Source: Karstenula rhodostoma CBS 690.94 (taxonomy: Eukaryota > Ascomycota > Dothideomycetes > Pleosporales > Didymosphaeriaceae). From it: a stretch of 64,000 bases of DNA. Below the pieces are notes generated by a model. It was not told the origin of the DNA. It saw only the letters and a list, made by a program, of their open reading frames with translations, and made no database searches. Positions 1 through 64,000 of the stretch are shown in pieces. Made by a program: the position numbers and the translations under genes. The DNA is taken from assembly GCA_010093485.1 (NCBI GenBank), contig MU001498.1:1790518-1854517 (forward strand). Direction: 5' to 3'. Each line of letters opens with the position of its first letter. Position 1 is the first letter of the stretch.

Positions 1-3000
1 TTGAGCTCCCACCCATGTCGTAAAAAGTAGAACCAAGATCAACCGATGCACCTTCCGGTAAGTTCAAGACGTGCCGTACTGCAGCCTTCATCATGGATTC
101 CGGTACATCCGAGTTGTCCTGAGACGAGAGTGTCTTTACAAGTGACATTGTGCTTACAATCGCGTTGTAATCAAGTTTGCCGGCTCTTGTACAGGGAAAC
201 TGTTCTACTGCACGAATGTGTTGCGGTATTGCGTACTGGGGAATGTGCTCTCGCAGCTGAAACCGCATTGTGGACACATTGATGTTTTGCGGTTGGACTT
301 GCGCATACAACACCCCATCCATTGCAGTTATTGCGACAGCCGAGCAAGTAGGTATGGCGCGCAAAATTCGAATTTCAAGATCGTCCAGTTCGATTCGAAA
401 GCCTCGGAGCTTGACTTGTCGATCAGAACGTCCCAAAAAGACCAGCTCCCCATCCTCGTTCCAGTATCCTTTATCACCCGTTCGATACATGGTCTCATCC
501 AAGTGTGGGTTCACAGAGTCGGCAACAAACCGCTCTGCTGTTTTCTCTTTGTCTCCCACATATCCAATGGCCACCTGCACTCCAGCCAGATATATCTCTC
601 CCACAACCCCAAGTGGAAGCACCCTTTGGTCTTCACCCAAAATGTAGACTCGTGTAGAAGGGTTAGGAATACCAAGGGTCACAGTCCGGCCCCAGTGGAG
701 TTGCTTGATCGTGGCGCCACAAGTAGCTTCGGTCGGCCCATACATATTGAAAACCACCCTTGTGGCTGACCACTTATCAGCCACTTGCTGTGGTGCCGGT
801 TCGCCAACGAGGTATAGTGTGCTTAGCGCTGGAAAATCACTTGGCTCCATCATTCTCGCAACAGAAGGTGTTAGAATTACTGCATCTACAATGTGGATGT
901 GAGCAAAGGGATTCCGGCGGTCGGGAAGAACGAGGGTAGCTCCATAGCTCAGGGCCGAGAAGATTTCGTGTATGCTGCCATCAAAGCTAGGCGACATAAA
1001 TTGAGCGATTCTCCACCCAGGACGAGCGCGGAGGCGAACCTCAAAGTCCGATTGGAATGCCACGAGCCCTCTATGCCGACACAAAACCCCCTTCGGCTTC
1101 CCGGTAGAACCAGATGTAAAGCAGAGATATGCAGGTGCCCCTGGCTTAGGCGTCCTCTCCTCTGGCTTGGGCCGGCTAAATGTTTCTGTATTATGTAGCA
1201 GTTCATCCACGGAGAAGCACAAGGTGCACAGCGAGGGTTTGGTGACCTTTGCAGCGGCAGTACTTACCAGGAAGACCCTCGCTCCCGCGACGACAAAATT
1301 GGCATCCCGAATTCTGTCCGGCAGCCCTTCGTCGAATGGGCAGTAAACTGCGCCAGCTTTTAGTATCGAATAAATCCCAATGATCCAGTTGATCGACCGA
1401 TCAGCACGACAGACAACAACGTCTCCGGGGGAAACAAACTCTGCTATGCGCTTCGAAACGATGAAAGACTTGACGTCGAGCTCTGCATAGGTTATAGTTT
1501 GGCTGTCTTGTTCCACCGCAATCAGCTCCGGATTCTGCAACGCAACGCGAGTGAACAATGACAACAGGTCATCGCCAGTCGACCCGACCGTTGTGTCTGG
1601 TGATGACCAATTTCCGACTCTGCTTACATAAAGGCGATGTGTTAAGCTAGCTTCGTCGAGGCACGCTTTAATGGTAAGATTGGGTTGCTGAAGGAGGCGA
1701 AGGCATTCGGAGAAAAGGTTCACCATGGGAGTAATCTGAAACTCAGAGTAAACGTCCCGGTGATATTTGACTCGGAAGGTCTTGTCCGGTGAAATCTCAA
1801 GAACTAAAGGAATGTCCGACATAACATATTGCTCTGGTGGCTCCGTTGGCGGTATGATGTTCCGAGTGCATTGCTGGGTGAATGGAACCTCAAGTAGAAC
1901 ATTAAGAGCGGAGGAGAAACTTCGGGCAAATCCATGTTGCGGTGAGGTCCACTGGAGTGAATTATGCCGTAATAAGGAGTTAAAAACGCCCCGGACGAAT
2001 TCTAGAGAGCTCCATCCAAGGTCCATGGCGATGCACAACGGAAGCAGGTTAATCGTTGGCCCTACCACAACCAGTATGATGTCCATGGGAAGAGTTCGCC
2101 CAGAGAGGACCGTACCAAAGCACACATCATTTGAGTTTGTGTATACAGACAGCACGAGTGCCCAAGCAGCATGGTATAAAGCTCCGAGTGTTACGCCTGA
2201 AGTCTGACAGTAGGCTGCCATCTTCCTGAAATCCATGTCATGAAGCCGAAGTGTAACTTCGCCTACTGTATTTCTTTGGGCTTGTGAAGGTAATGCAGCG
2301 GGAAGCATCAGCTTAGAGACCGTCCGAGGATGTTCTTCGCGCCTCTTCTTCCAGAACAAGCTTCCCACATCGTGGAACTGTCGCTGGAGGGTAAGTAGGT
2401 CTTCTGAGTACTGACGGAATGATGGCCCCTGGTCGATGGCTTTTCCTGCTAGAAAATTGTCCAATTTAGAGAGAATCAGTCCACGTGAATAGTCGTCCAC
2501 GAGAGCGTGGTGAACACGCCAGACTACCGTACTCTTTCCTCTTCCGTTTATCCCTGGAATGGTCACTACTCTGAAGCTACTTCCAAAGTATTGACCCTCT
2601 ATTTTCATTCTCTGCAGTTCTATTCCATGGGAAAATTCGTCACGAACAACGATCTCATCCCAGTCGAATGTAGCATTCTCGCCCTCCACTAGGTAGGCAC
2701 CAGAATCAAGGAAGTCAATAGTAGTGCGGAATATGGGTTCACTCGCGAGCACAGCTCTCCATGCTTCCTTCAAAGTCGGAACATTATCCGGAAGATGAGT
2801 CTCGGAGTAGTAAATGATATTGTGGCCAGGATGGAGTTGTGAAGAGCGAACAAGAGACAGCTGCATTTCCGTCATGGGGACACGGTGTGTATCCAGTGCA
2901 GCTGAATCTGGAAGGCCAGTCATCCATCGGTTTTGCGCCTCAACCCGTACTTTGGTTAATTCTCCGTTTTTTCGATAGCCATAGCCAACTGCTCGCAGAG

Positions 3001-3241
3001 GTGGTCCGGGGAGCGTTTGTCGAAATGCCTGATGGACAAGTTCCGCTATCGTCCGTACCGTGAAAACATACTCTAGCGGGATACAAATCCCATAACTTCT
3101 TAAACGGGCCTGAAGTTGAATAGATGACAATGAGTCTCCACCATTTTCGATGAAGCCAGAAGCAATGTCCAGACCAGCCAGGGGCGATCCCACGGCTAGT
3201 TCAGTTTCTCTGAAGATCGTGTGGAGTGCGTGAATATACAT
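1..3241 (-). CDS. ETP-type nonribosomal peptide synthetase, N-terminal part (T-C-A-T...), runs off the left edge
   Basis: This is one unbroken frame of 1,080 codons from an ATG at 3241-3239 to the window edge. Domain order is a thiolation domain (residues 1-75; ENGGDSLSS, attachment Ser37), a condensation domain (about 115-560; HHALVDD at 244-250), an adenylation domain (about 590-1010; FTSGSTGKPKG from 708, NMYGPTEAT around 834, then YRTGDKG and GRSDRQVKLRGFRIEL, with the late Lys in RAGKLDY), and the start of a second thiolation domain (MGGSS) cut by the edge. In ETP pathways such an enzyme condenses two amino acids into a diketopiperazine. ETP synthetases usually begin with an adenylation domain. 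Here an in-frame TAG lies upstream at 3292-3290 and only 440 bp separate this start from the next gene, so a first A domain does not fit. The ATG has A at -3. The divergent GliK-type neighbour supports an ETP role. The substrate cannot be read safely by eye. Confidence 0.92.
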   Translation of the reverse strand, partial: MYIHALHTIFRETELAVGSPLAGLDIASGFIENGGDSLSSIQLQARLRSYGICIPLEYVFTVRTIAELVHQAFRQTLPGPPLRAVGYGYRKNGELTKVRVEAQNRWMTGLPDSAALDTHRVPMTEMQLSLVRSSQLHPGHNIIYYSETHLPDNVPTLKEAWRAVLASEPIFRTTIDFLDSGAYLVEGENATFDWDEIVVRDEFSHGIELQRMKIEGQYFGSSFRVVTIPGINGRGKSTVVWRVHHALVDDYSRGLILSKLDNFLAGKAIDQGPSFRQYSEDLLTLQRQFHDVGSLFWKKRREEHPRTVSKLMLPAALPSQAQRNTVGEVTLRLHDMDFRKMAAYCQTSGVTLGALYHAAWALVLSVYTNSNDVCFGTVLSGRTLPMDIILVVVGPTINLLPLCIAMDLGWSSLEFVRGVFNSLLRHNSLQWTSPQHGFARSFSSALNVLLEVPFTQQCTRNIIPPTEPPEQYVMSDIPLVLEISPDKTFRVKYHRDVYSEFQITPMVNLFSECLRLLQQPNLTIKACLDEASLTHRLYVSRVGNWSSPDTTVGSTGDDLLSLFTRVALQNPELIAVEQDSQTITYAELDVKSFIVSKRIAEFVSPGDVVVCRADRSINWIIGIYSILKAGAVYCPFDEGLPDRIRDANFVVAGARVFLVSTAAAKVTKPSLCTLCFSVDELLHNTETFSRPKPEERTPKPGAPAYLCFTSGSTGKPKGVLCRHRGLVAFQSDFEVRLRARPGWRIAQFMSPSFDGSIHEIFSALSYGATLVLPDRRNPFAHIHIVDAVILTPSVARMMEPSDFPALSTLYLVGEPAPQQVADKWSATRVVFNMYGPTEATCGATIKQLHWGRTVTLGIPNPSTRVYILGEDQRVLPLGVVGEIYLAGVQVAIGYVGDKEKTAERFVADSVNPHLDETMYRTGDKGYWNEDGELVFLGRSDRQVKLRGFRIELDDLEIRILRAIPTCSAVAITAMDGVLYAQVQPQNINVSTMRFQLREHIPQYAIPQHIRAVEQFPCTRAGKLDYNAIVSTMSLVKTLSSQDNSDVPESMMKAAVRHVLNLPEGASVDLGSTFYDMGGSS

Positions 3242-3681
3242 GATGACGGAAGAGTTGTTGGTAGCTTGTGAGCTGCACAAACATGAAAGCTACACAAAAG
3301 AACAAAAGTTGAATCAGGTGTTCTACGATAGCCTCATTTCAGGCACTCCGGGGCCCGATGATGTGATGCATGCTACAGCAGGGATAAAGCCTACCCCTGT
3401 CATCCGCCGGAAAGAGGACAACTGGACATCAAATGCGGCCAATAAAATTTAATAACCTAGGCTATTCAACGGCAAGCTAAATCAGTAATAACCCAAGTAA
3501 TGTAGATGAAGCACCGAGCGGATTGGCATCTGAAGCAGCTACCTGGTGGTGGACATTAGACACAGACACCTTTGATTGCACCTATAATTGTATTTATTTC
3601 TCGGTAAGTGCCAGAAGGGGGTAAGATGAACATACTATCGAACATAGCCTAAAAAATACTGGTAGATCCGTCTTGATCGCC
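3242..3681. promoter_or_regulatory. Shared promoter of the NRPS and the GliK-type gene
   Basis: This is a 440-bp gap between divergent starts. It holds CCGG-GGC-CCGA at 3348-3358, one base from the TCGG-N3-CCGA consensus described for ETP-cluster regulators of the GliZ/SirZ type. I saw no A-domain remnant or other gene here. Confidence 0.55.
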
Positions 3682-4467
3682 ATGACAGCCGAGCTCAAAG
3701 CCCTTTGGTACTTTGCCTATGGCTCCAACATGAGCGCTGAAAAATTCTCTGATGACCGTGGCATCAAACCTCTCGGTAAACTCCGGACTACCGTTCCTGG
3801 CTGGGTTCTTACTATGAGCATTCCCGGTTTACCCTATCAGGAACCGTCATTCAGCTCCGTCAGGCCGCGAGCCGAAGCGGAAACCGAAGAAATAGACGCC
3901 CCCGACGTTGTTGGACTGGCTTACCTCATCACCAAAGACCAGTATCGCAGGATAGTCGGCTCGGAAGGAGGAGGAATAGCGTATCGTGATATTGAACTCC
4001 AAGCTGAAGTGCTCGACAATCATAAATATCCTGGGAAAATTTTGCCCGTGAGGACCCTTGCCGAGGCCATGTCTCGCTCGCCACCTCCGAGACCTAGTAG
4101 ACGGTACATGGTCAGTATCTTAGTCTCCATGAAATGATTAGATACTTAATGCCACTAGAAACTCCTCTTAGATGGGGTTGAAGAAGCGAAGCTGCCGTCG
4201 GAGTACCAGCAGTATCTCCGTGAAATCCCCACATACCAGCCACCATCTTCCTTCTGGGCTGCGGTGGGCGCCAAAATGTTCATTGCTCTGTTCGGTCCAA
4301 TCATGTTGTTTATGGAAATTATTACACATCAGACTATGAAGGACGACGGCACTGCGCCTCGATGGGTGATCTGGCTTGTCCGGTCTGGTATGATGGTAAT
4401 ATGGTCTGTTCATGACTACCTGTTCGCACCTGTTTTTGGAAGAGGGGACGGGATGCTCCGAATGTAG
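3682..4467 (+). CDS. gliK: GliK-like gamma-glutamylcyclotransferase
   Basis: The inferred product has 242 residues from two exons (3682-4114, 4172-4467; a 57-bp intron with GTATCT donor and CTTAG acceptor). The N-terminal motif FAYGSNMS is the substrate-binding signature of the gamma-glutamylcyclotransferase fold. In gliotoxin biosynthesis GliK removes gamma-glutamyl groups from the bis-glutathionylated diketopiperazine after the GST step, and the position beside the NRPS and the C-S lyase fits this. The C-terminal exon has two hydrophobic stretches (around MFIALFGPIMLFMEII and WVIWLVRSGMMVIW), so the protein may be membrane-associated. I chose the ATG at 3682 (GCCATGA); an in-frame TTG lies three codons upstream. 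Confidence 0.88.
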
Positions 4468-4549
4468 CAGTAATATCAGATGCGTTGATGCTAGTCTGCG
4501 CAACCATGATTTTCACATGGTTCAACGATTCATTCGCGTTTGCATCCAT

Positions 4550-5922
4550 CTAGCAAACGGACAAATTCCTATTGCTCGAATCATACACAGATTCCATCCT
4601 CCGTAATGCTTCCGCGAGGTCAGAGGGCTGAACGGCAAACCCAACTCTCATCCAGCCCTTTTCACTCTCCGGGCCATGGTATGCTCTCCCAGGGCTTACC
4701 AAAACACCTGACTCCTTTAACCGATCAACGAATGAGGCTTCGTCTTCCCAGCTCCGTGCGGCCGGGCACATTCTTGCAAAGACGTAAATACCCGCGTTGC
4801 ATGGGATATAGGGAATGTCGTGACTCTTCAGGAAACCAGTCAGGGTAGCATATGCTATGGAGAGCCTGCGGGAGTTTAATGCAAGGAGCGAAAGGAGCTC
4901 TGGAGACTTCAAGAGTGCGGTGGTAAAGACTGTGGAAAGACCAGAGATTTGAGCCATAGAGGCCAAGGCGAGCCCAACCGACATTTCTTGGTTGGATTGG
5001 GAGACCATACAGCCCTGGCTTTGTCAGTCATGATCCCCTCTCTCAAACAACAAACATACCATCCTAAACCCACTCTGCCCGAGGTCCTTACTCAGACTCC
5101 AGACCATGTGAACGCGCGACGTATCAACACCCATTTCCACAAGGTCCAGTGAAAGAACCGATGTAAACGGTATGGGTGTCGGCATTTCCGGATTGGGGAA
5201 TATAGATAAAGCGTATACTTCGTCTGAAATGAAGTGAATCTTGTGCTTTTGACAGAAACGCAGGCAGTTCTCTAGTACAGTCTTTGGATAACAAAGCGCG
5301 AGTGGGTTATGTGGATTTGTGATCATCAGGGCTTTTACTGAGCATGTGGAAGTTTTCAGTGCTTCCTCGAGAGCTGGGATAAGCGCGCTAGTCAAGCCTG
5401 CGTCTAGGGTAGGAACAGACACTAAGACAGGCGTCACGGACACTCTTGCGCGAAGCCCAAAATCGAAGCCATTCCAGTAAGGGCCGGGCAGAAGAATTCC
5501 GTCTCCAGGATCGCATATATTGTAGAGAAGGGAGTCGATGCACCCGGATGCACCAGGGGCAACAGCCAAGTGAGATGGTTCAACCCGTCGATGTGGATGG
5601 AAGTAGCTGTTGAAGAAGCTCGCATACGCTTCAAGGAGATCCGGATCGCCTGAAAATCCGATTGGATACGAGAAGTGCTGTAAAGTCAGCAAGCCAAATG
5701 TAGATGGGTTATTGTGCTTACAATCTCCGAGAGATTCTCCACAATCGACGTTTTGCACAATCCAGTCAGCTCCGGTCGTATAAGCCAGTTTTCTGCGGTG
5801 GAAAGGTCTATATTGGCATTCGCCTTGAGATTCCGTTGTCCCACCGCACCCTTGATCTTGGGCATGATTGCTTCCACATTGGAGTGTCCTCTCTCGGAGA
5901 GATGGCCTGTAAGCGACATCAT
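4550..5922 (-). CDS. gliI: GliI-like PLP-dependent C-S bond lyase (ACC synthase-like aminotransferase fold)
   Basis: Three exons (5922-5722, 5677-5060, 5014-4550) give 427 residues; the introns are 44 and 45 bp with GTAAGC and GTATGT donors. The fold-type I aminotransferase pattern is clear: IDLSTAENWL near the N-terminus, YPIGFSGDP, ITNPHNPL, FISDEVYALSIF, and SLSKDLGQSGFRMG with the PLP-binding Lys near residue 264. In ETP pathways the GliI/SirI protein cleaves the C-S bonds of the cysteinyl intermediate to release the dithiol. The start was taken at the first of two adjacent ATGs (5922, 5919). The gene is divergent from the ABC transporter, 250 bp away, and convergent with the GliK-type gene, with 82 bp between stops. 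Confidence 0.93.
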
Positions 5923-6071
5923 TGCGCAAACGCCTCTGAATACTGCCCCAAACACTAGAAGACGATCTGATCGTAATAGAAAGGTTTTCTTGATGTAACA
6001 ATTGCCAGTGTTCATAGACCGCTAGATGTCTGAAGTAGCCCGCGCATGCAGATCCCGTGTCATGCACATTT

Positions 6072-6082
6072 TCGGGGTCCGG
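6072..6082. promoter_or_regulatory. ETP-type regulator motif TCGG-GGT-CCGG
   Basis: This near-palindrome lies between the divergent starts of the lyase (5922) and the ABC transporter (6173). It is one base from TCGG-N3-CCGA. Binding is inferred from the pattern and from recurrence in other promoters of this cluster. Confidence 0.5.
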
Positions 6083-6172
6083 AGTGGTATGAACTACCAA
6101 AAATGCTCCGCAAGCTCCGCACTGCCACCCGAAAAGTCTCTCATACCGACGCAGAAGATACCGCACAACAAC

Positions 6173-8784
6173 ATGTCTGCTTTTTTGCTCTGTGTTTACC
6201 CCATTGGGCTGTACGCCGTGCGTTTATTCTCACCGTTCATTCGCTTGCAAGAGAATGCACGGCTGCAGCACGAGCACAAACGCTACCGATGCGATTCAAT
6301 GTGGTTATTACAAACGCTCCTCACCCTAAGCTCGGTATGGCTGAAGTAAACCCTTTTGACGCTCATTGACGGTTATCCCTAGTTTACCAGCAGTGCCCTT
6401 ACAATACGCCCGTTTCTATCAGAACTACGTGGGCATGACAACAGCCGCACCCAGGAAGGTTATCTGGTACTCATCATGTGCGCATCTCGTGGGCATTCTG
6501 ACCATTACTACAGGTTTGCTACATTGCCGTCGCATTCTACTTTGCTGCGGGCCTCCTACCCGATCCTCATGGCCCTTTTTTCCCTATGCAAGTACATTGC
6601 AATAGCTGGGTGTACTCCCTCATCCTCGAGATCATGATAATTCTTTTTCCTACCCAAGCTTCAGAACGAGATATTGCCCACTTCGTACTTGGCATCGTAC
6701 GAGCGGTACTTCTGATATGCATGTTTGGGATTTACGTCAGTGCGAACTACAGCAGTTTGTATGGCATGATAGACGAAGAGGAGGTGGAATCTTTAATTTC
6801 GAATGTCAGTTCAACTGCAAAAAGCGGTTGGTACAACTATGTGGTTGGGTTCCGCGTCCTATTCCCGTACTTGTGGTGAGTGGATGTTACACAAGAAGGT
6901 GATTATATGCTTACTACCCGAGGCCATCCGATTCTCGCAAGCAGCAACTCATCCTCATGGTCAGTTTGTTCCTGATGCTTGCTCAACGGGCTGTCAATAT
7001 TCTTGTTCCGTATCAGATCGAAATTCTCATTGCTTCTCTTGGCATTGGAAACACCAGTTTCAAAGAAATAGGCCTCTACATTTTATATCGCGGTCTCCAG
7101 GGACAGCAAGGGATTGTTGGATCCTTGCGCGCAATTATTTGGATTCCAGTCGGTCAAAGTCTATTCAGAAGGCTCACCTGCGCGGCGTTTGACCATGTAC
7201 TTGGCTTGTCGCTCGATTTTCATCTTAGTAAGCGCCTCGGCGAAGTTATGAGTGCTCTCGGAAAGGGCAGCGCTCTGAATACGTTCCTAGATAGCTTTGC
7301 TTTCCAACTCTTCCCAATGGTGTTTGATCTTGCTGTCGCGGCACTTTATTTTTCAATGCGGTTTGACGCATTCTACTCTTTGATCTTAATTGGGATCATG
7401 TGGAGTTACATCTACACAACAATCTACATGGCGCAGTGGCGTGCCAAAGCACGGCGCGGCATGGCCGTGAAAGACCGTGAGATGGACGCACAAAAGTAAG
7501 CATAGCTTATCCCCTGTGTTGTTTTTTCTGAAATTGCCAGGGTCGACACGATGATGTCGTATGAAACAGTACACCATAACAGCGCTGCGGTGGTTGAGAG
7601 TGCCCGGTTCGGCGAACACGTTCAAGACTACCAAAAGGCAGAATTTTCTGTCCTCTGGTCCCTTAATGCGCTGAATATAGTGCAAAACCTGATTCTAACG
7701 CTGGGTCTATCCCTCTTCATTCTCCTCGCTGCACTCGAGATTGAGATTGGCATACACAAGATCCCTATGCTCGTGAGTGTTCTGGCCTACTTTACTCAGC
7801 TCCAAGCGCCGCTCCAATTTTTTGGGAGCTTTTATAATCAAGTACAAAACAACCTTGTTGATTCCGAGAGGATGCTCGACTTGGTACGTGTTTATTCCTC
7901 TTGAATAATGCAATGCTCATGCCAGGATAGTTCAACCTCAAGCCAACCATAGTGGATTCTCCGAACGCTAAAAGTCTCACGGACTGTGTAGGACGCATAT
8001 CCTTTCGCAACGTCTCATTTGCCTTTGATCATCGCCAGCTAGCTGTTTCCAATTTGTCGTTCACAGTCGAGCCGGGAACCTCCACAGCTATAGTTGGGGA
8101 GAGCGGTAGTGGCAAGTCGACGTGTTTGAAGCTTCTATTCCGATTCTATGACGTAAACCAGGGAAGCATTCAGGTTGACGGACGTGACATACGAGATCTG
8201 CAGATCAGAAGCTACCGCAAGCACCTGGCTGTTGTGCCACAAGAGACGATTCTCTTCAACGCGAGCATTATGTATAACCTGCAGTACGCACGGCTTGATG
8301 CCACAAGGGAAGAGATTTATCAAGTCTGTCGAGCAGCTAGTATACACGATAGAATCATGAGCTTTCCGGAAGAATATGAAACCAAAGTGGGGGAGAGAGG
8401 GATGCGGCTCTCAGGTGGAGAGAAACAAAGAGTCAGTGCCTCATCATATGTCGTCCTAAGCGCTAATGAAAGCAGATTGCCATTGCGAGGGCGATCTTAA
8501 AGAATCCCAAAATCGTTCTCATGGACGAGGCAACTGCGTCATTGGATTCGCACACTGAGAAACAGATTCAAGAATCGTTGGAAGTGGTCACGAAGGCAAA
8601 AACGACTATTGTCATTGCACATCGCCTTTCAACAGTCATAAATTGCGACCAGATTATTGTCCTTCACGAGGGGCGAATTGTTGAGCAGGGAACGCACGAG
8701 GCTCTACTAGGGAATCAGGGCAGGTATGCATCAATGTGGGAGAAGCAGACTGAAACACTAGCCCAGAACGATAGCGACCTCTAA
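6173..8784 (+). CDS. HMT1/ABCB6-type ABC half-transporter
   Basis: Seven exons are proposed: 6173-6345, 6383-6458, 6514-6875, 6923-7495, 7541-7883, 7931-8431 and 8476-8784, giving 778 residues. The N-terminus has extra membrane segments, then comes the six-helix ABC membrane domain (exons 4-5), then one nucleotide-binding domain: GESGSGKST (Walker A, about 565), LSGGEKQR (signature), IVLMDEATASLD (Walker B) and IVIAHRLST (H-loop). Half-size proteins of this layout dimerise in vacuolar or plasma membranes and export organic substrates or metal-thiol conjugates. Here the likely job is export or sequestration of the sulfur metabolite. Introns 3-7 are well supported. The first (6346-6382, only 37 bp) and second (GTTATC donor) were chosen to keep the frame and are uncertain. 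The stop is 2 bp from an inverted-repeat element. Confidence 0.85.
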
Positions 8785-8786
8785 TT

Positions 8787-8933
8787 CTACCTTCGGGGGG
8801 CCGGCCGTTATTCAGTCACGTCGTAGCTCAGCTAATTGAATTTTACTCCTTCTGTTAGCCTAGCTCTCTAACTGGCTCTCAGGCCGTTCCCTCGGCACGT
8901 GACTGAAATACGGCCGGCCCCCCCCGAAGGTAG
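8787..8933. mobile_element. MITE-like element with about 36-bp terminal inverted repeats
   Basis: The left arm (8787-8821) and right arm (8897-8933) are nearly perfect reverse complements. Both begin CTACCTTCGGGGGG going inward, share GGCCGGCCG, and end in CAGTCACGT; the right arm has two more G/C pairs. About 75 bp lie between the arms, so the whole is 147 bp and could fold into a long hairpin. No clear target-site duplication is visible. It starts 2 bp after the ABC transporter stop, so it would sit in that mRNA's 3' UTR and could act in 3'-end formation. Confidence 0.7.
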
Positions 8934-9608
8934 GAGGAAATATCATATTGCAGTGCTAAAAGTCACTTGGGAGTTTTCACGGTCTATGGCTGGCCAATTG
9001 TTGTGCTTCCTTCAGTTGCCGACAGTCGGATCCCGACCGGCCACCGGACGGCCCCCGTTGTGCTCTACACGTGACAGGTTCTACGGAAATGTGAAATTTT
9101 TGCAGCTTCAACTCCAAATCAACTGCTCAGGAATAAAGGCAGAAAACCATGTATTCCGGCGAGCATTGTTCAATCACGTGTTATTAAGATGACAGTAGCA
9201 CGGAGGAGAATAACGTGTTCCACATGTAGTAAAGCTGCAGAACACATCACTTGAGGGGATCTTGCTGATTTACACTCAGGATTAGGGTGTCGGTGAAGAA
9301 AGAAGAGACTGCAAAACTCTATAGTCTAAATATTCGTGCGTGCGCTGCTACCTGCCTAATAATTTAATTGCGAGTAGTTACTATTTAAAGACGCGCCGTT
9401 GTAATTGTTACCTAAACTTCAAGCAACGCGCCGCTCCTCTACAGAGCCGGCCCCCTGAGTTACCCAGCCCAACAACCTCCTGATCCTACTGAGTTACACT
9501 TGAGTCATTGTACGGATACGAAGATCTATCGTAAGAGCTGTTTCTTCGTATAGAATTTTTCTTCCTGTCAAGCTCATTTAGGTGCATGTATAGCAAAGCA
9601 TCTGACCT
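8934..9608. other. Intergenic spacer with repeat debris
   Basis: No credible gene was found between the inverted-repeat element and the end of the methyltransferase fusion gene. It contains one copy of a diverged dispersed repeat (9423-9473). The 9360-9420 stretch also looks like repeat debris (GACGCGCCG next to GTAATTGTTAC). Confidence 0.5.
9423..9473 (+). repeat. Diverged dispersed repeat, copy 1
   Basis: This 51-bp stretch starting GCAACGCGCCGCTCCTCTAC matches 15217-15267 in the same orientation with about five mismatches, mostly C/T or A/G transitions. The two copies flank the block holding the fusion methyltransferase, the MFS transporter and the regulator. Confidence 0.7.
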
Positions 9609-11872
9609 CTACACTCTCTCTAGCTTGTACGTCTGGTGGTGTGTCAGGGTGATGGAATGCCGCATGAGCGCAGACTTGTGCACATTAGCTATACCCGCGC
9701 CCAACGGCCCAATCGGAGACTCACATTGGCTCACACCAGCCTTGTTGTCCCAAATCTTGATCAGTGTGACTTCTCTCGTTGTCTGTTTATCAAGATAGAA
9801 CCACTTTTGGTCGTCGTCATAGGTGAATGTAGCCGTCTGCCCTCTCTGCTCAAAGTCACCCTTCAATAGATCGCAGGGGTGCATGTTGGAAGTAGAGCAG
9901 CTTCCATAGTCCATAGTGGCTAGTGGCCAGTCTTGCACAGGTTCGATGAGTGGGCGCCAGACGCTAAGGTGGAGTTAGCAAGATGCTTGTCTGTTCTATA
10001 GAGTGAGTACCTACTTGATTATTTGGACGCGGCCTTCTAATATTGCATCGACGTCTTCTGTATCTGCAACATTCATCTTGAGTCTTCGCACTGCCCCTTC
10101 CAGGGACTGGTCGCAATGCACCTGCAGAAAGTCAGTACCACCACGAGAGGTTCAAAAAAAACATACCATTGTTGCGGGTTGCTCTTTTCCGTCTTCATTC
10201 TCAGTCTGTTCCAGTTCAACCCTTCTTTTTCTCAGTGTGTGGTCGAAGATGATCACGCGTTGGGCCCCTGTTACTTCTTTGATCAGCGACTCCACGTGCG
10301 GATAGTATAATCGCTCGACGGCTCCCTGATTGTTCACTCGTAGAGACTGGATAAGATCTGCCGCCACGTTGTCGTCATGATACTCGAAGCCGTACGTATC
10401 GAGATCAAACTGGGACTTGGTGGGTCTTGCGTCCGTGATTGCGACAGTATAGTCTTTCCACTGGAAGTTCATCCGGTCGAAGCCTTCCACAGGATTGATA
10501 CGGATGTAGAGATTACCACGCTTCGTATCCCAGGGCCCAAGAAAGCGGAGAGTTGCATTTATCGGTCTTGATTCGATCCCATCCACAGCGTGACTTTGCA
10601 GATCATCCCATACTGGTACAAATTCAATCGCCGATGTCCACGCATTGCGAAGCGGATAGATTTTCTGCACCTTCCATCCGGTCTGTGTAGCCAAACGAAT
10701 CCATTGATCCTCGTCCCGCTCCTGACCACCCACAGCCACCATCATGTTCAAGTCCCCATACCTTGATATCCGGCCTGTATGGCCGTCGCGCAGTAGAGAT
10801 TCGAGAATGACCAGGCGACTCAGTCTGGTACGCCGTACCGCGCGACGGATGTTTCTCAGTATAATTGCCGCTTTCTCGTCATCCCAGTCGTGAAGGCACC
10901 ATTTCATAGTATAGACCTCGGAAGAAGGGACAACTTCGAGAAAGTCCCCTGTAACAAGGTGTTCAGGGGGAACACGGTCACCAACATCACGATACTGCCC
11001 GCCCGACGAGTGGAAATTAAGCTTCGCCTGTTCGATAACTTCAGGTAAGTCCAGGATTCCGCCATGCATCTTTTCGTATTTGCGAAGGAGAAGGACAACT
11101 AGGCCACCGCCGCCGCCGCCAATGTCGAGAAAAGAGCATTCGGCTACTTGGTTCCATGGATAGTCTTCTAGGATCCCTGGAGCTTGAGCGATGGCACCAC
11201 TGCTTAGGGTTTGATGCAGCTTAGGAACCCAACCCTGTTGTGTGAAGTATGTGAACATGCTATCATCTGTGCCGTAATTGATCTGGGCCGGGGAGCGCCA
11301 AGTGTCCTTGCCTGTAGCGAGTGGGATTCCGCGCGCCATATCGTAAAACTCGTTTCCATACAGAGTAACCCATGTGTGCCATTGGGTCCAATGATTGGTT
11401 TGCAACAGCGTGGAGACATGGTTGTTAGAGTAGAGTTTAGTCGACGGGTCGTATGCGTAAATTCCTTCATTGTAGAGTGTGCGCATGATCTGCCCGAGTC
11501 TATCCGACCTCGAACCAATCGTCTCTGCTATGGAATGCAGTGGTTTTGGCCCAGAGATGAGGATATCCGAGATTCCTAGTTGTACAGCTGCACAGAGACA
11601 TTTTGTTTTCATGTAGCCTTGCTCATAAGCGGATGAAGGAGGATATATGAGGGCATCGTACCTAAAAAATGATCGGCTAGAACAAGGTGGCCTGGTTCTA
11701 GAAGCAAGCGCACGTCGGATAACAAGTCGAGAGCCTCGTTTGCGAGTTGATGAACAGCAACGTTTGGGAGCTTTTCAGTGTCATGGAGCAAAGAGTAAAT
11801 GTCGTTATCGGCTTTCAAGTGTTGCGAGGTAGCTCTCAACGAGCGGATGAGATCCTGGAGCATATTTTCCAT
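9609..11872 (-). CDS. O-methyltransferase fused to a CmcJ/AsaB-like domain
   Basis: Four exons (11872-11662, 11617-10167, 10121-10015, 9963-9609) give 707 residues; the introns are 44, 45 and 51 bp. Residues 1 to about 420 are a class I plant/fungal-type O-methyltransferase: an N-terminal dimerisation region, the SAM glycine loop LDIGGGGGG (Asp about 235), and KWCLHDWDD with the catalytic-type His near 313. Residues about 425-707 match the CmcJ/AsaB-like family: YIRINPVEG near the domain start, RVIIFDHTLRKR, then VHCDQSLEGAVRRL with His556 and Asp558, and a late VHKSAL. That family is linked to hydroxylation or desaturation in cephamycin, gibberellin-like and aspergillic acid pathways. The reading frame passes through both halves in the large exon 2 without a stop, so the fusion is not an artefact of joining exons. 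The gene is divergent from the MFS transporter, 172 bp away. Substrate and order of action are unknown. Confidence 0.88.
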
Positions 11873-11963
11873 GATGCGATCGTGCTCGAGAAAGAACTAC
11901 AGTGCCGTGCGTATATTCTGGGACCTTTTCAGACGAGATCGGTGTATAGATGACAAAAGCATC

Positions 11964-11974
11964 TCGGGGCCCGA
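11964..11974. promoter_or_regulatory. Perfect ETP regulator motif TCGG-GGC-CCGA
   Basis: An exact match to TCGG-N3-CCGA lies in the 172-bp shared promoter of the methyltransferase fusion (start 11872) and the MFS transporter (start 12045). GliZ/SirZ-type regulators are reported to recognise this pattern. Binding by the Zn2Cys6 protein at 13,779 is inferred. Confidence 0.65.
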
Positions 11975-12044
11975 CCACCGAAACTGGTCGACTATGCAAA
12001 ATCTTGCCTGTTTGCGTGAACAGAACGTCTGCTTATCCTCAACC

Positions 12045-13521
12045 ATGGACGGTACTTCACGATATGCAGATGAAGAGACAGCTGGACTTCTCGCCCGGAC
12101 TGAACAGGATCAAGACATTGGTACTTTCAGTGAAGATTCTTTTTGCCCTGATCGTCTCTTGCCTATCGCTCTGCTGGCCGCGTTAGCAATGGCCGCGACG
12201 TCGGCAACAGCGTACTTCGCGTACGCAACCCTCATCTGTCACGATCCTACACACTGCAATGGAGACGAAACAAACAAATACACCGGGATGGTAGCTTTAA
12301 CTACGTGCATGTCGAACATTCTCGGTATGCTAGCCTTGGGATGGCTCCAGAAATTGCTGTCGACCCATCGAAAACTAGGATTGCAGCTCTGGATTCTCTG
12401 CCGCTCGATGAGCGCCGTGATGCTGCTGCTCGGAAGTGAGTGGAAAGCAGAGTTCATGGCTGCCCATGCTTATCTGTAATACAGTCTTTCTAAGAAATAC
12501 CTATGCAGCGCTTTCTGGCCGTATCTTTGAAGGTCTTGCATCCGATAATCTGCTGTTCTTTACCCTCAACATTATATATGCACAGACTGCAAGTAAAGAG
12601 AAGACTTTCGCTCTTATACGATATTCGCTCGCTTTGTACTTGATCGGCATCTCTGTAAGTCCGTTCGTGGCCGGTCTGTTCGAGAATTTTATCGTTAGTT
12701 TCTTCATGGCGATTTGCCTCTTTGCAATCACCATAGGATACGTGCAGCTCGTCATACCAGGTGCTATTGAGGGCAGGTTCGAAACAGGAGAAGCCCGGGC
12801 ATATGACACCTGCAGCGATGATGAGATACGAGTTCAAATCTCACTCTGTCGATTGAAGCAGTGGTTTGGCCGGGTATGCAGCTGCATGCTTGCCCCGTCG
12901 GTACTTTTCAAGAAACAACCCTTGTTTCTCTTCGTCGGCACCAGCTTGTTCTTGTACAACGTGGTTCAGTCGTACATTTTCAATGCGCTCCTGGTGCATA
13001 CATCTATCCAGTTTGGGTTCGCAAGCCGGGAGAACGGGCTGCTGGTGTGCATTGCACACTCTGTTGCTGCTCTGTACATCGTATGTAGCATGCGTGTTAA
13101 CCTAAGCCTTACCAAGAAAGAGGGCAGCACGCAAAGCGCAGGCAGTTTCCAAGGCAGGGTTGGAATGCTGACGGTTACATCCATCTTGGTTCAGAGTCTA
13201 TCGGTTGCCGGCATAGGAATGTCCGATCGACCTTGGCAAGTGTACACGGCGACGGTGTTCCTCGCCCTAGGCCTGTCTACGCCTTCGTTCATCAAAGTTT
13301 ACTCCCTCGGACATTTTGATGGTCACGAGAAAGCGGCAGCAATCACTGCTTTGGCAATGATGGAGGGCTTGGGAAGTGTAGTGGGGCCTTTTGTGTTGGG
13401 AGGCTGGCAGACGTACATGTACAGCAGAAGAGGGGTGTTCTTCGGCGCGTCTGCGGTTCTGGGGGCTGCAGCTGCCTCGTTCGGGATTGGTTTCGCAAGG
13501 ATGTGGATAAGGCGCGAGTGA
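12045..13521 (+). CDS. Major facilitator superfamily transporter
   Basis: Two exons (12045-12435, 12485-13521; GTGAGT donor, ACAG acceptor, 49-bp intron) give 475 residues. The start has a strong context (ACCATGG) and an in-frame ATG lies 18 codons upstream. A polar N-terminal tail of about 40 residues is followed by roughly twelve hydrophobic segments, for example LLPIALLAALAMAATSATAY and FLFVGTSLFLYNVVQSYIF. The segment GRIFEGLASDNLLFF fits the MFS helix-4 region. It is probably an exporter or vacuolar importer for an intermediate or product, and no known ETP transporter is clearly recalled by it. An alternative acceptor at CTATGCAG would shorten the protein slightly. Confidence 0.8.
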
Positions 13522-13778
13522 GGGAAGCACGCTGCAAGACAAGTGGGCTTTCGTTCCGCTGCCTAGTATATTAACTTGCATGCCAAGATTTGGTGAATGT
13601 GGCCAAATTGCTATCGTACCTTCGCTGCATTCATCCGCCTCGTCGGCGCACTGATGCGAAGTGTACGCTGCCGGTTGCGCCTCGTCCATACATCTGCAAG
13701 AATTAGTATAACACTATCGCAAGATTACCGTATCTCTCATCATCCCAAAAACCTTTGCGCCATCAGCCACCAACAGCC

Positions 13779-14998
13779 ATGTCGGATAGCGCGCAGGGCC
13801 AGGCACCCAAAAACCCCAAGCTAAGATCAGCCTGCGACCAATGCAACCTCTCAAAGGTGTGTACATGTATCTCAGCTTTTCGCTCGTCTCCTCGCGTTCT
13901 TCTCACCGCTGCTAGGTCAAGTGCAGTGGTCATCGCGACGGCTGCACTCGCTGCCGCAACCTGCGCGTCGAGTGTGTCTATGGAGAGTCGCGCGTAGGAA
14001 AAGTGCAGCCCCCGCGCAAACGCAAGAAATCTGAACAACACACCGTCTCAATTGAGTCGCCCATCCGGATTGATGAAGGCTCGTTGGAAGTTGCGCTGCA
14101 GCAGTGGCCTTCTGACACGTGGGGCGCAACATCGTGGGAAGGCGACACGCTTTCCCTCAACGACATGTTTGAAAACTTGGATGCGACCGTCGACACCAAC
14201 AACAATTCCAGCGCGGACGACACTCTGGATTCCATGATAAGCCTTGATGCGCTCGGCTCACAGCCGTCTCCGGCGAGCCGTCTGCTCTCCGGCTCCTCCA
14301 CCACCTCATCGAGAGATTCCGCCTTGTCTATACTCGAGTCGAATCGCAACTCAGGGTCATCCGTTACCCCAAAAGTACCCCACCCGCTTCCTACTTTGCC
14401 ATCTAGCACCAATTTGCCCTCTTCACGCACAGCAGCACAGAGCGAGCCAATCCTGACAAGGTCCAAGATGGACAGCAAATGTTTCCTAGCCTGCACACAA
14501 ATTCTCATCACCCTCGAGAACTACATCGTCTCAGAACTCAAGGCACTAGATCTGATCCTAAGCGTGGTCCGCAAAGCTTGCGATGAGCTTCGCCGATTAA
14601 TACAGTACCAGCAGGAGTCACGGTGCGATCGGTGTTTATTCTTGTTTGTAGCCACCATGCACCAAGTGGTGGAGTTACTAGACGCAGGTTCCCGCTGCAT
14701 GAACGACAATGAAGACGCGCACCATGATATGCCGGGTGCCTTGAACTCAGGATTCATTCCCTCGTTTGGCTTTGGTGGCTTTTCGGTGTCGGCCGAGGAC
14801 CAGCGTTCCTGGAAGGTCCACCTCATTCGAAGAGAGACCCAGCATGTGGATGAAGCATTCAAATGTCTCGTTGCGCTTTCCAAACTTGGGCCGCCCTCCT
14901 GTGCCCCGACAGATCCCGAGAGCGTGAAGCAGAGGGAAAACTGTATAACGGGATTGCAAACTCGGTTCAAAGAAATCTGCGAGAGGATGTTTGAGTGA
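13779..14998 (+). CDS. Zn2Cys6 transcription factor, probable cluster regulator
   Basis: Two exons (13779-13856, 13916-14998) give 386 residues. The binuclear zinc cluster is complete (Cys19, 22, 29, 36, 39 and 46; spacing C-X2-C-X6-C-X6-C-X2-C-X6-C), followed by the basic run RKRKK. The 59-bp intron splits the cluster just after SK, a common place in this family. The middle is rich in Ser/Thr/Asn and the C-terminal half has cysteine-containing helices like AflR-type regulators. GliZ and SirZ are Zn2Cys6 proteins that activate ETP clusters, so this is the best candidate for the factor reading the TCGG-N3-CCGA motifs. I found no copy of that motif in its own 257-bp upstream gap. Confidence 0.88.
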
Positions 14999-15786
14999 CA
15001 CGGCAGGATAGAGAGAGTATCATCGGGTAGTTCCCCTAGTAGAAGGACGTACCCTTCCGGGCTTGGCATAGCAATAATTACTGATAAATCCGGAGACCGG
15101 TCCCTTACCGAAAGCGCTGATCCATATGGTCTTCGGTTGCCTCGTGTTTAGTTGCTGACCGCAGATGATGATTTCTTGGCGCCTCGCAGTATACCATGCT
15201 TATTTCAAGATCTGCAGCAACGCGCCGCTCCTCTACAAAGCCGGCTCCCCGAGATAACCAGCCCAAAAGAATCCTGCAGCCAAGAGAGGATCAATATCGC
15301 GATTCGATGCATGCGGAGTGTCATCAAGCTGTTCAGCCTTGGAAATCATTGCCCAAGAATCAAGAAGTAACTGTTTGGCTTTTGTCCACCTGTGGCAAAT
15401 TTGGAATAGACCTGCAGTTCATGATCGAACCATCTTTGGTAGCGACAATGCATGTCGGGTGGCTCCTTTTTATCCGATTGATGGCGTACTTTCATGACAT
15501 TTTGCATGATGCTCACCTATTACACGCTACCTGTTGCATGTGCTAGGTAGCAGACCCAGATTTCATATACATGGAGGAATCGATCGAAAGGCTGTTTCAC
15601 TACAAGTGTATCGATCGAAAAACAGTCTTAGATCAATGTTCCAAGAATCAAGGCAAAGGTCAGCGCAAAAAGTGTGTAATCTTATCGCAACAATATCCCA
15701 AAATCGCGTCTCTCAAAGGGCACGAGAACCAATCCCTCCCATACTATACATACATGATCGAATACTCCTCCCAAAGTGCCACCCAA
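14999..15786. other. Intergenic spacer with repeat debris
   Basis: No gene is supported in this 788-bp stretch between the regulator and the rhodopsin-domain gene. It contains the second copy of the dispersed repeat (15217-15267), a palindrome CCGGAGACCGG at 15090-15100, and a short direct repeat ATCGATCGAAA near 15579 and 15611. The open frames here are short and show no family signature. Confidence 0.5.
15217..15267 (+). repeat. Diverged dispersed repeat, copy 2
   Basis: This is the second copy of the repeat at 9423-9473, starting GCAACGCGCCGCTCCTCTAC, same orientation, about 46 of 51 positions equal. Most differences are transitions, as expected if RIP touched a once larger repeat. Confidence 0.7.
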
Positions 15787-17021
15787 TTAACTTTGAACCT
15801 GATATTCGGTTGTAACGTGGATATCCCTCAACCTGGACTTGCTGTTTGTGCTTTGTGTATCTTGCAACGGGATGAATTTTTGCTCGCTTCCTCCGATGGT
15901 GTTGCCGATCCAGCCCCTGTGCTGCGAATCGGGGTTTGTAGATCCCTTGGACGAAGACCGTTTGAAATACTTGGAAACAATACTCGATGTTTGCCACTGG
16001 TCACGCCAAAGTCGGAAAACAGGGGGCAGGACGGGAATGCAGCAGCAAAAGATGCCGATGGCCACCTCGAGTGTCTGGAAAAGGAACGGGCCCCACGCCC
16101 CCTGGATGGGGTCGAGCATCGCATCCTCGACCCAGAAGTTCATGATACAGGCCATACGGATGATGGAGCAAATGGTGGCGCTGGGGCGTGTTAATTCAGG
16201 TGTGGGTTCAGTGAGGGGGAACGCGGTGCTTACAAAACGCCCAGTCCTAGAACACCGATAATCATCAGACGTTTCTGCAGCGCCATTTTCAACTTCCAAA
16301 TCGCCGGAACAGGTATGATGAGGATGAAAACGTCAAATCCAATGTGGATAAAGCCTGTGGCAGAGCAGACCTTATGCGTGTCGACGCTGCACTTCCCGGC
16401 GCGGGTGGGATCGAAGAACTTGGGGAACGGGTGGCAGCTGTTGAACCATGTGATTATGGTCGAGAGGTACCAGCCGATTATGAAGGCGATCAAGACGTAG
16501 CATGCATAGCGGGCCCACTTGATGACGTGGAACAGGCGCAGATAGAAGAAGAGCAGCGATATCTGGATTGCCGCCACCGACGTCGTCCAAACCATGTTTA
16601 GGGAAAAGGTAGTCTGTACTTTTTGATTAGCACTGCCCGTAGAGCGACATGAGTCGGGGACGTTACCTTCATCCATAGCGTCAGGACTTCCGGGTGATGC
16701 TGCATGACGAAGGACGTTGGCATGCCCTGGCCCGTCTCATAGACCAAGAAGAAGATAAGGCCGATCATGGCGTAGCCGAGCAGCTGCAATTGTGCGTGAG
16801 CCGATGCGAACGGGAGGGCTGCGGGAGAAGATTACGAGGCTGAAAGCACAGAGATAGTCTTCGGTCGCGAAGCTCGTCTTCTTCATGCGCCGGACGCGCC
16901 ATCGCAGGCCTACCGCAACGGTTGCGAGAGCGAAAAAGACGGTCGGCACCACCAGGAAGGTGACCTGGTAGTGATTCACGACGGCAAACTTTGCACGCTT
17001 GGCAATTTCGATTGCAGGCAT
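15787..17021 (-). CDS. Rhodopsin-domain (PTH11-like) integral membrane protein
   Basis: Four exons (17021-16836, 16783-16667, 16613-16234, 16180-15787) give 358 residues; the introns are 52-53 bp. Seven hydrophobic segments are seen, including VTFLVVPTVFFALATVAVGL, GYAMIGLIFFLV, VAAIQISLLFFYLRLF, YVLIAFIIGWYLSTIITWF and IHIGFDVFILIIPVPAIW. DYLCAFSL after the first loop and RLMIIGVLGLGVF are typical of the fungal rhodopsin-domain family, many of which are predicted receptors. The C-terminal tail of about 90 residues is polar. No ETP role is known to me; it may be a bystander gene inside the cluster or a sensor or self-protection component. It is divergent from the acyltransferase. Confidence 0.82.
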
Positions 17022-17431
17022 GGTGTAGGTAGCAGGACTAGTCCCAGTGGTGATGAAGGAGAGGTAAACGGAGTCATGCAGAGGTGGATAAATACAGCCG
17101 ATGGAAGGCAAGTATCGCTCTCACTCGGCCAGGGTGGGAGTCAGCATGTAAGCTGCTGCATACTTCGGGCATCATAAAAGTAAGATGCTGTATCGTAGGG
17201 GCCGGCACATGCAAGGGGGGGAGGGAGCTGCAGTATAAAGTACCCTGCACGGAGAGGCTCTCTCCGAACATATTTACTTGATATGTAGCTGAGTCTGAGC
17301 ACACACAGCCTTCCACCTTCGCACCCCAGACGACAACAACCTTGGAATCCTGGTGACCAGCGGCGGACTCGATCTTATCGACCTCTTCCGTGCTGCAAAA
17401 GTTGGAAACGAGACAAATCACCGCGTCCAGC
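17022..17431. promoter_or_regulatory. Shared promoter of the rhodopsin-domain and acyltransferase genes
   Basis: This is a 410-bp divergent gap. I found no TCGG-N3-CCGA-type site, unlike most other divergent gaps here, which weakens the case that these two genes belong to the regulon. Nothing else recognisable was seen. Confidence 0.4.
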
Positions 17432-18774
17432 ATGGCGTCGACACCTGCTGTCGCCGTGCACTCCGGGCTGCTCGCCGCACAACTCGGGCTCCTCGCGGGC
17501 CCTCGGTTTGCGGGGCGCAACGCTCTCGTCGTGGGGGTTGTAGTGGCGCTGGCGATGGCGGCGCACGTGACGGGCCCGGCGAGTCCCAAAGCGGCCGATG
17601 CGCAGCCCTACACACTCCTCTGGCCCATCTACCTCGCGACCCTGGAAAAGGCCGTCACCGCCGCCCGCTCGTCCTCGTCGATCGAGCGGTGCTACTGGCG
17701 CCAGGATCGTGGTGCTGGCGAAGCAGTCAGCATGCGCCCGTTGGGGATGGCTAAGTTGCGCTGGGCGGCAGCGCAGCTGGTGAACCCCCGCCTGGTGCGC
17801 TGGAACCTCGAGGCCAAGAACGTACCGCGCCCGACCGTCTCCTCCAAGGCCACGTTCCTCTGCGCGCAGACGGCGGCGCTGCTCAAGATGGTCCTGGCCA
17901 CCGACCTCCTGCTGCAACTGGGCATCCGTCTGTTTTGGACGCCTCCTGCGGCCCGGCCCGGCGCCAGGTTCGCCGTCTCCGACTCCAAGTACCTCTCCAT
18001 CCGCGACCCTGACCTGGGGTGGGGCTTCGCCAAGACGCTAGTCTTTGCCTGCGGGCCCTACTTCTTCATGAGCATGCAGTATGTCGCCGTGTCGCTGATC
18101 GCCGTGGCCTTGCAGCTGTCCCAGCCCATCGTATGTGTCTGCCTCCATGCACTATATTATCGTTTGCCTGTTTCGACTCCGTCCCCAGGATGCTAACCCA
18201 GCTAGGATTTCCCCCCCCTCTTCGGCAATGTCGCCGACGCAACAACGGTGCGCGCCTTCTGGGGCCAGTTCTGGCACCAGTCTATTCGCAGGGTAATCTA
18301 ATACTGCCCTCTCTTGTCTGTCTCCGCTACTGCTAATAGCCCTACCCGCAGTCCGTAACCACCCTGGCCTACTTGGCCATAGACGCGCTCCATATTGCCA
18401 GAGGGACCACCCTGGCATCTTACGCCCACGTTTGGTTGGCCTTCTTCATATCAGGTTTCATGCACGCGCAGTCGATGGCCCTGCTGCCTCGGCCCCCAAA
18501 CATCACCCTGCACGAAGCAACTGCGGGGATGCTGTATTTTTTCCTTTGGCAGGCTTTCGCAATCACCGCTGAGGACTTTGTCATTTGGCTATGGAAAACA
18601 TCGGGGCTTAGCATCAACCCCGCGCCTTGGAATTCAGTACTTGGCTATGTTTGGGTCATTTTCAGCATGTGGATTAGTATCCCATGGGCTGCCGATGTTA
18701 TGATGAGACTGCGCTTGACCGAGGAGAGTTTCTTAGGATTTACAGTCTTTGGTCGTTGGATAAACCACCAGTGA
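17432..18774 (+). CDS. Wax synthase-type (MBOAT-like) O-acyltransferase
   Basis: Three exons (17432-18130, 18206-18292, 18352-18774; introns of 75 and 59 bp) give 402 residues. The protein has many hydrophobic helices and family marks: FPPLFGNVADA, VRAFWGQFWHQ, and SYAHVWLAFFISGFMHA with the conserved late His. This matches the fungal wax synthase-like acyltransferases, a family that includes acetyltransferases of secondary metabolism. ETP clusters such as sirodesmin and acetylaranotin include an acetyltransferase that esterifies a ring hydroxyl, so O-acetylation of the product is the likely role. Base composition in exon 1 is clearly richer in G+C than its neighbours. The following P450 is on the same strand, 311 bp further. 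Confidence 0.85.
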
Positions 18775-18893
18775 TGGTACGCAGAGATGTGCTCTCATGT
18801 ACGTAGTGACCCGAATGCCAATACAACTCGCGCCAATCCCAGCTCCCTGGGTGAGTGTGCTTGGACCCGATTCCGTCGTGTTTGCTTTGCTCG

Positions 18894-18904
18894 CCGGGTG
18901 CCGA
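18894..18904. promoter_or_regulatory. ETP-type regulator motif CCGG-GTG-CCGA
   Basis: One base from TCGG-N3-CCGA, in the 311-bp gap between the acyltransferase stop and the P450 start at 19086, about 180 bp upstream of that ATG. Confidence 0.45.
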
Positions 18905-19085
18905 CCGGTGGCCGGCACGAAAACAAACCTCGGTATCGTACATGCAACCATGTCCAGTAGCATACATGGGAGTTGCTGGCACGCATACCGAATGATGAAC
19001 CTCTCATCTAGCCGACCCCCGTGCTTTTCAGGCATAGCTTCTACAGTTGTGCAAAGCTTTGTATGCTTGGCAGACAGGTGTCACC

Positions 19086-20846
19086 ATGGTCATTTCCTAC
19101 GATACGGCACAGAGCGTCGTAGCGACAGGCCTCGCAGTTGTATGCCCATGGATCAAACCCGAATCGTGATGGCCTACTGACAGCCCTCAGTATTTGGCAT
19201 ATTCGCTGTGCGTTGCCGTGTACAATGTTACTCTGCACCCTCTCGCCAAGTATCCTGGCCCCCGCCTCGCATGCGCGTTCAAATTCCCGTACCTCTGGAG
19301 TCTCCTTAAGGGAAGTGCAACACACGAGACAAAGCTGCTCCATGACAAGTACGGAGGGGTCGTCCGTGTTGCGCCGGACCGCCTTTCGTACAACACGGCA
19401 CAGGCTTTTCGAGACATCCACGGCACAAGGCCGGGAAAGAAGCAGCTCCCGAAAGACGAAGAGTGGTTTGTAGACCACAAGGAGCCTGTCAACATCATCA
19501 GTTAGTAGGCTTTCCCCGGTCGTATCCTATCCGCACTTACCGTTGGTCGAAGAGTCCAATGACGCAGACCACGCTCGCATAAGAAAGCTAGTCGCCCATG
19601 CCTTCTCAGAGACCGCCCTACGCGAGCAAGAGTCGCTGCTCATGGGTCATACATCGAACTTGATGAACAAGCTCAGCCAAATCGTGGATGGCCCTGAAGA
19701 GGGCAGAGTCGATATGATGGACTACTACAACTTCTTAACCTTTGACGTCATCGGCGACCTCTGTTTGGGAGAGTCCTTTGGAGCTGTTGACAGCGGCGAG
19801 TACGATACGTGGATTACCCAAATTTTTCAAGGCCTCAAGTTCTGGCGAGTGCTTCGGATCGGTAACGCGTACCCGCTTATTGGTTTCTTTCTCAGAATTG
19901 TTATGGCTGCCGTGCCGAGCGTCGAGGCGATGCGTGATTCGTTCTTCAAGATCCCGAAGGCAAAGGTGGACAAACGACTTGCCACAAAGACGGACCGTAA
20001 GGATTTTATGAGTTACGTACGTACGCAATCGTTGCTGAGAATTCTCTTACAGTTTTTCTTAGATTCTGCGATACAACGACGAGCGAGGCATGAACCATAC
20101 CGAGGTCATCGATACAGCCACAATTTTGATTGTCGGAGGATCCGAAACGACGGCTACCCTTCTCTGCGGATTGACCTACTACCTATTGACAACGCCGCAC
20201 GTACTTAGGAGGTTGCAGGCGGAAATCTTAGATGCCTTTGCAACCGAAGACGACATGAACTTACGTACGGTCTCCAGACTACCCTATCTTGACGTGGTAG
20301 TACAGGAAGCGCTGCGTATGTATCCTCCCGCTTCTTCAACATTCCCACGTAGAACACCGCGAGAAGGTGAGGTCATCGATGGCCATTTTGTACCAGGCAA
20401 CGTATGGAACCCTCTTCATGCGGCACACTCGCCTTGTTAACCCTCCTAGATATCGGTAGGGGTTCACCATTACGCGACCTACCATTCGGCCAAAAACTTT
20501 CGCAACCCAGATAAATTCGCGCCCGAGAGATGGCTGGACGACGGACACGCCGAGTACAGGACGGACGACAGATCCGCCTTTCAGCCGTTCCACCTCGGCC
20601 CGCGAAACTGCATTGGGAAAAAGTGAGTCGGTACTAGATACTTGCGCGCTTCATAATCTACTAATGAGCACATGATACAGTCTTGCGTACTTTGAGATCA
20701 AAATCACCATAGCACGCTTGTTGTGGGATTTTGAGCCGGTGTTGTGCGAGGAGAGCAAGGGTTGGCTGAGGCAAAATGTATTTCTTGTCTGGGAAAAGGG
20801 GCCGTTATGGCTTCGGCTGCGGCACCGCAAATCGGATGGAATCTAG
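19086..20846 (+). CDS. Cytochrome P450 (isotrichodermin hydroxylase-like; possible ring-modifying ETP oxidase)
   Basis: Six exons (19086-19139, 19191-19500, 19553-20016, 20063-20401, 20450-20622, 20681-20846; introns of 46-58 bp) give 501 residues. An N-terminal membrane anchor (VVATGLAVV, YLAYSLCVAVYNV) is followed by LHPLAKYPGPRLACAF. The I-helix is canonical (LIVGGSETTATLL), the K-helix has EALR, and the heme loop is FHLGPRNCIGKN with ligand Cys near 443. The sequence style resembles the isotrichodermin C-15 hydroxylase-like P450s, the group to which GliF- and AtaF-type ETP enzymes are assigned. It may therefore oxidise an aromatic ring (epoxide, oxepine or hydroxyl), but the exact reaction cannot be read. 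The start exon is short and relies on an ACCATGG context and a CTGAC branch site before the acceptor. Confidence 0.88.
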
Positions 20847-21070
20847 AGCTTCAATGGTTAACCGCTAGAGGGCATATAGTCAGATCATGTCATTACCATG
20901 AGTTCCGTATCAGTAACAGGGCTGGCTCGACGGCCGGAATAGCTCGCAAATATTGTCTAAATCAGGTTGCTTTCTATTCCATCTCTACACATAAACCCGC
21001 GAATCAGGGAACCTGATCGGAGCCCGAGTTTGGTTTTATTTTCAAGGAGATTTTCTCGTTACAAAAGCTA

Positions 21071-21974
21071 CTATTCCAGCCCATGCCCGTAAGTAGGCCC
21101 TTTCTCCAAGACACCCTGCACCGCGGGCCGCGCCAGCATTTTCTCGCTCCAAGCCTGGATATTCGGCCACCTCTGAATATCTACGCTTAAGAACTTGAAC
21201 ATCCATGGCATAGCAAAGGGAAAGTAGGATAGATCAGCTATCGACGGACGATCTAGGAGCGCTATGTAATTCTGGCCGGGTTCTGCCAGCCTCTTATCCA
21301 GCTTGTCCCATTGTACAAGGCAGTTGGCATGGAGTCTGCGCACGAGTTATTAGGCTCGTCAAGATCCCCACAGCAGGGGCTGTCACTTACTTAGCCACCG
21401 TTTTCGGGAGGAGTTCAGGGTTCTGTCGGTCCGGGTAGCCCTTGAAGAAATACAGCCAGTATTTCGCCGTCGCACTGTAATTTGCGCTTGTCAGAAACCT
21501 AAAGTTCGTGCAAGTAGTGTCGTCGCGTACCCCAGCCCAGCAGTCTGGTACGCGGTCCAGGACAGCACCTGCGCTCGCTCCCAGGCTGTGCGCCCACTCC
21601 ACGCTCCCTGTGTATCGAACCGCTCTGCAAGGTACTGTATGCACGCAGTGCTCTCAAATACCACTATTTTCTGCTTGGTGACGGGGTCTTGGTCTTTCAG
21701 CGCGGGCACGTAGCGCTCGGGATGCACATCGTAGAACCACTCGTCTTTAGTGTTGATTACAGAGAGGACGTGCGGGACCTGGAGCTCCTCTGCGAGGATC
21801 AAAGGCTTGATGTAGTTGATGTAGTTGGTTTGGTCCGCTGGGAAACGCAGTCAGATTGGCGGGTGGAAAGGGGTAATATCATGCACCTCTGACAATGTAC
21901 AGCACCACCCGACCGTCGTATTCTACGTCACCTCTGACGACCTCTCCGCTGGTTTTCGCCCGTGTGTCTGCCAT
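21071..21974 (-). CDS. gliG: GliG-like glutathione S-transferase
   Basis: Four exons (21974-21887, 21837-21531, 21474-21391, 21335-21071; introns of 49-56 bp) give 247 residues, close to GliG length. The N-terminal thioredoxin-like domain includes VVLYIV, then PLILAEELQVPH, ERYVPALKD and VVFESTACIQYLAERF (the Glu-Ser pair binds the gamma-glutamyl part of GSH). The C-terminal helical domain has RPSIADLSYFPF and ARPAVQGVLEKG, typical of Ure2p/theta-type fungal GSTs. In gliotoxin biosynthesis GliG attaches two glutathiones to the oxidised diketopiperazine, which introduces the sulfur. The gene is divergent from the GliC-type P450 that would make its substrate, with a perfect regulator motif between them. 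Confidence 0.92.
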
Positions 21975-22073
21975 AATCTTTCGTTACTTACGCTTACTTT
22001 TCCAAACAGTGAGAAAGATGACCATGATAGATCCACGATTAAGAAAAAACGGCGCCGGACAGCGAGTCATCAA

Positions 22074-22084
22074 TCGGTAGCCGA
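22074..22084. promoter_or_regulatory. Perfect ETP regulator motif TCGG-TAG-CCGA
   Basis: An exact match to TCGG-N3-CCGA lies in the 262-bp promoter shared by the GST (start 21974) and the GliC-type P450 (start 22237). These two genes carry out successive steps of sulfur introduction. Confidence 0.65.
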
Positions 22085-22236
22085 TTGCCAAGTACCTCCA
22101 TAGCATGAAGGTGGTAGCAGAATCAGCTCGCCCATTCGACAGAGCGCGACCAGGGATTTGATAGATGAATAAACATGCTATCCACTAAATTGACCCAGGG
22201 CCACACACTGCAAACTTCTAAGGTGTCATTGCCATC

Positions 22237-23875
22237 ATGAATTCTGTTCGGCTTGTTGTTGGTATCGCTGGACTATCAGCCGCCGTGGCCTGGTGTTTCC
22301 GCATATGGCAGCCGGTGTGTTGGGGACTGAGAGCTGCGCTATCTAGGAGCATAGACGTATCAATGTCGATCCCATATCTATGTGTAAACTACTAACATTA
22401 CATGTAGAGATATCTCCACTGGAGCTATCCCATCCACTCATCTGTTCACGCACAACCGATACCAACCTGTCCATATCAATGGCCAAACGGGCAAGGCGAC
22501 GTTGCGAAGTTCTTGGAAGGAGAGGCCAATAGCGATGAGTGGAGGGCGAGACATGGTCGAGTCTACCGCATATGGAGTGGAACAACACAGGAGATGTGGG
22601 GCAATTCCTCCCATAAAACATATGCTGTAGGGTTGCTAATGCCATTGGCGTAGCGTCCTGACGCATCCCGACGATGTTCGAGAAGTGTTCAGAGACTCTG
22701 ACAGACATGAAAAGGCGGTGAATAACAACTCGGGATGGCTAATGGGGAAACTACTGGGTAGGTGCGTCGGTTTGGTCAGTGGAACGACTTGGCAGCAACT
22801 TCGCGCTGCGACTGGAGCTCCCTTCACGCACAAAAGCTCCGCGACCTACACCGACGACATCCACCGAGCAGTCGAGCAGCATTTCCAGGAGATGAAAGAA
22901 AAGATGCAGCTGCAACACGGCCTGCTCAACCCAGTTGACGACTTGCGCATGCTTCCTTTTTGTATCATTGCGCGGATTCTGTACGGCGACATGACTCTGG
23001 AACAGGGAAGTGAATTACTCCATCTGACGCACCTCCGCGAAACACTCTTCACACGCATGATCCAGGGAGGCATGACACGCTTTTCGTGGAGCCGGTTTCT
23101 TCCCTTGCAGACAAACTCTGATCTACTGCAGTTTAAGCGCCGATGGGCCGAATTCAACAGCGACATCTATCCTCAATGCCAGGCGGCAAATCGAGAGGTG
23201 GCTATTGTACCTATGTACGAAGCCGTGGAGCGCGGGTCCATCGATACAGAACAGCTACTGCAAACGCTAGACGAGATGCTTTTTGCAAACCTTGACGTGA
23301 CACTGGGGGGCTTATCCTGGAATCTACTTTTCCTCGCTGCGCATCCAGATGTCCAGAGCGAGATTCGCACCGAGGCGCGTAGAGCAAGACAAGGGGGGAA
23401 TACGCAGGTCTGGAAATCATATCTTGCGAGTTCGACCACGCTGCTGGCGGCTTCGGTCCTCGAGTCCGCGCGTCTGAAGCCATTGGCCGCGTTTTCGGTC
23501 CCGCAAGCTGCTCCGACTGCACGCCGAGTGGGAGATTTTGTTGTCCCGCCGCAAACAAATTTCATCGTTGACACGCGCGCGCTCAACATGCTTAATTCTT
23601 TCTGGGGAGACGACGCCGGAGAGTATCGCCCGGCTAGGTTTCTGGGCGGAAAAGCTTCTGACTTGAGGTACCAGTACTGGCGGTTCGGATTTGGGCCGCG
23701 GCAGTGCATGGGAAAGTACGTTGTCGACATCCTCATCCATGCTATTCTCGCGCATTTGGTTCTGAGGTATCGGATCAGTCTTGACCACACCAGTAGTTGG
23801 GACAGGAAGCAAGACATCTGGATTGCACACCCAGACACGAAGATTCGATGCGAGAGTTTGGAAAGAGGGGTGTAA
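22237..23875 (+). CDS. gliC: GliC-like cytochrome P450 (diketopiperazine alpha-hydroxylase)
   Basis: Three exons (22237-22314, 22408-22595, 22654-23875; introns of 93 and 58 bp, the first with a perfect TACTAAC branch site) give 495 residues. The N-terminal anchor is LVVGIAGLSAAVAW. GliC-type blocks are visible: WPNGQGDVAKFLEGEAN, YRIWSG, DSDRHEKAVNNNSGWL and CVGLVSG. The heme loop is FGFGPRQCMGKY with ligand Cys near 440. The I-helix region reads ANLDVTLGGLSWNLLF and lacks the usual A/G-G-X-D/E-T pattern; I believe this is a trait of the GliC group rather than damage. GliC oxidises the alpha carbons of the diketopiperazine so that glutathione can be added, which agrees with the shared promoter with the GST. 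Confidence 0.9.
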
Positions 23876-24189
23876 TACGCCGGAATAGAAGCACATGGAT
23901 GATGAAAAGCCGCATGAGAGTTTGGATGGTTGACTTGTAGGTAAATAAGGTCTTAGATTCGGTAGGAATAGTGGCAGGAATGCCAGAAATGCAGGCTAGC
24001 GCATGCGAGCTAGCGTACCGGGGAGCAGGGGAACCACCTAGTTACTTAGACACATACATGCAATGAATATGGATACTCCTGAGATACCCCTATACCTATT
24101 ACAGGAATTGATGCCCCAGGGCGAGTACAGCATTAGTACTGAAAGCCCCATCCTACCGAACGGGTCAGTATGTAGGTTTTCACATGGCC
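23876..24189. other. Convergent gap with a short hairpin
   Basis: A 314-bp spacer between two convergent genes. GCTAGC at 23995-24000 and again at 24009-24014 is self-complementary around GCATGC and could form a small hairpin. No gene is seen. Confidence 0.4.
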
Positions 24190-25020
24190 CTATTTCCATG
24201 CAACCACGACATGTGCTTCCATGTCCAAGCGAACAGCACCGCTGTCCAGTTTCCGATAGTTCTCCCAGTTTTGCACCCAATCGACTATGAAGTCAATGAC
24301 TTCATCCCAGCGTTGCTCGTCTTGGGCAATCCACCCGTTTTGCGGGCACCCCAGAAAGCTCCATACAGCAGTAGCCCAGAAGCGAAGGTCTGCGACCTCC
24401 AGCACTGCCTTGGTCCTACCGAAGCTCAGTCCTCGCGACGTAAAACCCACCCCCTCGAGTAGACTGCGCAAATCCTCCGCGTTGAAGCTGCCCCGGGCGA
24501 TGGCAGGTGGAAGGGCACTTTGCCCCGAGCGCAGAAACTCGTGCGCGGCCTTCACGACTTGTACGGGCAACGGCGCGTCCCAAATGCTGAGCACCGCCAC
24601 TCCGCCGTCTCTCAAGGTGCGATGGATGCCTTCAGCCACGGCGGCGTCCTCCTTGATAAGCATAATGGCGAAGTTGGTAAATGAGTGCGTGAACTTGGCA
24701 GGTGGGAAGCTTAACGCCTCGGACAGCATGACCTCTGCTAGCACCGGCCAAGAAAGCGAGGTAGCCTTCTTGCTCATGGTGTCGATCAGTGATGGCACCT
24801 TGTCTGTGGCATGTATGACGATGTTCTTGGTGTGTGCTTCCATGAGGGCGACAGTCATGGCACCGGAGCCACATGCATTGTCGTGGATAATTGACCCTGG
24901 AGGTATGGGCGGGATAAAATCCAAAAGGTGGCGTGCGACCTGTTCTGTAGTGTCTCCGGAGATCTGCGTGAAGAAGGCTAGATCAGGCGGAAGGCACTGT
25001 TTGGGTACAAAGCGAGCCAT
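24190..25020 (-). CDS. gliN: GliN-like SAM-dependent N-methyltransferase
   Basis: A single exon of 276 codons plus stop; the start ATG at 25020 has context ACCATGG. The class I methyltransferase core begins with SIIHDNACGSGAMT (glycine loop at residues 44-57), then the acidic end of strand 2 in HATDKVPSL, FTNFAIMLI, and the later sheet LRDGGVAVLSIWDAP. Its length and the HDNACGSG loop resemble GliN/SirN proteins, which N-methylate the diketopiperazine amide. It shares a 260-bp promoter gap with the next methyltransferase but is only distantly related to it. Its reaction here could also be O- or S-methylation. Confidence 0.82.
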   Translation of the reverse strand: MARFVPKQCLPPDLAFFTQISGDTTEQVARHLLDFIPPIPPGSIIHDNACGSGAMTVALMEAHTKNIVIHATDKVPSLIDTMSKKATSLSWPVLAEVMLSEALSFPPAKFTHSFTNFAIMLIKEDAAVAEGIHRTLRDGGVAVLSIWDAPLPVQVVKAAHEFLRSGQSALPPAIARGSFNAEDLRSLLEGVGFTSRGLSFGRTKAVLEVADLRFWATAVWSFLGCPQNGWIAQDEQRWDEVIDFIVDWVQNWENYRKLDSGAVRLDMEAHVVVAWK

Positions 25021-25280
25021 GGTTGAGTTCCACCCATTCCGCGGGAAGCAATTGATGGCGTGTTAAAACGTTCGCCCAGGCACGGTGGGTGTCACTTCAC
25101 TACCACGTTCACATGCGGCCCCCAATCCAAATCTGTAAGCCCGGAGCCCGGGCAGAAGACGGCTGAAGTTTCGAGAATTGAAGAAGCCATCATGGTCGCT
25201 GTGCAAAATCGTTGGAAAGTAAGGAAAATCGAAACCGCAAGTCTAGGCTCTGCGCTTCGTCGACTGGCTTTTCCGACATC
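25021..25280. promoter_or_regulatory. Shared promoter of two methyltransferase genes
   Basis: A 260-bp divergent gap. It has the palindrome CCGG-AGC-CCGG at 25141-25151, two bases from TCGG-N3-CCGA, so only a weak candidate site. Confidence 0.35.
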
Positions 25281-26221
25281 ATGTCTCGCGACGCAGAAGA
25301 AGAGGAAAAGTACTTCATGGAGGGCAATGCAGACGAGCTGCAACGACTCGCCTACCAACACGAAGTCATAAAAGCCCACGTCGGAAAGTTCGTCCTCGTC
25401 CCAATGGACATTTTTACACCTGGGCTACGAATCCTAGATTCGGCCACGGCGGACGGTATGTGCGGGCTTCCCATGATGAAGAAATCCGCTCATGGGTCAA
25501 GGCCTCTGGCTGCGCGACATGTGCAGCACGCTCCCCAAGGAAAACACATATGTCGGCATTGACATAATGCAAGAATACTTCCCGCCCAGGTCGCAGTGGC
25601 CGGATAATGTGGAGCTCCATATTCAATCTATCACCAAACCATGGCCGGAGCCCTGGGCCGAAAGCTTTGATCTCGTTCACCAGCGGTTTGCGCTTCCCGC
25701 AGCGGGGAAGTCTGGGGTCACAGGGGCGCTCAAAGGGCTGATAGGTCTCATGAAGCCCGGAGGCTGGATCCAGATGATCGAGGCAGATCATTCTGTTTAC
25801 ACTGGTCCGGCAATGGGCGAACTCTTCGAGCTGATAACGGACGTTTTCGCGGCCATAGACGTGCCGTGCGACATTGCCAAGGAGGTTAAAGGCATGTTAC
25901 AGGAAGAGGGCCTCGAACAGGTGGAAGAAAGGGTTTTTGATGTGCCGCTTGGAGTTAGAAACCCTGACACTGAGCTTGGCAGGAAAAGCGCTTGGGCTTT
26001 TCTCAAGGGCACCGAAGGCCTTGTCGGGGCTGCAAAAGGTAAGCTCTTATTCGCTGTTGTTTCTTGGTCGGGTAGATAAGCTCACACTTCTAGGATTACC
26101 GAACTTTCCGCTCACGCCGGACAAGGTGGATGCTCTGGCACGGCACGTTCAACAAGAGTTAGACCAAGATGGAGGAGTCAATCGCATTTATGTGGCTTGG
26201 GGCCGAAAGCCGTTCAAGTGA
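25281..26221 (+). CDS. SAM-dependent methyltransferase, copy 1 of a duplicated pair
   Basis: Three exons (25281-25455, 25502-26038, 26094-26221; introns of 46 and 55 bp) give 279 residues. The Rossmann start is ILDSATADGLWLRD, then YVGIDIMQEYFP, SFDLVHQRFALP and GLMKPGGWIQMIEAD. The last three are typical of LaeA/UbiE-like fungal methyltransferases of secondary metabolism. The usual D-X-G-X-G-X-G loop is replaced by D-S-A-T-A-D-G. The copy at 29503-30449 has the same loop, the same two intron positions and an exon 2 of the same length (537 bp), so the two are paralogues. S-methylation of the dithiol or O-methylation of a ring hydroxyl are both possible. Confidence 0.85.
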
Positions 26222-26861
26222 TATATGAGCTAGTAGACTAAGTAAGGGGAACAGTGGGAGGACACAATGTGAAAGTCGACTGATAGCTTGCATGGAATCT
26301 CCGCTCCAGCTTGGGCTAGCTCACGTGCTATATCATATGCATTTTCCAGGATCAAGCCCAGAAGTGATTAAAGACGAGTCAATGCTGCGAACAATGACAT
26401 AATCAATATCAATAGAAAGCCGTACACCGTAAACGCTCGGGCACCGAGTTTCTATTCCCGCGTCAGCACATTACCCACTAGCGTACGGCGTGGAGCGTAC
26501 GGGAGGCGCGCACTAGCGCTACAAACTGCAAGCCGCCCTTGGCATGCGAGTGATGGAGGCACGGCGCAGTAAGATGGCAAGGGCAAGGCATCAATCGTAG
26601 CAGGGCGCGGCAGAACAAGGTTGAGATCAATAAGACACGCAATATACGTCAGAACAGAGGGCATCGTCTTGAGATGCAATTGATTGGAGCGTCTTATTGA
26701 CAGACTATTCATCTCGTCTTGAGACTGCACGTGCTATCCACTGCGGCACATTGACTGCTCTACGCCTCAGAACATTCCAAGGCCCTAGCCAGCACGACCG
26801 AGTAATGTAGTGCGCTTGTGTATATACCCCCCGCGGTCCCGGCCTAGTATGACATCTCAGC
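26222..26861. other. Convergent intergenic spacer, no gene seen
   Basis: A 640-bp stretch between the convergent methyltransferase and oxidoreductase genes. I found no reading frame with family features, no repeat and no regulator motif. Confidence 0.45.
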
Positions 26862-27850
26862 CTAGCATCCCAGCCTCTCGCCGATAATGGCAGCCGACAG
26901 GCCCGCACCTACCAGACTGCCTGTGTATTGCGCTGTGGGTGTCACCTTCATGGCGTGGCTGTTGTCGCCCGCTGCAAATACATTCGGCACACTGGTCTGC
27001 AGGTAGGGCGGGTTCACGACAAGGTCGCCGGACGGCGTAGTCTCGAGGCCCAGCTGCTCCACGAAGGGGCCCTTTGCCTTTGTGCTCGGCGCGTGGTTTA
27101 GCCAGCCCTCGGTCACCTCGCTGCCGTCTGCGAACTGGAGGATGATCTCGGGTGCTTTTGCGCCCATGACCAGCTTCTTGATCTTGCGAGAGTCAACCTT
27201 GAACACGGGCGAGTCCTTTATATGCGCCTTGAATTGGCTCGCCAACTCTTCGTTGCCGTTGGTGTAGATGACGACCTGTTTCGAGAGTGACGTGGCGTAG
27301 CGGGCAACATGCATACCTACGGGTACTGACCCGACCAGGTCGACGGCCAGGACCCCGGTAGACGCAACTCCGCGGTCTTCGAAGCCCTTGCAGAAGAGGC
27401 AGTGGTAGCTGCGTTACTATTCAGTCATGTAAACATACACGGAGCGCCATCGACTTACATGCCCCTCGCCCAGCACTCTTCGTAGCCTTCAATGTCGGGG
27501 AAGATGTCGCTCACGCCTGTGGCTAGGACCAGCTTCTTTCCCTCCCACTTCTCGCCGCCAGCGCTCTCTACCTGGAAGCCGCCGTCGATCTTCTTGACGC
27601 TGGTAATGGTCGTGTCCTCGAATTGGATCGTGTCGTAGTGGGATGTGATGTTCTCGCGCGACTTCTCGCGGAACACAACGGGGCTCTCCGAGTCGACCGT
27701 CAGGACCATGTGCATGTGGGTGGTGCGCTTGTTCCGGTAGTTGTCGTCATCAAATACGATGGCCGTCTGCACCTGACGGGCAAGCGTGAGGGCAACGGTG
27801 AGCCCAGCCGGGCCGCCACCAATGATGAGGGCATCGATAGTAGGAGCCAT
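26862..27850 (-). CDS. gliT: GliT-like FAD dithiol oxidase with canonical CXXC
   Basis: Two exons (27850-27459, 27408-26862; 50-bp intron, GTAAGT donor) give 312 residues. FAD-binding IIGGGPAGLTVALTLA stands at the N-terminus, the redox site is YHCLFCKGFE (Cys134 and Cys137), and the C-terminal FAD motif is VFAAGDNSHAM. This is the thioredoxin reductase-like family of GliT and SirT, which oxidise the ETP dithiol to the disulfide and protect the producer. The neighbouring paralogue on the other strand (28241) differs at the redox site. The intron lies immediately before the CXXC motif, in the same phase as in that paralogue. Confidence 0.93.
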
Positions 27851-28124
27851 GGGCGAGATTCAGGCCGAGGTAGCTGTGCAGTGAGAGAGTGAGAGTTTGT
27901 AAAGTGAAACAGTGGATATGAGAAGGTGGAGATAGAGTAGAGTGAGAGCGGGGCACATGATATGATCAAGTATGGGGAAGGCAGGGAAACCAAGGCAACT
28001 CGGTTGCAGCGCCAAGAGCGTTGATGAAAAGCCCCCATCTGCAGGTGGTGCGGCGCGACGACCCGCAGGTGTCTCGGTCTGGTCATGGTAGAGTTGCTGC
28101 CTGGCCGAGTTACACAAGCGCCGT

Positions 28125-28135
28125 CCGGGCCCCGA
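28125..28135. promoter_or_regulatory. ETP-type regulator motif CCGG-GCC-CCGA
   Basis: One base from TCGG-N3-CCGA, in the 390-bp shared promoter of the two divergent oxidoreductase genes (starts 27850 and 28241). The rest of this gap shows nothing else recognisable. Confidence 0.5.
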
Positions 28136-28240
28136 GAGGAGAACCAAATACGTGGGCAGAGTCACCATGCTTGAAAATTTGTACGTGCAGGTATCCATTC
28201 AGGTGTACAGTTGCATTCTGCTCGCATACCTTAGATAGCC

Positions 28241-29256
28241 ATGGCCCTTACCCACAGCCAGTCAGTTGTGTCCGACGTGCTTGTCATCGGCGGCAGCCAC
28301 GCCGGCCTGTCGGCTGCCCTTACTCTCTATCGCGCCTTACACACCACTGTCATCTTTGATGCGAGCACTCCGCGCAACAACTACCAGACCCCCATTCGCT
28401 TGACGCCCACCTGGGAGCACCAGCACATTGACGACTTCAAACAAGCCGCCAAGAAAGAACTGCAAGAAGCCGGCTACACCACCTTTGTTGAGGCGCATGT
28501 CGATAAAGTCAGCAGATCCAATGGCCTGTTTGAGCTGGTCGACAGCAACGGCACGACCTGGCAAGGCCGCAAGCTGTTGCTAGCCACGGGATCCAAGGAC
28601 ATCTTCCCTGCGATCCCTGGCTACGACGCCTTATATGCTCGCCGCATGTGTGTTGCTGCTGCCCGCCCTCATGGCCCACATTTATCTGATATGCAGCCAG
28701 TTTCCAGTGCATGTTCCAGTTCGGCTACGAGCACAGAGGCACCCAGTCGGCTGGACTCCTCGCAGTCGATGGCCTTGCCAATGTCTTTCACGCGACTATG
28801 CTCGCCGACGACGGCAACAAATACGCCGACAAGATGACGGTGTACACCAACAACGATCCCCATCTCGCCACCGAAATATCTGCGGCACTGCAGACATCGG
28901 ACATCACCGTCGACGACAGGAAGATAAAGGCGCTGTGCCCGGGGCCTGAAGGCGCCCAAGTCAAGATTGACTTTGAGGACGGTTCCAGCACCATCGAGGG
29001 CTTTATTGTGCACCGACCTGACACCGAGCTTGACCGGCTGCTGATCGACCAGCTCGGCTTGGACATCTCGGATAGAGGCGACATCGAAGTCATGCCGCCC
29101 TTTTGCCAGACGAGTGTTCCAGGCGTCTATGCTGCGGGTGACTGCGCAAGCCCCGCCAAGATCATCCCTAATGCTATTAGCATGGGAGCGTATGCTGGCT
29201 GCGGCCTCGCAAGGGAGCTGCCGAATCGAGTTACACGCCACGTAGTTGTTAATTAG
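28241..29256 (+). CDS. GliT-family flavoprotein with non-canonical CXXQ motif
   Basis: Two exons (28241-28647, 28701-29256; 53-bp intron with CTGAT branch) give 320 residues. FAD-binding VIGGSHAGLSAALTL, the late VYAAGDCASPAK and overall length match the GliT family. The redox site reads IFQCMFQFGYEHRG: Cys139 is kept, but the position of the second Cys is Gln142. It therefore should not form the usual active-site disulfide. From memory, CXXQ members of this family have been described in ETP pathways with alpha,beta'-disulfide bridges (TdaE of pretrichodermamide biosynthesis), where they act as flavin oxygenases that trigger sulfur migration; that role here is inference. The acceptor was set at GCAGCCAG to keep the frame; an earlier CAG 4 bp upstream would break it. 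The intron position equals that of the CXXC paralogue. Confidence 0.9.
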
Positions 29257-29502
29257 GGAAGCTCGAAGTAGTGCTATCGATTGTAGCCACGTTACGAATA
29301 TGTTGTGGTTGTGAGGAAACACTGTATGTGTATCACTTTTGGATTTGTTTGTGGTTTGCATTTTCCAAATTGTAACTGGGGTTGGGCGAAAATCAGTCCT
29401 ACGAGATGATAATTGAGATGCAATATAGGTGTCTTCCATTTGCCGGATTACAACTATACGACGTCATGCAACGATTAGAGACAACAGTGCAACCCAAGCC
29501 CA

Positions 29503-30449
29503 CTAGTTGGGCCTCTGGCCCCATACAGCTCGCAAATACACTGCGCCTCCCCGCTCTGTCAACTCCGCGGAAAGGTCCTCGGGCAGGCTGTCCAGCGTCT
29601 CATGAGAGAGTGTCATTTTCTCTTGCGGGAGAGCTGGTCAGTGTTAGCGGACGCTCTAAACACTGATTTGTATTGGAGTGTACTTTTTGCGAATTTGGAC
29701 AGCGGCGTGGCGACCTGCTTGTTCATCTGGACGCCTTTACGAGCCAAGTCGGCCTCGGGGTTCCTCGCCCCGTATTTGATCTCGATGAGCTTCTCCTGCA
29801 AGTTCACGAATCCTGCCTCTTGCAACCACCCCTTCGCCTTGTTGATGTCGCCGAAACGAGCGCCGATTGCGCCAAACGTGTCTCGCATGAGTTGGATGTA
29901 GTTCTGCACTGCTGGGCCGTCGTCTGGGTCCGCCTTGTCCTCGATCTCGATGAGCTGAATCCAGCCACCGGGTTTGACAAGTGCGGACAGATTCTGGACG
30001 ATGTTCTTGGTGTCCGGATAGCCTCCGAATACCAGGCGCTGATGCACGAAATCGAAACTCGAGGCGAAATCGGGCGGCCACGGCTCATTGATATCTTGGG
30101 TCTGGTACTGGAAGTTTGCGGGATGCTCGCTGGGAAGGTCGGCAGAAGCAATGTCGCACCCGATGAAAGTGTGGTTGGACGAGTCTGCTACCGAAGACGC
30201 AAAGTCTCTGAGCCACAGCCCTGCACCCGGTAAGTTATTGTTCACGGTGTCTCAGGCGGGATGCGTATTACCATTGGCAGTCGCCGAGTCGAGAATGCGG
30301 CGGGGACTGGCGCTGAAGTCGATGGGCGGAAGAATCAGACTACCGCCTGGCATCGAATCCTTAATGATATCGTGGTTGGCAGAGAGACGACTTATCTCGT
30401 CATTTTCTGCCATAATAAAATCTGGCTGTGTCGGATCGAAGCCTCCCAT
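29503..30449 (-). CDS. SAM-dependent methyltransferase, copy 2 of a duplicated pair
   Basis: Three exons (30449-30272, 30220-29684, 29633-29503; introns of 51 and 50 bp) give 281 residues. Shared blocks with the copy at 25281 are ILDSATANG followed by LWLRDF, FDFVHQRLVFGG, LVKPGGWIQLIE and the C-terminal VWGQRP (AWGRKP in copy 1). Exon 2 is 537 bp in both. The glycine loop is again D-S-A-T-A-N-G. The last intron has a CTAAC branch site and a CCAG acceptor. A longer N-terminus from upstream in-frame codons is possible but unlike copy 1. Together with the two oxidoreductases it forms the outer part of an inverted gene-pair duplication. The methyl acceptor is unknown. Confidence 0.85.
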
Positions 30450-31849
30450 CTTGTCGGTTGTTGCAAGCTGGAAGCTAGATTGCAAATGAGTGCTATTCGA
30501 AAATTTGTCACTGCTCCGCTCTCTGATACTGTCTATACTACGATATGCCCTGATTTGGTATTTGCTACTAGGTGATCTTGACATTCGGTTGCCGAGCTAA
30601 TCTCATCATCCCGGCTTCCGAACAGTGTACGTTGGATGATTATGTGTGGAGTTTGCATCTTTCTCCAATTGAGACAGCTGCAATCTTGATTAGGTGTCGC
30701 AGGAGAAGCCAAACGCAGTCGTTATCTTGCCTCCCATGGACTTTCCTTTGCTCTTGCTTCCTCAGAGATTTTGGCAGAGCACGAAGCCGGTCGGCTGGCC
30801 CAGCCAGACAGCCAGTGTATGTTGTTGTGCTGGCAGGCCGCAACACAGTCGCGAACCTTGTATCACGGCAGGATATCCTGGTGATATTCAAGAAAAGAAA
30901 GGGGGTTGAGACACTAGCAGATCTCGTCTGGTAGCAGCAAAAGTCACAGAGCTTCCAGTGCACAGGCTTGGTTAGCGGTGCCCTACACCTAATTGTTGAG
31001 CTTTTTGAAAGTGGACACACTTGTTTCCATGAACAGATACGCAGCAAAGTGGTTTCGCTCAGCATTTGCACAGCATGCTCCCACGAGAATCCGTTAGATA
31101 TCGTACTAGTTTTTGCTGTATGTCGTCTTTCAGAGAAATATGGTAGACTCTGGAGACGCCAAGAAGTGATTGAACAGGTGGCTAGGCGCGCAAATTAGAA
31201 TTTTGCATAGAACGAGGCGCAGGTTCGAAATGGGTGGGCATCTTTTCTGCCTTGCACATACCCGGGTTTCGGAAGCCAATACAAAGTCCTGTTTGAGTGC
31301 CGCGGGGTCTATATTTTGATTGGATTTGCCCCGCAGATTGCCATATCTGAAAGGTTCCAATGGGGCGGGACGGACTCGGCAATTCATCAAATCGATGCAC
31401 CCGCTCCCTCACCGCCACAGCCGTTTCCGACATCATGTTGCGAGCTCAAGCACTTGGCCCACTTCTTCCGAAGCCTTTCATGCTCTTTTGCAAACAATCT
31501 GGCCCCTTCCCGGGCCGATGTCAGACTGTGCCATATCGAGAAGGCATGATCTACATCCGTCATCATGTTGTGCGACATTTGAGAGCGCACAGGTTTCAAC
31601 GGTCATCTCCCGTGGTATTGGTACCGACGTTAGGGTTTTTTCATATTGGCATATTGCAGTGCCGCCCCAAAAATAGGGCATGTGTTGTTGTCCTGGGGCT
31701 GTGCCGCAATATGCCCGGCACGCTGCCTTTATGCAGCCGCGAGCCTTTTCAACTCAAGTCCAACGCTAGAACCCTCAGCCCACTTCGGCGTAGTAATACC
31801 ATCACCTGCGGCCTTCTACATCACGATAAATCTTTCATATCACCTTCCT
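30450..31849. other. 1.4-kb intergenic region, no supported gene
   Basis: Between the methyltransferase and the MFS exporter no complete gene is visible. It holds the motif CCGG-CTT-CCGA at 30611-30621. A short plus-strand frame near 30,694 reads AVVILPPMDF, close to SLILPPIDF in the neighbouring methyltransferase, which may be a relic. A minus-strand frame at 31599-31387 (AFSIWHSLTSAREGARLF and on) looks protein-like but is only 70 codons and matches no family I know. Confidence 0.45.
30611..30621. promoter_or_regulatory. ETP-type regulator motif CCGG-CTT-CCGA
   Basis: One base from TCGG-N3-CCGA, about 160 bp upstream of the start of the second methyltransferase copy (30449). Confidence 0.45.
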
Positions 31850-33562
31850 ATGTCGGTTCCTTTGGAATCCGCGATGGTGGAGGCGGCGGAAGCGGCGGAA
31901 GCAAAATCGCCGCCTGCAACCACGAAGAGCGAGGAAGAAGCACAGCAAGACAGCATCGGAGAGAAGACCACCGAACAAGAGAAGCTTCAGAACCCTCCAA
32001 AGTCAAAGCGTAGCTGGAGGTTCTGGCTCGTCTTCACTTCACTATGTCTGATTTCCTTCATCTCAGCCGTCGACTCCACCATTGTTACGGTAGCGCTGCC
32101 TACAATGACGCGCGCCATTGGTGGGGAGAAAGAATACATTTGGTTGGCCAACGTTTTCGTTTTCGCGGCAACAACAACCCAGCCTTTGTTTGGGCAGGTC
32201 TCCAACATTTTCGGTCGCCGCTATCCTATGCTAATATCTATCGCTTTGTTTGCTCTTGGAAGTGGCATCACCGGGGGAGCAAATGGAGTCGCTATGTTTA
32301 TCGCCGGGCGAACAGTGCAGGGTTTGGGATCAGGTGGCTTATTCGTTCTACTGGACTTGATTGTATGCGATTTGGTTCCGCTTCGTGACCGAGGCAAATA
32401 CTTGGCGTTCATGCTCTCAACAGCAGCTGTTGGAACAGTTATCGGCCCAATCATCGGGGGATCTTTAACTTCAAACTGGCGATGGATCTTTTACCTCAAC
32501 CTCCCAATATCCGGTATAGCGCTTGCCGCCATGTTCGCCTTTCTGAGGGTGAAGTACAACCGCGACCCGAGCTGGAGGCATTCTCTTATGCGCGTTGACT
32601 TTTTGGGCAACTTTATCTTTATCGCCTCCACCTGCGCACTCCTTTTTGGCTTGATCACAGGTGGAAATTTGCACCCTTGGTCGTCTTGGAGAGTTATCTT
32701 GTCATTGGTGCTTGGGATCCTCGGTTGGATCGGCTTCCACATTCACCAGGCCTGGTTTTGCAAGGAACCCAGCGTACCGCCGCATCTTTTCAAGAACCGG
32801 ACATCCGCTATCGGTTTTGTACTTTGCTTCACCTCGTCGATGCTGCTCGTCTGGGTTGTCTACTTCCTTCCGCTATATTTCCAAGCAGTGCTTGGGGCAT
32901 CGCCAATGCGAGCCGGTGTTGACTTTTTGCCGTACACCGCATTTGTGGTGCCTTTTGGAATGGCTGCTGGTGGATACTTGTCCAAGGTAGGGAAGTTCAA
33001 ACCCTTGCATTGGGTGGGCTTCGCTCTGAGCTCTATTGGATGCGGCCTCTTGTCAATACTAGACGAGACATCCTCCAAAGCCCGGTGGGTGTGCATTCAA
33101 ATACCTGTCGCGGGAGGGACCGGCATCGTAATGACAGCGCTGTTGACTTCAACACTTGCCGCACTGCCGGAGAAAGATGTGGCTGTCGCCACGGCGACAT
33201 ATTCCTTCTTGAGAAGCTTTGGCTTTGTCTGGGGTGTGACACTGCCTTCAATCATCTTCAATGGACAGTTCGACAGCCGCCTTGACGAGATTTCAGACCC
33301 AGCCGTGCGAAACGTACTCAGGAACGGGCAGGCGTACAGTTATGCTAGCGGTGGATTTGTCCATCAGCTGCCCTCGGAGACGCGTCAAGAGGTTATCCGA
33401 GTATACGTCCACGCTCTCTGGGCCCAGTGGATCGCAGCTGCAGCCTTCGCCATTTTTAGCTTCTTCCTCGTCTTTGTGGAGAAGCACGTGGAGCTAAGAA
33501 ATGAATTAAACACGGAATTCGGCCTTGACGAGATGGAGAAACCGAAAGCAGATAAGAGTTAG
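31850..33562 (+). CDS. gliA: GliA-like MFS exporter (DHA2, 14-helix type)
   Basis: A single exon of 570 codons plus stop. A hydrophilic N-terminal tail of about 60 residues, rich in Glu/Ala/Ser/Lys, is followed by about 14 hydrophobic helices. DHA2 marks are clear: ISAVDSTIVTVALPTM in helix 1, FGRRYPML in loop 2-3, GRTVQGLGSGGLFVLLDLIV in helix 4 and GPIIGGSLTSNWRWIFYLNL in helix 5. GliA is the gliotoxin exporter and most ETP clusters carry one such protein, so export and self-protection are likely. I chose the ATG at 31850, right before the acidic tail; the frame stays open 204 bp further upstream but that part looks non-coding. This is the last intact gene before the AT-rich block. Confidence 0.9.
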   Translation: MSVPLESAMVEAAEAAEAKSPPATTKSEEEAQQDSIGEKTTEQEKLQNPPKSKRSWRFWLVFTSLCLISFISAVDSTIVTVALPTMTRAIGGEKEYIWLANVFVFAATTTQPLFGQVSNIFGRRYPMLISIALFALGSGITGGANGVAMFIAGRTVQGLGSGGLFVLLDLIVCDLVPLRDRGKYLAFMLSTAAVGTVIGPIIGGSLTSNWRWIFYLNLPISGIALAAMFAFLRVKYNRDPSWRHSLMRVDFLGNFIFIASTCALLFGLITGGNLHPWSSWRVILSLVLGILGWIGFHIHQAWFCKEPSVPPHLFKNRTSAIGFVLCFTSSMLLVWVVYFLPLYFQAVLGASPMRAGVDFLPYTAFVVPFGMAAGGYLSKVGKFKPLHWVGFALSSIGCGLLSILDETSSKARWVCIQIPVAGGTGIVMTALLTSTLAALPEKDVAVATATYSFLRSFGFVWGVTLPSIIFNGQFDSRLDEISDPAVRNVLRNGQAYSYASGGFVHQLPSETRQEVIRVYVHALWAQWIAAAAFAIFSFFLVFVEKHVELRNELNTEFGLDEMEKPKADKS

Positions 33563-33899
33563 AGAAACGATTGGGACAGGGAGCGGCTATAGGAAGCGAG
33601 CGGCAAAGAAAACGAGCGCTTTCTAAAGCTAGGATTTCTTGTAGGAATCTCTGCATTGTTATATGTTTGTTCATTATATAGGTTTAGCCTAAATTGGTCC
33701 CGTGCCATAAGCTGCAATCTACCCCAAGATAATTGCAGTTCACATGTACCCTATGAACGGAGGTGCCAGGGTGAGATAATCGAATCTGGTTATATTGCAT
33801 TATACTGAACCACTATCTGCCTTTGATCGTATAGCCGGCAAAGCGCGCTGTTGCTGCCAAAGGTACTTAACGGATGGGCGGTATCGACAGGAAAGGTAA

Positions 33900-34228
33900 C
33901 CATGGGACGACAACGCAACATACGCGGTGTTCCGCAATGTGCTTGAATACGATGTCACAGATGATACCAAAGCGTTCAAAGCCGCCATGCTAGACGGCAA
34001 ACGTTGCGGTAAAGGCTGCAACGGGTCTACGCTCAATAACGCCATCGTGTACATACCTCCAGGCACGCACTTGATCTCGACTACCATTCCCATGCCGTTC
34101 GGATGCAAGTCATTGGAGATAAAAACGGCAGACCAACCATTCTGGCCTCCAAATTGTTGATTGGGATGGGGGTCCTGTCTAAGGACGAGTATACGGGCGG
34201 AGGATCACGGAATTCGTACCGTCTCTAA
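33900..34228 (+). pseudogene. GH55 glucan 1,3-beta-glucosidase fragment with frameshift
   Basis: An N-terminal piece of a pectate-lyase-like GH55 domain: YDVTDDTKAFKAAM, GKGCNGSTLN and IVYIPPGTHLISTTIP in one frame up to about 34,100, then VIGDKNGRPTI, GMGVLSKDEYTGGG in another frame from about 34,103. Both blocks are in the family order, so one reading frame has been broken by a shift. There is no upstream exon and no continuation to full length (the family is several hundred residues long). It is a dead remnant unrelated to the ETP pathway, at the edge of the AT-rich block. Confidence 0.75.
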
Positions 34229-34742
34229 TGATAATGATAGATGATCAAGGTATCGGACAAGCGATTTGTGGTGAGATGGTAGGTAAAAGACTACCTTATC
34301 ATGCCTGCAAAGTAGCTTGTCGAGCTTTAGGGCGGGGATTGGAATCAGTTGAATTTCTTCCAGAACATCAGCGATGTAGGTTGTCGAGCGTGACTCTGTC
34401 GAAAACGCGTAGGCTTACCGCAACGTCACCAGGCTCTATATCTTCACACCCCTGTTGGAAATCTGTACATAACGTCAAAAGCGGAACGCATGGTAAATTT
34501 GGTCAAGAGAGGGCTCAATCCACGGTCGCGTACTGTTGAAGGGAGCTGGGGAGCAAGTTCAGGGTGATCTATTGTATTGTCACTGAGCGTTGGGAGAGAA
34601 GCTCCCAGGCTCGATATATATATATGGATCCGGCTGGCCCAAGCTCGATTGAGCGCCCACGCGTAGATAGCACGTGCTTTTCACGCCACATGTACGTGCT
34701 CTAATTCTCGTGAATATCAATTACTGATGACTATCAGCTCAC
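34229..34742. other. Spacer between two pseudogenes
   Basis: No gene is supported. A short stretch near 34,338 (NQLNFFQNISDV) could be further GH55 debris. A TATATATATA run lies at 34,615-34,625. Confidence 0.35.
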
Positions 34743-36018
34743 ATGACGCAACTGGTGCTCGATGAAATCGACAACTCATTGAAGACGCAACTCGGCAACG
34801 CCCAGGAGACCAAAGAAGTCAAAGCCACGGAATTCTTTGGCCGAGTTGCTCACCAAACGGCGTGCCGAATCATGATTGGACTAGAGCTATATCGAGATAA
34901 AAACTTCCTCGACAACACTACTGGTCTCCTGGAGTCCATCTTTGCGACGGCTATTGTCACTGTAACGCTTCCCCTCGGGCTATTCTGAGGGATGCTGTCG
35001 CCTCTGTTCACGCTGCCGCACACGTGGAAGCTGCAAAAGTGCGCCAAAATGCTTAAGCCTGTTGTCACGGCTAGACTGCAAAAGCGGGGCGAGTCCAAAG
35101 GTGGCAGTGTGGAAGGCGACAGGCCCGATGCCATGGATTGGGCCATCGAACAAGGCGCACACGATCCGCAGCTCAACGACGCCGACGTCTTGACAGAAGA
35201 GCTGCTCCACAATCTTTGGCCAGTGAATTCGGCCCCGGGCGGCCTGATGATGCCGATCGTGTACCGACTGTGTCTCTACAGAGAGCCACTCAAGAAGAAG
35301 GCCCAAGCGGCCATGGCAGAACACGGGTGGTCTGAGAAAGCGCTCAGCAAACTGCACATGCAAGACAGTTTCGTCCGGGGAATCAATCGCCTCTATCCCA
35401 CTGGTCCAGGTAAGTACAGTAGCACCCCGCAAGGCCGGGAGATGATGACTGATGCAAAACAAGTGACGTGCTCCCGAACTGTCGTTGGCCGCCCCTTCAC
35501 CTTCTCGGAGGGCATTCGGGTTCCCTATTAAAGCTATCCAGTGCGACACCGACAGCTTCGTCCGGCCGCTAGAGTTCGATGGCTTCCGATTCAAGGACGC
35601 GTGCGGGGAAAACGAGGTAGTCAAAGTGTCGCGCCATTGGACAGCGACGGCCATGGCTACGAAGAACCTTGGGTAAGTGGCCTCTTGGTCCGCAAAATCA
35701 CACGCGGAGTGCTAATGCAGTCCCAGCTGGGGGTACGGCAACCATGCCTGTCCCGGTCGCTTCTTCACCGTCCGCGAGATAAAGCTGATGCTGACCAAGT
35801 TACTGCTCGAGTATAAGTTTAGCTGGAAGCAGGACAGCAAACTGGGGAGGCCGGCGCCTGTGAATGTGGAGGGGCAGTTTGTGCCTAATCTGTCGCAGAC
35901 ATTGCTTTCGGGCACCGGTTTTGCTGAGAGGTGCCGGAGGCGGTTTGCGCTATCGATAGAATATAGATGGAGGGACCCACTGCGGCGTAAATACTGGCTA
36001 GCTAGGGTGTCGAGATAA
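34743..36018 (+). pseudogene. Truncated, mutated cytochrome P450
   Basis: C-terminal two-thirds of a fungal P450 of the ent-kaurene oxidase-like type. Recognisable parts are FGRVAHQTACRIMIGLEL, LPHTWKL, FVRGINRLYPTGP, RPLEFDGFRF and the heme loop [14 protein letters not shown]. Breaks: no N-terminal anchor or start region; an in-frame TGA at 34986-34988, which a single C-to-T change from CGA would explain; and a one-base frame change near 35,515-35,540. Two introns are still recognisable (35410-35463 and 35673-35726). The C-terminus runs on past the usual end to 36018. The next 50 bp lead into the AT-rich DNA, so leakage of RIP from the adjacent repeats is a likely cause of decay. Confidence 0.8.
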
Positions 36019-36242
36019 ATTCGCAGAGGATCCGCAACTAGCAATATCATTCTGGAGGCCGTTAACAGTTAAGCCTTGTGGCGAGGGTCATGAAGGTAAA
36101 AAGTTAGCTTAAGGTTAGAAATTTTTAGGAGATAAAATTTTATATTCTATATACCAGGATATAGAGAAAAAGTATATAAATTAAATATACTCTTCTAATA
36201 TTCTATAAGGGTTATAGTTATAGAGTTATTTATAGTAAAAGT

Positions 36243-36352
36243 ATAAATAAACTAGTAACTATACTAATCTTTATTAAATAAATTAGTAATCGCGTTAATC
36301 CTAATTAAATAAATTAGTAATTATACTAACCTTAATTAAATAAATTAGTAAT
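36243..36352. repeat. Degenerate tandem repeat, about 36-bp unit
   Basis: Three consecutive units share AAATAAATTAGTAAT followed by a TACTAA/GTTAAT-like segment and CTTAATTAA or CCTAATTAA. They lie at the very start of the AT-rich block. Confidence 0.55.
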
Positions 36353-37029
36353 ATATACTATATCTAATAGCTAAGCTTAAATATATCTATTCTATTTTAT
36401 AATATAGCCTATAATATTTAAAAGTTAATTAAAAAAATATTAAAATTCTAATAAAATAAAAAAAGCTACTAGATATTTTTATTAATAGTAATACTAATAC
36501 TAATACTAGATTTAGGCCCCTTTTAAATTTATCTATTATAAGTCTATACTCTAAGGTATACTAGTAACTATTTATTTAAACCTTAATTTTTAAATTAGTA
36601 CTAATATTTCTATCTATTATAACTCTCTCCTCTAGTTAAATAAATTAAAATACCTTACTAATTTATATAAAACTCTATTAGTATATTTATAATAAATTTT
36701 ATATTTTTAATAACTAAATTACTTTTTATTTATTTAATTTTAAGAAAGATTTTTATTTTAATTAAAAAAGAAATATTAAATTTAATATAGTATAAATATT
36801 TTATTAACCTTTATATTTATTAAATATTACTAATTAATAATATTTATAAAAAGGGTTTTAAATTAGTATTTATAAACTTATTATTAAATTTAAAAGTAGA
36901 TAAATTAGGTATATATATTAGTATTCTATAGGGTAGTATATATATAAACTAGCTTATTTTATATATAAATAAGTAATAAAAACTTATTTAAATACTAAAT
37001 TATATAATAGAATAGATATTAGATACTTT

Positions 37030-37130
37030 CTAGTATATTAGTCTAGATATAAGTCTAGATATTAGACTAGATATTAGTCTAAATATTAGTTTAAATATTA
37101 GTTTAAATATTAGTCTATATATTAGACTAT
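37030..37130. repeat. Short-unit tandem repeat (about 14 bp)
   Basis: ATATTAGTCTAAAT-like units are repeated about seven times with small changes (TAGTCTAGATATAAG to TAGTTTAAATATTAG). Confidence 0.6.
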
Positions 37131-37229
37131 TACTATACTAATAAAATATAATTAAGTAATATAATATAGAAATTAAACTATATATTTAAGTAAAAAAGGA
37201 ATATAGTAATAAAAATAATATATAAATAA

Positions 37230-37980
37230 ATTTAAAAAGGTTTTTAAATTTAGAAATAGAGTATATTTAAATAAACTACTTTAATAATATAAATAAAGTA
37301 ACTCTATACTCTAATTATATTATATACCTTAAATATATATTTTAGATAAATAGTATATTAGAAAATATCTATTTTTCTTTAAATTATAGAAATCTAGATA
37401 TTTATAAATAAAATATTTATATTTAACTAAATAATAAAACTTTTAAAGTAATTTTTAAATATAAATAGAGTACTAGATATAATATACTATAGAAAGATTA
37501 AATAAAATAGAATATACTATAAATAGATATAGTTTTAAGTAAGTAAAAATTAGAGTAGGTATTACTCTAAGTATTAAACTCTAGATATACTAATAAAGTA
37601 TTATTAAATAATTTATTATAGAAATTATAATATATATTTAAAAAAAAAGATATATATTAATAAAAATAGTATATTAATTAATTCTAAAAAGTTTTTAAGT
37701 TTAGAAATATAGTATATTAAAATTATCTACTTTAATTATATTATATACCTTAAATATATATTTTAAATAAATAATATATTATAAAATATTTATTTTTTAT
37801 AAGTTATAGAAATATAGATATTTATAAATAAAACGTTTATATTAAGCTAAATAATATAATTTTTAAAATAATTTTTAAATATAAATAAAGTCCTAGATAT
37901 ATTATATTATAGAAGTATTAAATATAATAAAATATACTATAAATAGATATAGTTTTAAGTAAGTATAAATTAAAAGTAAT
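37230..37980 (+). repeat. Diverged direct duplication, offset about 420 bp
   Basis: The stretch ending AGTTTTAAGTAAGTA at 37,531 recurs at 37,951. Upstream segments including TACCTTAAATATATATTTTA and CTTTTAAAGTAATTTTTAAA-like text occur in the same order in both copies. The copies differ mainly by transitions. Confidence 0.6.
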
Positions 37981-39675
37981 TAAGAATAATTAAGAGAATT
38001 AAACTATTAAATAAGTAAATAATAAAAGGTACTATAATTTTTCTTTCTAATATAGATATTAGGTTAGTACTAATATAGTATTTTAGTAAAAACCTAATAT
38101 TAAATTTATTATTTTCTATAGAGATAATCCTTAGTAGAACTCTATATTTTAATACTTTATAACTTTTTACCTAATTACCTAATTATAATAGTTTCTAAAC
38201 TAAACTACTTATAGTTAGTAATATAATCTAATAATAATTTATAATTTTTCTTTCTAAGTATTTAATATTTTTAAATATACTTAAAGATTTTAAAAAAACC
38301 TAGAAAGTTTAAATCTTAAATATCTCCACAATTATATAAGCTAGAACTATAATTTTTACACTATTAAATAGGGCTTAAAGAGTAGATATATTTAGACTTT
38401 TAAAGTACCCGGATATCTAAACTTCCTATTTAGGCAATTAAATCTTAGTATTTATTACTATAAAACTAGAAATAGCTATAACTTAATTATTATTAAAGTT
38501 ATAAATATAATTTTTAGTTCTATTTAAAGAGAAAAGTTTACTTAGTAATTTTAATATTCTAGATTTCCTAATTAGGCCTAGTTTGGATTTTCCCGGCCTA
38601 GATTAACGTTATTACATCGCGTTTTAAGAGTTAATTAAAACGCTTAAATAGCTTTTTTTTAGCTAATAAGAAGGCTTAAAAAAAGTATCCTAATTAGATA
38701 ATATATAGACCCGAGGTTTAGCCGGTTATATAGAAGCTCTATTATAATAGTTTACTTTTTTACTTTATTTATTATAAATAATAAAAAAGTAAAAATAGTT
38801 ATAAACTAGTATTTTTATTTATATTACTTATAGTAAATAATATAGAAACTATAATAGTTTTTAATTAACTCTAAGTAAGTAATAAGAAATAGATTAATAA
38901 ATATATTAAATATAAATAATATATACTATAATAAATAAAAGATAAAAATATAAAGAATATTAATATTTTATTTAAAATATAGACTAGTACTATATAAAAA
39001 TATATAAGTATAAATAAAATTTTAAAAAAATTAGAAAATATATAAAAACTAGTAAAGGTAGATAGTAATAAAATTAATATTATAATAGATTAGAATTATA
39101 TTATTAAAAATAATAGTATATAGTAATAGTCTATAATAGTTATTACTTAAAAGCTAGTTACTATAATAGAGTTTTTAATTATAAATACTTATAGTATTAG
39201 TAATATATTAATATTTATATTAGTAAAAACTACTAATATTTCTATAGAGACTTTAAATAATATATAAATATCTAGTTAGTATAATATCTTTTTAGCTTAA
39301 TTAAATAGTTAATATAAAATCTTTTTAGTTTAAAGTAATATACTACTATTTTAGATTAAATTTATATTTAGATAGTTATTTAAATATAGTATTATATTAT
39401 AGCTAGTATAATTATATTATAAAAAGTTTTTATTTTACTAATATATATAGGTGGCTAGTATAGTTCTATATATATTTATATATAATTATATATACTAGAT
39501 ATTCTAGATATACTAGTTAGTCCTATATTTTTATAAATATATATATATAAAGTTATATATAAGCTTATACTATTTATACTATCTATAAATTTAATATAAT
39601 AGGTATAATAGATATAGAGTATATAATAAGTTATAATAATTATTTACTATAATTTACTATAAAATTATACTTATT

Positions 39676-39786
39676 TTATATATTATAGAGATTTACTATA
39701 AGGTAGAGTAATTTAATAAAATAGAGGGGATAAAAAGATATATTATATTTTACTAATATATAAATAAAGAGAAACTAAAAAAGTAA
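39676..39786 (+). repeat. One arm of a long-range inverted repeat
   Basis: Text such as AGAGATTTACTATAAGGTAG and TACTAATATATAAATAAA recurs as its reverse complement at about 52,545-52,654. It is probably a solo LTR or terminal fragment of a further, unassigned repeat family. Confidence 0.6.
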
Positions 39787-42700
39787 TTAAAATATATATT
39801 TATTTTATACTATAGACCTCTATATAAAAGGTAGTATAAAATATAATATATTATTATAATTTCTAGAACTATTTACTTCTAGATAGTATATTATAATTTA
39901 TTATAAAATTATAAATATTTCTATTATAAATCTATATATAGTTAATAGTATAGAATATATTATACTATTTTAGTTTCTAGAATTATATACTCTCTAGTAC
40001 TATTTTTATAACTAGATTTTTTTTATACTATACCTAGATAACTATTCTATTAAAGATTCTATTATTTATAACTAAATATTTCTAAAAGCTATAGTAAATT
40101 ATATATAATATTAAACCTATTTTAAGCCTTTTTTTTATATATTCTATTATACTAAAAGTTTTATTTTTTAATATTTTTAGTAACTTTTTATTTTTTTTAT
40201 ATTTTTATATAAATTTTCTTTCTCTATTACTAGTATTAAAAAAAATTATAAATTTAATAGAATCCTTTTATACTATTAGAATAATAATATTTAAAAGTTT
40301 ATACTTTATAAACTATCTTATATATATATTAGATATTATTATATATACTAATTTCTATAAAAACTTTTTTATTAAATATATTTAATACTAATTTATTTAT
40401 ATTACTTATAATTATATTTATACTATCTAGTATATTATTTTATATACTATTATTATTAACTATATACTAATTTTATTAATATCTAGATTACTATTATTTA
40501 TAATAAACTTATTATAAAATTAAATATAGTAGTTTTAATATATATAATTTTTATAATAATAGTACTTACTTTACTAGAAATATTATAATTATTATAATTA
40601 AATAGTATACTATTTATTAGTTCTATCTTTCTATATTCTACTAGTAATATAAGGATATAAATATTAATTAGATTATTATAATTATTATTATTTAGAAATA
40701 GTAACTCTACTATAATCTAGTAGCCCTATTTAATAATATAGTATTATATAAGCTCTTTAATAAGGATTTATTTTATTATACTTATTTAATTCTATAGTTT
40801 TTTAATAGTATTATATACTATTTATAATATTAGTAAATATTTTTATTTAGTAGTAAAGTTATTTACTTTTAGTCTTATTTACTAATATTTATTAACTTAA
40901 TCTCGTACCCTTTTTCTATTCTAATAGGGCTATATATAATAGAAATTTAAAAAAAACTACTATATTTTCTATTAATATTTAGAAATACTCTTTTAATTTA
41001 GCCCCTTTAGTAATAGGGCTAAAGATAATATTAATTCTAAATAAATACCTACTAATTAGAAGAATAAAGACTTTACTATAAAATCTATTTTTTTCTAATT
41101 ATTTTAGTATTACTATATTATAGTAGCTAGTTATTACTAATATAGGCGGGTTATATATATAATTAATATTTAAGAATAAAAAGGTAAATTTATATAGTAC
41201 CTTTAATACTAATATTTAGGGTATAATACCTATATTAGAGGCTAATAAATAATAGTAATTATATACTATTTTTTAAATAACTATTAAGTATTATAAATAG
41301 TAAATCTAGATTTTATTATATATTTTAGTTTTATTAGTATATAAAAATTATCTTAAATTTTAATATATATATTAATTATAAGCTAATATTTATAATACTA
41401 TATAGTATACCCTATTACTTCTTAATATTATACTTATTATAGATTTAAGTCTAGATAGTTATAATTAGGTACTATAGTAGATTTATATATTTATTTATAT
41501 ATAAAATTAGTTTTATTATTTTAATAAATTTTTTTTTAATTAGTAATATAGTAATTACTTTTATAGTAATAGTAGCTATAATAATAATTTTTTTCTATAA
41601 AAATAGTTTAGATCTTTATTTTATTCTCTATTATAGTATTCTTATAGTAGATATAAATAATAATATTAATAATATAAGGCTAGATTTACTTATTAATAAT
41701 TTTAGAATAATAATAAATAAAACTATTATATAATTAGATTATATTTAAATATTATAATAGTATAGGCTTATAATAGTCTATATAAAATAATATTTAAAAT
41801 AATTAAAAAGTTATTCGTAGGCCTTTTTATTTATTTTATTTATAATACTAAATTAATTATAATATTAATACTCTTCTCTTTTTTTTTAAAGTCTTTAAAT
41901 TCTAGATATATTAGTAATATATAGCTATAAATAATAAATAACTTATACTTTATTATACTTTTATATTTTTATAAAAATCTTTTTCTATATTATTTTTAAA
42001 AAGATTTATATAGTTTTATTTATTAATATATTCTATTAGCTAATATTAATATCTAGTAGAAATATTAATTAATTACTTATATAGTATAAACTTTAGTAAC
42101 TTATAATAAATTTATTTAATTAAATTAATATACTTATAATACTACTCTACTTCTTATTATTTATAGAACTAGATAATATATATATTACCTATTTAAATTC
42201 TTTATTATCTAATAGTATTTATTATATTTTATTAATTTTAATATTAGAAGTTTATATATATTATAGATATAGTTAGTATAATTAATAGAAATAGTAACTA
42301 TTTAAAAAACCTATATTTATAATTTACTAAAAGTATATATTAATTTTATAATTCTATAGTTTATATATAAGTATATTCTCTATATAAATATATTTTTTAT
42401 ATAAATATATATAATATACTAACTAAAAATAGTTTATTATTACTATTAATTATTTTATTATATTATAGATTATCTATATTTATTAGCTAGTATACCCTTT
42501 TTTAAAATAATATAAATATATTATATTATTATATTAATATTAATACCCTATTATTTATATACTTATCTATTTAAAATATACTCTAGATATAAATAAATAA
42601 GGTTTAATATATTTTTTATTAAATTAACTATTATATCTAGTTTATATATAAGCTTATAAATACTTACTATCTATATTATTTATAGAATATATAGTTAGGA

Positions 42701-43138
42701 ATAGGTATAATATATATAACTTAATAATTATTAAAATAGAATAATTATTTTATATTAATTTATTATTAGATTTAAAGTTAGGTTTTATATTAATTTATAG
42801 TATTTTAGTTATATTATACTCTTATATAAAGTTATTTATAATTAATTACTATTAGATTTTTATTATATTAATATATTTTATAGAATAGAGAGAATAGGGC
42901 TATAATAAATATAATAAATATATTTATTAAATTACTTATTACTAAGTTTACTTCTAGACTAAGTATTAGGGTTTAGTATTTAACTATATTAGAGATTATT
43001 TCTAAAAAGTATTCTACTAGATATTATTTTATTAATATTACCTTTTTATATTTTTTATTTATAAAATTTTATACCCTTATATATATAGGCCTCCTTATTT
43101 TAGGGCCCTAAATAGGAAAATAATAGTCTATATATTTA

Positions 43139-43520
43139 CTAAAGTAAAAAAATATCTAGATTTAAATTAAAAAAAAAAATTTTAGTTACTAAAATATACT
43201 AAGATCTTACGTGATACCTAGACCCTAAAGTAAAAAAATTTAATAATAAAAAAATCTAAATTAAAAAAAAAAAATTTAGTTACTAAAATATACTAAAATT
43301 TTATATAATACCTAGACTCTAAAGTAAAAAAATTTAAAAATAAGAAATTTTAAATTAAAATAAATAATCTTAGTTATTAAAATATATTAAAATCTTATAT
43401 AATATCTAGACTCTAAAGTAAAAAAATTTAATAATAAAAAATTCTAAATTAAAAAAAATAATTTTAGTTACTAAAATATACTAAGATCTTATATAATATC
43501 TAGATTCTAAAAAAAAAAAA
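43139..43520 (+). repeat. Tandem repeat, four units of 86-94 bp
   Basis: CTAAAGTAAAAAAAT recurs at 43,139, 43,225, 43,319 and 43,413, with a degenerate start at 43,507. Each unit also has TTAGTTACTAAAATATACTA and TATAATACCTAGA-like text. It lies 0.45 kb left of the gypsy element. Confidence 0.8.
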
Positions 43521-43972
43521 AAGAAAATTTTATTTATATAAAACTATATTATATTCTATAAACTCTCTATATTTAATATTATTTAATATTATTTTATAGT
43601 AATAGATATAATATAAAATTAGATTATATAGAAATAGAATCTATATAATAACCCTAATATAAAAAAATATTATATTATAATATTTTATCCTATTTTATAG
43701 AATACTAAGTTAGTTTCTAGAAATATTCTATATTTAATATTATTTAATATAATTCTATAGTAATTTATATATTATATAATATATAAAAGGCTAGTTAAAT
43801 TAAAAATATAATATAAATAATAATATTTAATCTATCTTTATTTATAATAAGTTATATAGTAGTATTATAATTTAATAAAAACTATTATATTTTACTAGTA
43901 ATCTATTTTTATATTTAATATACTATTATACTATTTTTAGTCTTAATTAAAAGTATCCTATTATATAAATAG

Positions 43973-44472
43973 TATTATAAGGGATTTCCTATATATCTAA
44001 TCTAAATTCGTACCTTAAGAATTATTTAAGGAACGAGATATAATAAAGGTAAATATAAAATTAAATAATAATTTTATATTATAATAGAATATAATATAAT
44101 AATACTAAGAAAAGACTAAGTATTTATATATAAATAAAATAGTTTAATTTAAGTATAAAAATTAATTATAAAAAATAGAAACTATATAGAGATCTTTCTA
44201 GATTATATATTAGTTATTCTAATTCTTACTATTTTAGAATCCCCTAGTTTATTCTTATAGATTCTACCTTTTTAATAGAAATATTTACTCTATTTCTACT
44301 AAAATCTAGTATTTCTAGAATTTTATACTTTTAATAGGATTATAATTATATAACTTATAATATAAACTATTCTATAAACTTATATATAAATATGTATTAG
44401 TTTTATTTTAGTTACTAATATTTTATATATAATTTTTTTTTTTTCTAGTTTAGTTCTACTATAATTATAATA
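43973..44472 (-). repeat. Left LTR of the gypsy element (3' LTR)
   Basis: A 500-bp copy aligning end to end with 50,745-51,246. Shared text includes CCTTAAGAATTATTTAAGGA (itself palindromic) and AATAGAAACTATATAGAGAT. Differences are mostly transitions. Confidence 0.85.
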
Positions 44473-47400
44473 TTATTCCCCCCTTTAGAGTTATTATCCT
44501 AATACTCTATTATTATCTTATAATCTACTATTATAGTATAGTTTAGAAATATAAAAATTTATTCTTTTATATCTCTAGATATAGTATTATATCCTTCTCT
44601 AGATTTTCTAAGCCTCTCTAACTATATCTAAGGTACTAAAATAATTATTAATTAATTATTATTATATCTATACTAATAAGATTTATTATTATAATCTAGT
44701 AATACTAATAAAATATACTTATTATATAAAGAAGAAGGTTCTAAAGTATTTTATAGATATTTTAATTAGAAAGTATACTATATATATTATTATTTATATA
44801 AAGTATAGTTTTTAGATTTCTAAAAAAGAGTAGAAATATATTTAGTTTAAAAAGTATAAAAAGTATCTTATTTTTTTCTATACTAAGGCTAAGATTATTT
44901 ATTTAAAAGTAGAGATTATAGAAATAGAAAAATAAAAGTAATTACTTATAATTTATAATATTTATATACTTAATATATTAAATTATCTAGAAGAAAAGGT
45001 TTTAAAAAATATAAATATTAGTATTACTTCTATATTATTACTATATAGATTCTTAACTAATCTAAATTAGTTATAGACTAATTTTTCTATTATTAATCCT
45101 TTTATCTTTTTTAACTTTTTTTTTAATTTTAAACTAGTATTCTTATTAATTAACCCCCTTAGGATTAACCCTTTACTATTAACTAATAGAAGTTCTCTAA
45201 TAGTTTCTTATAATTTATAAAGTTTCTTTTTAGTTTCTAGATATTATACTATTCTAGCTATCCTTTCTATTTAACTAGATATTTTTACTAACCCTTAACT
45301 ATCTATAAATTCTTAATTACCTTAATTTTATATTTATTATTCTCTAGCTCTAGCTAGGTCTTAATTAGAGTATTTAGAGGTACTAATTCTAATAGTAATT
45401 TATAAAAGGTAGAATATATCTTTATATTTATTAGTAGAAGTAATTTAGTTATAACTAGTCTCTTTATTTCTTAAACTTTAAAGAATCCTATCTAAAGGTA
45501 ATTTAGTTTCTTACTTAATTATTTTATTTTTAGATTTTTCTATAATAGGAAAACTTTATTCCCTTTTTTAAGAATTAGTCCCTTAATTCTTTATTTATTT
45601 ATATTTTTAAATACTATAAGGGCTCTATAAATAATCTTTTTCTATAAAACTTTATAAAGTTCCTTTATTTTCTAAGCTTTATCTTAGGCTCTAGTAGAGA
45701 TATTTTCTATATTTTTTAAATTTTAATAAGTAATTAACTTATATCTATAGTTTATATAATAGGGCGAGTATTTTATTATATCTAATCTTAAACTATTATA
45801 TACTAACTATATAGTTAATAGGAGTTCTATCTAGTTATTCTATTACTTATTAATATAGAATTATAGATATTATTTAAATATTTAATTTATATATTCTATC
45901 TATTTATTTATTTTAGGGTAAAAGTTTATTAATAGCTTTTAGTTTATTTCTAGAGTTATAGTAAAAGTATTTTAATACTTTAAGGTAAAGAATTTATTTC
46001 TATTTATAATAAATTTTTTTAGTAGTCTATATTTAGAGAATAGTATATTATTTACTTTATAGATTAATTTTTTTACTATTATAGACTTTTTTATAGGTCT
46101 AAACTTAGCTATTTTTATAAGTTTATATACTATTACTATAATAGTATTATATATATACTTTATTTCTAGCTATAGTAATTTTAGGAATTTTATAATAAAA
46201 TCTATTATTATACTTTACTATAGTTATTTTACTATAAATAATAATTATAGAATTCTATAAGGTTTATATCTCTTAGACTTATTTTTATAATAAACTAAAT
46301 AGTTACTTATCTCTATTATAACTAATTACTTAAGTTTAGAAATAGTATATTTATTTATAATATAATATATTATTTCTTTAATATCTAAGTATTTCTATTC
46401 TTTAGATTTATATAGTTTTCTAATTAAGATAGGTATATATTTATTATTAATAATAATTTACTATTAGTAGTCTTATCTAGTTTTATTAAAACTATACTTA
46501 AAGAGGTTATATTCTTTTTTCTAGCCTTAATTAAATTTTTAGTAATTCTAGAAGTTTTATATTTCTAGTTCTATATACCTTAGACTAGCTATCTATACTT
46601 TAATTTTTAACTAATTATATTTAAGTATACTATTTTTATCTTTATATAATATTATATTATATAGCTTAATCTTATTTTTAGTTAAGTCTAATTATCTATT
46701 TAAGGTATCTATTATATTATTAAAAGTTCTAGATTAATAATAAATTATAAAATTAAAGTTTACTAAAAATTTTACTTATTATACTTATTATTAGTTAAGC
46801 TTTTTAATTAATATAAAACTAGTAAGGTTCTAGTAATCTATTTATATTTCTACCTTAAAATAGATTTCTATAAGCTATACTTTCTATTATTTAAAAATAT
46901 CTATTATTACTAGTAGTTCCTTATTATAAATATTATAGTTAAGTTTTACTTTAGAAAACTTTTATAAATAGTAGAATACTAGTTTCTATTTTCTATTTTT
47001 ATTTAGTTATAAAAGAATTACTTCTAATATATAGTTAGATATATTTATTTTAATTCTAGCTAGTTTTTATAGATTAAATATTTATAGAAGTAGGACTATT
47101 AGAAATATTACCTATAATTTTCTAAATACCTCTAATAGCTTCCCTTAAATTAGTTATATAACTTTATTATTACTTTTCTTTATAAGGTCTATTAGTAGTA
47201 TAATAGTTTTAAAATAATTCTTTATAAACTTCTAATAAAAGTTAGTAAATTCTAAAAAGAACTAGATATCCTTTATTAACTTAGAAACTAGCTATTTCTA
47301 TATAGTAGTAATCTTCTTTAGATCTATTAATATACCTTTCCTTAAAATAATAAATTTTAGGTATTCTATTTTAATAATATAGAACTCGTATTTATCTAGA

Positions 47401-50400
47401 TAAAGAAGTAACTAATATTTTTTTATTTTCTTAAATACTTTTTTTATATATTCTATATATTCCTTTAGTATTTTAGTAGAGTAAATAAGTATATTATTAA
47501 GATATATTATATAGAATATATTTAAGTATTTATATAGGGCTTTATTAATAACTATCTAAAATATTATAGGGGTATTTATTAATCTAAATAGTATAACCTA
47601 GTATTTATAGAGACTATATCTAGTTCTAAATACTATTTTTTATTTATATCCTTTAGTAATTTATATATAGTAATATCTATTATATATATTAAATTTTATA
47701 AATTACTTAACTTTTTAAAGTTAATTTATAAGTTCTATAATTAAGAATAATAGATATTAATTCTTAATTATAATATTATTTAACTATTTATAATTTATAT
47801 AGAATTATAGTTTATTATTCTTCTTAAATATCTATAGAATTAGAAAGGCTATAAAATTATAACTTTTCTAAATATACTTCTATTTTAAGTTCTTTTATAA
47901 GTACTTTTATATTTCTTTTTTCTAGTCTACTAATATTAGTTTTAACTATTTTAGTTATAGTTTTATATTTTCTTTTAGAGGTATTTTATAATCCTATTTT
48001 TAATAATCTAGTAGTTTTTTTCTTTTAATTTCTTTAAAGAGTTCTATATATTTTTTATATTTTAGTAGAATTATTAATAGTTTTTTTATAATCTAGAAAT
48101 CTAAGTATTATACCTAGATAATTTATACTTATTCTAGGTTTTCTTTTAGAATTCTAGTAATCTTAGTAGCTAAGATCTCCTTAGTCTATTATTATATAGC
48201 TTATTTAATTAAAGTATTTAGAATTTTTAGCTTTACTTTCTATAAGTACCTTATACTAGTAATCTATAATATTAATCCTTAGCTATATATTATTTAACTT
48301 TTCTAGTTAATATCTAGATTATTTTCTAATAACTAGTTATAATTTATAATAGTTTCTAGACTTTCTATATCTATTATAGTAAAATTATATTAGCTTTTAA
48401 ATTTTTTAATATCTATTAGTAATAGTAGTATTTTAAGATATAACTAGTCTTTATTATATCCTTAAAAAAATATTCTATTTACTATTTCTAATTAGACTAG
48501 TTTTACTTTATCTTAATATAGTAAGTTATATTTCTCTATTACCCTAAATAAGATTAAATATCTAGTAGTACTAGAGTCTATTAGTATATTTATTTAAAAT
48601 TTTTTAATTATAATTTATTTTTTTATATAAAGTTCTATAGCCCTATTATTTTTAATTATTTTTTAAATCTTTAGAATACTTTTATTAGCTTAGCTTATTA
48701 TTTAGTAGTATTTTAGTTTTTTAATATTATCTATATTTTAACTTATAGTCCTCCTAAATACCTATAGTTATTATAAAGGGGGTAATTAGTATAATATAGT
48801 TTTATAGTACGCCTCCTTATTAGTTTTAAATAAACTTAGAAATTTTTAGAATAATTCTAAATTATATACCTTTAGTATTTTTCTATTTTTATTTCTTTTA
48901 TAATTTCCCTTTTATTAACCTTATCTCGGTACTTTAAGTATCTAGTAATTATATATTTAAAGAAATATATTTTTTTATAATTTTTATTACCTTAGTTATA
49001 TATAGTAGTTTCTTTTCTATTTAAGTACTCTAGATATTATTCTAGATAATTATAGTAGTACTATTTAACTTTATATATATATTATATTTTATTTTTAATT
49101 AAATAAATAGTTTTTTTATATTTATAAAGTACTTTTATATCTTTTAAGTTTTTTCTCTTTAGTTAGTAATATATAGTATACTTCTATCTCTAATACTTAG
49201 AATAGCTTTTTATATAGTATTATTACTATTCTAGTATATTATAATTATATAACTATTATTCTAATTAATAGATATAGTATTATACTTCTAAATAGTCTTT
49301 TTTTAGAAGCTTTTTATAGTCTAGTTATCTAGGGGCCTTAGTTATACTAGTTTTCTCTTTTTTATAATATCTATAGTTATTATAATTATAGCACTACTAT
49401 TTAACTTTTAAATAATTATTATTAATCTAGATTTATTATATAGATACTAAGATATTTCCTTATTATTCTTTTATTTAATAATATATTCTATTAGTATCTA
49501 TATCTATAATTCTAATTTTATAATTATAGACTAGTATAAAGTATTTATTACTTTTATATATTTAGTATAGATTCTATAGAATTTAATTTATAATATTCTT
49601 TTTATTAATTATTTTCTAGACTTCTATTAGTAGGTCTAAGAAATTAGATTTATTTTTTATATTATTCTCTTATAGTAATATAGAAGTTCTAGGCTATAGT
49701 ATTACTATAATTATTTTTATTATTTAGACTTATTTATTCTAGAATTTTCTAGATAGATATTTAGCCTTAAAGTATCCCTTCTTTCTATAATTTAGATAAA
49801 CCCTATTCTTAAAGTATTATTATTAAATATTATTCTACTTCCTTTACTATAAAATTTATTTCTTTTTTTTATAAATTTTATTTTCTATAATTATATCTCT
49901 ATTATAATTTCTTTACTTATAATATAACTTCTATATATTAGTCCTTAGACTAAATACTAGTTTAGTAAATTTTTTTTTCTCTAGCTATTATTTATATAAT
50001 TAATAGTTAATTTATACTACTAGTTTAATTAGAGCTTCTAGACTATTAGGTTTTTTATAATAAAATAGTTTATTTTTAACTAGTTTTTTTAAACTATTAT
50101 AGTAGGCTATCTATAGTAGGATATTATTTTAATTAATTTTAGTCTAGAACTATTAGAATATAGTAGAGTATTTACTAGCTAATTCTATTTACTTAATATA
50201 TTAAATAAGTTATTTAGTCTATTATTCTTTATTTACCTTACTAAATATAATCTTAATTTATTTTTTAAATTCTTTCTAAAATATAAAGATCTTTATAGTT
50301 TTTTTATTCTATCTTTCTAGTTCTATTTTATATACTAGAAAGTTTTTAATAATTAAATATATTTATTTTACTACCCTTCCTATTATATATATTATAGTAG

Positions 50401-50744
50401 CTAAGATTTTTATTTAGTTATTTCTAAATATATTATAGTTATACCTATAATATAACTCTATATTTATTAAGAATATTTTAAAATTAGTTTTTATTTCTCT
50501 ATTATAGAATTCTAGAATTTTAAAGTTAACTTTTAGTAGGTATACTACTATAGTTATAGGAGTTTAAACCTATTTTATAATTATAGCTAGCTATATTTTA
50601 AGCTATTTTACCTTTTTAGCTTATACTACTAAAAGGGTCGCTAGATTATTAGCTAGACCTAAGGTAGTACTTACTCTAGAGCCCCCTAAGCTAGTAGGTA
50701 TATTTAGTAATACTATATTAACTTAAATCCTTAGATAATTAAAG

Positions 50745-51246
50745 TATTATAAGGGGTTTTCTATATATCTAATCTAGATTTATACCTTAAGAATTATTTA
50801 AGGAATAAGATATAATAAAAATAAATATAAAGTTAAATAATAATCCTATATTATAATAGAATATAATATAATAATACTAAAAGAAGACTAAGTATTTATA
50901 TATAGATAAAATACTTTAATTTAAATATAAAAGTTAATTATAAAAAATAGAAACTATATAGAGATTCTTCTAGACTATATACTAATTATTCTAATTCTTA
51001 TTATTCTAGAATTCCCTAGTTTACTTCTATAAATTCTACCTTTTTAGTAGAAATATCTACTTTACTTCTATTAAAATCTAGTACTCTTAGAATTTTATAC
51101 TCTTAGTAGGATTATAATTATATAATTTATAATATAAGCTATTTTATAAACTTATATATAAATACCTATTAGTTTTATTTTAGTTACTAATATTTTATAT
51201 ATAATTCTTTCCTTTTTTCTAGTTTAGTTCTACTGTAATTATAATA
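50745..51246 (-). repeat. Right LTR of the gypsy element (5' LTR)
   Basis: A 502-bp partner of the LTR at 43,973-44,472, followed directly by the target duplication AATAG. Confidence 0.85.
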
Positions 51247-52544
51247 AATAGCTTTTAAAAAACTATATTAATTAAGTAAGGGAAATTCTTAATAATTACT
51301 AGAATAGTATACCTTTGGCTAGTATTAGTTAGTTACCTTTTTATTTATTTATTTAGAATCCTTATTTAGCTAAGTTAAGTTTATTTAATTACTATCTTTC
51401 CCTGGAACTAGTTAAGATCTATTAAAAGCTACTAATTATAACTAAATACTAGTTAACTATATTATAATTTTTATTACTTTATTCTATTATTAATATAATA
51501 CTAAACTCCTATACTTAGTATTTTATAATTAAATACTATATACCCCTATTACTATTATTAAATACTAATCCTATATAATTACTATTTCTATTTTTTATTC
51601 TTTATTTTTTACCCTTTATATATTATCCTATAAACTCTATACTTAGGACTTAGAATAAAACTTAGAACTTCTTTACTAATACTATTATTTTTATTTCTAT
51701 CTTTACCTCTATTCTTATTTATATATCTACTATACTATATAGAATCTTTTATATCTAGTAAATACTTACCTTATCTATTATCTCTATTATAAACTTTTTA
51801 TTTTCTCTAATTACCTTCTTAGTTATTTCCTTATTATAATAGGCTTTAATTTCCTATAGTTTTTATTATATATATACTAGCTACTATCTATTTTCTACCT
51901 CTATTTTATAAGTATTAATTACCCCCTAGTCTAGTTAAAATATTTTAAATATCTTATTAATTCCTATATATACCTCTTTATTAATTTTTACCTTAGTAAT
52001 AACTTATCTTAGCTTATTACTATTACTCTAGTATATTATAATAGTAGAATATACTTTATAAGAGTACTATTTAGTATTATAAACTACTTCTATACCTCTT
52101 AGAATTATAGGGAATAAATAGATTACTAACCTATTATTATTATTATTATTATTACTACTACTATTAGATAAGATAATCCTAGTATATAGATATTATACTA
52201 GTAAACCTAAAGTATTATATAAGTATTATATTATTAAAAAGAATTTATAGTTTACTAATAATAGTTATTTTAATTATATTCTTATATACTATTAATAACT
52301 AATAGAGTATAGAATAGGAGAAAATAATATAGGTAGTAGTATCTACCTATATATATTTTTCTTCTAGTTTTAATAAGAACTATCCTTTTTATTTATTAAT
52401 AATTCTCTATTATTAGAATTCTTAAGTATTAGTAGGTATATATTAGTTCTATTTTAGGTTAGTCTTATACTAGTTCTATTTTAGCTAGCTTGGTATTATA
52501 TCCTTTTTAGTTAGCCTATATATAGATATTAGATATACCTTAGT

Positions 52545-52654
52545 TACTTTTTTAGTCCCCTTTTATTTATATATTAGTAAAGTATAATATACCTTTTTAT
52601 CCCCCTACTTTATTAAGTTACCCTACCTTATAGTAAATCTCTATAATATATATA
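52545..52654 (-). repeat. Second arm of the long-range inverted repeat
   Basis: Reverse complement of 39,676-39,786. This copy keeps more C residues (e.g. CCCCCTACTT) than the other arm, so the two have been mutated to different degrees. Confidence 0.6.
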
Positions 52655-53114
52655 GTATACCTTATTAGTTCTAATATCTACCTAATTAAAAACTATTAAT
52701 TTAGACTTTATTTAATTAAATACTAGATATATATCTACCTAATTAAAAGTTATTAATCTAGATTTAATTTTATTAAGCGCTAGGTATCTATAATATAGAT
52801 TAGTTTAAAATAAAAACTAAAATTTTTATTATCCTTATTTATAATATTATATAAATAGTTTTTAAAAAAATTCTATAATACTTTTTATAGTTAATTTTAT
52901 AATATCTAGTTAGTTACTAATAAAAATCTTAGAGACTATTAATTTAAATAATAAAATATATTCTAGCTATATTAATAAAATTCTATTCTATAATATATAG
53001 TTTATAAGTATAACTAAAATAATATCTATATCTATATAATTCGGTTATATTATCTAAATATATAAAAAATAGTAGACTTAATAATTAATAAAACCTTCTA
53101 GTTTTAAAATTAAT

Positions 53115-53555
53115 ATTTAAGCTATTTACTTTAACTATAACTTAATTATAATAATTTTATATTATTAAATAATATTTAATATTAAATTATATTATTTAAT
53201 ATTAATTAATAGGTAGCTTTAAAAATCTTTTAGAGTATTAAATTCTAGTTTTAACTATATATAAAATAGAATTATATTTTTTTAACTTATATTATCTCTA
53301 TAATATATAATCTTAGTAGATATTTATAATAATATTAATTCTAGTAGAAATTACTAGTAAAATACTAGTTAGTATTATTAGATAGTATTTAATATTAAAT
53401 TATATTATTTAATATTAACTAATAGATAACTCTAAAAATCTTTTAAAATATTAAACTTTAGTTTTAATTATATATAAAGTAGAATTATACCTTTCTAGTT
53501 TATACTACCTCTAAGATATATAATTTTAGTAGATATTTATAATAATAATTATTTA
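53115..53555 (+). repeat. Direct duplication of a 212-bp unit
   Basis: GTAGATATTTATAATAAT occurs at 53,317 and 53,529. The preceding 150 bp (with TTTAATATTAAATTATATTA and AAAAATCTTTTA) are alike in both. Related text recurs near 63,510-63,600. Confidence 0.65.
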
Positions 53556-53956
53556 TTTAATAAGCTTATTATATTCTTACCTACTATAAAGGAGAAAATA
53601 AGTATAAAATTATAAATAATAAATAATAGAATTATTAAATATAATAAATAATAATTACTTTTAATTCTTATATAAGTATCTACTTAATAAATAATAAAAC
53701 TATTAAGTATAATAAATAATAAGTCTTTATAGATATATATAAAATTATAATTTTATAAAATACTAAAATATAACTTCTCTATAATAATCTAAATAAACTA
53801 TTATATATAAAATTATATACTATATAATTATATATAAAAAAAAAACTAATTTATATAAATATATAGAATATAATAGTATTTAATTCTATTTTCTAGTAAT
53901 TAATATAATATTAAATTAGTTATAAATAAAACTCTAGTAAATAGTAAATTTAAAAT

Positions 53957-54162
53957 TATAGTAGAGAAAAGAAGCTTAAATATCCCTTTATTTAGAAAAC
54001 AAATTAATTAGATTACTATATAAGAAAAGATTACTAAAAAGACTAGTTATATATTATACTTATTCTAAATTAGTTTAGTACTTAGATTAAAGTATTCCTT
54101 ATTATAGCTAATTAGAACTCTATAAATTCTAATATTATTAAGTATTATTTATATTCTTAATA
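53957..54162 (-). repeat. Left LTR of the copia element (3' LTR)
   Basis: A 206-bp copy without gaps against 60,980-61,185. Shared text includes TAAATATCCCTTTATTTAGA and CTTATTCTAAATTAGTTTAG. Confidence 0.85.
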
Positions 54163-57100
54163 TACCCCCTAAGTAAATAATACTTATTATTTATTTACTA
54201 GTAGAATTTAATTATTTAGATTAGCTTTCCTTTAGAAATATATAGTTTAAACTATAATTTCCTACTTATATTATAATATTATTAATATTATAATACTAAT
54301 TAATTAGAATAAAAGTTTTCTAGTACTTAGTATAATATTTATAAATAGTAGTAGCCTTATAACTAGATATAATAAGTAATAGTAAATAAGATAAGTAATT
54401 ATTATATAGTATAAACTAGTAGAGATAGGTAAAATAAAAAAATATCTTTTATACCTTTTAAAAATTTTTTTTTTATCTCTATTATCCTATTTTATAGTAT
54501 ATTCTTATCTTTTATTTTTTAATATTTTACTTATATTTTTTAGATAGCTAATAATACTAGTAAAGCTCGCGCTACTAAAATATATAAATAAAAAAAGAGA
54601 CTTAAAACTAAATAAATAACTACTATTAAAAAATTTACTATAATTTCTTAAATAACTTATTAATCTAATTACTCTTTTACTTAGTCTACTTTTTATACTT
54701 CTAGTTAAGCTTCTCTATTAGTATTATATACTCTCTTAACTATAAAAAAAAAGTATATTAAGGCTATCTAGCTAATAAGCTATTTTAGCTACTTAATAAA
54801 TATCTTAAATAGTAGATTAAATAGCCTCTACTATAATATTATAAACTAGTAAATAGGGTACTACTTTTATTATTATATATATTTATATAAATTAATATAA
54901 GCTAAATTCTTTATTTATTTAGTTAAGTTTTATTAATTATTATAGTTTATTATTTCTAACTATATATATAATATACTTTATCTTATTCTATAATAATTTA
55001 AACTCTAATATAAACTTTCCTTATTTTTTTTATTATTTAGATTTTTACTAATTATATATAGACTTATAAGGTTAATTATTTATAGTAGTATATTTAAACT
55101 ATATTAAAAAATTAAAATAAAAGTTAAAAGACCTTTCTTATACCTTTATAGAACCCCTATTTAATAACTAGTTTTTTTTCTACTTTTTTTATTTTTATTT
55201 CTATTTTATCTACTTTTATTTTATTTCTATTTATTTCTATTTCTATTTCTATCCCTATTTTTTTTATTTCTATTTCTATTTCTACTATTTTTATTTTTAT
55301 TCTATTTATTTTTTAATAGGTTTATTTTATAAATAGCTAAGAGGTAAACTTATAAAAGATTATATATATTTTTAAATATAGTATATTTACTCCTTATAAG
55401 TATTATACTTTATAGTAACTCTATAAGATAGGCCTAAATATTAGTTATTATAGTATAGATTAATAGTAGTTTAATTTTAATTACCCTAAGAAATATCTAT
55501 ATAGTTATAATAGATTTTTTAAAATTAAAAAATCTTTTATTTATAGTTAGGGTAGCTTTAAATATAAGTATATTAGGTACTCTAATATATTAGAAATATA
55601 GTAGTATACTTAACTTTATAAGCTCTTTAATTAGATACTTAATATATTTAAGTAAAATAGATTTTTTTTATTTTTCTTTTATTTTTCTTTTATTCTCTAG
55701 TTAAAAAGTACTTTTTATAATTAAATCTAATAAATTTCTATTTACTTTACTTCTTTTATATTTATAATTATAAAATTTATATTTTAAAAATTAAATAGCT
55801 ATATAAATCTAGTAAACTACTATTTTAATAGTACTTTTATTAAACTATTTATAGGTATTTTACTTATTTTAAGATATAGAATTTTAAATAATTCCTTTAT
55901 ATACTTTTATTATAATTATATATTCTAGATATTAATATAGTAAATATATATAGTAATTCGTTTATTTTTTTTAATTACTAGTCTAATTATCTATTAGTTA
56001 TTATAGTAGATTTACTAGAGTAATTCTAAATCTAGTATAAGTTTAGTAAAAAAATATTTTAAAATTATTATTTCTTTACTAATATACTCTAGAGTAAGAA
56101 GTTTTATTTTTATAGTTAAAGTTATAATTATACTTTAGTAAACTATCTTTTATAGAATAGTACTACTAAATAATAGAGTAATATATCTATAGAATAATTA
56201 TTTTATTAGTAGATTATCTATAAAAGATATATTTTTATAGATAAATAAATCTAGACTATTATATTTACTAAACTAAATTATTTTCTAGTATATCTTATAG
56301 AAATATAGAATTATTTAATTAATTACTATTTTATACTTTATATTTAGGTTAGTAAGGAAGAAGGATAACTTTAATATAGTAAATATAATATCTAGTTATA
56401 ATATAATTACTATATATAATACTAATCTAACTTTTTCTTAATAACTCTTAATCTACTATAGCGATACTTTATCTTTACTCTTTTTAAGCTTATTAATTAA
56501 AAAAGAAGTAGGTAGGAAGCTACTAGTTTTATAAAGCTTAAATCTTTTTATAATTTTATTAATATATATATTATATATAAGTATAATTATCTAATTATTT
56601 TAGTTTCTAATTACTTATATTTTAAGAAACTACTTAACTAGTTTTTTATCTTTAATTTTATATTTATTTATAACCTTATTCTATAGTATTTAAGCTTACT
56701 CTCTATAGTTATTATAATATAAAAGTAGTATATTATTTATATAGAATAATACTAGAATTTTCTAATCTCTAGAAAGGAATAAATAAAACTCTTCCTTTAA
56801 AGCTTTAAACCCTTTAATTTTAAGCGAGTAGGAAAACTCTTTATACTAGAGAACTAGTAAGTCTCTTAAACTATAAAGAGCTTAATTTAATTTTATATAT
56901 ATTTCTAGTATTTTAAACCTATTTAGAAGTTTATAGATTATAGAATTATCTATTATAATTATAGTATTTAGGAATACTTCTATAATATTATATTATTTAA
57001 TCTTAAGGTTAAACTCTATAGTAATTATTATTATTACTTAGAATAATTTTACTATAAGTATAGTAGTATAGGTTAAGTATAAAATATCCTTTAGTTAAAA

Positions 57101-60100
57101 GTTCCCTTTAATTATAATATAAGCTTTATAGTTTTTAAACTAACTATTCTAATTAAATTTATATATAAATACCTATTTTAATAGAAGTAGGTATTTTATT
57201 ATTTATAATTAGAATAGTTTTATTTAAGTTCCTTTCTATTATAAAATAGTAATTTCTTTAATTATAGTCTACTTAAATAGCTTTTCTAGAGGATAGAAAA
57301 GTAGATATTTCTAGAATATTAGTTTTAATAATAACTTATCTCTATATAGATAAATTAGTAATATTACTAGTTTTAATTTTTTAAGTATAATTACTATAAC
57401 TACTATATTTAGTATTTTATAGTCTTTATATTTATTCTAGATTTTATCTACTTTTAGTATAAATATATATATAAAATTAATCTAGAAATTATCTTTTAAA
57501 AATAGATTTACTATTAGTATATATATACTAAAATTTAATTTATATTCTAACTAATTATTATAATTTATATCTCGTTATCTTAATTTTTAAACTAGTAAAT
57601 ACCTACTTATTAGTTAGTTAATTTTAGGTACCTTTTTTTAAAGTTATCTACTTATTTTACTTACTATAGGAAAGATATATTATTATTTTTAATTTACTAG
57701 TAGATTTTCTATTTTATCTAGTAGTATAGAGTTAGTTATACTAAATTAAAAAATAGTAGTAGGGTTTTAAAGCTCCTACTCTAGAGAAGTATTATTTTAA
57801 GGCTCTAGTTTACTAGCTCTTTTAGTTAAATTCTAATTCTAGTAGCTTCTAATATTTTTATAATTATATTAATTAGTTTTTATAATATTTAGCTATAGTA
57901 TTATATCTAGGGTTATAAGTCCTATACTTAAATTTTAATTTATATAAATTTCTAGCTACTAGCTAGCTATATCTATAGTTTATATAGTAGTTAGTATTAT
58001 TACTTTTTAATTTCTTAACTAGCTATTTTTAGAATCTATCTATTCTAATCCTTTACCCCTAAATAATTATTTAGTATTTTTAATTCTTATAGTACTTATA
58101 TACTTATTTAAGCTAAAAGTAAAATTAATTATATTAAATATATCTTCTAGATTATTAATCTTATTTTTATAAATATTTTTTATAATTCTTAAAGTTTTTA
58201 CCTTTAGAAGCTTAATTTTATATACTCCCTAGTAGAAAATTATTTTATTAAATATAATATTTCTAGTTATAATTACTTAATTAAGTATAGAAATTTATAT
58301 TTTATAGATATTAGAAGTTTAATAGTCTACTAAATACTTAATATAAACTTTTAAATTTATTTTAAATCCCCTTTTATTATATTTAGCTTCGCGATCCTTT
58401 ATTAGAAAATATACTTAATATCTATAGGTATAAATTCTATTCTAGTCTAAATAGAAATCTATTATTATATATTATATAATTATTAGTTTATAGTACTAAA
58501 AATACTATTAGAACTAATTATCTAATACTTTATTTAGTAATTAGAAGTTATATACTATACTTAGATTTATATTATATAGTTAAACTATTATATCTATAAT
58601 TTCTAGTTATAGCTTTATTAATAGATTTATACTAAACTTTATTTTTACTATTTACTTAATTAGCTCTTTTCTAGTTTATTTTACCGAACTATTAGTTTTA
58701 TATATATAAGGTAATAAAGGATTAATTATAATTTTTTTTTTAATTATCTATTCCTTATATTATAATATCCCTTACTATAAAAGTATTATTATATTATTAT
58801 TTTACTAAATTTATATAATTTAGAGCTAGTACTTATTCTTTATAAAGGTTAATAGGTATTTTATTAATTATAGAATCTCTAAAAGCGTCTTCCCTTATAG
58901 ATTAAAATTATAGAACTTTCTACTAAATTCTTTTTTTATTATAAAAATCTAGAATTTAAGTATTTATCTTTACTCTATATTAGATAGGTTCTATATAATA
59001 TAGTAGAATAGATATAATAAATATTTATATAATTATTATAAAATTACCTTACTTATATATATAGCTATATAATACTTATATTTTTATTATTATATTCCTT
59101 TAATTAATATACTATATATACTAGAAACTAGAGCTTATAAAGCCTTTTTTCTAAGGTATTTTAATTACTTATACTATAGTTCTTTACTATCTAAGTAGGA
59201 GATATTCTCTTTTAATAGTCTAGATAATTAAATTATATTTATAATAGTAGAATAAGAGTATATAGGCTTATATTTAAAAAAAATAAAATTATATTTATAC
59301 TATAAATCTACTATTATAATACTTTATTTAATTATTCTAATTCTTAGGGTATTATCTAAGCCAAGATATTAAATACTAACTTTTTTAAGTTAAGTTTTTA
59401 AGATAATATTTATATAAAAGTTCTTAACTACCTTTATATTTTTAAATAGTAGATTCTCTAATTATTTTCTATTCTTACTATAAAAAATATTCTTAATTAG
59501 ATAATTTTCTATTTCTAAAATAGGTAGAGTTTAAGTTTCTACTTTAACTTAGTTTTCTATAGTTACTTTCTTAAAAGAACTAGTAACTAGAAGGTTCTAA
59601 TTATTAATAAAATAAATAGTAGCTATACTATTTAGAATTATACTTTTAGAAAATAGATAAGAATTCTATATTATATTATAGATTCTATTTTTAAAGATTT
59701 TACTTAGAAAATTAATTAGATTAATAAAAGTTACTATAATACTACTAGAATAGTTAATAATAAGTTATTTTTTATTACTTATTTTCTAATTAGTACTATT
59801 AATTTTAGTCTATAGTTTTAATTATTATAGAAACTTTAAATAGTTTAAAATCTTATTTTACTCTTTATTAAAAAGGTTAAATATTTAAAATCTATTAATT
59901 AGAGTATTAGTAATAGCTATTTATAAATATTAATATTTAATTAATTACTATTTATATTAGGTATTCTTATAGGGATAGTTAAAATAATTATTATTCTATA
60001 TATTATTAGATAATTTCCTACTAGGTTTAGTAGTTTAACTACTAAATATTATATAGATACTAGTTCTTTTATAATTAGGGTAGAGTAATTATTTCTAGAT

Positions 60101-60979
60101 TAGTATTAAAAATATCTTTTCTATTTTAGAAAATATTATTATAGACCTTTTAAGTATTTTATTAAGTAGGATTTATTACTTAATTAAGTAGAACTACTTA
60201 GGGGTAATCTTCTTATCTAAAGTTTTAAGAAAATTATAAATTATAAGTACTCCTTTAGTTTCTTTAACTAAGTATATAATTATTTTATAGTAGAGAAACT
60301 ACTATTCTTTAAATTAGATTTTTAAATTCTACTATCTATTTTTTATTTTATTAAAATAAGTATAATATTATACTTAAATAAAATTTTTAATTATTTTTTT
60401 AGTAGATACTAGATTATTTTTTAGTATATAAAGTAGATATTATAAGGTAGATTTATTATCTTTAACTATATTAATTATTACTAGAGTAAGGAGATCTTAG
60501 GAGATAGTAATATAAATCTAGTTTTAAAGATTTTATAGCTTAGAATAGTATATTTACTAGTTAGAGACTATAGTATAATATTTTATAATTTTTAAAATAT
60601 AGCTTTCTTTATTCTTCTTATATAATTTAAGCTTCTATTTATAATTTTTAAAATTATCTAAAATAACTAGTTAGTATAGTTCCTCTAAAATAACTAATTA
60701 AATAGGGTAATTATTTTTAATTAAGGGGATTATTAGACTATTTAGATTAATTTTAGACTAAATACCTTTAGAGTTTATTTAGAAATATAAACTTATAAAC
60801 TAATAAGGCTAGCTTATTTAATTAATAAATTAGGTTTAAATAACTAGAATAATTAAATTACTTATAGTTTTATTAAATAAAAAAGGCTTTTAGTATAATA
60901 GAAGAATTTAAAAGGGTATATTTAAATAGTAAAGTATATAAAAAAAATTATTTTATATTCTAAATACTAGACTTATAAC

Positions 60980-61185
60980 TATAATAGAAAAAAGGAGTTT
61001 AAATATCCCTTTATTTAGAAAGTAAATTAATTAAATTACTATATAAGAAAAAATTACTAGAAAGGCTAGTTATATACTATACTTATTCTAAATTAGTTTA
61101 GTACTCGAGTTAAAATACCCCTTATCGCGGTTAATTAGAGCTCTATAAATTCTAATATTACTAAGTATTATTTATATTCTTAATA
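60980..61185 (-). repeat. Right LTR of the copia element (5' LTR)
   Basis: Partner of 53,957-54,162. It keeps a few CpG sites (ACTCGAG, TATCGCGG) where the left copy has TpA or CpA-derived changes, so it is less mutated. Confidence 0.85.
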
Positions 61186-63825
61186 AAAGTAAAATTATAT
61201 TATTTATAATTAATTATTCTACTAGATTTTATATAAAGTAAAACTATTTTATATTATATTATAATATTTAATATTATTTAATATTATTCTTTAGTAATAG
61301 ATATAATATTATATTAGTTTCTAATATATCTATAAATAATAAGTCTAAAATAAAATAAAAAATACTTTTAGCTATTATATATAATTATATTAAAAATAAA
61401 AATATATACTATTTACTAGTATTTAATATAATTATATATAAATTAATATAAAATTAAATTAGTAGTACTCTATATTTTTATTCTAAAGGGAAAAAAAAAA
61501 AATTTCTAATTATTTTATTATACTTTATATAATATTTAGTTAGTTTCTACTAATTTTTAGTATTTAATTCTACCTTCTTAGCTTTTTCTATAAAGGTAGT
61601 AGGGATATTATTAATAGTACTATTCTTTATAATATACTTTTTACCCTTTTTAAATATATTTAATATTATTTAATAATATTTAAAGTAAACTAGAATTAAA
61701 TAATAATAGATAGTAGAATACTATATTTAGTATTTATAAAATAAAGTAAAATAGTATAACTATTAAAAAATTAGAGTTTATACTTAATTTATTATATTAC
61801 TAGTATCTATCTCTTTATTATTATTATTTTAATTTAATAGATATAGAATATTATTAGATAATTTATCTAGAAAGATAATATTATTTAAACTAAAATTTTA
61901 CTAGTTATATTTTATTATAGTAGCCCTTATTATATTAAGGTTATTAAAAACTATTTTTTAGAAAACCTTTTTACTTTTATAAAGAATAGGTATCTTCTAC
62001 TCCCTTTTATATATAGTTAGAGAAGATATTAATTAAATCTATAATAATTCTAGTAGTATTATAATTTAGTAATAGTTTAAATATATATCTTAATTCTATA
62101 TTAATATTATCTAGATATTATTATATTTATTTATAGATTTCTAGTATTATTATTATTAGATAGTAGTTTATTATCTAGATATAATTACCTCTATTTATAA
62201 TATTCTAGAGGCGTCTTTACTACTAGTATATATATAGCTAGAAGTAATAAATATAACTTTATTAGTATTTAAAAAACTAGCTACTAATATAATAATATTT
62301 AGATTTTTAATAAATTTCTATATAGATTACTTTAATAAGCTTAATATTATCTAGATTTTCTAATTAAAAAATAATACTAAATAGATTATAGTATAATAAA
62401 TTAGGGAGTATTAAAACTAATAAATATATAAATATAATAGTAAAACTAAAATTTACTATTAGAATTTAGTTTAGACTAAAAATTAGAATTTAGTTTTAGA
62501 TAAATATTATTATATCTTCTAGTAGGTATATAAGATCTAACTAAACTTAATAAATAATTTTTTTAAATTACTCTAAAAAATTATATATAATAAAAAAAAT
62601 TTCTAGAATATTAAAATTTAGTTTTTATTCTAGAAATTTTTATATTTTAAATTATACCTTTATATTTATAACTTAGTTATAAGGTAATATAAGTATACTA
62701 GCTAACTTATAAATTACTAATATATATTAACTTAATAAAAACTATATCTAATTAGTATTTAATTATTTCTATAGTAAAATTTATTATAACTTATAATAAA
62801 TAATATATATAAATACTACTAGTATAAAATATATAAATATAAAAAATAATTCTACTATTTATAAATAATTTACTAGATAACTATTCTTTTAAAACCTTAT
62901 ATTTAAATAGTATAAATAAATACCTTTTATATATATATATTAATAGAATTATACTATTAGACTACTAGATAATTAATAGTTTTAAAAACTAGACTAAGCT
63001 ATAAATATTCTATATAAAACGAGTTAGTTATACTATAATATATATAATATTATTACTAAATCTAGCTTATAATTTATAAAAAAAATAATAGTACTAGAAT
63101 TTAATTATAAAAATTATAATTATTTTAGTTATTATTATTAATTCTATTTAATTCTAAGTAGGGTATTAATTTATAGAGAATAGTACTATTTAATACTATT
63201 TTATATTATTTAAAATTAGCTAATATAAAATAATATTAAATTATATAAAATTCTATATAATAGCCCTATATTATATACTATTTAATTTTAAGGTACTAGT
63301 AAAAATATCTTTATTAATTAAGTTATATTTTTTATTATTTTTTAATAATTATCCTACCTTTTTTATATACTAGATATTAAGATTCCTTATTAAGTAGTCT
63401 AGAATTTAAGTAAGGAAATTAGTAATAATATTAATAAAATACTTTAGGCCTATACTACCTTTATATCTAGAACTAAATAGTTTCTAATAAATTTTAGTAA
63501 TTTTACTAGTTTTATAGATATTAAACCTTAGTTTTATTTATATATAATATTAAATATAAAATAGAATTATATTTCTTTTAAAATATATAATTTTTATAGG
63601 TATTTTATCTTTAGCTCTAATTCTAGTATAAACTACTAGCTAATTTATAAAAAAGTAAATCTATTATTTATATTAATAGTATTTAAATAATATAATTTAG
63701 GCCTTATTATACTAACTTATAGAAATAAATACTATTTACTATTAAATAATATTTAATTCTAAATATATTAGATTATAGGATATATATTATATATCCTATA
63801 AAAAATAATATATATATAAAATAAT

Positions 63826-64000
63826 AATATCTAATATTTTATTAACTAATATCTAGTATTCTATTAACTAATACCGATTATTCTATTAACTAATATTAAT
63901 TATTCTACCTATTAATTAATACTAATTATTCTATTAACTAATATTTAATATTCTATTAACTAATACTTAATATTTTATTAACTAATACTTAATTATCCTA
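63826..64000. repeat. Minisatellite-like tandem repeat, about 22-bp unit, continues past the edge
   Basis: At least seven units of the type ATTCTATTAACTAATATTTA lie in a row, with small changes such as CTAGTA, CCGATT and TTAATA in the variable part. Confidence 0.75.

Follow-up and report, generated by a model that had tools for sequence, protein, structure and literature searches.

What does a GliT-family flavoprotein do when the second cysteine of its CXXC motif has become a glutamine, and why should it be encoded beside a relative that keeps both cysteines? The question is raised by a pair of genes in 64,000 nucleotides of contig MU001498.1 (positions 1790518-1854517) of Karstenula rhodostoma CBS 690.94 (Pleosporales, Didymosphaeriaceae), a stretch that we refer to as the window. 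An earlier note on this DNA had read the CXXQ protein as an enzyme of changed function rather than a decaying copy, and had suggested that it helps to make an epidithiodiketopiperazine (ETP) with a rearranged sulfur bridge. We know of no described metabolites of this fungus, and a literature search with the species name returned no mention of Karstenula rhodostoma among the matches listed.

Splicing of the window sequence, with 28241-28647 joined to 28701-29256 on the plus strand across a GT..AG intron (28648-28700), gives a GliT-fold flavoprotein of 320 residues in which the motif reads F137-Q138-C139-M140-F141-Q142 and is followed by F143. The public gene model of the same strain (P0001) is identical to this protein, and the five nearest relatives among the matches listed (P0002-P0006, 65-73% identity) all carry Gln, which makes a sequencing error at Gln142 very unlikely. 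The Gln142 codon occupies bases 17-19 of exon 2, the 18-base stretch spanning the motif occurs once in the 64-kb window (28702-28719), and reading the sequence by eye revealed no other acceptor from which a Cys at position 142 would result. Cys139 and Gln142 thus stand as described. Of the circumstances named in the earlier note as fatal to its reading, a place in the canonical clade combined with a sequencing error at Gln142 is contradicted by the relatives and by the trees below, and another acceptor restoring a Cys was not seen by eye. That the protein is an ordinary GliT which has lost its Cys through sequencing error or mis-splicing is a reading we reject as having virtually no probability left: the public model is identical, the relatives share Phe143 as well as Gln142, and the protein lies outside the canonical clade in the trees described below.

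The spliced minus-strand gene next to it encodes the divergently oriented paralogue with H-C-L-F-C that had been described, so that a CXXC and a CXXQ enzyme do lie side by side, head to head, in an ETP-type cluster. The introns of both genes fall at matching alignment positions, in phase 2 within an Ile codon, in keeping with the intact intron position claimed for the CXXQ gene, and the 390 bp between them may serve as a shared promoter. In the trees the CXXC neighbor falls on the CXXC side with the Lophiotrema protein P0157 (68% identity); among the matches listed, other rows reach at most about 52% identity to it. The methyltransferase genes at 25182-26221 (+) and 29613-30596 (-), similar by eye, lie on either side of the flavoprotein pair as if one block had been duplicated and inverted. 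Elsewhere in the same genome (G000:C5:1195650-1196582, L015, seen with ∼1.5 kb on each side) is another GliT-like protein, 35% identical and with a CLAC motif.

AlphaFold2, run with a 49-row alignment, returned a confident and intact model of the CXXQ protein (mean pLDDT 94.4, pTM 0.89), and the top PDB folds found with it by Foldseek were AclR (7br0) and GliT (4ntc), at a TM of about 0.90 and 35-37% identity. Of the two FAD motifs, both of which had been called intact, the second is so (G277-V-Y-A-A-G-D283), whereas the first reads G-G-S-H-A-G, that is, GxSxxG and not GxGxxG; Ser19 of this loop recurs in 19 of the 27 CXXQ rows of the same branch among the matches listed. Judged from its sequence, the protein probably binds FAD.

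Relatives for the alignments and trees were the best 120 of 664 and the best 120 of 650 protein matches. In a 72-row alignment (the two window proteins and 70 database proteins no shorter than 250 residues, one of which is identical to the window's), the second motif residue is Gln in 41 rows, Thr in 15, Cys in 14, and Arg in 1, with 1 not aligned; in a 139-row alignment (proteins of 285-345 residues out of 201, plus five window and PDB rows), it is Cys in 90, Gln in 40, Thr in 5, and Arg, Ser, or His in 1 each, with one unaligned. Because column 142 served to group the rows, its Gln in the CXXQ rows is given by definition, and the other columns are independent of the grouping. Among the matches listed, all 40 CXXQ rows have Phe in column 143 and none of the 82 canonical CXXC rows does: His is found in 65 of the latter, Lys in 9, Asp in 3, Arg and Leu in 2 each, and Glu in 1; similarly, Asp173 is found in 40/40 versus 0/82 rows, Arg307 in 40/40 versus 2/82, Tyr30 in 39/40 versus 0/82, Met140 in 37/40 versus 0/82, and Arg53 in 32/40 versus 0/82. 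At column 53, 80 of the 82 canonical rows have His, and this His is kept in 8 of the 27 CXXQ rows of the window protein's branch, which are all eight exceptions to Arg53 there. Column 138, His in 80 of 82 canonical rows, is Pro in 35, Gln in 4, and His in 1 of the CXXQ rows. Because columns 143, 138, 53, 173, and 307 differ consistently between the two groups, the site is rebuilt rather than simply damaged; the retention of the altered residues in relatives and the confident, intact predicted fold support a change of function over decay.

In GliT and in thioredoxin reductase, the first Cys of the motif faces the substrate, and the second, the one lost in CXXQ proteins, faces the flavin; by analogy, Cys139 would be the thiol on the substrate side. 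Compared with GliT of the gliotoxin pathway (4ntc, CXXC), the window protein has the same fold and length (TM 0.90-0.92, 35-36% identity), but its second Cys and the next residue are replaced: where a GliT-type dithiol oxidase has CXXC and then a polar residue, it has C139-M-F-Q142-F143. An improbable reading of this change is that the gene is a remnant of a GliT duplication whose product is redox-dead and perhaps only binds or protects a dithiol intermediate; disulfide exchange with the flavin probably requires the two residues that are gone. However, Phe143, Asp173, and Arg307 are invariant in the 40 CXXQ rows, which by their species names come from several fungal orders, the predicted fold is confident, and the second FAD motif is intact, none of which is expected of a relaxed gene.

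The trees cover part of the family: one of 134 rows (the 139-row set minus 13 distant rows plus 8 longer CXXT rows) and one of 77 of these rows with 200 bootstraps. In the 77-row tree, the window protein belongs to a superclade of CXXQ, CXXT, and CXXC proteins (58 of the 77 rows) that separates from the canonical proteins with a support of 100/99; the split has a support of 99 in the 134-row tree and of 99 (SH-aLRT) once the motif region is taken out along with seven further discriminating columns. Neither tree places the window protein in the canonical GliT clade, and the smallest branch above six rows around it in the 77-row tree has Gln in 17 of 17 rows (99/94). The superclade has two branches. 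The first is all CXXQ (13 rows of the 134-row tree, 10 of the 77-row tree) and includes the Trichoderma camerunense protein P0121 (CMYQ); no row labeled TdaE is among the rows used, and from its genus and motif we take P0121 to be the probable orthologue of the sulfur-moving enzyme TdaE and its branch to be TdaE's. The second, which we call clade B, comprises 48 rows, 27 of them CXXQ (including the window protein), 13 CXXT, and 8 CXXC, with a support of 96 in the 134-row tree and 95/96 in the 77-row tree. The trees thus put the window protein outside the canonical clade and apart from AclR, as a member of the sister of the TdaE-type branch and not inside the branch of P0121. The AU test does not reject a tree in which all 37 CXXQ rows form one clade (p 0.281), though only 4% of the 200 bootstrap trees bring these rows together.

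As described in one study (PMC12028603), TdaE is a noncanonical CXXQ protein (CMYQ) that converts an alpha,alpha'-disulfide to an alpha,beta'-disulfide via an ortho-quinone methide, a step preceded by those of TdaR, TdaF (an acetyltransferase), and TdaP (a P450), which bears out the CXXQ motif and the bridge shift that the earlier note had ascribed to TdaE; by the same account, alpha,beta'-bridged ETPs known so far are few. According to another study, the bridge shift depends on a second TrxR, whose motif is CxxH or CxxQ (PMC12881047). The window protein (CMFQ) resembles TdaE of Trichoderma hypoxylon (pretrichodermamide/gliovirin pathway) in its motif, shares a superclade with the Trichoderma CMYQ protein, though in the sister branch, and carries Tyr30, Arg53, Met140, Phe143, Asp173, Lys176, Arg307, and Glu308 in common with P0121; both the TdaE pathway and the window cluster encode a bridge-closing flavoenzyme, an acyltransferase, and P450s. 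They differ in gene content, and the window protein differs from the TdaE type in having Ser19 in the FAD loop and Gln138 where 35 of the 40 CXXQ rows have Pro; among the matches listed, it is 45% identical to the Aspergillus floccosus protein P0056 of the TdaE-type branch. On these sequence grounds we consider it fairly likely, with real room for doubt, that the CXXQ protein is a TdaE-like disulfide-migrating flavoenzyme. The product of the cluster would then probably have an unusual sulfur bridge, because the CXXQ active site resembles that of a known sulfur-moving enzyme. The interpretation in the earlier note is thus partly supported; its oxygenase activity and its epicoccin- or gliovirin-like product are conjectural.

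The function of the window protein may nevertheless differ from TdaE's, because its branch is a sister branch that in the best trees also holds CXXT and CXXC rows. It could be a noncanonical ETP flavoenzyme of another kind, one using Cys139 and the flavin for an oxidation, an elimination, or a spirocyclization that leaves no alpha,beta'-bridge. Its branching apart from the TdaE type, next to CXXT and CXXC members, favors this, as does AclR of the aspirochlorine pathway (CXXH), which reportedly combines sulfur migration with spiroaminal formation. We nonetheless hold it to be unlikely, if well short of negligible, as the discriminating active-site residues are common to the TdaE-type branch and absent from AclR and GliT. 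AclR is the top fold match and, like the window protein, has an altered second motif residue, but this is His and not Gln142, and AclR has none of Tyr30, Arg53, Met140, Phe143, Asp173, and Arg307; since it lacks these markers and lies on the canonical side of the 77-row tree, across from the window protein, its CXXH change is best seen as independent.

The flavoprotein pair lies within an ETP-type cluster (Table 1), with NRPS, GliG, GliI, GliK, and GliT types of core function encoded within ∼35 kb. Two of these assignments are putative: the YGSN protein is taken from its motif to be the GliK-like gamma-glutamyl cyclotransferase, and the PF00155 enzyme, from its Pfam family, presumably fills the GliI role. 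The first exon of the GliK-like gene gave no Pfam match and no useful PDB match, and an NCBIfam scan of ten window frames gave no match. A GliJ-type dipeptidase (PF01244) was found neither in the cluster nor elsewhere on its contig, and a search of the genome led to two loci only, on contigs C15 and C20. The public model of the MBOAT acyltransferase (P0202) is shorter, at 302 aa. The O-methyltransferase frame, extended to 9612 by eye, appears to encode an unusual fusion, in which residues 409-519 match PDB 7de2 (E 1e-18).

Table 1. Genes and other features of the cluster, in window coordinates
Feature	Position	Strand	Basis and details
NRPS start, T-C-A-T-C, single A domain	1..3241, on to L009:8619 left of the window	-	single frame without introns; Pfam
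GliK-like gamma-glutamyl cyclotransferase, putative	3682..4467	+	two exons; YGSN motif
GliI-like PLP enzyme (C-S lyase type), putative	4550..6010	-	PF00155 on two frames
ABC transporter	6165..8784	+	PF00664, PF00005; ends by eye
O-methyltransferase with NvfI-like domain in the same frame	9612..11774	-	PF00891; PDB matches, 10155-11774 frame
Multi-pass membrane protein, probably transporter	12050..13521	+	frames read; no Pfam match above chance
Zn2Cys6 transcription factor (probable), GliZ-like position	13750..14998	+	weak PF00172, below curated cut-off
Fungal rhodopsin-domain protein	between the Zn2Cys6 factor and the MBOAT gene
MBOAT/wax-synthase acyltransferase, 402 aa	17432..18774	+	PF13813; introns 18131-18205, 18293-18351
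Cytochrome P450	19123..20650	+	PF00067 on two frames; ends approximate
GliG-like glutathione S-transferase	21074..21850	-	PDB GliG E 7e-21 (one exon); GST_N and GST_C Pfam
Cytochrome P450	22640..23875	+	PF00067 E 4e-38
Methyltransferase, weakly like PDB 5jgj/5egp (UbiE/COQ5 family)	24193..25062	-	
SAM methyltransferase	25182..26221	+	weak Pfam, frames read
Canonical-type GliT-like flavoprotein, 312 aa	26862..27850	-	Y-H-C-L-F-C motif; intron 27409-27458
Divergent intergenic region, 390 bp	27851..28240	.	sequence; between the two flavoprotein genes
CXXQ flavoprotein, 320 aa	28241..29256	+	intron 28648-28700; P0001 identical; AlphaFold2/PDB fold
SAM methyltransferase, by eye similar to 25182-26221	29613..30596	-	PF13489
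MFS efflux transporter	31849..33562	+	PF07690 E 5e-42

Pfam finds one AMP-binding domain, two Condensation domains (one in the window and one in L009, to its left), and one PP-binding domain in the NRPS, whose second T domain was recognized by eye from a GGSS motif. In a published survey of NRPSs that combine a single A domain with two C domains, such proteins form three groups (mainly siderophore, mixed, and 278 that are mainly cyclo(Phe-Phe)), a PP-C-A-PP-C order is inferred for 243 proteins, and siderophores and other products are also made (PMC12881047). The window NRPS has a single-A architecture in common with cyclo(Phe-Phe) ETP synthetases and the same order as those 243 proteins, and the cyclo(Phe-Phe) group is favored for it because of the GliG- and GliI-like neighbors. 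As described in the same study (PMC12881047), boydine and other homodipeptide ETP clusters have a single-A NRPS and GliK-, GliI-, and GliG-type genes, as here, and the boydine cluster also has a membrane-bound O-acyltransferase; in contrast to the window cluster, the flavoproteins reported for them carry CXXC, also in clusters with two, and the boydine cluster includes a PKS.

Put together, the genes suggest a pathway in which the CXXQ protein would be a dedicated FAD enzyme that edits the sulfur bridge instead of closing it. The single-A NRPS would make a symmetric cyclic dipeptide, probably cyclo-Phe-Phe, into which P450, GliG-like, GliK-like, and GliI-like enzymes would install two thiols, and the CXXC neighbor would close the alpha,alpha'-disulfide. 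The CXXQ enzyme, which probably acts after this neighbor and which keeps only the first Cys (Cys139), having lost the second together with the next polar residue (mostly His in canonical proteins, now Phe143), could then shift one sulfur to the beta' carbon upon departure of a beta' leaving group, as published for TdaE. The leaving group may be an acyloxy group, possibly supplied by the MBOAT enzyme.

The linkage of this acyltransferase to CXXQ proteins in relatives was gauged from contigs of equal size and not from gene neighborhoods. A first set of 142 of 219 proteins gave 129 distinct sizes, 11 of them shared, each within one named species, and the closest unequal pair differs by 124 bases; the remaining 77 proteins gave one further coincidence (1496 bases, two short contigs), which was left out, and no new flavoprotein-acyltransferase match on these shorter contigs. 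By this measure, a CXXQ protein lies on one contig with the acyltransferase in Karstenula, Lophiotrema (where the CXXC orthologue P0157 is also present), Zopfia, Lojkania, Hypoxylon cercidicola, and Hypoxylon CI-4A, which are the best six of 18 acyltransferase matches. For three of the 18, the protein on the same contig is of another type, CXXC in Nemania and Gnomoniopsis and CXXS in Apiospora, and nine match no flavoprotein contig compared. Among the matches listed, the acyltransferase is found on 6 of 21 clade-B CXXQ contigs and on 0 of 10 TdaE-type contigs. Because it also accompanies CXXC and CXXS proteins, and because the boydine cluster, too, has such an enzyme, we reject the acyltransferase as a specific marker of sulfur migration. 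Pairs of flavoproteins occur elsewhere: a TdaE-type CXXQ protein and a CXXC protein share a contig in a Phaeosphaeriaceae strain, and a clade-B CXXC protein and a canonical protein have consecutive locus tags in Pestalotiopsis fici.

As a CXXQ bridge-shifting enzyme is already known, the window protein would add a member to a known kind; what is less expected is how broad the sister branch is and that it includes a CXXT group. In clade B, Asp173 and Arg307 are present in nearly all rows checked and Phe143 in most. We tentatively raise the possibility, which we regard as rather doubtful, that clade B is a family of bridge-editing flavoenzymes in which the second motif position (Gln, Thr, or Cys) sets the outcome, so that its different branches would make differently shifted or cyclized bridges, at least one of them undescribed. 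The CXXT and CXXC members of the superclade are natural comparisons for the role of that residue. The signature Gln142 plus Phe143, Asp173, and Arg307 marks 40 candidate rows, the window cluster with its adjoining CXXC partner being one; if the proposed function is right, strains that make bridge-shifted ETPs could be predicted from the genome alone.

The 13 CXXT relatives (P0027, P0035-P0038, P0042, P0044, P0046, P0048, P0055, P0060, P0061, and P0069) form a clade (100/99) with His138, Asp173, and Arg307 in 13 of 13 and Phe (9) or Arg (4) at column 143. Single GliT relatives with CXXS (P0173, Apiospora marii) and CXXR (P0109, Colletotrichum truncatum) are on the canonical side of the 134-row tree; the former is the CXXS protein taken to be on the same contig as an acyltransferase relative.

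Two features of the surrounding DNA should also be mentioned. Between the ABC transporter and O-methyltransferase genes lies an element of ∼150 bp (8787-8933) that looks like a MITE; its inverted arms are complementary at 100% over 14 nt and at 93% over 27 nt, and two further copies were found, on contigs C11 (88%) and C12 (82%). The cluster is bordered by an AT isochore (36090-64000), where GC content falls abruptly from about 54% to about 15%, (CA+TG)/(AC+GT) is 0.00-0.04 compared with 1.2-1.3 to the left, and TA/AT is 1.34-1.46 compared with about 0.7; CpA/TpG is almost gone, a RIP-like pattern of an extreme kind. No stop-to-stop frame of at least 120 aa is found beyond 35711 in the window. 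At the isochore edge are a P450 piece (34731-36015, +; weak PF00067) with a heme-binding end and no clear start and, at ∼33900-34157, a piece that by eye resembles pectate lyase, both of them probably decayed.
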